From contig CP036296.1 in the NCBI GenBank assembly GCA_007751255.1, forward strand, positions 6,138,001-6,202,000: a DNA stretch of 64,000 bases, read 5' to 3'. This stretch comes from Engelhardtia mirabilis. GTDB taxonomy: Bacteria; Planctomycetota; UBA1135; GCA-002686595. Of the stretch, positions 1 through 64,000 are shown piece after piece. The notes under the pieces were generated by a model, which was given only the letters and a program-made list of their open reading frames with translations, was not told the DNA's origin and searched no databases. Made by a program: the position numbers and the translations under genes. Every line of letters begins with the position of its first letter. The first letter of the stretch is position 1.

Positions 1-507
1 GGCACCTTCTCCCACCCCTACCCAGGGGCCGTAGGAGGCTGTCGCGCCCTGTTGTTCGAGGAGGACCCGCTCCGACCGACGCGCCTGGCCACCGTCGACG
101 TGGGCGGCGCCTTTCGCCTGACCGGTGCCGGGGCCGGGAGCCACGACTTGGTTTGCGGCGCCACGTCGGAGGACTCGAGTCAGCTACTGCTGGCCCACCG
201 GGCCATCGACGTCGATGGCGCGGGAGTCCTGGAGGTTCACCTGGCAGTGAACGACGTCGTCTTGAACGGCACGATCGACCCGAGCTCCGGCGCCTCACCT
301 GCCCTGCGATTCGTGCGTGGCGAGGTCCTCGGCGGGGAGCCCCAGGCACCGGCTTGCCTCGCACCCGTGCTGCGCATGAAGACCGATGTGGATGGTCGCT
401 TCACGATCACGGGCCTGCCGCCGGGGCACTACCGCTTCGCCACACGGGAGGGAGACTGGAGCGCCAGCTACCTGGTGACTGCCGATGGGGTCACGAAGGT
501 GCCCTGA
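1..507 (+). CDS. Carboxypeptidase-regulatory-like domain protein, C-terminal end (5' truncated by window)
   Basis: The reading frame is open from the first base, so the gene begins outside the window and only its last 168 residues are seen. The final ~45 residues carry the signature of a carboxypeptidase regulatory-like (transthyretin-like beta-sandwich) domain: DVDGRFTITGLPPGHYRF, followed by a short hydrophobic strand. Such domains are found in exported multi-domain proteins and, in planctomycetes, also behind ECF sigma factors (compare the gene at 39520-42666 in this window). A hairpin lies just after the stop. The enzymatic or regulatory part, if any, cannot be seen. Family assignment of the tail is good; overall function is unknown. 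Confidence 0.7.
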   Translation, partial: GTFSHPYPGAVGGCRALLFEEDPLRPTRLATVDVGGAFRLTGAGAGSHDLVCGATSEDSSQLLLAHRAIDVDGAGVLEVHLAVNDVVLNGTIDPSSGASPALRFVRGEVLGGEPQAPACLAPVLRMKTDVDGRFTITGLPPGHYRFATREGDWSASYLVTADGVTKVP

Positions 508-561
508 ACGGGGGCGAGCCCTCGATCAAGTTGCGGGGATAGTCGAGGCGTAGCGAACGAA

Positions 562-601
562 GATCGGCCGGCACCCCCATCGGTGGGGACACCGGCCGAT
601 C
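562..601. terminator. Hairpin between convergent genes, likely bidirectional terminator
   Basis: GATCGGCCGG (562-571) pairs perfectly with CCGGCCGATC (592-601), and inner C-rich and G-rich stretches extend the stem imperfectly. It lies between the stop at 507 (+) and the stop at 632 (-), where a shared terminator is expected. There is no strong U-run, as is common in high-GC genomes. Confidence 0.6.
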
Positions 602-631
602 GCGCCGAGACGCAGTCACGGCTCTGTCAGG

Positions 632-2926
632 TCAGTTCGAACCCTGCACGACGCCCGCGATCACGGACGGCGGACCGGCGACGACCGGCTTCACGCCGTT
701 GCCGGGGGTGACGAAGGTCGAACCGTCGGGCAGGGTCAGACCGCTCGCGGTCGTGAGGCTCAGGGCCCCACACTCGCCCGGGGCCTCGGCGAGGCTGAGC
801 TCGACGTCGACCGCCTTGGCCACGTACTCGACGCCGGTCGGGCCCATCAGGGTGCCGTCGGCGATGGCGAACAGCGGCTTGTAGTGGTCGGAGTTGCCGT
901 CACCGTCCAGGTCGACCTGCTCGTCCGGGATGCCCCAAAGGGTCCCGGCACCCTCGTACTGGAGCAGCACGGTCTTGCCGTCGAAGGTCGGGTCGTCGTT
1001 GCGATCAGCCGCGGTCGTGTGGAGGTAGCTGAACTGGATCGGCGCGTCGAACTCCGCGTAGTCGCCGCCCGAGGTGACGAGGGCCTGGAACTTGTTCCAG
1101 GGGTTGTGACCGGTCTCGTAGACGTAGTACTCGGAGGCGGACCACAGGTCCCAGATGTTCGAGACACCGGTCAGGTCGGTCACCATCGGACCGGAACGCA
1201 TGCCCCAGCTGAAGGGACCGCTGGTGACCTCGACGCCGGTGTCGAGGCCGACCACGGTCTCGACCGAGCCGTCGCCGTTGACGTCGTGGATCAGAGTCAG
1301 GTCCGCTTGGTCGAAGGTGAACTCGTAGGGCGTCCCCGCGTCGGGCGCGTTCGCCATGTAGATCGACCCGGCCTCGGCGTTCACCTGGGAGATCTCGCTG
1401 GCGAGCATCTCGGTGAAGCCGTAGAGGGTCAGGGAGGTGGCTCCGTCGAACAGGCTGTCGCCGCCACTCACGATCTCCTCGGAGGAGTAGCTGATGGTGC
1501 TTTCACCCTCGACGTAGTTGACCGACCCACCCAGGGTGTTCGACCACATGCCCAGCCACTCTCCAGAGGAGAGCACCAACGCCTGGGTCGGGCTAAGCGC
1601 GTCCCAGTCACCGGTGCTGTCGTTGAGCACCGCGGTCTTGAACCAACCACTGCCGTTGTAGCTGACCCGGTAGTAGGCCGGCGTGCCGCTGAAGTCCCAC
1701 CACTCGAAGAGGTCACCGGTGATCTCGGCCAGGGTCAGGGTGTCCTGGGTGTAGCGGATCAAACGACCCGGGGCCTGGGCCACGGTGTATTCCGTGCCAG
1801 AGCCGGAGCTGCCGTAGTTGACCTTGGTGACGGTGTCGCCGTTGTCGACCGTCACGCCCGGGGGCAGCCACATGCCCCAGTAGCTCATCCAGCCGTACTC
1901 GCCACCGTCGGTGACGAAGTTGAAGCCGCCGTTCATCTCGACCCGCTCGCCGGCGTCGGGGCCGCTCGCGTTGTAGAGGGTGTAGCCCCAGACGCTCTGA
2001 TTGAATTCCGTGCGGCTCAGGCAGACGGGCGTCTCGGCGTCCTTCTGGCGCAGGACGTGGGTGTCGTCGTAGGCCAGGGTGTAGTCCTGGGTGATCACAC
2101 CGGTGTCGCCACCGCCGAAGTCGTAGCGGTCCTGGCGCGAGACCCGGGCAGAGCCCGCGGCCTGATCTTCGGCCATCTGGACCACGGCCTGGGTCAGGGT
2201 GGCTTCGTCGCCGACGGAGGGCACGACGCCCAGGTCGCCCTTGGACTCGTAGAAGCTGAAGCCGATGTCCGTCCCGACGCTGTCCAGCGTCAGGAGCTGA
2301 CCCCACAGCTCGGCGCTGCCGATGCTGGCGTAGTCCGCCGCGCGGGCGAAGTTCACGCCGAAGTCACCGAAGGGATTCGAAACACTGGCCCCCTCGTAGA
2401 TCGACATCTGCGCGAAGATCGTCTCCGGCGTGCCCGGGTCGTCGCCGGGGACCCAGAAGTAGGCGTACTGGGGCGAGTCGTTCGTCGCGCGGGTGGATCG
2501 TGCCGTCCACATCTGCAGCTCGGGGGTGCTGCCCCCTTGGCCGTTGCCGCCGCCGCCGGTCTCGATCAGGCTCTGATCGATCTGGGCCAGGTAGGCACCC
2601 TGATTGACCATCACAGGGTAGGCCGTCTGGCGCGCCATCCCGAGGATCAGGTTGATCGTCCCGAGGGCCTCCATCGACGGGTCGTAGACGTACTCGTTCT
2701 GCTCGTCGGTGAAGTAGTCCGCACCGACGGGGAAGTCGCCGACCCCGGCGCCGGGTGCGACCGTTCCGCCAGCGGTGGCGCTCGAGCTCGACCCGGTGTC
2801 GGCGGTCAGGACCGAGATCTCACTGGGGCCTTCGAGCCCCGAGATCGAACCAGAGGTGCCAGCCCCGCCGCCACCACAGGCAGCGAGGGGCAGGAGCGGG
2901 ATGGCGACAATCAACTTGCGACGCAT
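632..2926 (-). CDS. Large secreted lipoprotein of unknown function
   Basis: A 764-residue protein. I chose the ATG at 2926 because it gives a clear lipoprotein signal: MRRKLIVAIPLLPLAAC followed by a Gly-rich tether. The open frame continues further upstream but that extension looks non-coding. After the tether comes a long Ser/Thr/Gly/Asp-rich, aromatic-rich region typical of extracellular beta-structured proteins. Near residues 610-750 there are calcium-loop-like DxNxDG and DxDGDG stretches (DVNGDGSVE, DLDGDGNSD). I recognise no catalytic domain. It stands alone in its transcription direction apart from the peroxidase gene 290 bp upstream. Function unknown; surface localisation is inferred from the lipobox. 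Confidence 0.75.
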   Translation of the reverse strand: MRRKLIVAIPLLPLAACGGGGAGTSGSISGLEGPSEISVLTADTGSSSSATAGGTVAPGAGVGDFPVGADYFTDEQNEYVYDPSMEALGTINLILGMARQTAYPVMVNQGAYLAQIDQSLIETGGGGNGQGGSTPELQMWTARSTRATNDSPQYAYFWVPGDDPGTPETIFAQMSIYEGASVSNPFGDFGVNFARAADYASIGSAELWGQLLTLDSVGTDIGFSFYESKGDLGVVPSVGDEATLTQAVVQMAEDQAAGSARVSRQDRYDFGGGDTGVITQDYTLAYDDTHVLRQKDAETPVCLSRTEFNQSVWGYTLYNASGPDAGERVEMNGGFNFVTDGGEYGWMSYWGMWLPPGVTVDNGDTVTKVNYGSSGSGTEYTVAQAPGRLIRYTQDTLTLAEITGDLFEWWDFSGTPAYYRVSYNGSGWFKTAVLNDSTGDWDALSPTQALVLSSGEWLGMWSNTLGGSVNYVEGESTISYSSEEIVSGGDSLFDGATSLTLYGFTEMLASEISQVNAEAGSIYMANAPDAGTPYEFTFDQADLTLIHDVNGDGSVETVVGLDTGVEVTSGPFSWGMRSGPMVTDLTGVSNIWDLWSASEYYVYETGHNPWNKFQALVTSGGDYAEFDAPIQFSYLHTTAADRNDDPTFDGKTVLLQYEGAGTLWGIPDEQVDLDGDGNSDHYKPLFAIADGTLMGPTGVEYVAKAVDVELSLAEAPGECGALSLTTASGLTLPDGSTFVTPGNGVKPVVAGPPSVIAGVVQGSN

Positions 2927-3216
2927 GAACCTTCGTCCGGCTAGGGGGTGTGTTCCCCGGGTCTGTCCGGGGTGGCCAGCGGCGCTGTCGTCTCTCCGTC
3001 GACGGGCGATCTGGCTCGGAACGCGGCCGTCGATCCACTGCCGCCCCCTCGATCGAGGTTCGACAGTTCGCCCCAGCAGGAGCGCGGCCCGACCACCAGC
3101 CCCACGCATCGATCCGCCGGGCGTATCCCCTGGAGACCGAACGGCGAAATGCGAAATCTCAGGCCCCATGGCCCCTCGGAGAGGCCGATCAGCCGCGCCG
3201 AGGACCAGACCGGACC

Positions 3217-4695
3217 TCAGTCGGCCAGCTGGCGAAGCTCGGCCCGACTCGGCGGCCCCCACAACTCCAGCGGGGGCGCGGCTCCCCGCAAGCTCAGCAG
3301 GAACGCCTCGAGGTCGGCCAACTGCCCCTCGTCGAGATCCAGCGGAACCAGGATCGCTTCCCCTCCGTGGGCATTGCGGCGCGCACCCGCGAGGGTGTTG
3401 TAGTGACGCAGCACCTCGCCCAGGCTCGCGAACTCACCGCGGTGCATGTACGGCCCCGGCCCGAGGTCGCGCAGGCTCGGCGTCTTGAACTCGGCGTACT
3501 GGTGCGGGCGGCGCGGAAGGAAGCGCAGCTTCTGCGCGCCGCTCGCATCGGGGTCGTCGGAGTACTCGCCCAGCCCACCGAAGGGGTCCTCGCGCACGAG
3601 CTCGATCCCCAGGTGGCGGCCGCGGTCGGGCCGACCGTCGTCCTCGAAGGGCAACAGGGTGTCGTGGAACTCGTAGTCGGTGAACAGCGGCCCGTTGTGG
3701 CAGGTGTGGCAGTTGGCGCGACCGAAGAAGAGCTCGAGGCCGCGCAGCGCCGAGGGATTGCGCGCTCCTCCAAGATCGAGCGCTGCGTCGCGCTCCAGCG
3801 CGGTCGTCGAGTCAGGCGCCGCAGGCGAAGGGACCTCCGCCGCGGGCTCGAGCAGCCTCGCGGCCTGCCGGTCACCCGACTGCACCGCCGCGACGAATCG
3901 ATCGAAGGGCGCCGGTCCGCTGACCAACTGACGCTCGTAGGCCGCGAGGGCCTTGCCGACGTACACGAAGACCTGGTCGACTTCGCGGCGCAGCTCCGGG
4001 TCCATGGCCGCCCAGGCCTGTGAGAGGGGGTGGTCCGCGTCGTGCCACACCGGGCGGGCGTGCTCGTCCGCGCGATCCAGCCCCTCGAGTGCCGGCAGGG
4101 GACCGAACACTGCTTCCAGCGCCGCGGCGAGGTCGGGATCGGCGAGCACCGTCCGCACCACGTGCACCCGCGACGTGTTCTGCTCGCGCGCCGCCTCGAG
4201 CGGGCCCAGGGCCTGGGACCACAGGCTGTCCTTGCGCCCGTCCCAACCGAGCCAGCGCAGGTGGCCCACGTTCAACAGACCCGGCGTGCGGCGCAGGTGA
4301 TCGCCCGGCGCGACGCGATGGACCTCGCCGTCGTCGAAGCCGAGCTCGGGCACGTGGCAGGTGGCGCAGGAGGTCTGACCGTCGTCGGACAGGCGCGGAT
4401 CGAAGAACAGCGCGCGCCCGAGCAGAGCCGCCCGCCGATCGTCGGCCACTCGGTTGGTGGGGTCGGCCGGAACCGGGGGCAGCGGCGACCCCTGGCTGAC
4501 CAGTTGCCAGCGCGCCGGATCGAGCTCGATCGGCAGGGCCATCAGGGCCAACTCGAGGGGCGTCGCCTGCCGCGGCGCAGGGTCGCCCGCATCACGCCCG
4601 GGCCCCGCACAGGCCCACAACAGGGCCGCACTACCGAGGGCCATCGCCCCCGCCGCCCACTCGGCGGCGCCGCGCTCCTGCCTGGAACCAGCCAC
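3217..4695 (-). CDS. MauG/cytochrome c peroxidase-like di-haem lipoprotein
   Basis: A 492-residue periplasmic di-haem protein. Two CxxCH haem-binding sites are visible, CATCH at residues 110-114 and CHTCH at 329-333, in the order and spacing of the bacterial cytochrome c peroxidase/MauG superfamily. RALFFDPRLS before the first haem and a PYMHRGEFASL stretch near the C terminus are also typical. I chose the GTG at 4695, which starts 2 bp after the upstream stop and yields a lipoprotein signal ending LLWAC; an ATG at 4644 would lose part of that signal. Members either reduce H2O2 or oxidise residues of a partner protein, and the sequence does not decide which. It is probably co-transcribed with the YtkA-like lipoprotein just upstream. 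Confidence 0.85.
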   Translation of the reverse strand: MAGSRQERGAAEWAAGAMALGSAALLWACAGPGRDAGDPAPRQATPLELALMALPIELDPARWQLVSQGSPLPPVPADPTNRVADDRRAALLGRALFFDPRLSDDGQTSCATCHVPELGFDDGEVHRVAPGDHLRRTPGLLNVGHLRWLGWDGRKDSLWSQALGPLEAAREQNTSRVHVVRTVLADPDLAAALEAVFGPLPALEGLDRADEHARPVWHDADHPLSQAWAAMDPELRREVDQVFVYVGKALAAYERQLVSGPAPFDRFVAAVQSGDRQAARLLEPAAEVPSPAAPDSTTALERDAALDLGGARNPSALRGLELFFGRANCHTCHNGPLFTDYEFHDTLLPFEDDGRPDRGRHLGIELVREDPFGGLGEYSDDPDASGAQKLRFLPRRPHQYAEFKTPSLRDLGPGPYMHRGEFASLGEVLRHYNTLAGARRNAHGGEAILVPLDLDEGQLADLEAFLLSLRGAAPPLELWGPPSRAELRQLAD

Positions 4696-4697
4696 CC

Positions 4698-5228
4698 TCA
4701 CAGGTCCAGGTCGAAGGTCGCGCGGGACGCGATCCCGCCGCGCACCACGTCCACGTGGAGCTGCCAGAAGCCGGGCATGTGGAGCAGCATCCCCTCGACG
4801 CGATAGTGCCCCGCGCCCAGCTCGGTGGTCTGCGGCACGTAGTTCATGCCGTGGCCATGGTCGGGCATGAAGGCCGAGACGCCCACCTCGGCGCCGGTGA
4901 CCGGCTCGGCACCGTCCAGGAGCTCCAACTCGAGGGCGAAGAGGCGGTTGGTGGGTGTCTCCCCTTCGACCCCGCGCCAGCGCACCCGCGTCGCGCCATC
5001 CAGGGTCAGCCCGGAGTGCCAGCCCTCGGCGTCGGCCGTGAGCAGGCCCGTGCTCGGCATCGACTCGGGCCGCCGCGCCCCGCAGGTGCAGGGGTCCCCC
5101 GGGCAGGCGCACTCCGCGCCCTCGCAGGCGCAGGCCGCCGACCCCGCGCCGCCCCCCCCGCCGGGTCCGGCACAGCCGATGACGATGGCGATGGAGAGGA
5201 CACCCAGCAGCGGTCGAAAGTCGGTCAT
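4698..5228 (-). CDS. YtkA/FixH-like lipoprotein with three CxC motifs
   Basis: A 176-residue lipoprotein. The signal ends IVIGC and a Gly-rich tether follows. Then comes an unusual Cys cluster at about residues 33-49 in which CAC, CAC and CTC are each separated by four residues (CACEGAECACPGDPCTC). The C-terminal ~110 residues resemble the YtkA-like beta-sandwich: SAFMPDHGHGMN, then G-H-Y-R-V-E-G and LLHMPGFWQLHV. The His/Met-rich motif is a plausible copper site in this family. The stop is 2 bp from the start of the MauG-like peroxidase, so the two very likely form one transcript and may work together in metal or redox chemistry. The partner role is inference. Confidence 0.75.
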   Translation of the reverse strand: MTDFRPLLGVLSIAIVIGCAGPGGGGGAGSAACACEGAECACPGDPCTCGARRPESMPSTGLLTADAEGWHSGLTLDGATRVRWRGVEGETPTNRLFALELELLDGAEPVTGAEVGVSAFMPDHGHGMNYVPQTTELGAGHYRVEGMLLHMPGFWQLHVDVVRGGIASRATFDLDL

Positions 5229-5298
5229 GGAGAAGTCGAGGTTGCGCGCCGCTTAGGATGGTCGGCCAACGCGCCGCCGCGCCCCGATCGAATCGCCC

Positions 5299-8133
5299 AT
5301 GGACGCCATCTTCCAGCCCTCGCGGGCAGCCATCGTAGCGGTCCTGGCCGCCCTCGCCCTCACCTGGGCCGCGCCCCTGGCGCAGGCCCAGGTCGGCACC
5401 GACGCCGGCCGGCCGATCCGCTTCGGCGACCCGGCGGCCCACCGCTGGACCGAGGACTTCTTCCCCGGCTCCGAGCACGACCCGAGCATCCCGAGCCTGG
5501 ACGAGCTGCTGGGCGCGCCGGCCGGCAGCCGCATGGCCCACAGCGCCGAGATCCGCGCGGCGTTCGAGACCTGGGCCGAGCTCTCGCCACGCATGCGCCT
5601 GGTCGGGCACGGTCGCACCCACGAGGGGCGGCCGCTCTACCACGCGATCATTGCGCGACCCGATCGACTCGAGCAGTTGGACGGAATCCTCGGCGACCTC
5701 GGCCGCCTGGCCGACCCGCGCGGCCTCACCGACGCCGAGGCGAGCGGACTGATCGAGCGCCTGCCCGCGGTGGCCTGGATGGCCTACTCGATCCACGGCG
5801 ACGAGACCTCTGGCGCCGACGCCGCCGGGGCCCTGGCCTGGCATCTGATCGCCGGCACCGGTCCGGACGTGACCGGCCTGCTCGACGAGCTGATCGTGAT
5901 CGTCGACCCCAACCAGAACCCGGACGGGCGCGAGCGCTTCATCTCCCAGGTGGAGCAGATGGCCGGCTACGTGTCGAACCTGGACCACGCCTCCATGCAG
6001 CGCGGGCGCTGGCCCTTCGGGCGCGGCAACCACTTCCTGTTCGACATGAACCGGGACTGGATCGCCGGCGTGGCCCTCGAGACGCGCGGGCGCTGGGAGG
6101 CGATCCGCAAGTACTCGCCGCAGCTCGTGGTCGACGGGCACGAGATGGAGGCCCTCGATACCTTCCTGACCTACCCCCAGGCGGCGGCGCACCACCCGCA
6201 GTTGCCTGGAACCCTGCTGGCGTGGCAGGGACGCTTGGCCGACGACCTGGCGGGAGTCTTCGACAGCTTCGGCTGGGGCTACTACACGCGGGAATGGGCC
6301 GACGCCTGGGGCCCCTTCTACACCGATGCATGGGCTTCGCTGAGCGGCGCCGTCGGCATCCTCTACGAGCAGGCCCGCAACGGCGGCGCTCCGGTCCGAC
6401 GGGCCTCGGGCGAGGTGGTGCCCTACCGCGAAGCCGTGCACGGACAGGTCGCGGCGTCGATGGCCAACCTGAACACGGTGGCCGCCGCGCGCGTGGAGCT
6501 CTTGACCGACTACCTCGCCGCGCGCCGTCAGGCCTGCGCGCCCGAGGCGGATGCGCGCGCGTTCGTGCTCGCGCCCAACGCTGCTCACCCCGAGCGGCGC
6601 GCGGCCCTCTTGGCGGTGCTCGACGGCCAGGGCATCGAGCACGAGACCGTCGGCGCGCTCGAGCTCGAGAACGCCTCCGACCGCTTCGGCGCGCACTCCG
6701 ATTCGATCGAGGTGCCGCCCGGTTCGACGATCGTGCGCCTGGGTCAACCCCAGGGCCGCCTGGTCTCGGCCTACCTCGAGTTCGACACGCGCATGCCGGC
6801 GGACTACATCCAGAAGGAGCGCGCCGACCTGGAGCGCCAGGGCTACGGGAACATCTACGACGTGACCGCCTGGGACCTGGGCCACGCCTTCGACCTGGAG
6901 TGCTGGTGGGCGGACGCGCCGGCGCGCGACCTCGCGGCCTTCGAGCCCGCGCCGATCGTCGACCGCTCCAGCGACGATCCGTCCGTCTTCGCCTGGGCCG
7001 TCGACGGTTCCAGCGACGCCGCGCCGCGCTTCGCCGCGGCGGCCATGGCGCGCGGCATCCACGTGCACCTGTCCGACCGCGGCTTCACGGCCCGGGGCCT
7101 GGCCTTCGCGCGCGGGAGCCTGCTCGTGCGCCGCCACGAGAACGAGCTCGGTGACCTCGGCCAGCAGGTGAACGCCGCGGCCCGCGCGAGCGGCGCCGCC
7201 CTCGTCGCCCTGACCACCGGGCGCTCCCCCGACGAGGGCCCCGACCTCGGCGGCGGGCACTTCACCCTGCTGCAACGCCCGCGCGTCGGGCTCTTGTCGA
7301 ACGAGCCCTTCGCCTCCGACCAGTTCGGCCACCTGTGGCACCACCTGGACGTGCGCTTGGGGCTCGACTACTCGATCCTCGACGCACAGTCCTTCGGCTC
7401 CTACGACCTGCGCCGCTTCAACGTGTTGATCCTGCCGCCGGGCTACGGCGTCGGAGGCCTGCTCGCGGACCACGCCGAAGACCTCGCGGCCTGGGTCGAG
7501 GGGGGCGGGACGTTGATCGCCTGCGGACCGAGCGCCGCGGACCTGGCCGACGAAGAGCTGGGCCTCTCCGACGTGCGTCGACACTCGGACGTGTTGAGTG
7601 AGATTCCCGTCTACCGCGCCCAGGCCGAACACGCTCTGGCCGCCGGCACCATCGAGGTCGACGTGGAAGCCCTGTTCGCGGGCACCGGGCCCGTGGCCGG
7701 CGACGAGCTGTTGACCGAAGCCGATGGAGACGACGAGGCCCTCGCGCGGCGCGACGACTGGATGCAACGCTTCGAGCCCTACGGCGTGTTCCTGCGCGCC
7801 GCGGTCGACCAGCACCACTGGCTGACCGCAGGGACCGGCGAGGTCATGCCGGTCTTCTTCGAGGGCTCCCACGCGCTGGTGAACTCGGGGGACACGCCGG
7901 TGCGCCTGGTCGCCGGACCCGGCCTGCGACTGGCCGGCCTGTTGTGGCCCGAGGCCGCCGATCGCTTGCAACTGTCGGCCTACGCCACGGTCGAGGGCCG
8001 CGGCGCGGGCCAGGTGATCCTGTTCGCCAGCAACCCGACCTTCCGCGGCTCCATGCGTGGCACCGCACGCCTGTTCTCCAACGCCGTGGTCTACGGCCCG
8101 GGCGCGGGGGCGTCTGCGCCGGTTCCGCGATGA
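5299..8133 (+). CDS. Secreted M14-family zinc carboxypeptidase
   Basis: A 944-residue protein with an N-terminal signal peptide (hydrophobic run ending AAPLAQAQ, about residues 12-31). The M14 catalytic signature is complete for zinc: HGDE with H166 and E169 as first ligands and DGHEM with H281 as the third; N251-R252 in DMNRDW matches the substrate-carboxylate site. The catalytic domain covers roughly residues 60-380. The remaining ~560 residues include a glutamine-amidotransferase-like Rossmann stretch around 690-760 (NVLILPPGYG, GGTLIACGP), an arrangement seen in large bacterial M14 proteins. It should cleave peptides outside the cytoplasm. The downstream sulfatase-fold gene overlaps its stop (ATGA), so they are translationally coupled. 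Confidence 0.88.
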   Translation: MDAIFQPSRAAIVAVLAALALTWAAPLAQAQVGTDAGRPIRFGDPAAHRWTEDFFPGSEHDPSIPSLDELLGAPAGSRMAHSAEIRAAFETWAELSPRMRLVGHGRTHEGRPLYHAIIARPDRLEQLDGILGDLGRLADPRGLTDAEASGLIERLPAVAWMAYSIHGDETSGADAAGALAWHLIAGTGPDVTGLLDELIVIVDPNQNPDGRERFISQVEQMAGYVSNLDHASMQRGRWPFGRGNHFLFDMNRDWIAGVALETRGRWEAIRKYSPQLVVDGHEMEALDTFLTYPQAAAHHPQLPGTLLAWQGRLADDLAGVFDSFGWGYYTREWADAWGPFYTDAWASLSGAVGILYEQARNGGAPVRRASGEVVPYREAVHGQVAASMANLNTVAAARVELLTDYLAARRQACAPEADARAFVLAPNAAHPERRAALLAVLDGQGIEHETVGALELENASDRFGAHSDSIEVPPGSTIVRLGQPQGRLVSAYLEFDTRMPADYIQKERADLERQGYGNIYDVTAWDLGHAFDLECWWADAPARDLAAFEPAPIVDRSSDDPSVFAWAVDGSSDAAPRFAAAAMARGIHVHLSDRGFTARGLAFARGSLLVRRHENELGDLGQQVNAAARASGAALVALTTGRSPDEGPDLGGGHFTLLQRPRVGLLSNEPFASDQFGHLWHHLDVRLGLDYSILDAQSFGSYDLRRFNVLILPPGYGVGGLLADHAEDLAAWVEGGGTLIACGPSAADLADEELGLSDVRRHSDVLSEIPVYRAQAEHALAAGTIEVDVEALFAGTGPVAGDELLTEADGDDEALARRDDWMQRFEPYGVFLRAAVDQHHWLTAGTGEVMPVFFEGSHALVNSGDTPVRLVAGPGLRLAGLLWPEAADRLQLSAYATVEGRGAGQVILFASNPTFRGSMRGTARLFSNAVVYGPGAGASAPVPR

Positions 8134-9683
8134 GCGTGGTTCAGCACAGTCCGCGCGGCAGCCTCGCCCGAGCGATCTCGGCCCTGACGCTGGTCGCCGC
8201 AGCGGGCTGCTCCGGAGCCGAGCCGCCCCCGGCCGTCATCGACGAAGTGCCCCATGCACCCAGCGTGCGTCCGACCGACGTGGTGCTGTTCGTGGTCGAC
8301 ACCCTGCGCGCGGATCGCCTGGGGATGTACGGCTACGAGCGCCCGACCAGCCCACGGCTCGACGCCCTCGCGGCCGGTGGCACGCGCTTCGCCGACGTGA
8401 CCTCCCAGTGCTCGTGGACCCAGCCGTCCATGGCCTCGATGGTCTCCGGCCGCTACCTCACCACGCAGATCTACGCGCCCGAGGCCGACGCCGTGAATCT
8501 CGCTCAGGCCTTCTCGGAAGCCGGTTACGCGACACTCGGCTTCAGCGCCAACATCCTCTTGACCGACCGCTCCGGCTTCGGGCGCGGCTTCGATCACTAC
8601 GACGCGCGACCGTCGCGGCGCTCCAGCGATGAGATCCTGGCCGCACGCGAGTCCGACGAGCTCCTGGAGGACGCCTGGCCGGTGATCGAGGAGGTACTGC
8701 AGGACCCCGACCGCCCGCCGCTCCTGCTCTACATCCAGACCTTCGAGCCCCACTCGCCCTACCGCGAGCAGCGGCAGTGGCTCGACGAGCTGCCGGTCGA
8801 CGCCCAGCGCATCGAGGCCGACACCCGCCCCCTGCGCGAGCTGTTCCGCGACCTGACCGAAGGCCAGGGGCGGCCGGCTCGCGGTTGGACGTCGGACTGG
8901 GCCAACATCGGCGACGGCCGCGCGCGCTACGAACGCGAGGTGCGCGAGACCGACCGGATCCTCGGCGACCTGGTCGACCGCCTGCGGGCGACGGGCCTGG
9001 CCGAGGACGCGACCTTCGCCCTGGTGGCCGACCACGGTGAAGGCCTGTGGGAGCGACCGACGCCCCTGCCCGAGGACGCCCCGGCGAGCATGCACCGCCC
9101 CACCCACTTCCTCTACCAGGAGCACGGCGCCCACCTGGCCCCGGAGGTGCTGTTCACCCCCATGGTCCTGTGGGGAGCGCGGGTGCCGGCCGGCCTCGTG
9201 GTCGAGCAGCCGGTGGAGAACATCGACCTGTACCCGACCCTCCTGGCCCTGAACGGGATCGAGCGGCCCGCGGGCCTCGACGGGCGCGACCTGTTCGCGG
9301 GTGAATCCGCGCCGCGCCCCTTCGCCTTCTCGGTCTCCCTGCGCGGCGAGCGCGTGCGCGAGTTGGCCACCGACCTGGCCCTGATCCGCGTGCACCCGGA
9401 CCGGGTGGTGCCCGGGATCCGGCTCTACGACCGCGCCGTCGACCCCCACGAGCGGGTGGATTTGGCGGACCAGCGGCCCGAAGACGTGGCCCGCTTGGTC
9501 GCGGCCCTGGACGCCTGGCGCGCCGAGAACCCGACCGTCGACCCCCAGAGCGAGGGGCTGGATTCCGACCAGCTCGAAGCGCTCCAAGCCCTGGGCTACG
9601 GCGAGTTTCAGATCGGCGCCCGAGCCGGCGGTGGAGCGGCTGACGCGCCCGCCGACCCGACCGCGGACGACGGCCCGCCCTGA
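8130..9683 (+). CDS. Sulfatase/alkaline phosphatase-superfamily lipoprotein, Thr at the nucleophile position
   Basis: A 517-residue protein. The ATG at 8130 overlaps the preceding stop and gives a lipoprotein signal ending VAAAGC. The sulfatase fold is clear: VVDTLRADRLGMYGYERPTS near residues 55-75 with metal ligand D57, and ADHGEG with D301-H302. The motif that is CxPSR or SxPSR in classical sulfatases reads T97-Q-P-S-M here, so no formylglycine can form. Families with a Thr in this place are usually phospho- or alkylphospho-transferring or uncharacterised members of the superfamily. It is probably a periplasmic hydrolase or transferase; substrate unknown. Stop is followed at 9729 by a hairpin. 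Confidence 0.82.
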   Translation: MSVVQHSPRGSLARAISALTLVAAAGCSGAEPPPAVIDEVPHAPSVRPTDVVLFVVDTLRADRLGMYGYERPTSPRLDALAAGGTRFADVTSQCSWTQPSMASMVSGRYLTTQIYAPEADAVNLAQAFSEAGYATLGFSANILLTDRSGFGRGFDHYDARPSRRSSDEILAARESDELLEDAWPVIEEVLQDPDRPPLLLYIQTFEPHSPYREQRQWLDELPVDAQRIEADTRPLRELFRDLTEGQGRPARGWTSDWANIGDGRARYEREVRETDRILGDLVDRLRATGLAEDATFALVADHGEGLWERPTPLPEDAPASMHRPTHFLYQEHGAHLAPEVLFTPMVLWGARVPAGLVVEQPVENIDLYPTLLALNGIERPAGLDGRDLFAGESAPRPFAFSVSLRGERVRELATDLALIRVHPDRVVPGIRLYDRAVDPHERVDLADQRPEDVARLVAALDAWRAENPTVDPQSEGLDSDQLEALQALGYGEFQIGARAGGGAADAPADPTADDGPP

Positions 9684-10532
9684 ACGGGGCGGCCTACACC
9701 CTCTGTGCGCCCGCGGTTCCCGAACGACCGACGGCGTGACCGAGTCAAGGCTCGCCCACGCCGTCGAAGGTGTCGCAGGGTCCGGGGCGCGACTGCGATC
9801 TGGCAAGTCACACCCAGGGCCCCTCAGGAGGTCGGGACCGGTCGGTTACGACGCCGCGTAGACCTTCGGGACCAGCGAGCGCCGTTCGCTCGCATCGCCG
9901 GGATCGGCGGCAGCCGCTGTAGGAGGGGCGAATCCCCACTCGCCCCTGACGAGGTTGGACGCGCCGCCACCCGATCAACCCAGTTCCCCATCCAGACCAC
10001 GGGGGCGGCGCGCCCTGCAACTTCTCGTCGCCCTCCAGTACGGCGATCTCGGGCAGGCGTTTCCGCGACTCGGGGAAAATCGACGGGAGGTGCCCGGCGC
10101 ACCCCGGTCGAGCCCGGCGGCGCCCTCGAAGCGCTCCCGCGCCCCTACCGCTGTGCTGGCGCAGTTGCACCGAGCGGGGGTTCGGGTGGTCCGCCGACAG
10201 GTCTCGCCGGGGCCAGGGGCCCACTCCCGAGCCGCCGCGCGACCCTGGACATCCATCACGCGCACCGCACCTGCCCACGGTCCACCCACTGCCGCCAGCC
10301 CGTGACCGCCCGCCCGCTGTCCGCGCCCGCCGGACCGAGCATCGAACCGGGCCACCGTGGGGGCGGCTACCCGGCCCGCTCGGATCGCCGGAGCAACGGC
10401 AGCCAGGGACCCGAGCGGGTCACCGCCCGACCCCGGACTGGTCACCACGCCATCGCGGACCCTCTCGAACGCGGTGCCCCCGACCCGGCCCGGGCGGAGG
10501 GCGGGCCCCCCAGACCCGAGGGGTCCCGTCCT
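9684..10532. other. 849-bp stretch with no supportable gene
   Basis: Open frames exist on both strands (for example 9808-10278 minus) but they are rich in Arg, Pro and Gly, lack domains or signals, and look like by-products of high GC. The stretch holds the hairpin at 9729-9766 and a short one at 9924-9931/9940-9947 (AGGGGCGA paired with TCGCCCCT). I found no further DxxC repeat remnants here. It separates the sulfatase gene from the broken repeat gene that ends at 10533. Confidence 0.6.
9729..9766. terminator. Hairpin downstream of the sulfatase-fold gene
   Basis: CGACGGCGTG (9729-9738) pairs with CACGCCGTCG (9757-9766) across an 18-base loop, 46 bp after the stop at 9683. A terminator role is inferred from position; no U-run follows. 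Confidence 0.45.
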
Positions 10533-11395
10533 TCAGTCCTGACCGTCCTGACTGCTGTCGGAGAAGGGGGCGAGGTGGCAGTCGTTGTCCGCGTTTGGTC
10601 CGTAGCTCCCCGGATTCCCGCAGTCGGCGTCGGCTGCGTACCCGGCCTCGCTCTGGACTCCGCAGTTGTCATCGGCCTACCACCTCGTGCCGTCCGCATT
10701 GGGCTGGTTGCAGATCAGGTCGGTGTGCGTCGTGTTCCCAGTGGGCTTCCCGCGATCGAGGTCCTTCCATTTGCCAAAGATGCCCGGCTTCCCGCAGGTC
10801 CCGTCCTCGTAGGTCTTCCCGTCGTGTCCAGGCTTGGCGCAGGCCATGTCCTGGTTCGACTGGAAGTCGTTGACAGGCTGCGCACAAGCGTGGTCCCGGT
10901 GGTGCGCGCCTTGGGGACCGCCCCCCGTCGGCTTGCCACACATTTCGTCGCGTTGCTCGACGCTGGGATCGGCCCCGGCCGGGCTTCCGCAGTCGATATC
11001 TGAGTGGAGGGTGCCCTCACTCTCCTGACGACCACAGTCGTTGTCCCGGCTGAACCCCTGTCCCTGGGGCGTGGTGCAAGAGTTGTCCTTGTGCACCCCA
11101 CCTCCCTCGCCGCTAGGCATCGCGCAGTCAAAGTCCGGGGAGTTGGCGCCGATGTTGCAGTCTGCGTCGGCGGAGAAGATCCCGTCGTCGTCGGGGATCG
11201 CGCAGTTCCCGTCGCCGTCCTGGGGTAGCGCGCCGGCAGGCACCGCACCGAGGAAGCTCACGGTCCGTTGGCAAGACCCAGGCCGAGGACCCCACGCAGG
11301 AAGTCCCGCCGCCCTCCGCGGCGTCCGGCACGGGGGCTGCAATCCTCGGACCCGACTCCGTCGGTCTGGCTCGACTCTTCGCTCGGCTGCTTCAT
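10533..11395 (-). pseudogene. Broken second copy of the Tat-exported DxxC-repeat protein
   Basis: This 863-bp region is a degraded paralogue of the intact gene at 11502-12377. The frame from ATG 11395 encodes a Tat signal (GGRRDFLRGVLGLGLAN). It then hits TGA at 11258 because one base is missing at 11265-11266: the intact copy reads GTG-ACC where this one reads GG-ACC. In the shifted frame 15 repeats follow, matching the intact copy unit for unit (first DGNC, last DNDC). A TAG at 10677-10679 interrupts unit 12, after which three more DxxC units continue in frame to a TGA at 10533. Unit 11 has DLDR instead of DxxC, a Cys-to-Arg change. Three separate lesions argue for decay after tandem duplication, rather than one sequencing error. 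Confidence 0.85.
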
Positions 11396-11501
11396 GCCGA
11401 TTGTCTCGTGGCTGACTTGCTGGCCTCGATCGATCGACCGGGACGTCGGTGGTCTCGCGCTCGCTCCCGGAGCCAGCTCGGTCGGATCGCTCCGCCTCGG
11501 A

Positions 11502-12377
11502 TCACCCGTCGTTCCCGGTCAACCCGCAGTCGTCGTCCTTGTGCAGGAGCGGGGGCAAGAACCCTCCGCCGGTCACATCGACCTTGCCGCAGTCGTCGTC
11601 CTGCGAGACCCCACCGGGGATCGGCTGCGAGCAGTCGTCGTCTCTGTGGACCATGTCCAGGAGCAGAGGCGTGCCACAGTCCTGGTCGGCGAAGATCGTG
11701 GGGCCGTTGGGCTTGGCGCAGTTCGAATCGTTGCAGAAGCCGATCCCATCGGGCTTCGTGCACGAGTCGTCGGCGTAGGTGCCACTCGGAGCCTTGGGCT
11801 TGCCGCACGACGCATCCTTGATCGTCTGGAACCCATTCGGGGCCGTGTTGCAGACCTCGTCCCGGAAGGTCGGTCCATTGGGATTGGGCGACACAGGGTG
11901 GCCACACATGCTGTCGCGCTGCTTCACCTCCGGGAAGCCCGGCGCCACGAGGCGGCAGTCCATGTCGGTTTGCAGCACACCCTCTTCGCCCTGCTTGGCG
12001 CAGTCGGCGTCCGAAGCGAAGCCTTGGCCATCGCCCAAAAACGTCGCGCAGTAGTCGTCCTGGTGGTAGATCCCCTCCGCGCTCTGCTTGCCGCAATCCA
12101 GATCGGGCCCGTGGACCCCGACCTTGCAGGCCGTGTCCTTGGAGTAGAAGCCGTCGTCATTCGGGATCGCGCAGTCGCCGTCCGCAGCGCCCCCCTGCAC
12201 CGAGGCTGCCGCTGGCACCGCACCGAGAAAGCTGATGGTCACGTTCGCGAGCCCCAGCCCGAGCACGGCGCGGAGGAAGTCGCGACGACCCTTTCCGGGC
12301 ACCTCGGGCGACTCTGCATTTGCGGCGGACCCATCCGAGTCCGGCTCATGCGGCTCTTCGTTTCGTTCTTTCGTCAC
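11502..12377 (-). CDS. Tat-exported protein of 15 Asp-x-x-Cys repeats, candidate radical SAM substrate
   Basis: A 291-residue protein I do not recognise as a named family. Residues 1-30 are hydrophilic, then R31-R32-D-F-L starts a twin-arginine signal with a hydrophobic core ending VPAAAS near residue 59. Everything after that is one tandem array: 15 units of 11-21 residues, each opening with D-x-x-C (DGDC, DTAC, DLDC, DDYC, DADC and so on, the last three DDDC), often followed by GKP or AKP and a Gly turn. C69 is the first repeat Cys and C284 the last; one extra Cys lies in unit 10. There is no other domain. The GTG start has a strong AGGAGG six bases upstream. It sits 39 bp behind a radical SAM/SPASM gene. 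I infer that it is modified in the cytoplasm, probably by Cys-Asp or neighbouring crosslinks, before Tat export. Chemistry and function are unproven. Confidence 0.8.
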   Translation of the reverse strand: MTKERNEEPHEPDSDGSAANAESPEVPGKGRRDFLRAVLGLGLANVTISFLGAVPAAASVQGGAADGDCAIPNDDGFYSKDTACKVGVHGPDLDCGKQSAEGIYHQDDYCATFLGDGQGFASDADCAKQGEEGVLQTDMDCRLVAPGFPEVKQRDSMCGHPVSPNPNGPTFRDEVCNTAPNGFQTIKDASCGKPKAPSGTYADDSCTKPDGIGFCNDSNCAKPNGPTIFADQDCGTPLLLDMVHRDDDCSQPIPGGVSQDDDCGKVDVTGGGFLPPLLHKDDDCGLTGNDG

Positions 12378-12383
12378 AGCCGG

Positions 12384-12389
12384 CCTCCT
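12384..12389 (-). promoter_or_regulatory. Strong Shine-Dalgarno site that fixes the DxxC-protein start
   Basis: CCTCCT on the plus strand is AGGAGG on the coding strand, six bases before the GTG start codon at 12377. Most genes in this window lack such a site, so it supports the GTG choice and suggests high translation of the repeat protein relative to the enzyme gene upstream. Confidence 0.75.
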
Positions 12390-12416
12390 GTAGGGATCGT
12401 CTCGGGAAGGTGTGAA

Positions 12417-13964
12417 TCAGGCCTCTGAGCGGTCGGCGGGATCCGACTCGACCTCGACGCGCAGGTCTTGGAGCCGACCGTGCTGGCGAAGCTTGTGGAC
12501 CAGGTAGATCAGGCGCTCGTGGCCCCCGCGGATGCCGTTGCAGGACTCTTCGTCGGGTTCGAGGATCGCGCCACCCTCGTCGGAGATGTACCAGGGACAC
12601 TGCCCGCCGCAGGTGATGCGCGCCCAACACTTGGAGCAGTGCTCCTCCTTGACGCCGAGCAGGCGGTCGTAGTAGTCGCGCAGCTTGGTCTCGTCGAGAC
12701 CGGTCTCCAGATCGCCGAGCAGGAAGGCGTCCTCACCGGCGTAGCGGTGGCAGGGGTAGATCTTCCCGTCGCGGGTGATCGCCTGCATGTTGCGCCCCAC
12801 GCCGCAGCGAATGCTCGGCGCGGTCGACGGGCCCTGCAGCGAAGGCAGGAACTGGGCGACGCCCTGCTCGAGGTTGTGCGCCTCGGAGGGACGCGGCCCG
12901 CGCCCCTCCAGCCAGGTCACGTAGGCCGCGATCGTCTGATCCGAGGCATCGCGCGTGCGCTGGTTGTCCTGCGGCGTCAGGTCGAACTCGTCGTTCTTGT
13001 TGGCCCGTCCGTTGCTGGATCCGAGCATCACCCGACCGAAGCCCTCACTGCGCAGATAGCTCTCAACCGCGGCCCCGTCGCTGTTCTGATGGGTCAGCGT
13101 GACCCGCACCATCGCCTCGCGCAGGCCCGCGGCCCGCTGGGCCTCGACGAGCTTCTTACCCCACTCGATGGCCTTGGCGCCGGTGCCGCGTCCGCCGAGG
13201 TCGACCCGGTGGCGATCGTTCAGTTCCGGCGGTCCGTCGATACTGAGCATGACCGAGAACTCGTGCTCGACCATGTAGGCGATGATCTCGTCGGTCAAGA
13301 GCGTGCCGTTGGTGGTGACCTGGTAGTAGAAGGCCTTGCCGGTCTCGGCTTCGCGCGACTTCGAGTAGTCGACCAGGCGCTTGATCAGGTCGAAGTTGAG
13401 CAGGGGCTCGCCGCCGAAGAAGGTGATCTCGACATCGGGGCGCCGACCGGAGCGCTGGATCAAGAACTCGATCGAGCGCACGCCAGTCTCGTAGTCCATG
13501 CCCGTTCCGGTCGAGTGAAAGCCGCTCTGCACCTCGTAGCAGTAGGTGCACTTGAGGTTGCAGTTGGACTGCACCATCAACATCATCTTGCGCGGGTGGT
13601 GCTGCACCAGGCTGTCTGCGACGAGTCGCTCGATCTCGGCGACGCGACTGGTGTCCTCGGTGCGCAACAAGCCGGCGCTGTGGAGCGTCTCGAGCTCGTC
13701 GATCAGGAGCTCGACGTCGTCGTCGTCCCAGGCCGACAGGCGGGCGCGGACCTCGCCGGCCGGCTCGCGCAGCTCGATGCCGCGCAGCACCTGGAAGAAG
13801 GGCTCGCTGACCTCGAGCACCGAACCCGTTAGCAGGTCGTAGACCAGGTGGTCGCCCGCATAGGTGAAGGCGTGGAAGCTGGGGCGCTTCCCGGGCAGCA
13901 TCGACTCGGCGAGGGCGGCGATGCGGCTCTCGACGACGGTCGTCGGCAGGATCTTCTCGATCAT
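12417..13964 (-). CDS. Radical SAM/SPASM peptide maturase (QhpD/SCIFF-maturase type)
   Basis: A 515-residue enzyme. Residues ~30-120 form a leader-recognition-like domain (FTYAGDHLVYDLLTGSVLEV, then a helix pair ending SAGLL) as in SCIFF-type maturases. The radical SAM cluster is C135-x3-C139-x2-C142 in CNLKCTYCYE, with the GGEP motif (FFGGEPLL) following. The C-terminal SPASM domain has the full cysteine set: C387, C405, then C443-x2-C446-x5-C452-x3-C456, and C475, which hold two auxiliary [4Fe-4S] clusters. Known relatives make Cys thioether bonds to Asp/Glu or other carbons in substrate peptides (QhpD, ranthipeptide enzymes). The gene 39 bp downstream encodes 15 DxxC repeats, the obvious substrate. 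The specific bond type cannot be read from the sequence. Confidence 0.9.
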   Translation of the reverse strand: MIEKILPTTVVESRIAALAESMLPGKRPSFHAFTYAGDHLVYDLLTGSVLEVSEPFFQVLRGIELREPAGEVRARLSAWDDDDVELLIDELETLHSAGLLRTEDTSRVAEIERLVADSLVQHHPRKMMLMVQSNCNLKCTYCYEVQSGFHSTGTGMDYETGVRSIEFLIQRSGRRPDVEITFFGGEPLLNFDLIKRLVDYSKSREAETGKAFYYQVTTNGTLLTDEIIAYMVEHEFSVMLSIDGPPELNDRHRVDLGGRGTGAKAIEWGKKLVEAQRAAGLREAMVRVTLTHQNSDGAAVESYLRSEGFGRVMLGSSNGRANKNDEFDLTPQDNQRTRDASDQTIAAYVTWLEGRGPRPSEAHNLEQGVAQFLPSLQGPSTAPSIRCGVGRNMQAITRDGKIYPCHRYAGEDAFLLGDLETGLDETKLRDYYDRLLGVKEEHCSKCWARITCGGQCPWYISDEGGAILEPDEESCNGIRGGHERLIYLVHKLRQHGRLQDLRVEVESDPADRSEA

Positions 13965-14115
13965 GGCAGGGCGAGGCTGAGGACGCGCCGGGTCCGGAGC
14001 GCACGCCTCCCCTCGTAGGCGGCACGCGCTACCCGGCGCTCTCCTGCGGCGCGGTCGGACGACCGTTCCGTCGCACTTACTCGAGAAATCTCCGGCGGCG
14101 TCCCCCGAGCGGCCC

Positions 14116-15555
14116 CTACCGCCGCCCGTGGTCCACCAGCACCTGGGCCACGCAGCAGGTCAGGCCGCGGGCCATGGGCAGGTGCAGGAACTCGTTGGGA
14201 CCGTGGGCGTTGGATCCGGGGCCCAGGACGCCGGTGATCAGGAACTGGGCCTCGGGGTAGCGCTCGCCGAGCATCCCCATGAAGGGGATCGACCAGCCCT
14301 CGCCGGTCAGGGCGGAGGGCTCTCCGAAGTAGGTCGTCGACGCCTCGCGCATCGAGGTCTCGAGCCAGGGCGCCACGGGCGGCGCCTCCCAACCGGAGGC
14401 GGCCTGCTCCGGGGTGAAGCGCACCCGCGCGCCGGGGGGCGGGTCGGACTCGAGGGTGCGGCGCACCACCTCGGCCGCCTGGCCCGCGTCGACCGTCGGG
14501 GGCAGTCGCAGGGAGAGCTTGAGCTCGGTCGCCGGGCGCAAGACGTTGCCGGCATCGGCCACGGCGGGCAGGCCCCCGGCCCCGACGATGGCCAGGGCCG
14601 GACGCCAGGTGCGGGCGAGGACGTGATCCAGGGGCTCGCCCGCGCGGGGGCCGGCGCCCTCGGGCAAGGGGAAGCGACCGGACATGTCGGCGCCCAGGGC
14701 CCGGGCCACGGCGCGGGCCTGGTCCAGGCGCTCGGACGGCACGTCGGCCTGGAGCTCGGCCGGCAGCACCTCGCCCGTGTCCGGGTCCTCGAGGCGCGAG
14801 AGCACCTGCCGCGCGACGCGGAAGCTGTCCGGCACGATCCCGCCGGCGTCGCCCGAGTGCACGCCCTCGTCGAGCACGTCGACCCGCAACACGCCGGTCA
14901 GGATCCCGCGCAGGGAAGTCGTGCTCCACAGGCGCTCGTAGTCGCCGGCGCCCGAGTCGAGGCAGACCACGAGGCTGGGCGTGCCGATGCGCTCGTCCAG
15001 GGCCGCGAGGTAGGGCGGCAGGTCGAAGCTGCCGCTCTCCTCGCAGGTCTCGATCAGGACCACGCAGCGCGCGTGGTCGCAGCCGGCGCGGCGCACCGCG
15101 CGCACGGCGGTGAGCGAGGCGAAGACCGCGTAGCCGTCGTCCGCGCCGCCGCGACCGTAGAGGCGGTCGCCGTCGATCACCGGCTTCCAGGGGCCGAGCC
15201 CCTCGCGCCAGCCCACCATCTCCGGCTGCTTGTCGAGGTGGCCGTAGAGCAGGACCGTGTCGCCGGCGGGCGCGCCCCGGCCGGGGATCTCGATCAACAG
15301 GACCGGGGTGCGGCCCTCGAGCCGCACGACCTCGATCGCGGCGTCGTCGAGGTCCTGCTGGGCCTGGCACCAGGCGTGCGCGAGCTCGATGGCGCGTTCG
15401 ATTTCACCGTGCGCCGCCCAGTCGTGGTCGAAGTGCGGCGACTTGGCGGGGATCGCCACGTACTCGATCAGGGCCGGGACGATCGTGCGCTCGAACTCGT
15501 CGTCGACGAAGGCGCGGGTGGAGTCGGGGTCGAGGTGTGCGGAGGTGGCGTCCAT
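14116..15555 (-). CDS. M20-family metallopeptidase (dipeptidase/carnosinase-like)
   Basis: A 479-residue cytoplasmic enzyme without a signal peptide. I chose ATG 15555 (MDATSAHLD); the frame continues upstream but into sequence without homology features. M20 metal-binding motifs appear in order: LLYGHLDKQPE, YGRGGADDGYA, ETCEESGSFD with the catalytic Glu, and CLDSGAG. The dimerisation/lid domain lies between roughly residues 220 and 370. Family members hydrolyse dipeptides or remove C-terminal residues using two zinc ions. It is 151 bp upstream of the radical SAM gene in the same direction, so a joint transcript is possible, but a dipeptidase is also a common stand-alone gene and no functional link is shown. 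Confidence 0.88.
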   Translation of the reverse strand: MDATSAHLDPDSTRAFVDDEFERTIVPALIEYVAIPAKSPHFDHDWAAHGEIERAIELAHAWCQAQQDLDDAAIEVVRLEGRTPVLLIEIPGRGAPAGDTVLLYGHLDKQPEMVGWREGLGPWKPVIDGDRLYGRGGADDGYAVFASLTAVRAVRRAGCDHARCVVLIETCEESGSFDLPPYLAALDERIGTPSLVVCLDSGAGDYERLWSTTSLRGILTGVLRVDVLDEGVHSGDAGGIVPDSFRVARQVLSRLEDPDTGEVLPAELQADVPSERLDQARAVARALGADMSGRFPLPEGAGPRAGEPLDHVLARTWRPALAIVGAGGLPAVADAGNVLRPATELKLSLRLPPTVDAGQAAEVVRRTLESDPPPGARVRFTPEQAASGWEAPPVAPWLETSMREASTTYFGEPSALTGEGWSIPFMGMLGERYPEAQFLITGVLGPGSNAHGPNEFLHLPMARGLTCCVAQVLVDHGRR

Positions 15556-15674
15556 GGGGATACGGTGCCGCAGGCCCGTGCGGCGATGCAACAGACTCGG
15601 CGGAGCGACGCAGGACGCGGCGTGAGTCGGGCGTTCGCACGGCGCAAGGCACCTGTCGGCCGGCTGGCCGGCCG

Positions 15675-18152
15675 TCAGTCCGGGGCTCGCTCCTGCGATC
15701 CGTTCTCCGCGACGCGCACCGTCACCGGCCAGCCGGGGTATTGCCGCCCACCCGGCCCCGCGAACCTCGGCCAGCATTCGAATGTCACCTCGCGCGCGCC
15801 GGGGTCCAGGCGCACCAGCCCATAGCCGGGCATGCCGCGGAACAGGGCCATGGGCGAGAGCTCGCCACCCGCCAACTCGCGCAGCGCCGCGTCCTCCATC
15901 GGGTTCGCGGCGGCGTGGACCGTCACCAGGTTGCCGAGCCCGTCGGTGAACTCACCGGTGTAGTCCGCCGGCTGCGGGAGTTCCGCCGGCCGACCGCTGG
16001 CTGCCAGACTCGGCCACCAGGCCCGCGGGTAGAAGTTCGCGATCGACGGACCCGTGAAGTCGAAGACCGCGTCGCCCGGGGCCTCGATGCCGTGCTGCAC
16101 CAGGGTCGCCAGGTGCTGGTCCCCGGCCAGGTGCACCGCTCCCGCCCGGCGCAGGAGCGCGACCGCGCGATCGCGACCCGAGCGCGGCCAGCCGTTGCTG
16201 TCGAGGTCCGCGCCGAGCCGCTCGAGCGCGGCGCCGTGGTGAGTCGCCATGCCGGCGAAGGGTGACTGGGACACCGCGACCTTCATCCGCGCGCCGCGGT
16301 CCGCCTCGGCCCAGCGCGCCAGGAACGCCTCCTGGGCCTCGCCCAACAGTTGCAGCCCCGGCGGATCGAGCAGCGCCCGATCCTCGGGTGGACTCGCCCA
16401 GTGGTCGGGCCGATCGGTGTCCGTCTCCGGCATCCGCTCGTCCAGGCAGCCGCTCTTGAACTTGCGGTCCTCCAGGATCGCGATCGACGCGCAGCCCCAG
16501 ACCAGCTCGCCGTAGCGCGCCGGCAGGCCCTGGGCGATCACGCCTCCCGGGTGCGCGGTGTCTGGCAGGTGTGACGTCTGGGTCGCCTCGACCACCGCCA
16601 CGAACTCCGCGGGGTGCTGGTAGCCCCCCGCCTGCTGCTGCGTCGCGACGATGCCGCCCTCGCCCCACAGGTTGCCCTGGTACACGTCGTGGTCGTCGGG
16701 CAGCACGATCGTCGGCCGCGTGCGCGTCAGGTCGCGGAAGGCCAGGCACCAGATCAGCCACTTGTAGAGGTAGTCGAGTTCGAGGTTCTGGCGGTCCACG
16801 CCGGTCGGCGACGCGCCCTCGTAGACCTGGTCGCCGACGAAGGCGTACAGGTCGGGCTCGTGGGCAGCGAGGTTCGCGACGAGGTCGGCATGGGGAAACC
16901 AGGACCCCGTGCGCCAGTCGCCGCGGTCGACGCCGCCGCTCGCGCCCCAGCCGCCGACCAGGTCGTGGGAGACCTGGTGACAGCAGTTGAGCAGGGCGAT
17001 CTCGAGGGGTGCGTCCGGCGCCGGCTGGCGGGGCACGTCGATGTAGGTCGTGTAGGGGTCGGCAGTCGACCCGGCGATGGTCCGCACCCCCTCCCGCATG
17101 CGGAAGGGCACGAACACCGTGGCGACGAGGGTCTGGGACTTGCTCGAGTCCCAATCGTCGATATCGAAGCTGGCTGTCCAGGACTCCGGAAGGACCTCTT
17201 CAATGGAGACGAGGGCCAGAGATCCGTCCTCGAGGATCGAGAGGACCGCGGAGGTCGGGCCTCCTGCGTGGGTCTCGGGCAGCGGCATCATCTGCAGGGT
17301 CAGCCTCAGCCGGTCACCGCTGATCGTGTAGAGCGCCGAGACGATCGGCGAGAGCTCCTGCCGCGGCTCCACCGCGCCCTCGCGGCCGACGATCCGCAGG
17401 TCGTCGAAGCGGAAGGCCGCGCCGGGGCCCTTGCCGCTCGGCCCCGGGTCGGCGACCAACCCCACCTGTCCGCGCAGGCCCACGTCGGGGAGGTCGCCGT
17501 CGGCAGGGGCGGCGACGGCCGCCACGCGCTGCAGCACTTCGCCCGACTCCGGGTCGCGCGCCTCGAGCGTGAGTCGGTGCCCACCTTCGCCGTCCGGCTC
17601 GAGGTCCAGACCCAGGCGCAGGCCGTCCGCCGGCAGCGGCGTCGGTCGCCCGTCCACGGCTCGCGCGTCCAGTCGCGCGACGGCCTGGGGCGAGTCGAGT
17701 CGTTCGATCGCGAGCTGCCCCGACGCGCTCACCCCGGCGAACCAGCCGAAGCCGCGGCCGACCGTGCCCTGGACGAGCAACCCGTGCAGCGGGTGCACGC
17801 CGTCCTCGGGCCCCGCGCCGCCGGCGCCCACGAGGAACCCGGCCCAGGCCCCCGGCTCGAGCTCATCGGAGCCCGCTCCGACGGTGACCTCCAGCCGACG
17901 CGGCTCGTCCGCGCGCGACCACGCGCCGGCCGCGATCGCCGTGCGCCAACGCAGGCCCGCGGGCCCGACGCACTCCAGGGCCTCGTCGCGGATCCGCCAG
18001 TCCTGCAGTCGATTGCCCCACAGCCCCTCGCCCAGCCAGTAGCGGTCGGCGGCGCGAGTCCAGTCCTCGGCGAGGGCGAGCGGGAGCTCGCCCTCACCGC
18101 TGGCGGGTGCGGGGAGCTGGGCGACGGCGAAGACCAGGGCGGCGCAGAGCAT
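15675..18152 (-). CDS. Secreted PhoD-like metallophosphatase
   Basis: An 825-residue exported protein. ATG 18152 gives a short signal peptide (MLCAALVFAVAQLPAPASG). Residues ~30-260 look like a beta-sandwich concanavalin-type domain (SGEVLQRV, FRFDDLRIVG). The PhoD-type metallophosphatase domain follows from about residue 385: IALLNCCHQVSHD, then YAFVGDQVYEG with the metal Asp, VLPDDHDVYQGNLWGEGG, and HLAGDQHLATL near residue 690. The family uses Fe/Ca or similar metals to cleave phosphate esters; planctomycete members with front domains are mostly uncharacterised. It is divergent from the methyltransferase gene that starts 98 bp away. Confidence 0.85.
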   Translation of the reverse strand: MLCAALVFAVAQLPAPASGEGELPLALAEDWTRAADRYWLGEGLWGNRLQDWRIRDEALECVGPAGLRWRTAIAAGAWSRADEPRRLEVTVGAGSDELEPGAWAGFLVGAGGAGPEDGVHPLHGLLVQGTVGRGFGWFAGVSASGQLAIERLDSPQAVARLDARAVDGRPTPLPADGLRLGLDLEPDGEGGHRLTLEARDPESGEVLQRVAAVAAPADGDLPDVGLRGQVGLVADPGPSGKGPGAAFRFDDLRIVGREGAVEPRQELSPIVSALYTISGDRLRLTLQMMPLPETHAGGPTSAVLSILEDGSLALVSIEEVLPESWTASFDIDDWDSSKSQTLVATVFVPFRMREGVRTIAGSTADPYTTYIDVPRQPAPDAPLEIALLNCCHQVSHDLVGGWGASGGVDRGDWRTGSWFPHADLVANLAAHEPDLYAFVGDQVYEGASPTGVDRQNLELDYLYKWLIWCLAFRDLTRTRPTIVLPDDHDVYQGNLWGEGGIVATQQQAGGYQHPAEFVAVVEATQTSHLPDTAHPGGVIAQGLPARYGELVWGCASIAILEDRKFKSGCLDERMPETDTDRPDHWASPPEDRALLDPPGLQLLGEAQEAFLARWAEADRGARMKVAVSQSPFAGMATHHGAALERLGADLDSNGWPRSGRDRAVALLRRAGAVHLAGDQHLATLVQHGIEAPGDAVFDFTGPSIANFYPRAWWPSLAASGRPAELPQPADYTGEFTDGLGNLVTVHAAANPMEDAALRELAGGELSPMALFRGMPGYGLVRLDPGAREVTFECWPRFAGPGGRQYPGWPVTVRVAENGSQERAPD

Positions 18153-18249
18153 GGCCGAGGATAGGACCGATCCCCGGAGGGGGAACTCCCCGGTCCGCCC
18201 CCTCCAGCCCGGGGCCCAGCCTGCCGAGTCGACTCCCAGGAGACTCCCC

Positions 18250-19083
18250 ATGACGACCCAAGCCGAACTCGCCCGCATGGCCCCGCCGGAGACGGCGAAC
18301 GAGCCCCTGTTCACCGACCCCGACCTGGCCGCCTTCGCCGAGTACCTGCAGACCTACTCCGCGGCCGAGGGCTGGTTCGCGATCGAGTCCGCCGCCATCT
18401 GGGACAGCCTGCTGGCCTTCCAGGAGCGACGCAACTGGGGCGGGCACCTGCTCGAGGTCGGCGTCTACAAGGGCAAGTCCGCGGCCCTGATGGCCAAGCG
18501 CGCCAAGTCGTCCGAACACGTCTGGCTGATCGACCGCTTCCTGCGCCGCTCCGACGTGCAGCGAACCCTGGCCGAGGTGATCGAGCCCGCGGACCCCCGC
18601 CTGCACCTGGAGAACTTCGACTCGTTCCAACTGCAGCGCCACCCGGGCCTGGTCGACCAGTTCGGCAAGTTCCGCTTCCTCCACATCGACGGCGAGCACT
18701 CCGCCGCCGCCGTGCAGGAGGACCTGGCCATGGCCCACGCCTACGGTTCGCGCGAGTGCCTGGTCTCGGTGGACGACATCCTGAGCTGGACCTACCCCCA
18801 GCTCACCGAGTCGCTGTTCCGCTACCTGCGCGAGCACCCCGACCACTTCTCGCTGGTGCTGATCGGCTTCAACAAGGCCTACCTGGCGCGCCCCGCCTAC
18901 GCCCACGAGTACCTGAAGTACTGCCGCGAGGACCTGATCGGTCGGCTCGAGCGCATCGGCATCGACGCCCAGTTGTCGAAGTCCAGCTACCCCGCCGAGC
19001 TGAACGCCTTCGGCATCGGCCCGCGCCACGACGGCCAGGCCTACCGCGGCCTGGACCACGACAACTCGATCATCCTGTACTGA
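18250..19083 (+). CDS. Class I SAM-dependent methyltransferase (Methyltransf_24 type)
   Basis: A 277-residue protein; ATG 18250 is preferred because the upstream part of the frame is Pro/Arg-rich and overlaps the divergent promoter region. The SAM-binding signature is LLEVGVYKGKSAALMA (motif I), followed by VWLIDRFLRR (acidic strand 2 end) and FRFLHIDGEHSAAAVQEDL, then LVSVDDILSW. This pattern is typical of the Methyltransf_24 group found near cell-surface glycan or macrocin-type O-methylation genes. No substrate can be named. It is followed 83 bp later by an alpha/beta hydrolase lipoprotein in the same direction. Confidence 0.82.
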   Translation: MTTQAELARMAPPETANEPLFTDPDLAAFAEYLQTYSAAEGWFAIESAAIWDSLLAFQERRNWGGHLLEVGVYKGKSAALMAKRAKSSEHVWLIDRFLRRSDVQRTLAEVIEPADPRLHLENFDSFQLQRHPGLVDQFGKFRFLHIDGEHSAAAVQEDLAMAHAYGSRECLVSVDDILSWTYPQLTESLFRYLREHPDHFSLVLIGFNKAYLARPAYAHEYLKYCREDLIGRLERIGIDAQLSKSSYPAELNAFGIGPRHDGQAYRGLDHDNSIILY

Positions 19084-19166
19084 GGGCCATCGGCACGGTG
19101 GACGGCAGCTCCACGATCGAATAGCTCCACCTGGCGGTGTGGGCGAAGGTGTGCGACACCCTTGGG

Positions 19167-20699
19167 ATGCTCGTCGCCATCGCCCTCACCGTCGCGGCCG
19201 CGTGCCAGGGAGAGCCTCCGGCCGCCGCGCCCTTCCACGCCGTCGGCTTCCACTCGAGTTGGGTCCTCGACGAGGGCCGCCGCTATCGCTATCCGGGCGA
19301 TTCGGGGGCCGTCTACGGCGGTCCCCACGGGGCTCCCCGCCCGGTGTTGGTCAACGAGTGGTACCCGGCGACCGGGACCGACCCCGAGCGGGCCATGGTC
19401 CACGGGGACTACTTCGCGATCGAGTCGGCGGGCGAGCGGATCGCGCCCTTCGCCCAGGCCCTCGCCGAGTACGCGCGGGAGATCGCCCGCGAAGAAGTCG
19501 GCGCGCAGACCTTCGAAGCCGCGCTGAACACGCCAGCCCGCGTCTTTCGCGACGCGGAGCCCGCGACCGGCCCCTTCCCGGTCGTGCTCTACCACAGCGG
19601 CGCGGGGTCGAGCTTCGAGGACAACGCCGCCTTCTGCGCGCGCCTCGCGAGTCGCGGCTACGTGGTGCTCGGCAGCGCCTTCTGTCGCGCCGACGGGTCC
19701 GACCTCGGCATCGACGGCGGCGACGGGTCCGGCGACGACCTGGAGCTGCTCACGCGGCACGCGGCCAGCCTGCCCCATGCCGACGCGGGTCACCTGGCCC
19801 TGGCCGGGCACTCGGCCGGGGCTCAGGCGGTGCTGCGCCACGCCTGCAAGCCGTCGTCGCGGGTCGACGCTCTGGTGCTGCTCGACACGACGGTGGACTA
19901 CTACGGCCTCGACATGCCGCTGCATGCACGGCTGGTGGACGAGGTGCTCGCCGCGGCCGACGACCTCGCGCTGCCGCTGTTCGCGGCGGCGAGCAGTGAG
20001 GCGAGCTTCCAACTCTGCGACCGCCTGGATCGCTGCCGGCGGATCTACTGGACCGTGCCCGCGCTCGGGCACAACGAGTACATCGCCCAGGGGCTACAGG
20101 CGCTCACCGCCGACGATAGTGAGCACGCCACCGCGGTGCGCGCGGCCCACACGAGGCTCGTCGACGACGCCGTGGCCTTCCTCGACGCCGAGCTGCGCGG
20201 CGAGGGCGGCGCGCTCGCGCGGGCCATCTCGGCGGGCCGCGCCTCGACGATCGGTGGGCCCGCGCCCCACGTGGAGCTCGCCGAGGTGGGCGTGGCGGCG
20301 CCGGCGCCCTACGACCCGCAATCGCCGAATCCACCCACTCCGCGGCAGCTCCCGCACCTATTGCGCGAGCGGGGCCCGGCGCTGACCGGCGAGGTGCTCG
20401 TGCGCTTCGCCGGCCGCGGCTGCCCCTGGGAGGAGAGCAACATGGTGCTGGGGTCGCTCCTGTGGGAGCTGGTCGAGACCGAGGGCCGCGTGGGCGAGGC
20501 CCGCGACCTCCTGGCCCGGATCGAGACCTTCCGGCCGCGCGTCACCAGCCTGTTCACCTTCCTCGCGGACTTCGCCGAGCTGGTCGGCCGACGCGCCGAC
20601 GCCCGCCGCGCGGTGGCGGTCCACAGCGCCCTCGCGCCGGACGACGAGGCACTGCGGAGCAGGCTCGCGGACCTCAGCGACCCGGCGTCGGATCGCTGA
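19167..20699 (+). CDS. Alpha/beta-hydrolase lipoprotein (PAF-acetylhydrolase/dienelactone-hydrolase-like)
   Basis: A 510-residue protein. ATG 19167 gives a lipobox signal (MLVAIALTVAAAC); a GTG at 19137 is possible but adds residues before the signal. Strand and oxyanion region VVLYHSGAGSS, nucleophile GHSAG with S216, and candidate catalytic histidine H302 in GHNEY identify an alpha/beta hydrolase of the platelet-activating-factor acetylhydrolase-like group. Residues ~390-510 are helical and Arg/Leu/Ala-rich, resembling TPR-type packing. It likely hydrolyses an ester at the cell surface; the substrate is unknown. The gene ends 13 bp from the convergent alpha-2-macroglobulin gene. Confidence 0.8.
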   Translation: MLVAIALTVAAACQGEPPAAAPFHAVGFHSSWVLDEGRRYRYPGDSGAVYGGPHGAPRPVLVNEWYPATGTDPERAMVHGDYFAIESAGERIAPFAQALAEYAREIAREEVGAQTFEAALNTPARVFRDAEPATGPFPVVLYHSGAGSSFEDNAAFCARLASRGYVVLGSAFCRADGSDLGIDGGDGSGDDLELLTRHAASLPHADAGHLALAGHSAGAQAVLRHACKPSSRVDALVLLDTTVDYYGLDMPLHARLVDEVLAAADDLALPLFAAASSEASFQLCDRLDRCRRIYWTVPALGHNEYIAQGLQALTADDSEHATAVRAAHTRLVDDAVAFLDAELRGEGGALARAISAGRASTIGGPAPHVELAEVGVAAPAPYDPQSPNPPTPRQLPHLLRERGPALTGEVLVRFAGRGCPWEESNMVLGSLLWELVETEGRVGEARDLLARIETFRPRVTSLFTFLADFAELVGRRADARRAVAVHSALAPDDEALRSRLADLSDPASDR

Positions 20700-20712
20700 G
20701 GCCGCGCGCCGG

Positions 20713-23700
20713 CTACTCCACGCCCAACTGCAACTCGATCGAGTTCCCCGCCAGGTCGGGCGCGTACATCGCGGCGGCCGTCGCGGGCAGGGCCGCGAAG
20801 GTGCCGGGCGTCTGGGCGCGCAGGGTCGTGCGCAGCTCCCAGGTGCCGGCGGGCAGGCGGTCGATGAAGCTGACCACGCGGGTGTCGCGCAGCTCGCGGT
20901 AGACCCATTGGGACCGGCCGGTGTAGCCGACGCCAGCAAGCGGTTGGCGGTCGCCGGTGGTCTGTGGCAGGGCCAGGGGGTCGTCGCCGAAGCGCTGGGC
21001 GACTTCGTCAGCGCGCAGCTCCTGGGCCCAGGCGGGGCCGCCGGAGGTGAGCTCGACGGCTTCGAAGCCGGCGGCCTTGTGGTCCTCGACGATCACGTAC
21101 TCGAGGGGCACGCGGGTGTGGAGGGTGACCACGACTTCGACGCGGTCGCCGCTCGCGACGACGTCGCCGTGGGCCAGGGGCACGCGCTCGAAGACCGTGC
21201 CGGCGAGGAGCGTCTCGCGCGGCGCCAGGTGGAACACGTCGCGGCGCACGACCAGCTCGTTCGCGCGGGGCGCGATGCGCTCCTCGATCGAGAAGGTGCG
21301 GGCGGTGACGTGCCAGTAGAGCCGGCGCGGCGGGCCCTGCTGCTCGAGGGCGACCACGTGGCGACCCTCGCCGAGATTGCTCACGGGCCAGCGCAGGGGC
21401 TGGATCCACGGGCGCGACGGGTCGAAGCTGCCGCCGCCGATCTCGGTGCCGTCGACCAGCAGGCGGAACTCGCCGGGCGCTTCGAGCTCGCCACGGGCGC
21501 GCACGGCGTCGACCAGGGCCAGCACGCAGATGGCCGTGTCGCGGGTGCTCTTCCAGCGGGCGCCGCGGCGGTTCAGCACCAGCCATTCGATGGCCGGCTC
21601 CACCAGCGCGTTGTCGGGGTCGACCGCCAGGAGCGCGCGCAGGGCGAAGGCCGTGGCCTCGGTCCCGTCCTGGCTCCAGCGGTAGCCGATGCCGTCGTCG
21701 CCCCAGTGGGCGGTCAGTCGACCGCTCGCAGCGATGCCGGGTTGCAGCACCCCGCCGCTGCCGTCCTCGCGCACCACGCCGTCGGCGAGGTTCCGAAGCA
21801 GCACGGCGGCCTGCTCGTCACGGCCCAGGTCGTGGGCCGCGAGCAGGAGCGCGGCCAGGCCGTAGGCGCCCAGGGACTGGCGACCCGAGTAGGTCAGGTC
21901 GAAGGCGCGACCCACGGCCTCGCTGATCTGCAGCTTCGCGCCGCCCGCGTCCTCGAGGCTGCGGCGAGCCGCCGCCCAGGCGTGCAGCTCCCAGGCGCCG
22001 AGTTGGGTGTCGGCCTCGGTCTGCACCAGTCGTTGCTCGAGCCAGCGCGCGCCGTTCTCGATCGCCCCGCGCGGAACGTCCACACCGGCGTCCAAGGCGA
22101 GCGCCAGGGACCACACCGCGTAGCCGGTCATGAACGCGTCCGCGCTGCCGCCGGGCCACCAGGAGAAGCCCCCGTCGCCGCGCTGCATGGACAGCACCCG
22201 CTCGAGACCGTCCGCGACCATGGCGTCGATCTTGGGCAGGGTGGCCTCGCGCTCGGTGTCGGGGGCGCGCACGTGGCTCGGCGGATCGAAGGTCGACCTG
22301 GCGACGGCTTCGCGGTCGAAGCCGAGCTCCTCGAGCGCGCCCAGGGCCACCACCGTCGGCACGAAGCGCGACAGGGTCTGCTCCAGACAGCCGTAGGGGT
22401 AGTCGGCCAGGTAGGGCAGGGCCGCGATGGCCGTGCTCGCGAGGCTCGGCGTGATGACCACGTCGACGGCGGTCGAGCCCGGCCGCGCCGGCGGCAGGTC
22501 GACGACCAGCTCCGCGCGCTCGGAGTCCGCGACCCCGGCCGCGGCGATGACCACGTCCAGGCCGTGCTCGATCACCGGCAGGATGCGCTCGATGCCGTCC
22601 GAGCGCTCGGATGAGGCCACCATGGCCATGAACTTCGCCTCGCCCGCGCCGCCGGCGCGCACGAGCCAGTCGACCGTGACCTCGGCCCCGGCCGGCACCG
22701 TGACCATTCCAGCCTCGCTGTCCACGACCCCACCTGCCAGGGGCCCGACGATCTGCGCCGCGTCGAAACCGGCGATCGGCGTCGTCAGGAGGACCTGACA
22801 GGGGATCGCCGCGTCGGTGTCGTTGCGCACGAGGGTCGAGACGACCGCTTCGTCGCCGGCCACCAAGAAGCGCGGCGTCGCCAGGCGCAGGAGCAGCGGC
22901 AGGGTCGTGCGGGCCGCCGAGCGGCGCTCGAGGCCGAAGGACGAGTGCTCGTCGCAGGCCACCGCGCCGAGCTTCCAGCGCGTGGTCGAGTCGGGCCAGG
23001 TGAACTTCAACTGCGCCGCTCCGTCAGCGTCGGTAACGACGTCCGCGTCCCACAAGGCCGTCTCGCGGAAGTCGACGCGGACGCTTGCAGTCGGCGTCCC
23101 GGCGCCAGCGAGGGCGAAGAACTGGACACCCGGAGGCCCGGCGAGAGCCATGTCTCGACTCATCGCGGGCGTGGCGGACTCGGCGTAGCCCAACCGCTCG
23201 ATTCCCTGGCCGAGGAAGAAGTCGGAGTCACCGGCTTCCCGGCCACCGACTCCTGCGCGCACCTTCCTCGTCTCGTACTGCACCCCCACCGTGTCGCCGG
23301 GTCCGCGGTAACCCTGCGCCTCGCGCTCCGACCGCCAACCGAACTCGTCGGTCAGCTCGAAGCGGCCGTAGGCGTTGCGCTCGAAGCTGGTAGCGCGCGA
23401 CGCCCGCCACCAGGAGCTCTGGCCGAAGTAGGTCAAGCGCGGATCGCCCGACGCCTCGGCCGCGATCGCCGTGAGCGACTCGTCGAACAGGGTCACCGAC
23501 AGGTGCGACTCCACCGGCTCGCCGGCGTGGTCGCGCACGGTCAGGTCCAGCGTCGCCACGTCACCGGGCTCGTAGACCTCGCGGTCGAGCTCGGCGTCGA
23601 TCGCCAGGACGTGCTGCGCCGGCGGCACGACCAGCGTCTCGCTGTCCGTCAAGAGCTGCCCGTCCTGCACCGCGAAGATGCTCAGGTACGTCTGCGGCAC

Positions 23701-26634
23701 GTGGCGCTCGGCCAGGGGCAGGGCCACCAACTTCGCCGTGCCGCCGATCCGCAGCACGCGCAGCTCGAGCTCGCCGCGGGTCTCCACCGCGAGCAGCACC
23801 GCGCGCCGCGAGCGGTCGGTGACGATCAGCACCTGGGCCGCCTCGCCCTCGGCGATGGCCTCGGCGTCCAGGAACAGCTCGATGCCGCCCGAGCGCAGCC
23901 CCACGTCGTTCGTGCCCTCGGTGCACACGATCACGCGCGCCTCGCCGACCACGCGCCCGCCGCTGCGCGGGTCCGCGGCCTCGAAGCGCACCAGGTAGGT
24001 CCCCACCCCCGGCGGCGTGGGCGTCCACTGGGCGCGGCCGTCGGGACCGGTGGTGAGCGGGATGCGCTGGATCTCCTGCTCGACGTCGTGGGGGAAGGTG
24101 AGGTCGGTGGGGATCCGCGGACCGAAGGCGTCGACCCACTCGACCTGGGTGTACGAGCGCACCTGGACCAGGCTCGCCGCGCCCTCCACCGACAGGGGAT
24201 TGCCGTTCGGGTCCTCCGTGATGACCGTCGCGTCCAGCGCCGCGCCGGGGCGGAACAGGCGATGCTCGGTCTCTACCCGCGCGCGGAAGGCGTGCTCGGC
24301 GACGAGGACCGTGCCGGTCCCGGTGACCTCGCGCCGCAGGGCGTCGGTGACCCGCGCCTCGACGGTGAACTCCCACTCGCCCGAATCCAGGCCGAAGGTC
24401 TCGAAGGCCACCTGGGCGCGACCGGCGGCGTCGGTCACCGCGCTCGTGCGTTGGACCTCCTCGCCGCTCCCGCCCCACCAATAGTTGTTGTTCTGCTGGC
24501 CGAGTCCGCGCTCGAACCAGGCGTAGGGGCCGCGCGGCGTCGGCAGGGACCAGTGCTGCTGGCGGCGCACGACGAACTCGACCTCGGCCCCGGCGACCGG
24601 CGCGCCCGCGTAGGTCGCGGCGACCACCTCGGCACGCACCTCGTCGCCGAGCACGAAGACCTCGGCGCGGCCGTCGTCGTCCTCGGGCAGCTCCACGCTG
24701 ACCTCGAACTCCGGACGCACGTACTCCTCCAGCCGGAACAGCTCGGACTGGCCGATCTGGCGGTCGCCCTCGAGGAAGCGCAGCTGGTAAGCGCCCAGGG
24801 TCTGGTCGACGGTGGTGGCGAAGGAGCCGCTGGCGGTGCCGAAGGTCGACAGGTCGAGCTCGCCGCTGGCGACGACTTCGCCGCGCGGGCCGTAGATCTC
24901 CCAGCGGGGCGCGCGGCCCACGGGCGGCTCCCAGGTGCCGTCCTTCGACAGGACCCGCGCCATGACGGAGAAGTACACCTCGTGCCCGGGCCGGTAGGCG
25001 GGGCGATCGGTGGTCACGTGCAGGCCCCACTCGGCCGGATCGGGTCGGGCGCTCGAGAAGAGCACGCTGTAGGCCGGCCCCGAGTCGGTCGACACGAAGG
25101 CCAGGATCTGGGTGTTGCGCGCGTCGCCCACGTCGATCCGCGCGAGGCCGTCGCCGTCGGCGGTGGCCCAACGCTCGCGCCAGACCCAGTCGCCGCCGTC
25201 GACGCGACAGCGCGCGCGCACATCGAAGCGCACCCCGCCCAGGGGCTCGCCGTCGGTGGCCCTGGTCGCCCACAGCCACAGGTCGCTGGCCGCGGCGTGG
25301 GTCACGAGCGCGGCGTCGGTGACCAGGATCAGCTCGCGTTCCTCCACGCCGCCGGCGCGCGCCACCAGCACGTACGCGCCGAGCTCCGGCGCCGGGTCGA
25401 GTTCCAGGTTCGCGTCGCGCCGACGGTAGTCGCCCACGTCGCCGGTCGCGTAGCTCCACGCGCGCTCGGGCGAGCGGCCCTTCACGTCGACCTCGCTCAA
25501 CCAGCTCCAGGGCGATTGGTCCGAGGCGTCGAAGTGGACGTCGCGGGCCGGATCGATGGGATAGAGGGCGAACTCGACCGCCTCCACGTTGCGCGTCTGG
25601 ATCCCGAAGCCCACCTGCGACCCGGGCAGGAACGCGCCGGGGGTCCACAGTTGGACCGAAGGTCCGGTCAGATCCCCGAGTCGATTGTTCGCGCCGTTCC
25701 ACCAGCGCGAGGAGTCCTGGCTGTAGTCGCCGCGCAACTGGCGATAGAGCGCGACGGCGCCGACGAGGTCCACCTCCAGCTCGAAACGCCCCTCCTCGTC
25801 GCGCGTGAAGCGACCGACGTTCTCGAGGTGCTGCGCCAGGGCCCACAGGGCGTCGTCGTGGGCGCTGGTCGCGCGGCCGATGGCGATGACCTGCTCCAGG
25901 TGCTCGATGGCCCGCGCTTGCTGCCGGGGGGTGCTCGCGACTTGCAACCCGAGGTGCGCCAGCACGAGGTGCGCGCGCCCGCGCTCGTCGTCGCCGCGCA
26001 CGAGGCGCAGCGCCTGCTCGGCGAGCTCGATCGGGATCTGTCCGCGGCCGTAGCCCGTGTCGAAGTCACCCGGGGCCCAGGGCGGCTGGGCCAGGCGCCA
26101 GAAGATCGACAGCCAGTGCTCGCGCGCCCGCTCGAGGTCGGACGAGCGCCCCCACCACTCGAGCGCCGCCGTGTAGTCCGCCAACGCCGGCCCGATGTTC
26201 CAAGTGCGCGTCCGGGCCCAGTCGAGGTCGCCGAGGGATTCGCGCGCCATGGCCCAGACCAGGTCGCGGTCCTCGACCCGCGTGTCCGCGGGCGAGAGCA
26301 CGCGCAGCGTCTCCCGCGCCGCGTCGATCACCGACGTGTCGCGCGTGTTCGCGGCGGCGCGCCAGCCGCTGTCGGCCAGTCCGAGCTCCAACCGGCGCCG
26401 CTGGGCGTCGGTCAAGTCCAGGTCGCCCGACTCGGCCTGCGCCTCGATGGCGCGCCACACGTCGTGGGCCGCGGCGTCGCTGCCCTCCGCGGCGAGCGCC
26501 TCGGCGCGGCGTACCTGGCTCTCCAGGTCCCACTGGAGCGGGCGCGTCGCCGGGTCGGGCGTGGCGAGGCCGAGGGCGGCGAGTCCGACCAGGGTCGAGA
26601 TCAGGGCGAGGGCGATGGCGATTCGTCGGAACAT
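20713..26634 (-). CDS. Bacterial alpha-2-macroglobulin family protein with thioester
   Basis: A 1973-residue exported protein. MFRRIAIALALISTLVGLAALGLA is a signal peptide or anchor without a lipobox (quoted here in part: core ALISTLVGLAALGLA). The N-terminal ~350 residues are helical and tetratricopeptide-like. Macroglobulin beta-domains follow (TDRPAYRPGHEVYFSV, DLTVRDHAGEPV). The thioester motif G-C1416-L-E-Q1419 lies in YPYGCLEQTLS, and an alpha/alpha-toroid complement-like domain surrounds it. Such proteins trap proteases by bait cleavage and covalent capture. The usual neighbour of the E. coli form, pbpC, is absent. This is the longest gene in the window and sits convergent to the hydrolase gene. 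Confidence 0.9.
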   Translation of the reverse strand: MFRRIAIALALISTLVGLAALGLATPDPATRPLQWDLESQVRRAEALAAEGSDAAAHDVWRAIEAQAESGDLDLTDAQRRRLELGLADSGWRAAANTRDTSVIDAARETLRVLSPADTRVEDRDLVWAMARESLGDLDWARTRTWNIGPALADYTAALEWWGRSSDLERAREHWLSIFWRLAQPPWAPGDFDTGYGRGQIPIELAEQALRLVRGDDERGRAHLVLAHLGLQVASTPRQQARAIEHLEQVIAIGRATSAHDDALWALAQHLENVGRFTRDEEGRFELEVDLVGAVALYRQLRGDYSQDSSRWWNGANNRLGDLTGPSVQLWTPGAFLPGSQVGFGIQTRNVEAVEFALYPIDPARDVHFDASDQSPWSWLSEVDVKGRSPERAWSYATGDVGDYRRRDANLELDPAPELGAYVLVARAGGVEERELILVTDAALVTHAAASDLWLWATRATDGEPLGGVRFDVRARCRVDGGDWVWRERWATADGDGLARIDVGDARNTQILAFVSTDSGPAYSVLFSSARPDPAEWGLHVTTDRPAYRPGHEVYFSVMARVLSKDGTWEPPVGRAPRWEIYGPRGEVVASGELDLSTFGTASGSFATTVDQTLGAYQLRFLEGDRQIGQSELFRLEEYVRPEFEVSVELPEDDDGRAEVFVLGDEVRAEVVAATYAGAPVAGAEVEFVVRRQQHWSLPTPRGPYAWFERGLGQQNNNYWWGGSGEEVQRTSAVTDAAGRAQVAFETFGLDSGEWEFTVEARVTDALRREVTGTGTVLVAEHAFRARVETEHRLFRPGAALDATVITEDPNGNPLSVEGAASLVQVRSYTQVEWVDAFGPRIPTDLTFPHDVEQEIQRIPLTTGPDGRAQWTPTPPGVGTYLVRFEAADPRSGGRVVGEARVIVCTEGTNDVGLRSGGIELFLDAEAIAEGEAAQVLIVTDRSRRAVLLAVETRGELELRVLRIGGTAKLVALPLAERHVPQTYLSIFAVQDGQLLTDSETLVVPPAQHVLAIDAELDREVYEPGDVATLDLTVRDHAGEPVESHLSVTLFDESLTAIAAEASGDPRLTYFGQSSWWRASRATSFERNAYGRFELTDEFGWRSEREAQGYRGPGDTVGVQYETRKVRAGVGGREAGDSDFFLGQGIERLGYAESATPAMSRDMALAGPPGVQFFALAGAGTPTASVRVDFRETALWDADVVTDADGAAQLKFTWPDSTTRWKLGAVACDEHSSFGLERRSAARTTLPLLLRLATPRFLVAGDEAVVSTLVRNDTDAAIPCQVLLTTPIAGFDAAQIVGPLAGGVVDSEAGMVTVPAGAEVTVDWLVRAGGAGEAKFMAMVASSERSDGIERILPVIEHGLDVVIAAAGVADSERAELVVDLPPARPGSTAVDVVITPSLASTAIAALPYLADYPYGCLEQTLSRFVPTVVALGALEELGFDREAVARSTFDPPSHVRAPDTEREATLPKIDAMVADGLERVLSMQRGDGGFSWWPGGSADAFMTGYAVWSLALALDAGVDVPRGAIENGARWLEQRLVQTEADTQLGAWELHAWAAARRSLEDAGGAKLQISEAVGRAFDLTYSGRQSLGAYGLAALLLAAHDLGRDEQAAVLLRNLADGVVREDGSGGVLQPGIAASGRLTAHWGDDGIGYRWSQDGTEATAFALRALLAVDPDNALVEPAIEWLVLNRRGARWKSTRDTAICVLALVDAVRARGELEAPGEFRLLVDGTEIGGGSFDPSRPWIQPLRWPVSNLGEGRHVVALEQQGPPRRLYWHVTARTFSIEERIAPRANELVVRRDVFHLAPRETLLAGTVFERVPLAHGDVVASGDRVEVVVTLHTRVPLEYVIVEDHKAAGFEAVELTSGGPAWAQELRADEVAQRFGDDPLALPQTTGDRQPLAGVGYTGRSQWVYRELRDTRVVSFIDRLPAGTWELRTTLRAQTPGTFAALPATAAAMYAPDLAGNSIELQLGVE

Positions 26635-26726
26635 GGCTGGTAGAGGGGACCGGGTGCGGCTCCGGCGTGCAACGTCACAGGGCGTACCTGTGTTGGGACG
26701 CCCTTGCAGCTAACCTCTCGGACAGC

Positions 26727-27353
26727 GTGCCGACCCTGATCGTCTTCACCCGTTGGCCCGAGCCCGGCCGTACCAAGACGCGGCTGATCGGCACCCTGGG
26801 GGCCGAGCGCGCGGCGCTGCTGCAAGCTGCACTGACCGCCCGGACCCTGGACGCCGCCAGGGAGGCCGCCGCTCGCATCCCGGGGCTGCGGATCCAGGTG
26901 CGCTTCGACGGGGGCGAGCCCGCGCGCATGGCCGGGCGCTTCGGCGACGACCTGACCTACCTGCCCCAGGGCCAGGGGGACCTCGGGGCGCGGCTCGCAA
27001 CAGCGCTGGGCAGCGCCTTCGCCGGGGGCGGGGGCCCCGTGGCCGTGATCGGGTCCGACTGCCCGGGCCTGGATTCCGACTTCCTGGTCGACGCCTTCGA
27101 AGCCATGTTGCCCGGGCGGGCGGTCCTAGGCCCCGCTCTGGACGGGGGTTACACCCTGCTCGGGCTGGTCGCGCCCCACCCGGCCCTGTTCGAAGGCGTG
27201 CCCTGGGGCACGGCCGGCGTCCTGGCCCAGACCCGGAATCGGGCCGAGGAGGCCGGACTGGCCGTCCACCTGCTGTGCCCCCTTGCGGACGTGGATCGCC
27301 CCGAGGATCTATCTTTGGTCGACGACCTCCTGAGCGAGCTCGACGGACTGTGA
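26727..27353 (+). CDS. DUF2064 / rSAM-selenodomain-associated glycosyltransferase-like protein
   Basis: A 208-residue nucleotidyl/glycosyltransferase-fold protein. GTG 26727 is chosen because the family begins with a strand like LIVFTRWPEPGRTKTRL, which follows directly. Further marks are VIGSDCPGL (DxD-like metal region) around residues 106-114 and LGPALDGGYTLLGL. The family is annotated from its fold as a GT-A type transferase related to CofC; its reaction is not established. No partner gene of the rSAM/selenodomain group is present nearby. It is divergent from the alpha-2-macroglobulin gene, with 92 bp between them. Confidence 0.82.
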   Translation: MPTLIVFTRWPEPGRTKTRLIGTLGAERAALLQAALTARTLDAAREAAARIPGLRIQVRFDGGEPARMAGRFGDDLTYLPQGQGDLGARLATALGSAFAGGGGPVAVIGSDCPGLDSDFLVDAFEAMLPGRAVLGPALDGGYTLLGLVAPHPALFEGVPWGTAGVLAQTRNRAEEAGLAVHLLCPLADVDRPEDLSLVDDLLSELDGL

Positions 27354-27528
27354 AGGCTATGTGAAGGCCGGCACAGTCCGCAGCTTCAGGGGATCATCAC
27401 GGAACCCTGATTCTGAATTGGGGGGCCGATTCAGGCCGACCGTGTTCCCTAGGGAGCCCAGCGGTAACCAGCGAGCACTCCCCTGCTCGACCGCCCAACG
27501 GCCTCTCCGCCCAGCGGCACTACGCTCC

Positions 27529-28755
27529 ATGCTCACTCTCGCCGGCCTGCTGTTGCTCCCCGCCGCAGTCCCCAAGGTCATCACCGTCGACGACAGCGGT
27601 GGCGCCGACCACGTAGCGATCCAGGACGCGGTCGAGGCCGCCGACTGGGGCGACACGATCCTGATCGACTCGGGCACCTACTCGAGCTTCACGGTCTCTT
27701 CCACCGCGTTGACCGTCGCCGCGCGCAAGGGCGCCGTGGTCGATCTGATCGGCACCGTCGCCGTGCTCGACATCGGCGCCGACGACCAGGTCCTGTTGTG
27801 TGGACTGCGCGCCCAGGGCAGCGGCGGCCAGCCGGCCCTGCGGGTGGAGAGCTGCGACGGCTCGATCATCATCGACGGCAGCCTGTTCATCGCCCAACTG
27901 GCACCCACGAGCCTCAAGCCCTGGGATCCGGTGGCCGGGCGCATCCGCGACTGCGCGGCGATCTCGCTGATCGACACGACATTCTTCGGCGCCGACAGCA
28001 ACAAGGCCTTCTCGGACCAGCCCGCCGGCGCCGGGCTGATCGCTGTCGACGCGCAGATGCACCTGGCGAACACCTTCGCGCAGGGCGGGCGAGGTTCCAA
28101 CGCCAAGCCGAACCACGCTGCTTCCGAGGGCGGCGCCGGCATCGTGCTCGACGGCGGCGTCTGCCATCTGCAGGGCTCGCACCTGTTCGGCGGCAACGGC
28201 GGCAACGGCCTCTCTTCGGCGCCGAGCTGCTCCGGCGCCGACGGCGGCGACGCCCTGACCTCCGTCGGTGCGCAGGTGTTCTACCGCGCCACGGACTTCT
28301 ACCCGGGCAACGGCGGCAACGGCGCCCTCGAGGGCTGCGGCTCGGGGCCCGATGGCAACGAGATCGCGCCGGTGGGCGGTTGGATCGAGGAGCTGCCTGG
28401 CACCGGCTTCGCCCTCGACGCCGGCCCGAGTCCCGCCATCGAAGGCCAATGGCTGCAGTTCAAGTGCAGCGCCCAGCCCTTCGACCTGGTCGTCCTCGCC
28501 TGGGGCTCCGCTCCCGACTTCAGCACCGTGCCCGGCCTCGACGGGCTGCGCCTGGTGGGCGAGCCGCTGAAATTCGTGAGCCTCGGACTCATCCCGCCCA
28601 GCGGCAGCATCTCGATCGGCCTCCCGGCGCCCCAGCTCGGGCCGGGCTTCGAGGCGATGACGCTCTACTTCCAGCTCCTGAGCTCGAACCCCCTCTCGCC
28701 CCTGAACGTGCTGGGCGAGAACGCCGTCATCGTCGTCCTCGACAGCGACGTCTGA
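27529..28755 (+). CDS. Secreted right-handed beta-helix protein, copy 1 of a tandem pair
   Basis: A 408-residue exported protein starting MLTLAGLLLLPAAVPK, a short signal peptide. It begins with ITVDDSGGADHVAIQDAV and GDTILIDSGTY, the N-terminal signature of pectin-lyase-like beta-helix (parallel beta-helix) proteins. Gly/Asn/Asp-rich turns (GGNGGNG) recur through the middle. The last ~110 residues (from about LDAGPSPAIEG) form a separate compact domain seen again in the next gene: VPGLDGLRLVGEP, then LGPGFEAMTLYFQLLSSNP. No catalytic residues are recognisable, so it may be a surface binding or structural protein. The next gene, 182 bp on, is a clear paralogue. Confidence 0.75.
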   Translation: MLTLAGLLLLPAAVPKVITVDDSGGADHVAIQDAVEAADWGDTILIDSGTYSSFTVSSTALTVAARKGAVVDLIGTVAVLDIGADDQVLLCGLRAQGSGGQPALRVESCDGSIIIDGSLFIAQLAPTSLKPWDPVAGRIRDCAAISLIDTTFFGADSNKAFSDQPAGAGLIAVDAQMHLANTFAQGGRGSNAKPNHAASEGGAGIVLDGGVCHLQGSHLFGGNGGNGLSSAPSCSGADGGDALTSVGAQVFYRATDFYPGNGGNGALEGCGSGPDGNEIAPVGGWIEELPGTGFALDAGPSPAIEGQWLQFKCSAQPFDLVVLAWGSAPDFSTVPGLDGLRLVGEPLKFVSLGLIPPSGSISIGLPAPQLGPGFEAMTLYFQLLSSNPLSPLNVLGENAVIVVLDSDV

Positions 28756-28937
28756 GGCGGCGCGGCCCCGTGCCGCACGTGAGCGCTCGATGATGGCGGC
28801 CCCCCGCGCACGTGGGTGGGCGAGACTTACGGGCAGCTTGCGCGCCAGAGGGGATCCTCCGGGGGACGACGTCCGTCGCAAGGACGGACCCCTTCGCGCG
28901 CAGTGCAGCTCCGTCCCCTCGGCCCACCCTCGCCCCC

Positions 28938-30161
28938 ATGTCGATTCTCGCCAGCCTGCTCGTCGCCACTCCCCTCGCCCAGACCATCACGGTCGACGAC
29001 AGCGGCGGCGCGGACCACGTCCAGATCCACCAGGCGGTGCAGGCCGCGGCCGAGGGCGACACGATTCTGGTCGCGTCCGGCAGCTACGCGGGTTTCGCGG
29101 TCGACGGCAAGGGGCTGACGATCGTCGCCGACCTGGGCGCGGTGGTCGACGTCCTGGGCAGCGTCGCCGTGGTCAACATCCCGCAGACCTCCGGTGTCGT
29201 GCTCTCGGGCCTGCGGGTCCAGGGCAGCGGCGGACAGCCGGGCCTGCGCCTGGAGAGCTGCTCCGGCTCGGTGGTGATCGACGCTGGGCTCTTCATCGGC
29301 GAGCAGGCGCCCGACACGCCCATGCCCTGGGATGGCGCCGGCGGGCGCGTGCGGGCCTGTGCCGCCGTCTCATTGATCGACTGCGCCTTCTTCGGCGCCG
29401 ACGCCGCCAAGGGCGTCGCCGACCAACCCGGGGGAGTGGGCCTGAGCTCGATCGACTCGGGGCTGCACTTCGCTGACGTGTACAGCCATGGCGGACGGGG
29501 CGCAGACGCCGAGTCGACCCATCCCGCGACCCACGGCGGCTCGGGCGTCGAGCTGATCGGTGGACAGTTCGTGGTGCAGGGCTCGCGCCTGTTCGGCGCG
29601 CCGGGCGGCGACGGCGTCGTCTCCGCACCGAGCTGCGCGGGCGCCGACGGCGGCCACGCCCTCGACAGCTACGCCTCGCGGGTGTCCCATCGCGCGACCG
29701 ACTTCTTCCCGGGGGCTGGCGGCGACGGCGCCGTGTCCGGCTGCGGCGACGGCAAGGACGGTCGCATGATCCAGCTCACCGGCGGCACCCTGCTGGAGAT
29801 GCCGGGCCCCAGTCGCGCGATCGACGCCACGCCCAGCCCCGCGCGGGAGGGCGAGTGGATCCAACTGCGCTTCCGCGCCACGGGCGGCGACCTGGCGGTG
29901 CTGGCCTTCTCGATCGAGCCGGGCTTCGGCAGCGTGCCCGGCCTCGACGGCCTGCGCCTGGTGGGCGAGCCCCTGCGCCTGCTGACCCTGGGCGTGGTGC
30001 CCCCGGGCGGCAGCATCGAGACCGCCTTCCTGGCCCCCGACCTGGGGCCTGGACTGCAAGCGTTCGCGCTGCACTGCCAACTGCTCAGCGCGAACCCCGC
30101 CGCGGCGCTGACCGTGCTGGGCGAGAACGACTACCTGCTGATCCTCGACGATCAGCTCTGA
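28938..30161 (+). CDS. Secreted right-handed beta-helix protein, copy 2 of a tandem pair
   Basis: A 407-residue paralogue of the preceding gene with the same layout: signal peptide (MSILASLLVATPLAQ), ITVDDSGGADHVQIHQAV, a Gly/Asp-rich beta-helix body, and the C-terminal domain VPGLDGLRLVGEPL with LGPGLQAFALHCQLLSANP. The two copies align along their full length with few gaps, so they come from tandem duplication. The last 10 bp overlap the end of the convergent glycosyltransferase gene. Function unknown; exported location is inferred from the signal. Confidence 0.75.
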   Translation: MSILASLLVATPLAQTITVDDSGGADHVQIHQAVQAAAEGDTILVASGSYAGFAVDGKGLTIVADLGAVVDVLGSVAVVNIPQTSGVVLSGLRVQGSGGQPGLRLESCSGSVVIDAGLFIGEQAPDTPMPWDGAGGRVRACAAVSLIDCAFFGADAAKGVADQPGGVGLSSIDSGLHFADVYSHGGRGADAESTHPATHGGSGVELIGGQFVVQGSRLFGAPGGDGVVSAPSCAGADGGHALDSYASRVSHRATDFFPGAGGDGAVSGCGDGKDGRMIQLTGGTLLEMPGPSRAIDATPSPAREGEWIQLRFRATGGDLAVLAFSIEPGFGSVPGLDGLRLVGEPLRLLTLGVVPPGGSIETAFLAPDLGPGLQAFALHCQLLSANPAAALTVLGENDYLLILDDQL

Positions 30162-31141
30162 GCCGAGCGCACCGCGGTCAGGACGGCGTCGACCTCGATC
30201 CCGTTCATCGGCCGGCTGCCACCGCGCTCGGGCGCGCGCACGATCACGTGCCCGGGGCCGAAGGGCCCGGTCCGTTGCGGATCCGCGGGGCCGAAGAGGG
30301 CCACGCAGCGCACGTCGCAGGCGGCGGCCACGTGCATCGGCCCTGTGTCGCAGCCGACGTAGAGGGACAGGCGACGGTAGAGCGACACGAGCTGCGGGAT
30401 CGAGGTGCGGCCGACCAGGTCGCGGATCCGCGCGCCGTCGGCGGCCCCGCAGGCGGCCGCGGCCCAGTCGCGATCCTCGGGGCCGCCGGTCAGCACGATC
30501 GAATGACCGTGCTCGGCCAGGGTGCGTGCGAGCTGCGCGAAGCGTTCGGGAACCCAGCGGTTGGGCGGCTTGCTGGCGCCGACGTTGACCGCGATCGGAG
30601 CGGCGCCGAGCTCGGCCACGAGGGCCTGCGCCCAGGCCTCCGCCTCAGGCTCGCGCGGGAGCTCGCGCATGGGCGTGAGGTCGGTCGCGCCCAGGTGCGC
30701 CGCGAACTCGAGGGCCTGGAGGATCATCGGCGCGCGGCGATCGCCGGGGGCGATGTGCTCGGAGTGCAAGAGCCAAGAGAGCTCCTTTGCGCGTGCGCGG
30801 TCGTAGCCGACCGTGCGTGACGCGCCGCAGAGCCGCGCGACCAGGGCGCTCTTGAGAATGCGCTGGAGGTCGAGGACGACGTCGTAGCGCTCCGCGCGCA
30901 GCTCGCCGACGAAGGACAAGAGACCCGCGATGCCGCCACCGCGCTTCCACAGGTGCACGCGATCCACCCACGGATGTCCCTCGACCAAGGGTAGCGCCAG
31001 GTCGTGCACGGCCCAGCCCACGTGCAGGTCCGGGCGCGCGCGCCGCAGGGCGCCGGCGCAGGCCAGGGCGCCGGTCACGTCGCCCAGGGCGCCCAACCGC
31101 ACGATCAACACGCGCGCGGGAATCGAGTCGCCGGCCGTCAC
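30152..31141 (-). CDS. Glycosyltransferase family 9 (heptosyltransferase-like)
   Basis: A 329-residue protein of the ADP-heptose:LPS heptosyltransferase fold. Motifs include ARVLIVRLGALGDVTGALA near the N terminus, the linker region INVGASKPPNRWVPE, LTGGPEDRDW, and YVGCDTGPMHVAAACDVRCV with the D-T-G-P-M-H nucleotide-sugar site, then LFGPADPQRTGPFG. GT9 enzymes add heptose to lipid A-core oligosaccharide, which suggests a Gram-negative-type envelope. The GTG start at 31141 overlaps the stop of the metalloprotease gene (GTGA), so the two are coupled, although their functions need not be linked. Confidence 0.9.
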   Translation of the reverse strand: MTAGDSIPARVLIVRLGALGDVTGALACAGALRRARPDLHVGWAVHDLALPLVEGHPWVDRVHLWKRGGGIAGLLSFVGELRAERYDVVLDLQRILKSALVARLCGASRTVGYDRARAKELSWLLHSEHIAPGDRRAPMILQALEFAAHLGATDLTPMRELPREPEAEAWAQALVAELGAAPIAVNVGASKPPNRWVPERFAQLARTLAEHGHSIVLTGGPEDRDWAAAACGAADGARIRDLVGRTSIPQLVSLYRRLSLYVGCDTGPMHVAAACDVRCVALFGPADPQRTGPFGPGHVIVRAPERGGSRPMNGIEVDAVLTAVRSAQS

Positions 31142-33705
31142 CGCGCGCCGCTGCCCTCGATGAGCCACGGGGCCGAGGCGTCGTCCTCGCAGGCGCAGCC
31201 GATGGGCGGGCCCGGGGGAACACGCGGCGCGGCCGGTGCGCGACGGGAGTCGAGCGGCTGGCTGAAGAAGAGCTCGAGGGTGAGCTGCTCGTGCAGGGCC
31301 AGGCCCAGGGTCGATTGGAGTCGGCCGTCGGCCTCGCGCCGCAGCTTCAGCGACGCGAGGGCCGCCTCGCGCACGCCGGCGCTGGTGCGCCGGTCCGCGA
31401 TCAGGTCGAGCAGGCCTTCCAGCAGGCGCTCGCGGGCCGCCTGGTGCACGGCGCGGTCCCAGGCGTCGCCCGCTCCCGCGGGGGCGTTGCCCGGAGCCGG
31501 CCAGCCCCACGCGATCAGGGCCTCCAAGACCCCGCGCGCCCCCGGCTGGTTCGGATCGTCGAGGGACTGGATCAGCGCGCGCTCCAAGCGCTCGCCATCG
31601 AGCAACTCGTCGAGCACGAGGTCGGCGGCCAAGGCTGCCGTGGCCAGGGGATCGACGAGGGTCGTGGACGGGTCGAAGCCTTCCCGCCCGCGCGGCCGGC
31701 CCGGAGCCGGCGGCGGCAGGATCGCGCGTACGCGCGCGGGGAGCTGCAGCGCCTGCGACGAGAGGGCGTCGATCAGTCCGGCCAGGGCCGCGCGCTGGAG
31801 CGTCGAGTCCACGGCCGCGAGCGACGGGGCCGGTGCACCACCGCGCACGCCATGTTCGTAGTCGTAGCCGCCGAGCACCGCCGCCGCCGCGGCGACCTGA
31901 TAGCGGTGGTGCAGGAACAGGGGCACCAGGGCCAACTCGAGGTCCGCGAGGGGCCGACCCGGGCGCAGGGCCCCCTCGCCAAAGCGAGCCAGGGCCGCGG
32001 CGCGCACTTCGAGCGCGTCCGCCAAGGCCTGCACGGCGTCGTTGCCGTCGTCCCAACGGTGCGCGCGCGGATGGACTCCCGCTGAGGCGTCCTCGTCGGT
32101 CAACAGGGCCAAGCCCTGCCGATCCATCTGCGCCATGACCTCGGCCAAGCCTTCGGCCTCCCCGCCGGCCCCGAACTCGCGGTAGCCGTACTCGATCGCG
32201 AGCACGTCCCAGCCTCCCGGGCCGTCGCGATAGGCGTCGGACAGGTCGATCTGGCCGTCCTCGTCCAAGCGCACCCGCGGCGGCGGGTAGTCCATCACCG
32301 ACTCACGCCCGTCGCCGACGCCGCTGGCCGCGAAGTGGTGGCGCAGGCCGAGGGTGTGCCCGATCTCGTGGGCCGCGAGCTGCCGCAGGCGCGCCAGGGC
32401 CATGGCCATCACGCGCTCGTCGCGCCCCTCGCCCGCGTAGGGCGACAGCAACCCCTCGGCGATCAGCACGTCCTGCCGCACGCGCAGGGAGCCGAGGGTC
32501 ACGTGCCCCTTGAGGATCTCGCCACTGCGCGGATCGACGATCGAGTTGCCGTAGCTCCAACCGCGCGTGGAGCGGTGCACCCACTGCACCACGTTGAAGC
32601 GCAGGTCGTGGATGTCGGCGCCCTCCGGCAACAGCTCCGCCTTGAAGCGGCCCTCGAGGCCGGCCTCCGCGAAGGCGCGCTCCCAGAAGCGCGCGCCCTC
32701 GAGCAGGGCCGAGCGCATGGGCTCGGGCGCGCCGCGGTCGATGTAGTAGACGATCGGCGAGCCGTCCGCGGGCAGGCGATGCCGCGCGATGACCTGGACC
32801 TCGGAGGGCTCGTCCGGCGCTGCGTCGAGCTGGACCCAAGTGCGGGTGAAGTAGCCCGAGCGCGGATCGGCCGTCCGCGTCGCCATGGGCACCTCCGGCA
32901 GGGCGCAGAAGCCGTGGCGCACGCGCAGGGTCACCGCGCTCGGGTCGGGCGTGGTGGCGCGCACCTCGGGCCCCGGGTCGTCGCCGGTGAAGGTCAACAG
33001 CACCTCGACGGTCGAGTTGTCGGCGAAGGTTCGCAGGCCGTCGGCCAGGATCGCGCTGCGGTCGCGCGCCAGGCTGAAGGAGCCCTGGCCGGCCCGATCG
33101 AGGGCCTTGGCCACGCCGTGGGCGTCGCGCAGGGCGAGGTCGGTCAGGTCCACCAGCACGCGGCCGTCCTGCTCGGCCACGATCGGCAGGGCCGCGACGA
33201 CGCTCTCCGCGAAGGCCTCGCGCGCGGCGCGCTGCACCTGTTCATCGTCCAGCGCGACCCGCGCGTCGAGGTTGGGCGCGACCAACTGCAGGCTGCGCCC
33301 CGCGCGGCGGGTGACGAGCACGAGATTGGTCCCGATCTGACCGCGGTCGAGGCCCACGTCGTTGGAGCCCAGGCCGCGCACCAGGGCCTCGACGTAGAGC
33401 ATGGGGGCCGCGTCGGACGAGGCCGGAAACTGCGCCAGGAGCAGACCGGCGTCGACGTCGTGGTAGAGGTCCACGAAGCCCTCGCGGCGCTCGAGGCCCG
33501 CGGTGCGCTCGTCGATGGTCGGCAGGGGCGCGGTGGCCCATTCGGGCCGCTCGGGCTCGGCCGCGACTTCCGCCACCTCTTCGAGCGGCGGCGTGGGCAG
33601 GGGCGCGATCGGCGCTTCTTCCTGCCGCGCGGCGGCGGGGGGTCCACCGAACGTGCCGGCGGCGAGCAACAGCGACGATCCGATCCCGAGGCGGCGGAGC
33701 TTCAT
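31138..33705 (-). CDS. Zinc-dependent HExxH metalloprotease, DUF5117/DUF4953-like
   Basis: An 855-residue exported protein. ATG 33705 gives a signal peptide (MKLRRLGIGSSLLLAAGTF). Residues ~60-350 match the front domain of large bacterial DUF5117/DUF4953 proteases: FVDLYHDVDAGLLLAQFP and VYYIDRGAPEPMRSALLEG. The zinc site is HEIGHTLGLRH at residues 446-456 (HExxHxxGxxH, metzincin-type), followed by ESVMDYPPP with a Met-turn-like VMDY. The C-terminal ~350 residues are mostly helical. The enzyme should act in the periplasm or outside; its substrate is unknown. Its start is 49 bp from the divergent DUF3604 gene. Confidence 0.88.
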   Translation of the reverse strand: MKLRRLGIGSSLLLAAGTFGGPPAAARQEEAPIAPLPTPPLEEVAEVAAEPERPEWATAPLPTIDERTAGLERREGFVDLYHDVDAGLLLAQFPASSDAAPMLYVEALVRGLGSNDVGLDRGQIGTNLVLVTRRAGRSLQLVAPNLDARVALDDEQVQRAAREAFAESVVAALPIVAEQDGRVLVDLTDLALRDAHGVAKALDRAGQGSFSLARDRSAILADGLRTFADNSTVEVLLTFTGDDPGPEVRATTPDPSAVTLRVRHGFCALPEVPMATRTADPRSGYFTRTWVQLDAAPDEPSEVQVIARHRLPADGSPIVYYIDRGAPEPMRSALLEGARFWERAFAEAGLEGRFKAELLPEGADIHDLRFNVVQWVHRSTRGWSYGNSIVDPRSGEILKGHVTLGSLRVRQDVLIAEGLLSPYAGEGRDERVMAMALARLRQLAAHEIGHTLGLRHHFAASGVGDGRESVMDYPPPRVRLDEDGQIDLSDAYRDGPGGWDVLAIEYGYREFGAGGEAEGLAEVMAQMDRQGLALLTDEDASAGVHPRAHRWDDGNDAVQALADALEVRAAALARFGEGALRPGRPLADLELALVPLFLHHRYQVAAAAAVLGGYDYEHGVRGGAPAPSLAAVDSTLQRAALAGLIDALSSQALQLPARVRAILPPPAPGRPRGREGFDPSTTLVDPLATAALAADLVLDELLDGERLERALIQSLDDPNQPGARGVLEALIAWGWPAPGNAPAGAGDAWDRAVHQAARERLLEGLLDLIADRRTSAGVREAALASLKLRREADGRLQSTLGLALHEQLTLELFFSQPLDSRRAPAAPRVPPGPPIGCACEDDASAPWLIEGSGAR

Positions 33706-33754
33706 GCCGCCTCTTGTAACCTGGGGCCCTGCGCCAAGCACGGCGCGGCACACC

Positions 33755-35752
33755 ATGGATCGACGCACCCTCGCCCTCGCCCTGCCATTGCTCGCCGCAT
33801 GCGGAGGGAATAGCGCCGACCAGGACTCGGCGACATCGGAAGGGAGCACGGCCGGCGCTGCGGACGAGCAACGCGCGCAGCTCGTCGACTGGCTCGGCTT
33901 CGAGCCCCCTCAGACCGCCAAGCTCGACGTGCTGTACACCCTTTGGGAGGACCAACGCACGCCGCGCTCGCCCGCCGACGGCGCGGGCTCCGCGCGCTTC
34001 GTCGGCCCAGCGCCCGAGGCCGAGGTCGGGCGTCCGGCGCGCTTCGAGTTGGACTACACGGCGGGCCCCTTGGGAGTCGCCGAGGGCGGCGCCATCTACC
34101 TCCAAGCGCCACCCTTCTGGGGTTGGAGCACGCCCCAGGCCGCGGAGCCCGCCGCGCCCGGCTACACCACCTTCGAGTGCGACGCGCAGGACCTGCGCTT
34201 CGAGGCCCGGGCGATCGACACGCAGCTCTTGGTGGCGGTGGTGCGCGGGCGCGACCTGGCCCCCGGTGAAGTGGTCCACATCGTCTACGGCGCCGGGCCC
34301 GCCGGTGTGCGCGTGGATCGCTACGGGGAACGGGACACGCGCCTGTGGCTCGCGGTCGACGGCGACGGCGACGGGGTGCGCGCCCTGGTCGACGACGCGG
34401 AGCTGGCCTTCGACGTGGCGCCCGGCCCGGCCTCGCGGCTGTTGTTGCACCTGCCGGCCACGGCCCATCCGGGCGAGACGATCACGGCGACCCTGGCCGT
34501 GGTCGACGGGACCGGTAGCGATCGCGTGGAGTTCGAGGGCGCGATCGAGGTCGAGGGCCTGCCGGGCGACGAGGCGCCGCGGCGCTTCGAGTTCGGCGCC
34601 AGTGACTCCGCCAGCCGTCGCATCGAAGTCGTCCTGCCCGAGGCGATCTCGACCCTGCGCCTGGTCGCGCGGGTCCTCGACGAGGCGGGCGAGGTCCTGA
34701 CCGAGACCGAGTCCAACCCCTGCCGCGTGAGCCCCGCCAAGCGCGTGTTGTTCTGCGACCTGCAAGGGCATTCGGGCCTCTCCGACGGCACGGGCACGCC
34801 CGACGACTACTACACCTACGCGCGCTACGTGGGCGGGCTCGACGCCGTGGCCTTGACCGACCACGACCGTTGGGGCCTCGAGCCGCTCGAGACCACGCCG
34901 GAGCTGTGGGACACGATCCTGGCCGCCTCGCAGGCCCACGACGAGCCGGGGCGGTTCCTGGCACTGACCGGCTTCGAGTGGACCAGTTGGCTCTTCGGCC
35001 ACCGCCACGTGGTGCACCTGGGTGCGGCGCGACCGCTCCTGTCGGCCTTCGACCGCGACTACGACACGCCGCCGGAGTTGTGGGCGGCTCTCGATGGCAC
35101 CGACTCGCTCTCGATCCCCCACACCCTGGCCGGCGGTCCGGTGGCGGTGGACTGGAGCGCAAAGCCACCGCTCGAGATCGAGCCCGTGGTGGAGTTGGTC
35201 TCGGTCCACGGCTCCAGCGACACGCCCGCCGATCCGCGACGGATCTACTCACCCGTGGACGGGCACTGGTTCGAGGACGTGCTCGGGCGCGGCTACCGCT
35301 ACGGCATCATCGGCAGCGGCGACGGCCACGACGGGCACCCAGGCATGGCGCACCTGTCCGCGCCCTGTGGAGGTTTGGCGGGGATCCTGTCCGAGGACCT
35401 GACCCGCGCCGGCTTGCTTGAAGCTCTGCGCGCGCGGCGTTGCTACGGCACCTCCGGCGCGCGCATCGTGCTGCGCACCAGCCTCGCCAGCCAGCCCATG
35501 GGCGCCCAGATGTCCGCCGCCGACGTGGGGCCCGAGCCGCAGCTCCTGATCGAAGTCTTCGGCACCGCGCCCCTCGAACGCATCGAGATCGTGGACGAAA
35601 CCGGGATCGTCGTCGCCGTCGACGGCGCCAAGGAGCTCGAGCTGCGCGCCCTGGTCCCGATCCCGCCGCCCGCCGCCGGCGGCCTGTTGCGCGTGCGCGT
35701 GCTGCAGACCGACCGGCACATGGCCTGGTCGAGTCCGTACTACTTCGATTGA
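33755..35752 (+). CDS. DUF3604/PHP-domain lipoprotein
   Basis: A 665-residue protein. ATG 33755 yields a lipobox signal (MDRRTLALALPLLAAC). Residues ~20-310 are beta-rich accessory sequence with one calcium-loop-like GDGDGVR. The DUF3604/PHP metal-dependent part begins with FCDLQGHSGLSDGTGTPDDY and YVGGLDAVALTDHDRW, and continues with GFEWTS, SIPHTLAGG, and GIIGSGDGHDGHPG; these His/Asp clusters fit a multi-metal site. Members of DUF3604 are uncharacterised, probably metal-dependent hydrolases. The last 86 bp of the gene lie within a 103-bp sequence that is present again at 39447-39549. Confidence 0.82.
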   Translation: MDRRTLALALPLLAACGGNSADQDSATSEGSTAGAADEQRAQLVDWLGFEPPQTAKLDVLYTLWEDQRTPRSPADGAGSARFVGPAPEAEVGRPARFELDYTAGPLGVAEGGAIYLQAPPFWGWSTPQAAEPAAPGYTTFECDAQDLRFEARAIDTQLLVAVVRGRDLAPGEVVHIVYGAGPAGVRVDRYGERDTRLWLAVDGDGDGVRALVDDAELAFDVAPGPASRLLLHLPATAHPGETITATLAVVDGTGSDRVEFEGAIEVEGLPGDEAPRRFEFGASDSASRRIEVVLPEAISTLRLVARVLDEAGEVLTETESNPCRVSPAKRVLFCDLQGHSGLSDGTGTPDDYYTYARYVGGLDAVALTDHDRWGLEPLETTPELWDTILAASQAHDEPGRFLALTGFEWTSWLFGHRHVVHLGAARPLLSAFDRDYDTPPELWAALDGTDSLSIPHTLAGGPVAVDWSAKPPLEIEPVVELVSVHGSSDTPADPRRIYSPVDGHWFEDVLGRGYRYGIIGSGDGHDGHPGMAHLSAPCGGLAGILSEDLTRAGLLEALRARRCYGTSGARIVLRTSLASQPMGAQMSAADVGPEPQLLIEVFGTAPLERIEIVDETGIVVAVDGAKELELRALVPIPPPAAGGLLRVRVLQTDRHMAWSSPYYFD

Positions 35753-35769
35753 GCGGGGTAGACGCGCGT
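35667..35769. repeat. 103-bp direct repeat, copy 1 (3' end of the DUF3604 gene)
   Basis: Positions 35667-35759 are identical to 39447-39539. After one mismatch (A at 35760, C at 39540) nine more bases match. The copy spans the last codons and stop of the DUF3604 gene and, on the other strand, the last codons and TAG stop of the sigma-fusion gene. This repeat is in direct orientation relative to copy 2 and brackets the LamG gene. Confidence 0.95.
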
Positions 35770-35865
35770 GGCGTGTCGCAGGCCCGGCCGGCGCTCTTCA
35801 GGCCAGCCCCGTGGTCTGGGCCGGCATGAAGTTCTGCGACCAACGGATCGGATCAGAGACCAGGG

Positions 35866-38800
35866 CTACTGCTGTCCGAGCACCACGTCGAGACCGTTGG
35901 TGAGCATGAGTGCTCCACCGACGTCCAGGGAGGCCGCTTGGCTGTAGATCGCAGCACCAACGATCTGACACGAATCGGGGATCTCAACCTGGAACGACAC
36001 GCCGGGATTGGCGCTCAAGATCAGCCGCGACGCCGAGAGGTCGCAGAGCAGCGTTCCCAACGAAGGCAGGGGAACATTGGTCGCGACCGCCGAGACCACG
36101 AGGAAATCGACCACGGCACCAATCTGGAAGCTCGAATGATCGACGACCGGGTCCCAGACGGTTCCGACCACCGGACCCTGGCTCTGACCTATCAGTAGGG
36201 CCGCGGGATTGGGAGGCACCCCGAGGCGGACCACCTCGGAACTCGCCAAGGACGAGACGAGCGTAGTCGAGACAGCCGGAGCAGTTGGAACAGCCTCCCA
36301 GTTGCCAGCCTCGTCCTTCGCCCTAACGGCGAAGCCATAAGTCGTGTCGAGCACGCCTGGATAGCTTGCGGACTGTTCAGCGGTCGTCAGCCAAGGCTCG
36401 AGCGTTCCACCGTCAACACTGACGTACACCCGGTGGAGTTCGATTCCGGACCCGATGTCGGTTGAGCTCCAAGTCAATCCCACCTCGGCGCAGCCCGCGA
36501 TCGTCGGGAGCAGCCCGACGACGGTCTCGGGCGGATCGACATCCAGCGTGTTCGTCCAACTTGGCGTCAGGATTGGCTGGTTCGAGTCGAACGTGATCGA
36601 CGCCACGTTCTGGATGACGGTGCCAGTTACGAGGCCGGCCGCGGGAAGGACGTCGAACAAGACAGCGCCCTCACCGTCCGGGGGCGTCAGGTTGGGGGGC
36701 AAGAACCCGCCGAACGGGTCCTCGGGAGGGAGACCCGTAGCCGGATCTACCGAACGGAATCGCCAGGTGACTTCGCCGCTCGAGGGCTCGAGCTGACCGA
36801 AGACCTGCACCTCCAACGCCGTCGATACGGGTACCTGTAAGGCGAAGGACGTCCCTGCCGGCGGAAGTGCGGCCTGATCTCCGAAGGAGACGGCGCCGAA
36901 TCTGAAACTCGACAGGTCCACGAGGGCGGGATCGAGCGTATCCCGGATGACCACTTCCTTCGCCGGAGCGGTGGCCATGTCGGGGTCGTTCTCGAACTGG
37001 ATGGTGTACCGCAGAGGCTGCGAAGCTGCGACGTACGCCTGCGGCCCCACGCCCTTGGAACCGCCCTTGGCATTGGGGTCCCACGAGTTGATGACTTCGA
37101 TCACGTGGGCCTTCACGTTGGACGAGATATCGAGTGCCGCGATCTGGCCGACCAGCACGTCCCCGTTGAGTCCGAGCAGTTGGCCCAAGCCCTCGACGAG
37201 CCCGCTGGAGTCGTAGTAGCAGACCTCCCCTCCCTGGGTCCCAGGAGCAGTCGTGCAATCGAAAGTGGCGAGTAGCTCCGGCGGCAGCAGGGGGCAGAAC
37301 GTCTGGCCTGCGGGCGACGAGGCCGTGCACGACGAAGTCGAGACGGCCGCGCAGCTCACTGTGGGGTAGAGCAGCTGGAGTGCCAGACCGAGGCAACTGA
37401 TCGAGCTGGGCTGACAGCCGGGGTTGGCGAAGTCGTGCCCATACCAGGGGACGAACTTGGCCGCGAGCTCGGCGACATAGGCCGGCATCTCGGCCTCGGG
37501 TTTCGGCGCAAAGCCGAACATGTGCTGGTAGGTGTAGCTCTGTTCGCCAACAACGTAGGTCCCGTTGGCAGAGAAGGCACTCTGCAGCACCTTGTCGCCC
37601 GCGAGCGACCAGTAGAGGTCCCCATTAGGCGAGAGAATCGCGAGCTGCTGCTCCCAGGTGCCGTCGGGCTTCTGGACCATGAAGAAGTGGAGATACCCGG
37701 GCGAACCGGGATCCCCCGGGCCCACAGGCTTCTGACCTGCGGTGCCGCCGACGCTGCCCGGCAGAGCGGGCAGAGCGGGCAGAGCAGGCAGAGCAGGCAG
37801 AGCGAGGTTGGATTCGGAGACTGCGACTTGGGCGTTCAGCGAATCGAAGAACGACTCGGCGATCGCCGTCTCCAGGGCCACCGCTCCGCTCGCCGGTCCG
37901 ATCAGGCGCAGCTTCACCGCCCTCCCCTCTCCAGCCGCCAGGCGTGGAATCAAGATCGACTCGGTCACGTCCTCGGCAGGCACGACGAAACCCACCTGCT
38001 CCCCAAGCTGGTAGCCCACCCCGCCCGGGATAGTCACGCTGACCACCCCCATGTGGGCATCCGCGTTGCCGCTGTTGCCGTAGGTCAGCCAGAAGTTCTG
38101 CTCGCTCCCAGCGAGAATCTGCCCAAACCCGGAGATGTCGACCCAGAGCTCTGGACCGGTCGACGGCACCACCTCGAATGACATCGGCACCACGAAGACT
38201 ACTTGCCCGCCTTCTTCGACGACGACGTCGCGCAACCCGAGTGGTTGGCCTGCGAGATCGAAGGTTGCTTCGAGCGAGCTCCCAGTCACGCTGACCTCTG
38301 TGGCAGCAGCATAGAGGTCGGGCGCAGACCCCGAAGCGAGGCGTACCTGGGGCAGGAGGGGGATTGAAGGCCCGGAGACGACGACTGTGACGTATTCGCC
38401 TTGACCGCCCTGGCCCGGATGGACTGCCCCCTCGACGCACTTGCCGAGACTGCCAGCGGCGTGGATCGCCGCCACTTCCTCCGATTCCAGTGCGCGGCGG
38501 TACAGCGACACCTCGTCGAGGGATCCGTCGAAGAAGCCGATGTTCTCGGCCTGACCGAGAGTCAGAGGTGCCGAGACCTGAGGAATCGTCGTGCCGACGA
38601 TGGCAGAGCCGGCTGCCACTCCGTCGACGAAGATCGTGAGCTCGATTCCGCGCCGGACGACGGCCAGGTGGTACCACTGACCAACGGTCGGAGTGAAGGG
38701 CACCTGAGGGCTGAACGACGAGGGCGTGGAGGGTCCGTTGATATGAAAGTTGAGGGCTCCTCCGCCGAGCGCGAAGAACCACTTCTCTTGGTTACCCGGG

Positions 38801-39171
38801 CCCTCGTCCTGCCCGATCAGAATGTCACCGGGGTGCCCCACGGACCCACTGCCAGCGGTGTCGAATCTCGCCCACAGCTCGATCGTGAAGTCGTCGCCAC
38901 CGAGGTCCCAGACCGGACTGTCCGGGATGCTGACGAAGTCGTTGGCACCGTCGAAGGACAAGGCGCCCGCTACCAGCCCGGGCACCGGCGTCGGCCCATT
39001 CGCGTGGGCGCCGTCGAGCCCAGCGACGAGATCTTCGGCTCCATCCGTTGAGGTCTCGTCGAGCGGCCACCAGGCGACCGCATTCGTCGGGAGTGGCAGG
39101 CACTCTTGCACCGCGACCGGATAAGAGTGCAAGAACGACGCGAAGGCCATCGCGCACAACAGCTGCAACAT
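35866..39171 (-). CDS. Large secreted protein with LamG, DUF7619-like and fibronectin-like domains
   Basis: An 1101-residue exported protein starting MLQLLCAMAFASFLHS (signal peptide). Residues ~25-220 are a LamG/concanavalin-like domain: WWPLDETSTDGAED, DDFTIELWARFDT, WYHLAVVRRG, GSLDEVSLYRRAL. A beta-rich middle follows, then an (LPA)n linker. Around residues 690-850 is the conserved planctomycete/cyanobacterial module INSWDPNAKGGSKG, YTIQFENDPDMATAP, VVIRDTLDPALVDL (DUF7619-like). After it comes a fibronectin-like repeat (YGFAVRAKDEAGNWEA) and a C-terminal domain. No catalytic site is evident; it is probably a surface adhesin or carbohydrate-binding protein. Base composition and the flanking repeats suggest recent arrival. 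Confidence 0.8.
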   Translation of the reverse strand: MLQLLCAMAFASFLHSYPVAVQECLPLPTNAVAWWPLDETSTDGAEDLVAGLDGAHANGPTPVPGLVAGALSFDGANDFVSIPDSPVWDLGGDDFTIELWARFDTAGSGSVGHPGDILIGQDEGPGNQEKWFFALGGGALNFHINGPSTPSSFSPQVPFTPTVGQWYHLAVVRRGIELTIFVDGVAAGSAIVGTTIPQVSAPLTLGQAENIGFFDGSLDEVSLYRRALESEEVAAIHAAGSLGKCVEGAVHPGQGGQGEYVTVVVSGPSIPLLPQVRLASGSAPDLYAAATEVSVTGSSLEATFDLAGQPLGLRDVVVEEGGQVVFVVPMSFEVVPSTGPELWVDISGFGQILAGSEQNFWLTYGNSGNADAHMGVVSVTIPGGVGYQLGEQVGFVVPAEDVTESILIPRLAAGEGRAVKLRLIGPASGAVALETAIAESFFDSLNAQVAVSESNLALPALPALPALPALPGSVGGTAGQKPVGPGDPGSPGYLHFFMVQKPDGTWEQQLAILSPNGDLYWSLAGDKVLQSAFSANGTYVVGEQSYTYQHMFGFAPKPEAEMPAYVAELAAKFVPWYGHDFANPGCQPSSISCLGLALQLLYPTVSCAAVSTSSCTASSPAGQTFCPLLPPELLATFDCTTAPGTQGGEVCYYDSSGLVEGLGQLLGLNGDVLVGQIAALDISSNVKAHVIEVINSWDPNAKGGSKGVGPQAYVAASQPLRYTIQFENDPDMATAPAKEVVIRDTLDPALVDLSSFRFGAVSFGDQAALPPAGTSFALQVPVSTALEVQVFGQLEPSSGEVTWRFRSVDPATGLPPEDPFGGFLPPNLTPPDGEGAVLFDVLPAAGLVTGTVIQNVASITFDSNQPILTPSWTNTLDVDPPETVVGLLPTIAGCAEVGLTWSSTDIGSGIELHRVYVSVDGGTLEPWLTTAEQSASYPGVLDTTYGFAVRAKDEAGNWEAVPTAPAVSTTLVSSLASSEVVRLGVPPNPAALLIGQSQGPVVGTVWDPVVDHSSFQIGAVVDFLVVSAVATNVPLPSLGTLLCDLSASRLILSANPGVSFQVEIPDSCQIVGAAIYSQAASLDVGGALMLTNGLDVVLGQQ
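37761..37805. repeat. Short 9-bp tandem repeat encoding an LPA/LPG linker
   Basis: Five units of GCAGAGCGG/GCAGAGCAG run in tandem within the LamG gene. On the coding strand they specify repeated Leu-Pro-Ala, a stiff linker between the beta-rich middle and the next domain. Unit number could vary between strains. Confidence 0.85.
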
Positions 39172-39446
39172 GAGTATCTCCAGGCTTCTTCGGGGCGGTC
39201 GAATGACCGGACTCAAGGTCTCGAGCGACCCTAGCCGAGTCCTCGGGAGACCGCAACTCGGCCAGTCCTGACCAACCGGACGACGGAGCGCCGACTCACA
39301 AGGACAGGCCCCCGGACTTGCGCCTGGCCCGTGGGGCGTCCCAGAAGGGCGCAGGCCAGCGGCCCGCCCGCCGCCGCGATACTCGCCGATCGCTCCGACG
39401 CTCGCACGGGGGGGGGGGCGAGGTGCGACCCATGCCCCCAGGGCCG
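39172..39446. other. Upstream region of the LamG gene with an 11-G tract
   Basis: With copy 2 of the repeat, this makes 348 bp without a gene. It should contain the LamG gene promoter, which I cannot identify with confidence. The notable feature is a run of 11 G at 39408-39418, about 240 bp upstream of the start codon. Apparent open frames here are short and Arg/Pro-rich. Confidence 0.5.
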
Positions 39447-39549
39447 CGCCCGCCGCCGGCGGCCTGTTGCGCGTGCGCGTGCTGCAGACCGACCGGCACA
39501 TGGCCTGGTCGAGTCCGTACTACTTCGATTGAGCGGGGTCGACGCGCGT
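39447..39549. repeat. 103-bp direct repeat, copy 2 (3' end of the sigma-fusion gene)
   Basis: Second copy of the sequence at 35667-35769. On the minus strand it carries the true end of the sigma-fusion gene (codons for RVDPAQSK and TAG at 39520). On the plus strand it is a dead fragment of the DUF3604 3' end, including its stop codon at 39530-39532, no longer attached to a gene. Confidence 0.95.
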
Positions 39550-42500
39550 CGTCACGCCGCGCGGGACGTGGATGTCGAGGGGCCAGGACTCGATCAGCTC
39601 GCCGCCCTCGCCTGCGTAGAGCTCGAGCACGAGTTGGCGCGCGCCCTCCGGCACGACGCTGAAGTGGACGCAGGCGGGGGTGTCGGAGCGCAGGGTGCCG
39701 AGTTGGGCCGGCGTCGGCTCGGGCGAGTCGGCGGCAACCCATTGCAGCAGGGCGCGAGCATTCGGCGGCAACGTCAGGTCCGCGGGGAGCTCGACGTCCA
39801 GAGATCCGGACCATAGCTCCAGCTCGAGGGTGTTCGTGCCCTCCGCGAAGCTGCGCCGGGCGCCCAGGGGGATGGGGTAGCTGCCCAGGTCCACGCTGGC
39901 CCGCAGCGGCACGTGCGCCGGCACCGACAGATCCAAGCGGCCGTCCCCGTCGAGCCCGCTGCCCCACTGCCTCTCGGCGTCTGCCGTCAATTCGAAGAAG
40001 GCGCCGGCCGCTGGCTCGCCGTTGTGTCGCAGGTGCACCGCGACCGTTGCTGCGGGCTCGGCGTCGAGCTCCAGCGCGACGGCGCGAGTCTCGCCCGGAC
40101 CGAGCGGCACGTGGAAGTGGGTGGCCCAGTCGCGCGTGATCACGCTCTCCCCGAACTGGACCAACAGCAGGTGATTGCCCGCCGGCAGGCCGTCGAGGAT
40201 GAACGCCCCGTCGGCGTCGGTGGTCGCCTCGAAGGGCCCGGTCTCGATGATCGAGACGCTGTGGCCGGCGAGGTGGCGCGCCGGCGGTCCGACGATCCGC
40301 CCCTCGATGCGGCCGGTGGGCTCGAGGTCGAGGTCGCCGAGGTCGAGGAATCCGGAGGGAGCCCTGCGGAGCTCGGTCAGGCGCGCGAAGCGGTCGTCCG
40401 CCGTCCGGGCGTGGACGCGCATGGCCAGGGGCGCGAGGTCGTCGAAGTGGAAGCGACCGTCCTCGCCGCTGGTGGTGGTCCGCCGCTTCGGTCCCCTGGT
40501 GAAGCCGATGCCGCCCAAGTGGACCGCGGGGGCCGCGGGGTCGCCGTCGAAGCCGCGCACGGACGTGCTCGAGTAGCTGTCCTGATTGCGAAGGACGGCG
40601 GCCATGGGATCGGAGTCGAAGGCTTCGACCCCGTCGATCCCCTCGCGCACGGGTTCGACGCGACCGAGCTCCCCCTGGGCCAACACGACCAGGGCGCCGG
40701 CGACCGGCGCGCCGTCGCGGACCACGCGACCGCTGAGCGACGGCGCCCGTGCAAGACGCAGGATCTGCCCCTCGCCCGCGGCCCGCTCGGACAGCACCAC
40801 GGCCCGCGATGCGTAGCCTTGGGCGGCCACGTCCAGGACGTCACTCCCCGGTTGCGCGTAGAACTCGACCCAACCCTCGTCGGTCCGACGCTCGCTGCGG
40901 GCGGCATAGGCGAGTCGCGGCGTCGGGTCGGTGCGGTACTCGGCGGCGAAGCGGTCGACTTCGATGACCACGAACGCCAGGGGCTCACCGGTCGCATCGT
41001 CCACCAGTCGCACGCGACAGGGCGGACCCAAGGGGAACAGGACGAGCTCGATGCCCTCGGCGCCAGGCTGCACGGGCATCCCGAAGTAGGGCTCCTCGTA
41101 GCCGGCCGCCCGGGCACTCAGGATGCTGCCTTCGATCGACGGCAGGGGCACGTCGAAGCGCCCGTCCTGGTCCACCTCGAAGCTCCAGCCCGGAGCCCAC
41201 CGTCGAGTACTGACGACGGCGCCGGTCAGGGGCGCGCCGGAGGGGTCCAAGACTCGACCGCGCGCGCGCGGCGCCCGCTCGAGCCGGATCTCGCCGACCT
41301 GCAAGGCCTGCAGCGCCGCGACCTCGACCGACATCTCCCGCTCCAGAAAGTTGGCTGCGAGGACCGTCGTGCGCCGTTCGCCGGGCTCCACGTGGTCGCT
41401 GGTGAAGTACCCGTCGGGGTCCGACCGCACTTGCGGCGCGCCGGAGACGAGCACGATCGCGTCCGCGAGGCCCACACCCTGGTCGTCGACGATGCGACCG
41501 GACACGACCCCGGCGTCCTGCAGCACCAGATCGCCGACGTCAGTCACCGCGCCCTCGCGCGCGTCGAGCTCGGCCCATTGGGCGGAGCGCTCGGCGCTGA
41601 ACTCGACCTCGCGCTGCTGGACCGTCGGTGGGCCTTCGAGGCGCAGGAATGCCCGCGGCGCGCCCTTGCCGGGCACTTCCAGGAAGAACGAGCCGTCCAG
41701 CGCGGAGGTCGCGCTGACCGACCAGTCGCGGCCGCTCAGGTGGAGCGACACGGCTGCGCGCGGACTCCCGTCACCGTCCACCACTCGACCCACGAGGCGC
41801 GCCGCGGCGGCGCCCGGCTCCGCGCTCCGGTCGGCGAACACGCTGGCCTCGCGGCGAGCCTGGGCGACCACGACCGCGGGCCCGCCCGGCTCGATCGAGA
41901 CGGGAGCCATGGCCAGCTCGGGTTCCACGAGCGGCGCCGTGAGTCCGGCGGGCGAGCTGGCCCGCTCGTCGGGGCCGCGGTCGAGGAGGACGAACAGGGT
42001 TACAGCGCCCAAGAAGAGGGCGGCGACGAGCTTCGACATGACCAGGACTCCGGCTCCGAGGGTTGCCGTTCCGGCGGCCAACTGCGTGGCTCCGGTGGGC
42101 GCGAGATCGGGTCGGATGGAGATCGGAAGCGCCGGCACGATCGCGGCCAGGCCGCCCCCGGCCCGGTCGCGCTCGAGCGAGTCGCGCAGCAACTCGAGCC
42201 CGCGGCGCACGCGCCAGCGCACGGTGTCGGCGGGCACGTCGAGCGTTCGGGCGATCGCCGCATTCGAAAGCTCGCCCTGGAAGCGCAACAGGAGCGTCGA
42301 CCGGAAGGGCTCTTGCAGTGCCTTGAGGTGCTCCCACACGCGCTGACGCTGTTCGCCCACCTCGAGCAGTTCAGCGGTCGAGGGCAGGGCCTCACTCGCC
42401 GCCACGGCGCGTTCGCGCCGAAGACGCCGTCCGTCGGCCCGTCGCACGCGCCACAGGAAGCGGCGCAGGCCGAGCAAGAGCCGCCCGCGGTCCACCGCCA

Positions 42501-42666
42501 CGGTGCCACCGCGCGAGGCCGCCAACCAGGCCTCCTGGCAGGCGTCGTCGGCCAGGGTCGGGTCCGACACCAGCCGCAGGGCCAGGTTGCCGAGCCAGCG
42601 CAGGTCCGCCAGCTCGCGCCCCAGGCCAGTGGCGTCACGCGCCGCCCTGTCCGAATTCCATTCCAT
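39520..42666 (-). CDS. ECF sigma factor fused to a transmembrane helix and carboxypeptidase-regulatory-like domains
   Basis: A 1048-residue fusion. Residues ~20-85 are sigma-70 region 2 (LRLVSDPTLADDACQEAWLA, RRFLWRVRRADGRR). Residues ~108-165 are region 4 with its helix-turn-helix (LRFQGELSNAAIARTLDVPA, VRWRVRRGLELL). A hydrophobic segment at about 199-228 (LVMSKLVAALFLGAVTLFVLL) should cross the membrane. Beyond it are some 800 residues of repeated carboxypeptidase-regulatory-like domains (GRVVDGDGSPRAAVSL, GRIVDDQGVGLADAIV, GRVLDPSGAPLTGAVV, DADGAFILDGLPAG). I infer a membrane-tethered sigma factor that senses outside and acts, perhaps after proteolysis, on DNA inside. No separate anti-sigma gene is adjacent. 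Confidence 0.88.
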   Translation of the reverse strand: MEWNSDRAARDATGLGRELADLRWLGNLALRLVSDPTLADDACQEAWLAASRGGTVAVDRGRLLLGLRRFLWRVRRADGRRLRRERAVAASEALPSTAELLEVGEQRQRVWEHLKALQEPFRSTLLLRFQGELSNAAIARTLDVPADTVRWRVRRGLELLRDSLERDRAGGGLAAIVPALPISIRPDLAPTGATQLAAGTATLGAGVLVMSKLVAALFLGAVTLFVLLDRGPDERASSPAGLTAPLVEPELAMAPVSIEPGGPAVVVAQARREASVFADRSAEPGAAAARLVGRVVDGDGSPRAAVSLHLSGRDWSVSATSALDGSFFLEVPGKGAPRAFLRLEGPPTVQQREVEFSAERSAQWAELDAREGAVTDVGDLVLQDAGVVSGRIVDDQGVGLADAIVLVSGAPQVRSDPDGYFTSDHVEPGERRTTVLAANFLEREMSVEVAALQALQVGEIRLERAPRARGRVLDPSGAPLTGAVVSTRRWAPGWSFEVDQDGRFDVPLPSIEGSILSARAAGYEEPYFGMPVQPGAEGIELVLFPLGPPCRVRLVDDATGEPLAFVVIEVDRFAAEYRTDPTPRLAYAARSERRTDEGWVEFYAQPGSDVLDVAAQGYASRAVVLSERAAGEGQILRLARAPSLSGRVVRDGAPVAGALVVLAQGELGRVEPVREGIDGVEAFDSDPMAAVLRNQDSYSSTSVRGFDGDPAAPAVHLGGIGFTRGPKRRTTTSGEDGRFHFDDLAPLAMRVHARTADDRFARLTELRRAPSGFLDLGDLDLEPTGRIEGRIVGPPARHLAGHSVSIIETGPFEATTDADGAFILDGLPAGNHLLLVQFGESVITRDWATHFHVPLGPGETRAVALELDAEPAATVAVHLRHNGEPAAGAFFELTADAERQWGSGLDGDGRLDLSVPAHVPLRASVDLGSYPIPLGARRSFAEGTNTLELELWSGSLDVELPADLTLPPNARALLQWVAADSPEPTPAQLGTLRSDTPACVHFSVVPEGARQLVLELYAGEGGELIESWPLDIHVPRGVTTRVDPAQSK

Positions 42667-42817
42667 CCAGCACTCGAAACCCCGCCCGCGCCGCGAACGC
42701 GAACGGCAATCGGAGGAATCCTGGCTCGCACGGTAGACGATCCACGGCCGACGTGGCGACCCGGAGATCGTCGCCTCCGAGCCCGGGTCGTCGGCGCGGC
42801 CTGGCGAACGATGCGGC

Positions 42818-44203
42818 CTATCGCGGCCGCAGCAGCAGGTCCCGATCCGCCTCGCGCGCCGCGGCCCGTCCGGCCTCGATGTCGACGCGCTTGAGGATCA
42901 GGCCGCCCACCACGAAGAAGGGCAGGACCGAGAGGATCGCCAGGCGCGGCTCGTCCGTCTGCCGGACGACCAGGAAGAAGGCCGCCGGTCCGAGCACCCC
43001 GGCGAACTTCTCGAGCACCGCGAAGATCGCGAAGAACTCGCCTGACTTGTGCCTGGGAATCATGCTCGCGAACAGGGAACGCGAGAGGGCCTGGGTTCCG
43101 CCCATCACCAGCCCCACGCTGATCGCCAGGACCAGGAAGTGGGTCTCGTTCTGCATGCCGTAGGCCAAGAGCGTGATCAGCAGGTAGAAGCCGACGCCGA
43201 CCAGGATCGCCGGCCTCGTTCCGATGCGTGCCGCCAGGCGGCCGAAGCCGATGGCGCAGGGCACGCCCACGAACTGCACCAACAGGATCGACAGCAGCAT
43301 CACCGACTGGTCCAGGTCGAGCAGGCCGCCGAAGAAGACTGACATGCGGATGATCGTGCCGATGCCGTCGTTGTAGATCAGAAACGCCACCATCATCAGG
43401 AAGGCGTGGCGGTAGGAGCGCAGCTCGCGCAGGGTCTCGCCCAGACGCACCACGGCCACGCGCAGGGATCCGCGATCACCGGTCTCGTCGGGCTCGATCA
43501 GCCGCGGCGGCTCGGGCACGCGCAGGAAGAGCGGGATCGAGAAGACGCCCCACCACAGGGCCACGGACAGGAAGGCCAAGCGCGTGGGCAGGGTCGCTTC
43601 GGCCGGCGTCAGGCCCTCGCCCGAGGGCAGCCCGAACAGCTCCGGCTTGATGATCCAGGCCAGGTTGAGGGCCAGCAGCAGCCCGCCGCCAAGGTAGCCC
43701 AGGGAGTAGGCGCTGGTGGACAGGCGATCCATCTCCTCGCCCTCCGCCACGTGCGGCAAGAGCGCGTCGTAGAAGACGAAGCTGCCCGAGGCGCCGATGT
43801 TGGCCAGTCCGAAGAGCACCACCGCCAGGTAGGCGTCGCCCGGTCCGATCAGGAACATCGCCGCCGTGGCGGCCACGCCCAAGACGAGGAAGCAGCCCAG
43901 GAGGCGTTTGCGGATCGCGCGGTAGTCGCCGAGGGCTCCCAGGAGCGGCGCCAAGAGCGCGATCGTGAGCAGGGCGATGGTGGTGCCCAGGCTGAACAGC
44001 TCGGCCGACTCCGAGTCGGTCAGCCCCTCGGAGGCGACGCGCTCGAAGTAGATCGGAAAGACGGCCGTGACGATGACGGTCATCATCGCCGAGTTGGCCC
44101 AGTCGTAGAGGGCCCAGGCCCGCTTGGGCGGGGAGTCGAGGGCGAGGCGCGAGAGCACGCCCCCACCCGCGGATGCCGGCCGGTCGTCGCTGGGGTTGGT
44201 CAA
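42818..44203 (-). CDS. MFS transporter, UMF1/Atg22-like family
   Basis: A 461-residue integral membrane protein with about 12 hydrophobic helices. RAWALYDWANSAMMTVIVT near the N terminus is the family hallmark of the UMF1 (vacuole effluxer Atg22-like) transporters. LGALGDYRAIRKRLLG fits the conserved loop between helices 2 and 3, and GGTQALSRSLFASMIPRHKSGEFF is the second-half equivalent (given here in part: GGTQALSRSLFASMIP). Members are thought to export amino acids or small molecules; substrate unknown. A strong hairpin at 44261-44296 separates it from the regulator gene upstream, so it likely has its own promoter. Confidence 0.88.
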   Translation of the reverse strand: MTNPSDDRPASAGGGVLSRLALDSPPKRAWALYDWANSAMMTVIVTAVFPIYFERVASEGLTDSESAELFSLGTTIALLTIALLAPLLGALGDYRAIRKRLLGCFLVLGVAATAAMFLIGPGDAYLAVVLFGLANIGASGSFVFYDALLPHVAEGEEMDRLSTSAYSLGYLGGGLLLALNLAWIIKPELFGLPSGEGLTPAEATLPTRLAFLSVALWWGVFSIPLFLRVPEPPRLIEPDETGDRGSLRVAVVRLGETLRELRSYRHAFLMMVAFLIYNDGIGTIIRMSVFFGGLLDLDQSVMLLSILLVQFVGVPCAIGFGRLAARIGTRPAILVGVGFYLLITLLAYGMQNETHFLVLAISVGLVMGGTQALSRSLFASMIPRHKSGEFFAIFAVLEKFAGVLGPAAFFLVVRQTDEPRLAILSVLPFFVVGGLILKRVDIEAGRAAAREADRDLLLRPR

Positions 44204-44260
44204 GGTGGCGCGAGGCTAACCCGCCCCCGCGCCGATGCGAAGTGGCGGCCCCGAACGGCG

Positions 44261-44296
44261 CGCGGCCGCCGGCGGGATCTTCCGCCGGCGGCCGCG
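44261..44296. terminator. 15-bp stem terminator after the HDOD-REC-GGDEF gene
   Basis: CGCGGCCGCCGGCGG (44261-44275) pairs perfectly with CCGCCGGCGGCCGCG (44282-44296) around a 6-base loop, 17 bp after the stop at 44314. It should end the minus-strand transcript coming from the Hpt and GGDEF genes. Confidence 0.65.
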
Positions 44297-44313
44297 AACC
44301 GCGTCGCCCGGCC

Positions 44314-46242
44314 TCAAGCCGAGCGCAGCTTGGGCGTCAGCCCCGGGCTGATCGTGACCCGGTTGCGTCCGCCCGACTTGGAGCTGTAGACCGATTCATC
44401 CGCCAGCCGCATCAGGTGATCGATGTCGACGATCCCCGGCTCGTACTGCGCGACGCCGACGCTGACCGTCACGTTGCGCTTGAACTTGCCGAACTCGACC
44501 ACGTTCTCCTCCACGGCCGAGCGCACCCGCTCGGCGATGTGACTCGCGACGTCGACCGCGACGCCCGGGCAGATCACGAGGAACTCCTCGCCACCCATGC
44601 GGGCCGCCAGGTCCTGACGCCGCAGGGATTGCCGCAGCACGCGGGAGGTCTCCTGCAGCACGACGTCGCCGACGTCGTGTCCGTAGTCGTCGTTGACGCG
44701 CTTGAAGTGGTCGATATCGAGGGCCACCACGGAGATCGGCGTGTCCGTGTCCATGGCGTGCTTCCAGGTGCGCTCGAAGTGAGCCATGGCGCAGCGCCGG
44801 TTCGGCAGCTTGGTCAGGAAGTCCGTGTTCGCGGCCTCCTTGAGCTGTCGGTTCAGGCGCGTCATCTGCATCGCGTTCTTCATGTGGATCTCCTGGTCGC
44901 GCTCGACCTGCTCCTGCAGGCGCACCAGTCGGATCCCCGCCCGCAGCCGCGCGAGCAGCACGCGCGGGATGAAGGGCTTGGTGATGAAGTCATCGACGCC
45001 GGCCTCGAAGCCCTCGAGCACGCGCTCTTCGTTGCCGTCGCCGGTGAGCAGCAGCACGTAGATGCGCTTACCGAAGCGCGAGCGGCGCAGGGCCTTGCAG
45101 AACTCGAGCCCGTTCAGGTCGGGCATGTTCAGGTCGGTGACGATGATCTGCGGGCGCAGCTTCAGGGTCATCGCCAGGGCCTCGCGACCGTTGCGGGCAG
45201 TGTGGACCTCGTGGCCGGCCTCCTTCAGGTGCCGCGCCAGGACGCGCAGGGAGAGGGGGTCGTCGTCCACGGCGAGCACTCGCACCGGCAGCTCGGCGGC
45301 CTCGACGACCTCGATCACCTTGTTCCCGGACAGTTGCTGCTCGAGGTTGGCCGAGCGCACCCGCTCCGCCATGTCCTCGGTGGGCAGCTCGAGCACCGCC
45401 CCCCACTCGACCCAGTCGGCGACGACCTCGTCGCAGAGCTCGGCCAGGTCGATGTCGCCGGCGTCGAGTCGGCGACGCAGCAGGTTGAGCTGCTCGAGCA
45501 GGACCGGATCGGCCTGGCGGCCGGCCATGCAGTACTTGGCGATGATCGCGCCGTCCACCAGCACCTGGAAGAGCTGCATCGAGCTCTCGTCCAGCGAGTC
45601 CTCGCCGGTCTCGTCCTCCAGGTACATGACCACGTCCTGGAAGCGCTCGGGCAGCCCCCAATCGGCCATCAGCGACGCGGCGACCTCGCAGTGGTTGATC
45701 CGGAACGCCTCGGTCTCGAGCAGCTTGCGGTCCAACCCGGGGTCGGACGCGAGGCGATCGATGATCTCGGCGTAGTCCTCCGGATGGGTGCAGGCCAGGG
45801 CCAGCTCGCCGATCGCCGCCATCAGGCCGCAGGTGAAGGCCTCCGCCGGATCGGCGCGCCCCAGCTCACGGCTGAGTTTGGACGCCGCGATGCCGCAGGC
45901 CAGGGACTCCGACCAGTAGCCGTCGTAGTCGAAGCGGGTGCAGGCGCCGGACCGGTTGCCGGTCACCAGGGTGAAACCCAGCGCGACCGTCGAGACCGTC
46001 TTCAACCCCAGGCGCATCGCGGCCTCGTTGAGGCTCGAGATGGGACGGCTGGTGGAGACCTGCGCCGATGTGGCCAGCTTGACGATCCGACCGGTGAGGG
46101 CCGGGTCCGCCTGCATTGTCTCGATCAGCTCGTCGATCGAGCAGTCCTCCTCCTGCGTAAGGGTGAGAATGCGCATGCCGACGCCACTGGGCGAGGGCAA
46201 CTGACCGGTGGCTTTGAGCTCTTCGAATTCCTTACGGAACAT
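44314..46242 (-). CDS. HDOD-REC-GGDEF signalling protein (diguanylate cyclase)
   Basis: A 642-residue cytoplasmic regulator with three parts. Residues ~10-210 are an HDOD domain (LPSPSGVGMRILTLTQ, ADPALTGRIVKLATSA). Residues ~322-440 are a receiver domain with acidic pocket D326-D328, phospho-acceptor D370 (IIVTDLNMPDLNG) and the conserved Lys in FITKPF. Residues ~465-635 are a GGDEF domain (DFLTKLPNRR, DIDHFKRVNDDYGHDVGD) with intact active-site GGEEF at 550-554 and an inhibitory RxxD site at 541-544. It should make cyclic di-GMP, with output tuned by phosphorylation of the receiver and product feedback. An Hpt protein is encoded 57 bp upstream, a likely phosphodonor. Confidence 0.92.
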   Translation of the reverse strand: MFRKEFEELKATGQLPSPSGVGMRILTLTQEEDCSIDELIETMQADPALTGRIVKLATSAQVSTSRPISSLNEAAMRLGLKTVSTVALGFTLVTGNRSGACTRFDYDGYWSESLACGIAASKLSRELGRADPAEAFTCGLMAAIGELALACTHPEDYAEIIDRLASDPGLDRKLLETEAFRINHCEVAASLMADWGLPERFQDVVMYLEDETGEDSLDESSMQLFQVLVDGAIIAKYCMAGRQADPVLLEQLNLLRRRLDAGDIDLAELCDEVVADWVEWGAVLELPTEDMAERVRSANLEQQLSGNKVIEVVEAAELPVRVLAVDDDPLSLRVLARHLKEAGHEVHTARNGREALAMTLKLRPQIIVTDLNMPDLNGLEFCKALRRSRFGKRIYVLLLTGDGNEERVLEGFEAGVDDFITKPFIPRVLLARLRAGIRLVRLQEQVERDQEIHMKNAMQMTRLNRQLKEAANTDFLTKLPNRRCAMAHFERTWKHAMDTDTPISVVALDIDHFKRVNDDYGHDVGDVVLQETSRVLRQSLRRQDLAARMGGEEFLVICPGVAVDVASHIAERVRSAVEENVVEFGKFKRNVTVSVGVAQYEPGIVDIDHLMRLADESVYSSKSGGRNRVTISPGLTPKLRSA

Positions 46243-46299
46243 CGGGCGGGGGGCGTTGGGGTAGAGCGGGCGGGTGGAGAGAAATGTCGCCTTCGCGAC

Positions 46300-46767
46300 T
46301 CAGGCCAACTCGGCCTCGAGGGCAGTGCGAACGCGCTCGTATTGGGTCTTGGACTGCTCGACCAAGGGACGCGCGCCATCGACATCGCCGCCCCGCCCGG
46401 CGCTTTCGATCGCTCGGCACAGCTCGGCAAGGGAGAAGGCCCCGAGGTTCCCGCAGCTGGACTTGAGCGCGTGGGCCACGCGGCTCAGGGCCTCCGAATC
46501 GCCGGCGCTGAGGGCCTCGTCCATGGCCTGCAGACGTGCCGGCGTGTCATCCATGAACATTGACACCAGATCGGCGAATAGCTCCGGATCGTCGTCGCCG
46601 CCGAGAGCCTTGAGGCTGGCGACGATCTCGAGATCGAGTAGCGACTTGTCGTCGGAGTTGTCCAAGGGGGCCGAACCGGGGGGGGGGGTGGATGGCGAGT
46701 TCCTGCAGACGGACCAGCTGGGGTCCGACTGCAACCGATCTGGTTTCGGCGTCGCCGAGGTCCACAC
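46300..46767 (-). CDS. Hpt (histidine phosphotransfer) domain protein
   Basis: A 155-residue protein whose last ~110 residues are a single Hpt four-helix bundle. The phospho-accepting His is H99 in AHALKSSCGNLGA, counting from GTG 46767. It lacks kinase or receiver parts, so it should pass phosphate between a hybrid kinase elsewhere and a receiver, most simply the REC domain of the GGDEF protein next door. The start is uncertain: the N-terminal 34 residues are low in complexity and include an 11-C tract, so a TTG at 46665 (LDNSDDKSLLDLE) may be the true start and would give 121 residues. Confidence 0.82.
   Translation of the reverse strand: MWTSATPKPDRLQSDPSWSVCRNSPSTPPPGSAPLDNSDDKSLLDLEIVASLKALGGDDDPELFADLVSMFMDDTPARLQAMDEALSAGDSEALSRVAHALKSSCGNLGAFSLAELCRAIESAGRGGDVDGARPLVEQSKTQYERVRTALEAELA
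46678..46688. repeat. 11-G homopolymer in the 5' part of the Hpt gene
   Basis: A run of 11 G on the plus strand (C on the coding strand) encodes Pro-Pro-Pro just before the Hpt domain if translation starts at 46767. A slip by one base would break that frame but not translation from the TTG at 46665. It may mark phase variation, a mis-chosen start, or a sequencing-prone site. Confidence 0.8.
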
Positions 46768-46843
46768 TCAAGACGCGTCGGCGAATCCGGGACCCGGTCG
46801 CCCGCCAGACCTAGAACAGCGGCCTGGGAGGGGTTCTGGTCCC

Positions 46844-47506
46844 TCAGCGGTGCCCGAAAACCCCGCGCACGTGGCGCTCGAGGTGGGCCTCGAGCAGGGG
46901 GTCGTCGGCCGGGACCTCGGCCAGGTCGGCCACCCGCCCCATGACCCCGGGTTCCAGCCCACAGGGTCGGAAGCGCTCGAAGCCGGCCAGATCGTTCGAG
47001 ACGTTCAGGGCCAGGCCGTGCCAGGTGACCCAGCGGCGCACGGCCACGCCGATGGAGCAGACCTTGTGGCCGCCGGCCCAGACCCCGGTCAGGCCCTCCC
47101 GCCGCTCGCCCTCCACGCCCAGGTCCGCCAGGGTCCGCAGGACGACCTCTTCGAGGTCGCGCAGGTAGGCGTGCAGGTCCCGCCGGCCGAGCGGCAGGAG
47201 GAACAGGGGGTAGGCCACCAACTGCCCGGGTCCGTGCCAGGTGGCCTCGCCGCCGCGCTCGATCTCGACCAGGGGCAGGTCGAGCCCGTCGGCCGCGCCC
47301 TCGGGAGTTCGGCGACCGAGGGTGACGACTTCCGGGTGCTCCAGCAGCAGCAGCTGGTCGCAGACCTCCCCGGCTGCCCGCTGGGCGACCAACTCCTGCT
47401 GCAGATCACGCGCGCGGGCGTAGTCGAACCGCCCCAGCCGCCGAACCTCGAGCTCGGGACCCAGGGGCGGCCGGGGCGTCGGCGGTGTCGCCGGTCCGCC
47501 CGTCAC
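46844..47506 (-). CDS. lipB: Octanoyl-[ACP]:protein N-octanoyltransferase
   Basis: A 220-residue enzyme that moves octanoate from acyl carrier protein to the lipoyl domains of 2-oxoacid dehydrogenases, the first step of lipoate synthesis. Family motifs are all visible: ERGGEATWHGPGQLVAYP, the catalytic Lys K148 in GGHKVCSIGVAVRRWVTWHG, and catalytic Cys C182 in FRPCGLEPGVMG. Length is normal for LipB. Its start overlaps the lpdA stop by 4 bp, and lipA lies in the same gene cluster, so lipoylation and its target complex are made together. Confidence 0.94.
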   Translation of the reverse strand: MTGGPATPPTPRPPLGPELEVRRLGRFDYARARDLQQELVAQRAAGEVCDQLLLLEHPEVVTLGRRTPEGAADGLDLPLVEIERGGEATWHGPGQLVAYPLFLLPLGRRDLHAYLRDLEEVVLRTLADLGVEGERREGLTGVWAGGHKVCSIGVAVRRWVTWHGLALNVSNDLAGFERFRPCGLEPGVMGRVADLAEVPADDPLLEAHLERHVRGVFGHR

Positions 47507-48906
47507 TCGGGCTTCTGGTAGATGTGAACGGCCATGCGGTGCACCGCCTCGGCGGCCTCCATCATGGCCTCGGGCAGGGTCGGGTGGGCGTGGATCGTGC
47601 GCGCCAGGTCCTCGGTGGTGGCGCCCATCTCGATCGCCAGGGCCGCCTCGGCCACCAGCTCGGTGACCTCGGGCCCGACCATGTGGACCCCGAGCACCTC
47701 GTCGGTCTTGGCGTCGGCCACGATCTTCACGAAGCCGTCCGTCTCCATCAGGCTCATGGCCCGACCGGACGCGGCGAAGGGGAACTGGCCGGTGACGACC
47801 TCGATGCCCTTGCTCTTGGCCTCGTCCTCGAGCATCCCGACCGAGGCCATCTCCGGCGCGGTGAAGATCACCGCCGGTACGCAGCGCACGTCGTAGCGCT
47901 CGTTCTGTCCAGCGATCACCGCTGCGGCGACGAGGCCCTCCTTGCTGCCCTTGTGGGCCAGCATGGGCTGACCGGCGATGTCACCGATGCAGTAGATGTT
48001 CGGGACCTTGGTCCGCATCTGATCGTCGACGGGGATGAAGCCGGGCTTCTCGGTCGAGAGGCCGACCTTGTCCAGGCCCAGGCCCTCGGAGAAGGGCTTG
48101 CGACCCACGGTGCACAGGATCTGGTCGCACTCGATCACGCGCGACTTGCCCTCGACTTCGATGCGGACCTCGAGGCCCTTCTTCTTGGCCTCGTAGCCCT
48201 TGGCGAAGGCGTTCGCGATGAAGTCGATCTTCATCTTCTTCATCGAGCGCTCGATGACCTTCACGCAGTCGCGATCCTGGCCGGGGAGCGCACCCGCGGT
48301 GGCCTCGACCACCGTGACCTCGGAGCCCAGCTTGCGGTACATCATGCCCAGCTCGAGCCCGATGTAGCCGCCGCCGATGACCAGGAGGCGCTTCGGCAGC
48401 GCCTTGGGCGCCAAGGCCTCGGTCGACGACCAGACGCTCTCGCCGAACTCGAACCCGGGGATCGCCAGGGGCACAGAGCCCGTTGCGATCACGATGTCGT
48501 CGCACTGGATGGTCTGCTTGCCGTCCTTGCCGGTGACGCTGACCGTGTTCTTGTCCACGATCGTCGCCGCGCCGTAGACCACCTCGCAGCCGTGGTTCTT
48601 GAGCAGGATGCCGACGCCGCCGGTCAGCTTGGCAACCACGCTGGCCTTCCAGGACACCAGCTTTTCCACGTCCAGGCTCATGCCCTCGACGGTCAGACCC
48701 AGGGCGCTGGCCTTGCCGATCTTGTCCATCAACGAACCGGCCGCGATCATCGCCTTGGAGGGGATGCAGCCCACGTTGAGGCAGGTCCCGCCCAGGGCGT
48801 CCTTCTCGACGACGGTGACTTGTTGGCCCAGTTGCGCCAGACGGATGGCGCAGACATAGCCCGCGGGACCGGCACCGATGACGACGACTTTGCGGCTCTT
48901 GGCCAT
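47503..48906 (-). CDS. lpdA: Dihydrolipoyl dehydrogenase (E3)
   Basis: A 467-residue FAD flavoprotein that re-oxidises dihydrolipoamide of the E2 subunit with NAD. The FAD site is VVVIGAGPAGYVCAIRLAQLG at the N terminus (GxGxxG with following acidic strand end). The redox disulfide is C42/C47 in GGTCLNVGCIPSKA. The NAD site is LLVIGGGYIGLELGMMYRKLG-like around residue 180 (GGGYIG). The C-terminal dimer interface carries the catalytic His-Glu pair in HAHPTLPEAMMEA. It is a standard-length family member located downstream of the E1/E2 genes and upstream of lipB. Confidence 0.96.
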   Translation of the reverse strand: MAKSRKVVVIGAGPAGYVCAIRLAQLGQQVTVVEKDALGGTCLNVGCIPSKAMIAAGSLMDKIGKASALGLTVEGMSLDVEKLVSWKASVVAKLTGGVGILLKNHGCEVVYGAATIVDKNTVSVTGKDGKQTIQCDDIVIATGSVPLAIPGFEFGESVWSSTEALAPKALPKRLLVIGGGYIGLELGMMYRKLGSEVTVVEATAGALPGQDRDCVKVIERSMKKMKIDFIANAFAKGYEAKKKGLEVRIEVEGKSRVIECDQILCTVGRKPFSEGLGLDKVGLSTEKPGFIPVDDQMRTKVPNIYCIGDIAGQPMLAHKGSKEGLVAAAVIAGQNERYDVRCVPAVIFTAPEMASVGMLEDEAKSKGIEVVTGQFPFAASGRAMSLMETDGFVKIVADAKTDEVLGVHMVGPEVTELVAEAALAIEMGATTEDLARTIHAHPTLPEAMMEAAEAVHRMAVHIYQKPE

Positions 48907-48945
48907 GGAGAGTGAGGAGGCTTCGGAGGTTGGAGCTTGGGTCCG

Positions 48946-49170
48946 CTACTCGCGCGGGATACCGAGCCAGAAGGCGGAGTAGACGAGCGGCGCCAGGAAC
49001 AGGGCCGGCAGCCAGAAGTAGGCGATCGGGGCGGTCACCAGGAACAGCCCGAAGAACACCGAACGCACCACGCTCACGTCCAGACCTGCGGCGCGCGCCA
49101 GGGCGGCGCACACGCCACCGAGCACGGAGCCTTGGCGAGGACGGAGGAAGGTGCGATCGGAGCGCGGCAT
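48946..49170 (-). CDS. Small PspC-domain membrane protein
   Basis: A 74-residue protein with the PspC signature: FLRPRQGSVLGGVCAALAR, then GLDVSVVRSVFFGLF and a hydrophobic stretch of two membrane-embedded segments. PspC proteins take part in envelope-stress sensing in other bacteria; here no other psp gene is adjacent. It lies inside the dehydrogenase cluster between E1alpha and lpdA, with 39 bp to lpdA, and may simply share the transcript. A much longer frame on this strand covers it, but only this part has a protein-family match. Confidence 0.78.
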   Translation of the reverse strand: MPRSDRTFLRPRQGSVLGGVCAALARAAGLDVSVVRSVFFGLFLVTAPIAYFWLPALFLAPLVYSAFWLGIPRE

Positions 49171-49313
49171 GGCTTGGTGCGGGAAGACTCTGTTCCGAGG
49201 GCTCAGGGCCGAGGGCTCAGGGCCAGAGACCGAGCCTCGTGCCAGGGAGGCGGCCCCGGGAATGCGGTACCCGGATTCGCAGGCCCCGGAATGGATGACT
49301 TGATTCGGCGCGA

Positions 49314-50435
49314 CTAGAGCGGGAAGGCGCCGTCGCCCTTCTGGGCCTCGCCGTGCTTCTCGGCGACGCGCAAGAAGTCGTTGTACTGGCGTCGCAGGTG
49401 CGTCGGGACCTCGGCGTAGATGTCCTCGACCAGCGAGCGCAGGGGCATGGGGTCGACGATCTCCTGGGCGTGGATCTCGGCATCGATGGTCGCTTCGTGG
49501 CGCGCGCGCAGGCCGGCCAGCCCGCCCTCGGGCAGCGAACCACGCTTGGTCAAGAGGCGCTCGAAACGCAGGATCGGATCCCGGTCGCGCCACAGCTCGA
49601 CCTCGGCCTCGTCGCGGTACTTGGTCGGATCGTCCGAGCTGGAGTGGCCCATCAGGCGATAGGTGCGCAGCACCAAGAGGGCCGGGCCGGCGCCTGCCCG
49701 GGCGCGACCGATCAAGGCCGCCATGGCCTCGTGCACGGCTACCGCGTCGTTGCCGTCGACTTGGAACCCGGGGATGCCGTAGGCCTTGGCCTTGGCGGCG
49801 TAGGACACGCTCGCGGTCTGGGCCGACGAGGGCACCGAGATCGCCCAGCCGTTGTCGACGCAGACGAAGACGCAGGGCGCCTGCCACACACCGGCGAAGT
49901 TCATGCCGCTGTGAAAGCCCGAGGAGCTGGTGGCCCCGTCGCCGAAGAAGATGGTGTGGACCTCGTCGGTGCCGCGCTGCTTGGAAGCGTAGGCAGCACC
50001 GACCCCGTGTGTGATCTGCGTGCCGATGACCGACGACCAGCTCGGGTAGTTGGTGCCCTTGTGCTGGAAGTGGTTGCACATCTGCCGCCCCTTCGCCGTG
50101 TCCATCGAGTTGCAGTACATCTGCGCGATGTACTCGGATAGCGGCAGCCCGCGCAGCAGGGCGGCGCCGCCCTCGCGCAGGCCCGACCACATCCAGTCCG
50201 TCGGGCGCATGGCCCGCGCCGCCCCGGCCATGGTGGCCTCGAGGCCCAGCATCGACCCCACGAAGCCGATGCGCCCCGCGCGCTGCAACTTGAGCATGCG
50301 CTCGTCGACGCAGCGCACGAAGAGCATCTCGCTGAACACTTCGTTCAGCCATGCGTCGTCGTAGCCCGGGAAGTCGGGCGACAACTCGCCGGTCTGGTCG
50401 ACGAAGCAATCGTGGATCTGCACGGTCGATTCCAA
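49314..50435 (-). CDS. 2-oxoacid dehydrogenase E1 alpha subunit (copy at the distal end)
   Basis: A 373-residue thiamine-diphosphate enzyme subunit. The ThDP motif runs from FFGDGATSSSGFHSGMN to VCVDNGWAISVPSS (GDG...N). The phosphorylation-loop-like segment MGHSSSDDPTKYRDEAEVE is of the branched-chain/pyruvate E1alpha type. It would decarboxylate a 2-oxoacid together with an E1beta subunit and pass the acyl group to the E2 lipoyl arm. It is a paralogue of the subunit encoded at 53371-54501, while the cluster has only one E1beta. It lies 50 bp after the E2 gene. Confidence 0.9.
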   Translation of the reverse strand: MESTVQIHDCFVDQTGELSPDFPGYDDAWLNEVFSEMLFVRCVDERMLKLQRAGRIGFVGSMLGLEATMAGAARAMRPTDWMWSGLREGGAALLRGLPLSEYIAQMYCNSMDTAKGRQMCNHFQHKGTNYPSWSSVIGTQITHGVGAAYASKQRGTDEVHTIFFGDGATSSSGFHSGMNFAGVWQAPCVFVCVDNGWAISVPSSAQTASVSYAAKAKAYGIPGFQVDGNDAVAVHEAMAALIGRARAGAGPALLVLRTYRLMGHSSSDDPTKYRDEAEVELWRDRDPILRFERLLTKRGSLPEGGLAGLRARHEATIDAEIHAQEIVDPMPLRSLVEDIYAEVPTHLRRQYNDFLRVAEKHGEAQKGDGAFPL

Positions 50436-50484
50436 GGGTGCGTCTCGAGGTTGGTCGGTTCGGAGGGAAGGGCCCGCTGCGGGC

Positions 50485-52143
<1,659 letters not shown>

Positions 52144-52241
52144 GGATGGTCGGTGGGGTGTTGGCCGAGGTGTCGGCCGTGCAGGTGTGCGGGCGGGGTG
52201 GGCGGACGGGGGCGGGCAGGCGAGGGCGGGCGCAGCCTGCG

Positions 52242-53216
52242 CTAATAGCGCGCGGTGCGCTCGATGGCATCGAGCACGCGGCGGGCGTCGGGCAGGTAGT
52301 GGTGCTCGAGGGTGTTGGGGAAGGGCGTGTCGAAGCCTGCGACGCGGGCCACGGGCGCTTCCATGTACTCGATGCAACGCTCGGCGATCATCGCGCTGAT
52401 CTCGGCGCCGAAGCCGCAGAAGCGCGGGGCCTCGTGCACGACGACCACGCGACCGGTGCGCTTGGCGGCCTCGATCACGCCGTCCTCGTCGAGCGGCAGC
52501 AGCGTGCGCAGATCGACGATCTCGGTCTCGATCCCGGACTCGGCCGCCGTGCGGGCCGCTTCCTCGCAGACCGCGACCATCGCGCCGTAGCAGAAGACCG
52601 TCACGTCGCCGCCCTCGCGCACCATACGCAGGGTGGACAGGTCGACGGTGTACTCACCTTCGGGAACCTCGCCCTTGATCTTGCGGTACAGAGCCTTGGG
52701 CTCCAGGAAGAGCACCGGATCGGGATCCTGGATCGAGGCGATCAGAAGCCCCTTCGCATCGTAGGGCGTCGACGGCACCACGACCTTGAGGCCGGGCGTG
52801 TGGCAGAAGTAAGCCTCGCCTGACTGGCTGTGGTATAGCCCGCCGCGGATGCCCCCGCCGAACGGCGTGCGGATCACCATCGGCGCCGTGTACTGACCGC
52901 CCGAGCGGTAGCGCAGCTTGGCCGCCTCACTGACGATCTGGTCGAAGGCCGGGAAGATGAAGTCCTGGAACTGGATCTCCGCCACCGGACGCAGGCCGTT
53001 CATGGCCATGCCGATCGCCGCGCCGACGATGCCGTCCTCGGAGAGGGGCGTGTCGAAGCAGCGGTTCTTGCCGAACTCCTTGGTCAGGCCCTCGGTGGCG
53101 AGGAACACGCCGCCCTTGGGGCCCACGTCTTCGCCGAACACGCAGACCGTGGGGTCGGCGGACATCGCGGTGCGCAGGCCGTCGTTGACGGCTTGGATCA
53201 GGGTCAGGTTGGCCAT
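52242..53216 (-). CDS. 2-oxoacid dehydrogenase E1 beta subunit
   Basis: A 324-residue subunit that completes the E1 active site with an E1alpha. Visible family features are VFGEDVGPKGGVFLATEGL, the catalytic-region DTPLSEDGIVGAAIGMAM, EIQFQDFIFPAFDQIVSEAA and the C-terminal VVVHEAPRFCGFGAEISAMI. Length is normal for the family. It is encoded between the proximal E1alpha gene and E2 and is the only E1beta in the window, so it could pair with either E1alpha. Confidence 0.95.
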   Translation of the reverse strand: MANLTLIQAVNDGLRTAMSADPTVCVFGEDVGPKGGVFLATEGLTKEFGKNRCFDTPLSEDGIVGAAIGMAMNGLRPVAEIQFQDFIFPAFDQIVSEAAKLRYRSGGQYTAPMVIRTPFGGGIRGGLYHSQSGEAYFCHTPGLKVVVPSTPYDAKGLLIASIQDPDPVLFLEPKALYRKIKGEVPEGEYTVDLSTLRMVREGGDVTVFCYGAMVAVCEEAARTAAESGIETEIVDLRTLLPLDEDGVIEAAKRTGRVVVVHEAPRFCGFGAEISAMIAERCIEYMEAPVARVAGFDTPFPNTLEHHYLPDARRVLDAIERTARY

Positions 53217-53370
53217 GGGTCGGTTCGGTTCGATCGGGGGGGCCGACGCGTGATCGGACGTCGGGGTCGGGTCGGGGATGTCTGGGGGCCCGAATCGCAG
53301 TCGTTGGAGCGCAGACGGTGGAGCAGGACCAGCGAGGCGCAGTCGGCGCCTCGCTACCCGCGGCTCGCCG

Positions 53371-54501
53371 TCAGAGCGGGAAGGAGCCGTCGCCGGCCGC
53401 CGCGTCGCCCTTGCGGGCGGCGAGGTCGTAGGCCTCCTGGCCCTGGGCGCGGAGGTGGGCGGGGATCTCGGCGTACACGTCGGAGAAGATCGTCTCGAGT
53501 CCGGGGTCGGCTGCCGCCTGGGCCTCCTTGACCGCGGCGTCGATGCGCGTGCGCGCCTCGGCGTGGAACTGCGCGCGGGAGTCGGGCTCGACCAGGCCGC
53601 GGCTCTGCAGGTAGCGCTCGAAGCGGTCGACCGGATCCTTGGCCTTCCACTCCTCGACCAGCTCGGCCGGCACGTAGCGGGTCGGGTCGTCGGAGGTCGA
53701 GTGACCGCCCATGCGGAAGGTCTTGGCCTCGATCAGCGTCGGCCCGTCACCGGCGCGCGCGCGGGCCACCGCGTCGGCCACCACCTGGTGCACGGCCAAG
53801 AGGTCGTTGCCGTCGACGGTGACGCCGGGAATGCCGTAGGCCTCGCCCTTGACCGCGTAGCCGTCCGAGGCGGTCTGCTCGTCGGAGGGGCAGGAGATCG
53901 CGTAGCCGTTGTTCTGACACAGGAACACCACCGGCGACTTCCACACGCCGGCGAAGTTCAAACCCGAGTGGAAGCCCAGGCTGGACGTGCCGCCGTCGCC
54001 GAAGCTGCAGATGGCGACGGTGTCCTCGCCGCGCTGCTGCATGGCGTAGGCCGCGCCCACCGCCTGGGGGATGTGGGTGCCGATGGGCGAGGAGATCGAG
54101 ACGAAGTGGATCGGATCGACGAAGCTGAAGTGCACCGGCATCTGCCGGCCCTTCGCCGTGTCGCGCTCGTTCCCGAACATGTTATGCATCATCTCGACGG
54201 GCTCGACGCCGTGGTACAGCGCCATGCCGAAGTCGCGATAGCTGGGGAAGAACCAGTCGCTCGCACGCAGGGCACTGGCAGCGCCCACCTGGGTCGCCTC
54301 GACGCCGAGGTTGGGGATCGAGAAGTCGATCCGGCCGGAGCGCTGCAGCTTGAGGCAGATCTCGTCGAAGACCCGCACCATGATCATGGCGCGGTAGCAG
54401 CGCATCAGCTCGTCCTTGGACAAGGACGTCACGTGGCCGTTGACGCTGCCGTCGGGCTCGATCACAGAGAGGGGGCTGGTACTGGTCATGGTCGTTGTCA
54501 C
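53371..54501 (-). CDS. 2-oxoacid dehydrogenase E1 alpha subunit (copy next to lipA)
   Basis: A 376-residue ThDP-dependent subunit of the branched-chain/pyruvate dehydrogenase type. SFGDGGTSSLGFHSGLN to LCQNNGYAISCPSDEQ is the ThDP motif (GDG...NN). GGHSTSDDPTRYV is the regulatory loop, closely like branched-chain E1alpha. LQRSGRIDFSIPNLGVEATQ is also diagnostic. The ATG overlaps the lipA stop by 4 bp, giving tight coupling of lipoyl synthase and dehydrogenase synthesis. Pyruvate versus branched-chain substrate cannot be settled by eye. Confidence 0.92.
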   Translation of the reverse strand: MTTTMTSTSPLSVIEPDGSVNGHVTSLSKDELMRCYRAMIMVRVFDEICLKLQRSGRIDFSIPNLGVEATQVGAASALRASDWFFPSYRDFGMALYHGVEPVEMMHNMFGNERDTAKGRQMPVHFSFVDPIHFVSISSPIGTHIPQAVGAAYAMQQRGEDTVAICSFGDGGTSSLGFHSGLNFAGVWKSPVVFLCQNNGYAISCPSDEQTASDGYAVKGEAYGIPGVTVDGNDLLAVHQVVADAVARARAGDGPTLIEAKTFRMGGHSTSDDPTRYVPAELVEEWKAKDPVDRFERYLQSRGLVEPDSRAQFHAEARTRIDAAVKEAQAAADPGLETIFSDVYAEIPAHLRAQGQEAYDLAARKGDAAAGDGSFPL

Positions 54502-55562
54502 GCGCCGGGGATGCGGTCGAGCTCCCGGGCGGGGTCGTAGGTCTCGGGGAGAGCGGCGGCACGATCCTCCATCCGCGCGCGCACCATGCGCTCGGCGAAG
54601 AACTCCGCCGCCTTGTAGCTCGAGCGAACCAGGGGGCCGGCCGCGGTGTAGAGGAATCCGAGCTCGTCGCCGAGCGCGCGCAGCCCGTCGAACACGGCGG
54701 GCTCGACGTACTCGCGCACGGGGGCGTGGTTCGGGGTCGGCCGCAGGTACTGGCCGATGGTCAGGAAGTCGACGCCTGCCCCGCGCAAGAGACCCATCGC
54801 CTCGCGTAGCTCATCGGTCGTCTCACCCAGGCCGACCATGATCGACGACTTGGTGAAGACCGTGCCCGACTCTGCCTTGGCCTGGGTCAGGGTCTGGAGC
54901 GAGCGCTCGAAGCTGCAACGCGGGTCGCGGATCTTGCGCTGCAGGCGCGGCACCACCTCGACGTTGTGGGCCAGGACGTGGGGCCGGGCCGCCATCAAGG
55001 TCGACAGGGGCGCGCCGATGTAGTCGGGCACGAGGGTCTCGACGATCGTGTTCGGGCTGCGCTCGCGCAGGGCGCTGACGCAGGCGGCGTAGTGGCCGGC
55101 ACCGCCGTCGGGCAGGTCGTCGCGGTCGACGCTGGTGATCACCAGGTACGAGAGGCCCAACTCGGCCACGGCCTCGGCCACGTGGGCCGGCTCGGCGGGG
55201 TCGGGCGGCGCGGCCTGCTGCACCGTCTTGACCGCACAGAAGCGACAGCGGCGGGTGCACTCGTCGCCGAGCACCATGATCGTCATGGTCGCCCGCTGAC
55301 CCTTCCAGCACTCGCCCACGTTGGGACAGCGCGCCTCCTCACAGACCGTGTGCAGGCCCAGCCGCCGCGTCATCTCCTTGAGGCGCGTGTAGCCCTCGCC
55401 GCCGGGCAGCGGGACCTTCAGCCAGGGCGGCTTGCGCTCGAAGCGCGGACGCGTCGGCGCGGTCGACCCAGCGGTGGCCCCGTGGTGCTCGCTCCTGGGA
55501 GCGGACGCGTCGCTGGCGGGGGCGCCGGACGCGGGGTGGGCCTGGTCTTCGGGGGACTCCAT
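54498..55562 (-). CDS. lipA: Lipoyl synthase
   Basis: A 354-residue radical SAM enzyme that inserts two sulfurs into the octanoyl chain attached by LipB. ATG 55562 is chosen; ~40 disordered residues precede the core. The auxiliary cluster motif CEEARCPNVGECW (Cx4Cx5C) and the radical SAM motif CTRRCRFCAVKT (Cx3Cx2C) are both intact. VMVGLGET and DFLTIGQYLRPT are conserved family stretches. It is the first gene of the dehydrogenase cluster, right after the terminator at 55677-55719, so a promoter probably lies between 55563 and 55676. Confidence 0.95.
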   Translation of the reverse strand: MESPEDQAHPASGAPASDASAPRSEHHGATAGSTAPTRPRFERKPPWLKVPLPGGEGYTRLKEMTRRLGLHTVCEEARCPNVGECWKGQRATMTIMVLGDECTRRCRFCAVKTVQQAAPPDPAEPAHVAEAVAELGLSYLVITSVDRDDLPDGGAGHYAACVSALRERSPNTIVETLVPDYIGAPLSTLMAARPHVLAHNVEVVPRLQRKIRDPRCSFERSLQTLTQAKAESGTVFTKSSIMVGLGETTDELREAMGLLRGAGVDFLTIGQYLRPTPNHAPVREYVEPAVFDGLRALGDELGFLYTAAGPLVRSSYKAAEFFAERMVRARMEDRAAALPETYDPARELDRIPGA

Positions 55563-55676
55563 CGGGGCGAATTTTGGCCCGAGAGAATAGCACAGCGGGG
55601 GGGGCGGCCGGCGCCCTCGGAGGCGGGGGCGGCCGGCCCCGCGCCGATGAGCCATCGGGGTCACCGGACCCAAGCG

Positions 55677-55719
55677 AAGGGGGCTTCCAGGGCGCGCTGG
55701 CACCCTGGAAGCCCCCCTT
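55677..55719. terminator. Strong hairpin between the sigma-70 gene and lipA
   Basis: AAGGGGGCTTCCAGGG (55677-55692) pairs with CCCTGGAAGCCCCCCTT (55703-55719) with one bulged base and a 10-base loop. On the minus strand it is followed by a T-poor tract. It lies 47 bp past the sigma gene stop and isolates that gene from the lipA cluster. Confidence 0.75.
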
Positions 55720-55765
55720 GCGCGGGCACGGCGATCCCGGAGCCTTGCCGGCCCGGGTCGGCGAA

Positions 55766-56932
55766 TCAGTTCACGAAGGGATCGAGCTCCCGACGCAGGG
55801 TCGGGGTGTCCAACTTCGACAGGGCGCGGACCTGGATCTGGCGCACGCGCTCCACGCTGACCTTCAGGTCGTCGGCGACCTCCGCCAGGGTGTGCTCGCG
55901 CTCGTAACCCAGGCCGAAGCGCTTCCTGACCACGAACTGCTCGCGGTCGGAGAGCTTCGCCAGGGCCTGCTCGAGTCCCTCACCCAGGGTGACGTCCTCC
56001 AAGCGCGTCGAGTAGGGCCCGTCCTCGTCCTGCTCCTCGGTTAGCAGGTCACGCAGGCGGTTGCCGTCGCCGTCGTCCCCGCCGAAGTCCGCGTCCAGGG
56101 AGTAGGCAGAGCGCGCCGCGCCCAGGGCCGACTTGACCAGGTTCTCGGTCAGGTCGGTGATCTCGGCGATCTGTTCGGCCGAGGCGTTGGTGTCGCCCAG
56201 GCGGATCTGCGCCTGGTTGATCTGCTTGAGCGCCTTCTGCAGGTACACGGGCACCCGCACGGTGCTGCTGCAGTTGTAGAGGTAGTTGCGGAAGGCCTGG
56301 TTGAGCCAGTGCACCGCGTAGGTGCGGAACAAGAGCCCGCGGCGCCAATCGAAGCCATCCACGGCCCGGAACAGGGCGGCGCTGCCCTCCTGGATCAGGT
56401 CCGAGCGGTTGATCGAGGAGTGCGTGTAGCGCTCCACGTTGATCAGGACCAGGTAGAGGTTGCGCTCGACCAGCTCCGTGCGCAGGGCGTGGAGCTCGGC
56501 CGCCCGCCGCAGGGCGCGCTCGTCGGCCTTGTTCTTGCGCGGGGTCTCGCGGCCCAGGTCGAACCACTGCACGGACATCTGGCCGATGCCGTCCAGGAGC
56601 TCGCCCTCGTGGCCGGCGGCCTCGCGCGCGACGCCCAGCCGCAGCCGCGCGAACTCCACGCGGCGGGCCAACTGGGCCTCGGGCTCACGCCCGATGGTCT
56701 CGATGCGCTCGATGTCCCCGCGCAGCTGCTCCAGCAGTCCTGCGGCCGGACGGCGGGCGCCCTCCGGCAGGGCTCGGCGCCAAGTGGTCGGGTCGGAGAT
56801 CTCGAGCAGCATTCCGTCCCGGTCGAGCTCGGCGATCAGTTCGAGGCAGCGGGCCTCGAATGCGTCGGGATCGGCGGCGAAGCCGTCGAGAATCGGGTCG
56901 AGTTCGCGGTGGGAGAGGATCTTTGCAGCCAT
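55766..56932 (-). CDS. Sigma-70 family RNA polymerase sigma factor (regions 2-4)
   Basis: A 388-residue alternative sigma factor of the SigA/RpoD superfamily. The first ~135 residues match no conserved sigma region I recognise. Region 2 spans about 150-235: RNLYLVLINVERYTHSS, RSDLIQEGSAALFRAVDGF, LFRTYAVHWLNQAFRNYL. Region 3 (AEQIAEITDLTENLVKSAL) and region 4 (LSDREQFVVRKRFGLGYER, then TLAEVADDLKVSVERVRQIQ) follow. The region 2.4 aromatic pair, WW in housekeeping factors, is H208-W209 here, hinting at different -10 recognition. It is divergent from the GlpD-like gene, with 428 bp between them. Confidence 0.9.
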   Translation of the reverse strand: MAAKILSHRELDPILDGFAADPDAFEARCLELIAELDRDGMLLEISDPTTWRRALPEGARRPAAGLLEQLRGDIERIETIGREPEAQLARRVEFARLRLGVAREAAGHEGELLDGIGQMSVQWFDLGRETPRKNKADERALRRAAELHALRTELVERNLYLVLINVERYTHSSINRSDLIQEGSAALFRAVDGFDWRRGLLFRTYAVHWLNQAFRNYLYNCSSTVRVPVYLQKALKQINQAQIRLGDTNASAEQIAEITDLTENLVKSALGAARSAYSLDADFGGDDGDGNRLRDLLTEEQDEDGPYSTRLEDVTLGEGLEQALAKLSDREQFVVRKRFGLGYEREHTLAEVADDLKVSVERVRQIQVRALSKLDTPTLRRELDPFVN

Positions 56933-57360
56933 GGGATGGGTGGCCCTGCGGCCTGCAGGTCCTACGAGCGAATCGCAGGGAGTGCAGCCGCGGATTCCAG
57001 AAAAATAACTCTACAGAGAGCTAACGCTGGCGCCGGTACGGGCCCTGCTCGACATAGCCTCGCAACACCTGTGCCGCCGGAAACTCCAGGGGCCATCTAG
57101 CGTTCAAGTTCAAGTCAGAGTCCCGGTTCACCTAGGTGCTCCAGGCCCGTAGAGGCGCTCGACCGCCCAGGGTTCCTGACAGTTGTAGAACCCTCTCGTG
57201 AACAGCCGAGCCGATCGCGGTTGCATACGCATGGCCGTCGGGGAGGCTGACTGGAATCCGAGAGAAGTGAACCGATCGGTCCTGAACCCGGGTCGAGGGC
57301 GTCCTAGCCCACGTCGGTCACCAGGATTCGGGCTAGCCTGCGAGGGACCCTCGCGTCTCG
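56933..57360. other. 428-bp divergent intergenic region
   Basis: It holds no gene I can support; an apparent 132-codon plus-strand frame entering the GlpD-like gene is Arg/Pro-rich by-product. It has the most A+T of the neighbourhood around 56998-57030 (AAAAATAACTCTACAGAG), a reasonable promoter zone for the sigma gene, and a CACCTAGGTG palindrome at 57129-57138. No defined -35/-10 pair stands out. Confidence 0.5.
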
Positions 57361-58878
57361 ATGCCCGTTCCCCAGCCCACCGCCGCCGACTCTCGGGCCT
57401 CTACTTGGGATGCCGTCCAGGGGACTTTCGACGTTGCCATCGTCGGGGGCGGCGTGGGCGGAGCGGCGGTCTTCAGCGAACTCGCGCGGCGGGGCTACCG
57501 CTGCCTGCTCGTGGACCGAGGCGACTTCGCCAGCGGAACGAGCCAGGCCTCAGGGATGCTCGTCTGGGGCGGCCTGCTGTACCTGCGGCGCCTTGAACTC
57601 GCGACGGTCGTTCGACTCTCGCGCGCTCGTGACGAACTACTGCTCACCGATTCACACGCCGTCCGAACGGCGGCCTTCCGCTTCTTCACACGCCCGGGCG
57701 GCCGACACCCCTGGATGGTCAGGGGAGCTCTGGAGGCCTACTGGTTGCTCGGCGCCGGCCGGCGGGGACGCCCCCGCCGGGGAGGAATGCCGGGGACCCG
57801 CGACGTCCTGGCCCCGGACCGCTTCGGCCGCTCCTACAGCTACGAGGAGGGCTACCTGGCGACCTCCGATGCCCGCTTGACCCTGGATTGGATCCTCGCC
57901 GCAAGCGATGGGGAGCGCGTCGCGATCAACCACGCCGAGCTGGTCGGTGCGGACCGCTCTGCAGGACGGCGCCCGTCTTGGGAGCTCGAGCTCGTCGACC
58001 GGCGGACGGGCCACGCTCGGACGGCCCGAGCCCGAACCCTCGTCGTCGCCGCCGGGGTCTGGGCCGACGACGTGGCGCGCCGCTGCCAGCTCGCCACGCG
58101 CCACCGGCACGTGTTCTCCAAGGGGGTCTACCTGGGTCTTCCGCGGCCGCAGGGGCTCGAGGAGTTCCTGGCCATCGACATGGGCCGCCACGGCGACACC
58201 CTGACCCTGACCCCTTGGGGGCCGATCGCGCTCTGGGGCCCGACCGAGACGGGTATAGAGACCATCGACGAAGGCCTCGCGCCCACGCGCGACGACGTCC
58301 GTTTCCTCCTGGACGCGGCCAACGAGAACCTCGCCGGACACTTCACCGGTGCCAATGTCGTCTCGCTGCGCTGCGGCATCCGGCCCCTCGCGGTGCCCGA
58401 CAGCTACGACCGCAAGGTCTACCCCCTGGATCTCTCTCGGCGCTGCGTCGTCGACGTGGACGCCGCGCGCGGGGGGCTGACGCTGTACGGCGGCAAGATC
58501 ACCTCCGCCCGCGACCAGGCGCGCCGGGCCGCCCACGCGATCGGGCGCCTGGTCGAGCCGACCGGGACGCCGGCGGCGGGGCGGACCACGGCCGATCCTC
58601 CGATCACGGACCTCGGCCTCGGCGGCCATGCGTCGCCGGTCGTCGACCCTGAGCACGCCCGCGATCACGAGTCCTGCGCGACCCTCGACGACTACCTGCG
58701 CCGGCGCACGACCATTGCCCAATGGATCCCTCGCTTGGGCTTGGGCCGTGCCGACGAGAATCGTGCGACCCTGCAGCGCGTGGCCGGGATCATCGAGGGC
58801 GCCGACCGGGCCAGCGCCGCAGTCGACGAACTCGCGGACCGGGCGCGGGCTCAAGACGACCTCCTGGGGCTGCTCTGA
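57361..58878 (+). CDS. FAD-dependent glycerol-3-phosphate dehydrogenase-like oxidoreductase
   Basis: A 505-residue flavoprotein. The dinucleotide-binding motif GGGVGG is at residues 29-34 in FDVAIVGGGVGGAAV, followed by CLLVDRGDFASGTSQASGML, which is the GlpD pattern including the conserved GTS region. Later marks include YLATSDARLTLDWILAA, VVAAGVWADDVA, LTLTPWGPIALWGPTET and TLYGGKITSARDQA, the GlpD-type C-terminal FAD contact. It is most like GlpD, which oxidises glycerol-3-phosphate to dihydroxyacetone phosphate, but the middle region is divergent, so a related substrate is possible. The next gene starts 20 bp on in the same direction. Confidence 0.83.
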   Translation: MPVPQPTAADSRASTWDAVQGTFDVAIVGGGVGGAAVFSELARRGYRCLLVDRGDFASGTSQASGMLVWGGLLYLRRLELATVVRLSRARDELLLTDSHAVRTAAFRFFTRPGGRHPWMVRGALEAYWLLGAGRRGRPRRGGMPGTRDVLAPDRFGRSYSYEEGYLATSDARLTLDWILAASDGERVAINHAELVGADRSAGRRPSWELELVDRRTGHARTARARTLVVAAGVWADDVARRCQLATRHRHVFSKGVYLGLPRPQGLEEFLAIDMGRHGDTLTLTPWGPIALWGPTETGIETIDEGLAPTRDDVRFLLDAANENLAGHFTGANVVSLRCGIRPLAVPDSYDRKVYPLDLSRRCVVDVDAARGGLTLYGGKITSARDQARRAAHAIGRLVEPTGTPAAGRTTADPPITDLGLGGHASPVVDPEHARDHESCATLDDYLRRRTTIAQWIPRLGLGRADENRATLQRVAGIIEGADRASAAVDELADRARAQDDLLGLL

Positions 58879-58898
58879 TTCCACCTTCCTGCGCCGCC

Positions 58899-60080
58899 AT
58901 GAAACCCACCGTCGACCTGCCCCACGAGCCCACCTGCGCCTGGCCGTTCTTCGACTCGGACGACGAGGCCGCGGTGCTGCGGATCCTGCGCGACGGCAAC
59001 GTCTCGACCCATCCGGTCATCCGCGAGCTCGAAGCCGACTGGGCGCGCTTCACCGGGCGCCGCCACGGCCTGGCCCACGCCAGCGGGACCGCCGGGCTGA
59101 TGGCGGCCTTCTTCGCCCTCGACCTGCAGCCAGGCGACGAGGTGCTCGTGCCGACGGCGACCTTCTGGGCTTCGGTCCTGCCGATGTTGTGGTTCGGGCT
59201 CGTACCCGTCTTCTGCGAGAGCGAGTCCGAGCGACTCGGCCCCTGTCCGGTCGACATGGCGCGCCGCATCACGCCGCGCACCCGCGCCATGGTGGTCGTG
59301 CACCTGTGGGGGCTGCCGGCGAAGATGAGCGAACTGCGCGCCCTGGCCGACCAGCACGGTCTCGCAATCGTCGAGGACGCCAGCCACACCCACGGCGCCA
59401 CCTGGCGCGGGCGGGCCTGCGGTTCCCTGGGGGACGTCTCGGTGCTCAGCCTGCAGGGCGACAAGCTCGCGCCGGCGGGCGAGGGCGGGATCCTGCTCAC
59501 CGACGACGACCAGATCCACGAGCGCGCGACCTGCCTGGGCGACATCACGCGGATCATCGAGCTGGACTCCGTCGCGCGGCGCTTCGCCGCGACGTCCTTC
59601 GGGGTCAAGACGCGCATCGCGCCGCTGTCGGCCGCGCTTGGCCGCTCGCAACTGGCGAAGCTGCCGGACTTGAACGCGCGCAGGAACGCCAACCACCGGC
59701 GCCTGTGCCTGGCGCTCGAGGCGCTCGGCTTCGAGACCTTCCTCGGCCCCGACCACGTGGAGCGGGTCTGGTTCGAGTTCATCGTCCGGCACCGCGACCC
59801 CGCGCGCGACGTCGACGCCCTGATCGAGCGGCTCACACGCGAGGGCTGCCGCGCCGCCGCGCCGCGCTATCCGCTGCTGCACCAACAGCCGTTCTTCGCC
59901 GAGGGCCACTGGCGTCAGATCGCGCGGGTGCCGTCGAGTGACGCGACGATGGCAGGCGTCGACGAGCTGGCCGACACCGCCCGCGAGAACCGCCGCCTGA
60001 TCCGGCTCCCGAACTTCCCCGGCCCCGACAACGGCATCGTCGACCAGTACGCAGAGGCCTTCGCCCGCGCCGTCGAATGA
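58899..60080 (+). CDS. DegT/DnrJ/EryC1/StrS-family PLP aminotransferase
   Basis: A 393-residue PLP enzyme; ATG 58899 matches the family N terminus (KPTVDLPHEPTCAWPFF). HASGTAGLMAAFFAL is the phosphate-binding loop region, VPTATFWASVLPML and VEDASHTHGATWRG carry the PLP ring contacts, and the Schiff-base lysine is K189 in LSLQGDKLAPAGEGG. Family members transaminate keto-sugars or related polyols for surface glycans and secondary metabolites. The gene is sandwiched between the GlpD-like oxidoreductase and a small membrane protein gene that overlaps it by 4 bp, so the three form one transcript. Confidence 0.88.
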   Translation: MKPTVDLPHEPTCAWPFFDSDDEAAVLRILRDGNVSTHPVIRELEADWARFTGRRHGLAHASGTAGLMAAFFALDLQPGDEVLVPTATFWASVLPMLWFGLVPVFCESESERLGPCPVDMARRITPRTRAMVVVHLWGLPAKMSELRALADQHGLAIVEDASHTHGATWRGRACGSLGDVSVLSLQGDKLAPAGEGGILLTDDDQIHERATCLGDITRIIELDSVARRFAATSFGVKTRIAPLSAALGRSQLAKLPDLNARRNANHRRLCLALEALGFETFLGPDHVERVWFEFIVRHRDPARDVDALIERLTREGCRAAAPRYPLLHQQPFFAEGHWRQIARVPSSDATMAGVDELADTARENRRLIRLPNFPGPDNGIVDQYAEAFARAVE

Positions 60081-60439
60081 AGCTGCGCCTGGCGAGTGCC
60101 GCACTGCACCTGACCCACCTGGCGGTGATCGGCTTCTCGACCCTGGGCTGGCTGTGGGCCCCCGCGCGGCCCTACCACTTGGCCCTGGCCGCGCTGATCG
60201 CTGCGTCTTGGTTCGTGCTCGGGCCGCTGGTCGGTCAGCCGGGGCTGTGTGCGGTGACCGCGGTGCAGCACCGCATCTGGGAGCGCCTGGCAGTCGAACG
60301 CCCGCAGAGCTACGTGGTCTTCCTGGTCGAGCTCGTCACCCGCCGCCCGGCGAACCCCGTCACCGTCGACCGCATGACCCAGGCAGTCTTCTACGCCACC
60401 ACCGTGGCCTCGATCGTGCTCTTCGCGACCGAGCACTGA
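60077..60439 (+). CDS. Small membrane protein, DUF2784-like
   Basis: A 120-residue protein with three predicted membrane helices (about residues 5-28, 32-50 and 97-116). WFVLGPLVGQPGLCAVTAVQ resembles the conserved PLTxxE-type core of DUF2784 proteins, though the match is partial. The ATG overlaps the aminotransferase stop (ATGA), so it is the last gene of that small operon. Its role is unknown. Confidence 0.7.
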   Translation: MKLRLASAALHLTHLAVIGFSTLGWLWAPARPYHLALAALIAASWFVLGPLVGQPGLCAVTAVQHRIWERLAVERPQSYVVFLVELVTRRPANPVTVDRMTQAVFYATTVASIVLFATEH

Positions 60440-60470
60440 GCGGACCGTTCGCTCCCCGTGCCGAACGCGC

Positions 60471-60506
60471 GCGGCGGCGTCCCCCGCATCGGAGGGACGC
60501 CGCCGC
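60471..60506. terminator. 13-bp stem terminator between convergent genes
   Basis: GCGGCGGCGTCCC (60471-60483) pairs perfectly with GGGACGCCGCCGC (60494-60506) around a 10-base loop. It lies between the plus-strand stop at 60439 and the minus-strand stop at 60547, so it can serve both. Confidence 0.75.
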
Positions 60507-60546
60507 GTCTCGATCGTCGCTCAGGGCCGAAGCGGCCCGGCCGAGC

Positions 60547-61788
60547 TCACTCCGCGATCGCCTCTTCTTCGGAGTAGCTCTTCTGCTCCTCGGTCGGGAT
60601 GTAGGGCTCGATGTGCGCGAGCTGCTCGGACTCCTTGATCAGGTTGCGCGCGATCACGAGGCGCTGGACCTGGTTGGTGCCCTCGTAGATCTGGAGGATC
60701 TTCGCGTCCCGGAAGCACTTGGCGATCGGGTAGTCCTCCATGAAGCCGTAGCCGCCGAAGATCTGCACCGCGTCGGTGGCGACCTCCATCGCCGCGTCGG
60801 TGGCGAAGCACTTCGCGATGGCCGCGTTCTTGGTGATGTTCTGCTCACCGGCGTCGACCGCGGCGGCGCAGGAGTAGACCAGCCAGCGCGCGGCCTGGGT
60901 CTTCATGGCCATGTTGGCCAGCATCTCCTGGACCATCTGGAACGAGGAGATCGGCTTGCCGAACTGGATGCGCTTGTTGGCGTAGACCGTGGCCAGCTCG
61001 AGCGAGCCCTGGGCCGCGCCGACGCCCTGGGCAGCGACGCCCGGACGGGCGTGGTCGAGGGTCATCATGGCGTGCTTGAAGCCCATCCCGGCGCGGCCGC
61101 CGAGTAGGTTCGCATGGGGTACGCGGACCCCATCGAAGTGCGTCTCCACCACCGGCACGGTGCGGATACCCATCTTGTCCTCGACCTTGCCGATGGTGAA
61201 ACCGTCGGTGCCCTTCTCGACCAGGATGGCGCTGATGCGGCGCGACTTGCTGGTCGGATCGGTGACGCAGAAGACGGTGTAGATGTCCGCCACGCCGCCG
61301 TTGGTGGTCCACTTCTTCTCGCCGCGGATGATCCAGTCGCCGTCCTTGCCGCCCTCTTGCTCGGCGCGCACGGCCAGGCCGCCCGCGTCGGAGCCGGCGC
61401 CCTTCTCGGACAGGCAGAATGCGCACAGCTTCTTGCCCTCGGCGACGAGCGGCAGCCATTTCGACTTCTGCTCTTCAGTGCCGCCCAGGACGATCGGGAA
61501 GGAGCCCAGGGCGTTGACCGCGAAGGCCACGCCGAAGCCCGAGTCGGCCCGCGCCAGCTCCTCGGTCACCATCGCCAGGGCGAGCACGCCGGCGCCCACG
61601 CCGCCGTACTCCTTGGGGATCCACGTCTTGAGCAGGCCGGCCTCGGCCACTGCCTGCATCGCTTCGTGGTTGTACTCCTGCGCCTTGTCGAACTTCGCCG
61701 CGTTGGGGCGGACGTGCTTCTCGGCGATCTCGCGGGCCTTGTCGCGGAGCTCGAGGGCGAGGTCCGAGAAGATGACGTTGTGGGGCAT
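60547..61788 (-). CDS. Acyl-CoA dehydrogenase
   Basis: A 413-residue FAD enzyme that introduces the alpha-beta double bond in acyl-CoA. AFCLSEKGAGSDAGG and WIRGEKKWTTNGG-type stretches (IIRGEKKWTTNGGVADI) form the FAD and substrate channel, QIFGGYGFMEDYPIAKCFRD binds FAD across the dimer (shown in full as a 20-residue stretch), and the catalytic base is E369 in ILQIYEGTNQVQR. This is the short/branched-chain or butyryl type by motif layout. It is a single-gene unit with a terminator behind it. Confidence 0.94.
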   Translation of the reverse strand: MPHNVIFSDLALELRDKAREIAEKHVRPNAAKFDKAQEYNHEAMQAVAEAGLLKTWIPKEYGGVGAGVLALAMVTEELARADSGFGVAFAVNALGSFPIVLGGTEEQKSKWLPLVAEGKKLCAFCLSEKGAGSDAGGLAVRAEQEGGKDGDWIIRGEKKWTTNGGVADIYTVFCVTDPTSKSRRISAILVEKGTDGFTIGKVEDKMGIRTVPVVETHFDGVRVPHANLLGGRAGMGFKHAMMTLDHARPGVAAQGVGAAQGSLELATVYANKRIQFGKPISSFQMVQEMLANMAMKTQAARWLVYSCAAAVDAGEQNITKNAAIAKCFATDAAMEVATDAVQIFGGYGFMEDYPIAKCFRDAKILQIYEGTNQVQRLVIARNLIKESEQLAHIEPYIPTEEQKSYSEEEAIAE

Positions 61789-61892
61789 GCTGGCTGGCTC
61801 CCCGGTCGAGCTCAGAGGGGGGACGACCGGTCGGGGTTCCTGTGGGGTCGTCGGGAACCGCGGGGGTCAGATCCGACGAGCAGAGCCCCGGA

Positions 61893-62669
61893 TCATAGCG
61901 CCTGGCGGGGCCCGGCTGACCGCGCGACGACCAGGAGGCGACCGGGTCCGAAGCCGGGGAGCGTCCGGGTCTCGATCAGGCGGGCTTCGTCGAAGCCCGA
62001 GGCCGCCAAGCGGCGCGAAATCTCGTCCCAGGTGTACAGGCGCAGGCGCTCGACCCAGGCCGCCACCGGATCCCGGCCGCGCTCGATCCGCACCCGCTTG
62101 ACCACGGTGGAGCCGCCCGCGAGTCGACGGCCTTCGCGCAGGGTCAGGCCGCCGACCCGCCGGACCGAGCGCGGCACCAGGCGCGCGGCCGTGTCATCGG
62201 GGTCGGGCAGGTCGAGCACCAGGCTGCCCCCGGGCCTCAGCACGCGGGCGAGTTCGGCCAGCACGGCCAGGTCGCCGTCCTCGCCGTGGTAGCCGAAGCT
62301 CGAGAAGAGCGACAGCACCAGATCCACGCGGCCGGGAGCCAGGGGCAGCCGACGCAGATCCGACCGCACCAGGGACGCTGTGGGCCTCCGCCGGCGGGCC
62401 TGGGCCAGGCGCGCCGCCGAGAGGTCCACGCCGACGCTCCGGAACCCTGCGCCCAACAAGGCCCCGAGGTGTCGCCCGGCGCCACAACCGGCGTCGAGAG
62501 CAAGTGGGGACTGCCCCTGCTCGGGCCCTCCCCCGGGGGGCCAACCGAGGACCCGAGTCAAGGATTGGAGTTGGACATTGGCCTCGAATGGCCCGCGGTG
62601 GCCATAGGCGACCTCGACCAGTGGGCCGAACGCGGCTCGGTACCAATCGTCACGGCGAGGGGTGGGCAT
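61893..62669 (-). CDS. Class I SAM-dependent methyltransferase
   Basis: A 258-residue protein. ATG 62669 gives MPTPRRDDWYRAAFGP, and the SAM site follows as ALDAGCGAGRHLGALLGAGF with the acidic end of strand 2 in VGVDLSAARLAQA. VLSLFSSFGYHGEDGDLAVL, LRPGGSLVLDLPDP and a C-terminal DEARLIETRTLPGF strand complete a Methyltransf_11/25-type fold. The substrate is not identifiable. It stands alone, 104 bp upstream of the acyl-CoA dehydrogenase start. Confidence 0.85.
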   Translation of the reverse strand: MPTPRRDDWYRAAFGPLVEVAYGHRGPFEANVQLQSLTRVLGWPPGGGPEQGQSPLALDAGCGAGRHLGALLGAGFRSVGVDLSAARLAQARRRRPTASLVRSDLRRLPLAPGRVDLVLSLFSSFGYHGEDGDLAVLAELARVLRPGGSLVLDLPDPDDTAARLVPRSVRRVGGLTLREGRRLAGGSTVVKRVRIERGRDPVAAWVERLRLYTWDEISRRLAASGFDEARLIETRTLPGFGPGRLLVVARSAGPRQAL

Positions 62670-63021
62670 GGCGGCAGTTGGCGCTTCGGGATGGCCCGGC
62701 GAGCTGGACGAGCGTAGGCAATCCGCGACCCACTCGGACCTGCTGCCCCGCCCCCGACGCTTCGCGGCCTGACGGCTAAATGACGTCGGCGACAACGCCC
62801 CCTTCCCCCCCCACCAAAGCGCGCTAGGCTCGCTGGAGACCCGCCCCCCCACGATCGGACCTCAGCTCGAGGCACCAACCTCGACCTGCCCCCCCGAATG
62901 GGCGGGGTAGGCTTCCACCGGACTCCTCGCTACCCGGATAGACGTCTATCCAGCCAGTGCTCGGCACACTGGCGCTGTCAGCAAATCTGACGGCCGACGA
63001 ACCTGCCAGACCCGCCTGCCC
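62670..63021. other. 352-bp divergent intergenic region
   Basis: No gene is supportable here. It contains several C-runs (up to eight), a perfect 16-bp palindrome at 62936-62951, and small hairpins CCAGTG/CACTGG at 62954-62972 and GTCAG/CTGAC at 62977-62991 just before the peroxidase gene. It should hold the promoters of the methyltransferase and the peroxidase. Confidence 0.55.
62936..62951. promoter_or_regulatory. Perfect 16-bp palindrome, candidate operator of the peroxidase gene
   Basis: GGATAGACGTCTATCC is a perfect inverted repeat without spacer, centred about 79 bp before the ATG of the di-haem peroxidase. That is a usual position for a dimeric repressor or activator site. No regulator gene in the window is an obvious partner. 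Confidence 0.5.
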
Positions 63022-64000
63022 ATGCAATTCATCAGCACAATCAACGCAGCCAACGCCGCGCGGAGTCTTCCGCTCGCGCTGATCGCCGCCGCCAGCCTCG
63101 CCGCCTGCTCCGGCGGAAACGGCGCCGTCGAAACTCCGCTCCAGCTCCAGATCGGATCAGTCGATCCTCAGTTGGCCCAGATCGACCTGGGGCGAAAATT
63201 CTTCTTCGACGAGCGCACCTCCGCACCGCAGGGAGTCTCTTGCGGCATGTGCCACAACCCCTCCAAGGGTTGGGGTGATGACCGCCCTCAGGGCAAGGGC
63301 GTGCAGGACCACACCCTCGCCGGTGACGTCGACGGTGACGGGATGCCTGACCACGAGGGCACCCTGGCCGTGGCCGGCAACTACTTCAAGACCATCCTGA
63401 CGCCGCGCAACACACCGACGATCTACAACGCGCACGTCTTCCCGAACATCTTCTGGGACGGGCGCGCCGGTGACCTGGTGCACCAGGCGCAGTTCCCCGT
63501 CGAAGCCGGGTTCGAGATGAACACGAGTTGGGACGCCCACGTGCTGCCGATGATCTCGGCCGACCCCGAGTACACCCAGCTCCTGACCGATGCCTACGGC
63601 GACGGGGCGGCGACGAAGCAGCGACTGATCGAGGCGATCGGCGCATACGAAGCCACCATCAGCGTCTTCGACACGCCCTTCGACGACTACGAGGCCGGCA
63701 AGCTCTACGCCCTGAACAAGCAGGAGAAGCGAGGCCACAAGGTCTTCTTCGGCAAGGGTGGCTGCTTCCAATGCCATCCGGCTCCGCTCCTGACCACCAC
63801 CGGCTACGCCAACACAGGCGTGCCGACTGCCGGCAGCTTCGCGCTGAACGGCGGCGTCGACCTGGGCCGCGGTGTGTACACGGACCTGACCCAAGATCCT
63901 CCGGTCGACATCGACAACCCCGCGGACTACGCCAAGTTCAAGATCCCGCAGCTCCGCATGGTTGGTGTCACGGGCCCCTACATGCATAACGGCGCCTTCT
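63022..64000 (+). CDS. MauG/cytochrome c peroxidase-like di-haem lipoprotein (3' end beyond window)
   Basis: The frame is open to the last base, so 326 codons of a longer gene are visible. ATG 63022 starts a lipoprotein signal (MQFISTINAANAARSLPLAL, then IAAASLAAC). LGRKFFFDERTSAPQGVSC leads into the first haem site C74-G-M-C-H78 and the second haem site is C248-F-Q-C-H252. TPRNTPTIYNAHVFPNIFWDG and RMVGVTGPYMHNGAF are typical of the MauG/CcpA superfamily. A DxDGDGMPDHEG loop (residues ~97-108) looks calcium-binding. It may reduce peroxide or oxidise a partner protein. It is only distantly similar to the MauG-like gene at 3217. Confidence 0.88.
   Translation, partial: MQFISTINAANAARSLPLALIAAASLAACSGGNGAVETPLQLQIGSVDPQLAQIDLGRKFFFDERTSAPQGVSCGMCHNPSKGWGDDRPQGKGVQDHTLAGDVDGDGMPDHEGTLAVAGNYFKTILTPRNTPTIYNAHVFPNIFWDGRAGDLVHQAQFPVEAGFEMNTSWDAHVLPMISADPEYTQLLTDAYGDGAATKQRLIEAIGAYEATISVFDTPFDDYEAGKLYALNKQEKRGHKVFFGKGGCFQCHPAPLLTTTGYANTGVPTAGSFALNGGVDLGRGVYTDLTQDPPVDIDNPADYAKFKIPQLRMVGVTGPYMHNGAF

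What the first reader, a model, noticed from the sequence alone, without database searches (positions are those of the whole stretch)
11502..13964. Radical SAM/SPASM maturase paired with a Tat-exported 15-repeat DxxC protein: candidate new thioether-stapled exported protein
Seen: a SPASM enzyme with complete cysteine sets (C135/139/142; C387, C405, Cx2Cx5Cx3C at 443-456, C475) followed 39 bp later by a protein that is nothing but a twin-arginine signal and 15 D-x-x-C units (residues 66-284). Known: QhpD and ranthipeptide enzymes such as PapB join Cys sulfur to carbons of Asp/Glu in short peptides; Tat exports proteins after they fold or are modified in the cytoplasm. Inference: the enzyme staples each repeat, possibly Cys to the Asp three residues before, giving up to 15 crosslinks in one ~230-residue exported chain. 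The DxxC order is the reverse of the CxxxD of freyrasin-type peptides, and the substrate is protein-sized with a Tat rather than a peptide leader, so it does not fit the described classes I know.
Basis: partly seen in the sequence, partly recalled or inferred. Interest (0 to 1): 0.93.

Follow-up and report, generated by a model that had tools for sequence, protein, structure and literature searches.

The report
Tat-exported repeat proteins with radical-SAM staples
A planctomycete carries a two-gene unit, found again in relatives from several phyla, in which a radical-SAM enzyme would likely lock an exported protein made of Cys...Asp repeats with about sixteen sulfur-carbon cross-links before it leaves the cell; this would extend a chemistry known mainly from small peptides to whole repeat proteins.

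Summary
A 515-aa radical SAM/SPASM enzyme (12417-13964, minus) is followed after 39 bp by a 291-aa protein with a twin-arginine signal and 15 D-x-x-C (16 Cys). A decayed second copy lies downstream. The pair recurs: the 17 best enzyme loci all have a Tat-type Cys/Asp repeat protein close by (15 by a strict rule), while only 8 of 8,971 background ORFs match. A sister enzyme clade (Chloroflexota, Verrucomicrobiota including Akkermansia, Kiritimatiellota and others) pairs with D-x-C repeats. No third gene is common to the neighbourhoods. Cys and Asp alternate (335 of 341 Cys have an Asp before the next Cys), first Cys often lack the upstream Asp (10 of 26 have it, against 299 of 314 later Cys), and as a set the chains end in a half-unit with Asp but no Cys. 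That fits Cys joined to the next Asp downstream, as in QhpC and PapA; PapB rejects the reverse order. The Tat h-region often carries an extra motif, perhaps the leader. Cross-linking itself is untested. New variant of a known kind.

The parts
12417..13964 (-). Radical SAM/SPASM maturase, 515 aa
13677..13877 (-). N-terminal RRE-like (PqqD-type) domain, residues 30-96: three strands then three helices in the model; the structural alignment to CteB starts at residue 27
13539..13562 (-). CxxxCxxC radical SAM motif, C135/C139/C142
12540..12806 (-). SPASM cysteines C387-C475, seven, invariant in the alignment of 42; R407 beside C405 also invariant
11502..12377 (-). Cys/Asp repeat protein, 291 aa, proposed substrate
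12204..12287 (-). Twin-arginine signal from RR31-32 (RRDFLRAVLGLGLANVTISFLGA...) with the L-x-[HN]-[FVI] motif (LANV)
11505..12182 (-). Repeat region, residues 66-291: 16 units of Cys-loop-Asp
11505..11525 (-). Tail after the last Cys (GLTGNDG, residues 285-291): Asp but no further Cys. On its own this short tail does not score above its shuffles; the half-unit is a property of the set.
10533..11395 (-). Decayed tandem copy of the repeat gene (frameshift, one in-frame TAG at 10677-10679); a related shorter protein without stops exists in public data (P0002)

Best explanation
The enzyme is a radical SAM/SPASM maturase that likely cross-links its neighbouring repeat protein in the cytoplasm, joining the sulfur of each Cys to the side-chain carbon of the next Asp downstream (predicted: up to 16 thioether loops), after which the Tat pathway would export the stapled chain. 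Shown by sequence: the two-gene unit recurs in relatives; the repeat is Cys, variable loop, Asp, two residues, next Cys; each of the 16 Cys is followed by an Asp before the next Cys or the chain end. Inferred: the thioether bond, its direction, attack on the Asp beta carbon (by analogy with QhpD and PapB), and recognition of the N-terminal region, whose Tat signal carries an extra motif, by the RRE-like domain. Purpose, inferred: a rigid, disulfide-independent exported or surface protein.
Against: No mass or activity data. The fixed spacing is Asp to following Cys (two residues) while Cys to next Asp varies (median 11, 5-95% 5-15), which on its face suggests the D-x-x-C pair; PapB turns over incompletely at n=6, so many loops here are longer than that enzyme prefers. 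NxxcA shows that acceptor-x-x-Cys bonds exist. Taken one by one, only 9 of 26 tails beat 95% of their own shuffles, and the window's own tail does not (89.6% of shuffles score as high); a mere count of Asp in the tail is not significant; one of 13 DxC proteins has no Asp after its last Cys. Gly follows Cys in 160 of 273 internal units, unexplained. One repeat gene (G254) has no enzyme on its contig or, at E<=1e-10, in its 70%-complete assembly, and two in G154 lie beside a stretch matching only enzyme residues 273-489. Only 26 of the 80 loci meet the pairing rule; the rest are mostly other maturase groups, but a near gut subclade has no such partner. The window protein meets no Tat-signal model; the Akkermansia relative lacks RR.
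Confidence: 0.56

Rival explanations
1. One reading: each Cys is joined to the Asp three residues before it, giving small D-x-x-C rings, as in the N-x-x-C bond of NxxcA.
For: Asp at -3 is fixed in 299 of 314 non-first Cys and the distance does not vary; NxxcA precedent, Cys23 to Asn20.
Against: 16 of 26 first Cys have no such Asp; the Asp after the last Cys, present in 27 of 27 DxxC proteins and as a set in repeat-unit context, would be an orphan; sister enzymes keep a D-x-C spacing instead; PapB does not process the transposed DSANCA order.
Confidence: 0.16
2. The enzyme modifies the repeats by other radical chemistry: alpha-carbon sactionine bonds to other residues, epimerisation, or oxidation of Cys to formylglycine as in sulfatase maturation.
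Against: anSME model score 99.1 against cutoff 349; Asp-only conservation is not explained; no Cys-x-Pro-x-Arg sulfatase-type motif was noticed in the repeats by eye (motif recalled, no search run).
Confidence: 0.17
3. The repeats are a disulfide- or metal-binding scaffold (calcium through Asp, for example) and the enzyme acts on only a few of them or on something else.
For: Asp-rich DxDC units; Cys proteins of the cell surface often form disulfides (recalled).
Against: Odd Cys numbers in 17 of 26 and 10 of 13 proteins; no Pfam or NCBIfam match at E<=1 for the window protein; close linkage to the enzyme gene; Glu nearly excluded at the fixed position.
Confidence: 0.08

Closest known systems
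QhpD/QhpC (quinohemoprotein amine dehydrogenase gamma subunit)
   Same: Radical SAM/SPASM enzyme on a protein substrate; three Cys-to-Asp/Glu thioethers, Cys41-Asp49 named (PMC7876137); Cys with a downstream acid at n=8, 5 and 7 are visible in QhpC-like ORFs beside relatives (which pairs bond is recalled except Cys41-Asp49); done in the cytoplasm before periplasmic export.
   Different: QhpC has a 28-residue leader removed by QhpE and leaves by an ABC transporter; three bonds against a possible sixteen; neighbours here are not qhp genes; enzyme lies outside the QHNDH-type clade and under the TIGR03906 cutoff.
PapB/PapA (freyrasin-type ranthipeptide)
   Same: Several Cys-Asp thioethers in a Cys-Xn-Asp array; literal CX3D arrays occur in some relatives (L011, L015, L017).
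   Different: Short peptide, six bonds, n=3; under the NF047865 cutoff, 241.5 against 340.
CteB/CteA (SCIFF maturase)
   Different: Substrate is a short peptide with a Thr acceptor; SCIFF-type enzymes form a separate clade; under the TIGR03974 cutoff.
Bufferins and other MNIO-modified precursors
   Same: Modified precursors that carry an export signal and can be long (PMC12452194).
   Different: Sec signals, a different enzyme superfamily, partner proteins; no Cys/Asp alternation mentioned in the passages seen.
NxxcA
   Different: Single bond, Asn acceptor; relation of its enzyme to this one not tested.

Membership tests
Ranthipeptide (radical non-alpha thioether) systems | Radical SAM/SPASM maturase beside a Cys-containing precursor | tested here: met
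Ranthipeptide (radical non-alpha thioether) systems | Thioether between Cys and a beta or gamma carbon | not testable with these tools
   needs mass spectrometry or NMR
Ranthipeptide (radical non-alpha thioether) systems | Short precursor peptide with a leader that is not an export signal | tested here: not met
   291 aa with a twin-arginine signal; most relatives are also of protein size with RR
QhpD equivalog TIGR03906 | Score over the curated cutoff | tested here: not met
   251.3 against 453 bits
QhpD equivalog TIGR03906 | Grouping with QHNDH enzymes in a tree | tested here: not met
   separated by a 100/99 branch (QHNDH label checked by a visible QhpC in four of nine rows)
QhpD equivalog TIGR03906 | qhp genes as direct neighbours | tested here: not met
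   neighbours are the repeat gene, its decayed copy and an M20 peptidase
PapB equivalog NF047865 | Score over the curated cutoff | tested here: not met
   241.5 against 340 bits
SCIFF maturase TIGR03974 | Score over the curated cutoff | tested here: not met
   247 against 425 bits
Anaerobic sulfatase maturase TIGR03942 | Score over the curated cutoff | tested here: not met
   99.1 against 349.45 bits
RRE-containing RiPP enzymes | PqqD-like domain that binds the precursor | tested here: inconclusive
   strand-strand-strand-helix-helix-helix at 30-96 and alignment to CteB over 27-493; few other rows cover this part; binding not tested
Tat substrates | RR motif followed by a hydrophobic stretch | tested here: met
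   RR in 39 of 40 repeat proteins listed, the pair itself being used to place most of them; TatC in genome
Tat substrates | Match to a Tat signal model over cutoff | tested here: inconclusive
   no match for the window protein; L018 and L021 below cutoff

The most novel reading that the evidence does not exclude
A widespread class of protein-sized radical-SAM products: repeat proteins of 5 to 42 Cys, each Cys closed onto the next Asp so that the whole exported chain becomes a string of thioether loops, with the Tat signal itself serving as the enzyme's leader. Folding for Tat export would be supplied by covalent staples instead of a hydrophobic core, giving bacteria of several phyla, Akkermansia's kin included, a disulfide-free surface polymer.
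Probability: 0.38. Interest if true: 0.92.

Novelty: new variant of a known kind. Interest (0 to 1): 0.8.

Why it matters
Radical SAM thioether chemistry is known from short peptides and from one enzyme subunit. Here the same enzyme superfamily is tied to whole exported repeat proteins across several phyla. If the bonds are confirmed, this would be a genetically encoded way to staple long chains at many sites, would show a Tat signal acting as a maturase leader, and would make directly testable how a maturase works along a many-site substrate.

Tried and rejected
Tail Asp by simple presence: all 20 DxxC tails then held contain Asp within 21 residues, but shuffles do so often (140 of 2000 reach it; DxC 13 of 14, 557 of 2000), so only the context test is used. 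R407 as an Asp-binding signature (PapB Arg372): R407 is conserved in SCIFF-type and QHNDH-type enzymes too, and one of the two search patterns contained it, so it does not discriminate. Generic Tat control from the first loci gave one sequence; replaced by 28 signals out of 30 TIGR01409 loci; the motif was found first and tested afterwards, and a few of the 28 substrate matches (L011, L016, L022, P0006) fall outside the main position. Loosely Cys-rich ORFs as partners gave mostly noise in GC-rich DNA. Third genes: FG-GAP repeat proteins (five rows of 25) and protein kinases (four rows) are the most shared other genes; both are large families and sit at varying places, so I set them aside. Neighbouring genes of the relatives were otherwise not annotated. 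Substrate fold: model pLDDT 47.6 on 17 sequences, not searched. Akkermansia lead: nothing in the 12 titles and abstract openings listed (of 68 papers) described this. A gut subclade has no such repeat protein anywhere in the held DNA (12 loci of 3-21 kb); five of these are in the tree, the other seven are placed there by motif likeness only. Family searches of repeat proteins gave no hit over a cutoff (window protein and decayed copy; ten relatives each).

Rows dropped: the tree has 65 rows; duplicates, fragments (L008, L019, L022), the masked L088 and further loci were left out, and SCIFF and QHNDH labels rest on taxon and motif, with a visible QhpC for L057, L068, L082 and L097 only. L031 was labelled DxC and is of the -3 type by automatic typing. 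The profile search is not complete: it missed at least two repeat genes known from other calls (G389, and the second one on G103:C148). Substrate counts leave out the decayed copy, the G254 gene, the second G154 gene, L093 (cut by the contig end), L029, L050 and L084 (not of this kind) and duplicates; several rows are near relatives (P0001/P0002, P0003/P0127, L015/L017/P0129), so p-values are not for independent rows. Output was cut; one search covers all loci. The 25 neighbourhoods hold one locus twice (L016 and L134).

Full report
What is there. On the minus strand, a 515-aa radical SAM/SPASM protein (12417-13964) is followed after 39 bp by a 291-aa protein (11502-12377) with RR at 31-32, a hydrophobic stretch, and 16 Cys, 15 with Asp at -3. 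Shuffles of the mature part reach at most 9 such pairs in 20,000. Downstream lies a decayed tandem copy (10533-11395).

Partner. In the genome collection the 17 best loci all carry a Cys/Asp repeat protein close to the enzyme: 15 of 17 by a strict rule, L012 and L022 by inspection (in L022 the gene lies about 0.9 kb upstream). Of all 80 loci of that scan 26 meet the rule; most of the others are SCIFF-type, QHNDH-type or other maturases. In 8,971 ORFs away from enzymes 8 meet the rule, and four of these are repeat genes of the same clusters. In 392 phylum genomes all 7 enzyme hits at E<=1e-100 have one. In reverse, a repeat-protein profile found 8 loci in 5 of 392 genomes: 5 belong to cassettes with a full-length enzyme (the two in the window's genome share one), 2 (G154) lie beside a stretch matching only enzyme residues 273-489, and 1 (G254, 5.7-kb contig, assembly 70% complete) has none. 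That profile missed at least two known repeat genes, so it is not exhaustive. Over 25 neighbourhood rows (24 distinct; ORFs of 100 aa or more) no third gene is common: the most shared are FG-GAP repeat proteins (5 rows) and protein kinases (4 rows), large families. I saw no shared exporter or protease, but did not annotate every neighbour.

Two spacing types. In a 65-row tree the repeat-associated enzymes form one side (100/99) against QHNDH- and SCIFF-type enzymes. The DxxC enzymes form a 99/97 group of 13 once L031 is correctly typed. The sister group (100/96) pairs with DxC repeats in Chloroflexota, Actinomycetota, Verrucomicrobiota (Akkermansia included), Kiritimatiellota, Omnitrophota, Sumerlaeota, Myxococcota and some Planctomycetota. 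In all 26 of 31 rows have the repeat protein; the other five (a gut subclade) have none in the held DNA, nor have seven more loci of like motif that are not in the tree.

Unit and direction. The unit is Cys, loop, Asp, two residues (one in the DxC type). Asp lies between a Cys and the next Cys or the chain end in 335 of 341 (DxxC) and 307 of 318 (DxC) cases. In the window protein it is 16 of 16, including the odd pair C206-D210 and C215-D217. First Cys have the upstream Asp in 10 of 26, later ones in 299 of 314; on the earlier set of 25 and 310 Fisher's p was 2e-12. As a set, chains end in a Cys-less half-unit: its context scores 75.9 against a shuffle mean of 36.9, none of 1000 as high; singly, 9 of 26 tails beat 95% of their shuffles, and the window's short tail does not. 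Asp lies in the last six residues in 22 of 26, shuffle mean 16.5, 72 of 5000 as high. At the fixed position Asp outnumbers Glu 299:1 and 286:1 although Glu is common elsewhere. Loops have median length 11 (DxxC) and 7 (DxC); QhpC-like ORFs beside relatives show Cys-to-acid spacings of 8, 5 and 7 (Cys41-Asp49 is named in PMC7876137, passages seen; the other two pairs are recalled). PapB needs Cys before Asp: the transposed order was not processed, and n from 0 to 6 was accepted, incompletely at 0 and 6 (PMC9413430, passages seen). The counter-argument is that the invariant distance is Asp to following Cys, and that NxxcA has such a bond (PMC8326336, passages seen). I weigh the phase evidence higher, but the bond and its direction are inferences.

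Export. RR is present in 39 of 40 repeat proteins listed, RR being used to place most of them, and TatC is in the genome. The h-region carries [LIVFAMG]-x-[HN]-[FVILAM] in 28 of 40 against 3 of 28 ordinary Tat signals of relatives, a motif chosen after seeing the set. I infer that the signal region doubles as leader; QhpC needs its N-terminal leader for QhpD, and Sec signals in MNIO precursors are a precedent (PMC12452194, passages seen). Four Chloroflexota proteins end in a hydrophobic segment followed by basic residues (inspection), suggesting a surface anchor. That Tat prefers folded cargo is recalled, not tested. The lone repeat protein gave no confident model.

Literature. Nothing in the titles and abstract openings listed by searches of the open-licence library (two searches returned no paper) describes this pairing. 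Eleven papers hold both 'ranthipeptide' and 'Planctomycet'; one, PMC9902471, was seen in passages and speaks only of gene-cluster annotation. Subscription papers, including the primary freyrasin and NxxcA work, were not read.

Verdict. A real, recurrent enzyme-substrate cassette; probable thioether stapling of whole repeat proteins in the Cys-to-downstream-Asp direction; chemistry unproven.

Noticed in passing
window 4701-5231 (-): Small lipoprotein-like ORF with a Cys-rich stretch (CACEGAECACPGDPCTCG) near its N-terminus.
   Followed up: no
window 20716-26709 (-): A protein of about 1,970 aa with alpha-2-macroglobulin domains.
   Followed up: partly
window 47506-54810 (-): A pyridine nucleotide-disulphide oxidoreductase and a dehydrogenase E1 gene; further ORFs there look like E1-type subunits by eye.
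   Followed up: partly
L029:9647-9925, L049:12644-12970, L084:11379-11780: Short Cys/Asp-rich peptides without an evident Tat signal beside or near related maturases, including a Thermococcus record.
   Followed up: partly
L014, L017, L026, L030 and further enzymes: An extra Cys three residues after the first SPASM cysteine (CGVCRN, CGACRG), absent in the window enzyme.
   Followed up: no
Gut subclade loci L027, L040, L052, L056, L064 and likely kin: Enzyme relatives with no Cys/Asp repeat protein in the held DNA; substrate unknown.
   Followed up: partly
L058:5823-6989 and 8455-9657: Two DxC repeat proteins downstream of one enzyme in a Kiritimatiellota record.
   Followed up: no
L130 (G154:C22:14000-27000): Two repeat genes beside an enzyme stretch that matches only residues 273-489, next to what looks like a duplicated unrelated gene; real loss or assembly fault not resolved.
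   Followed up: partly
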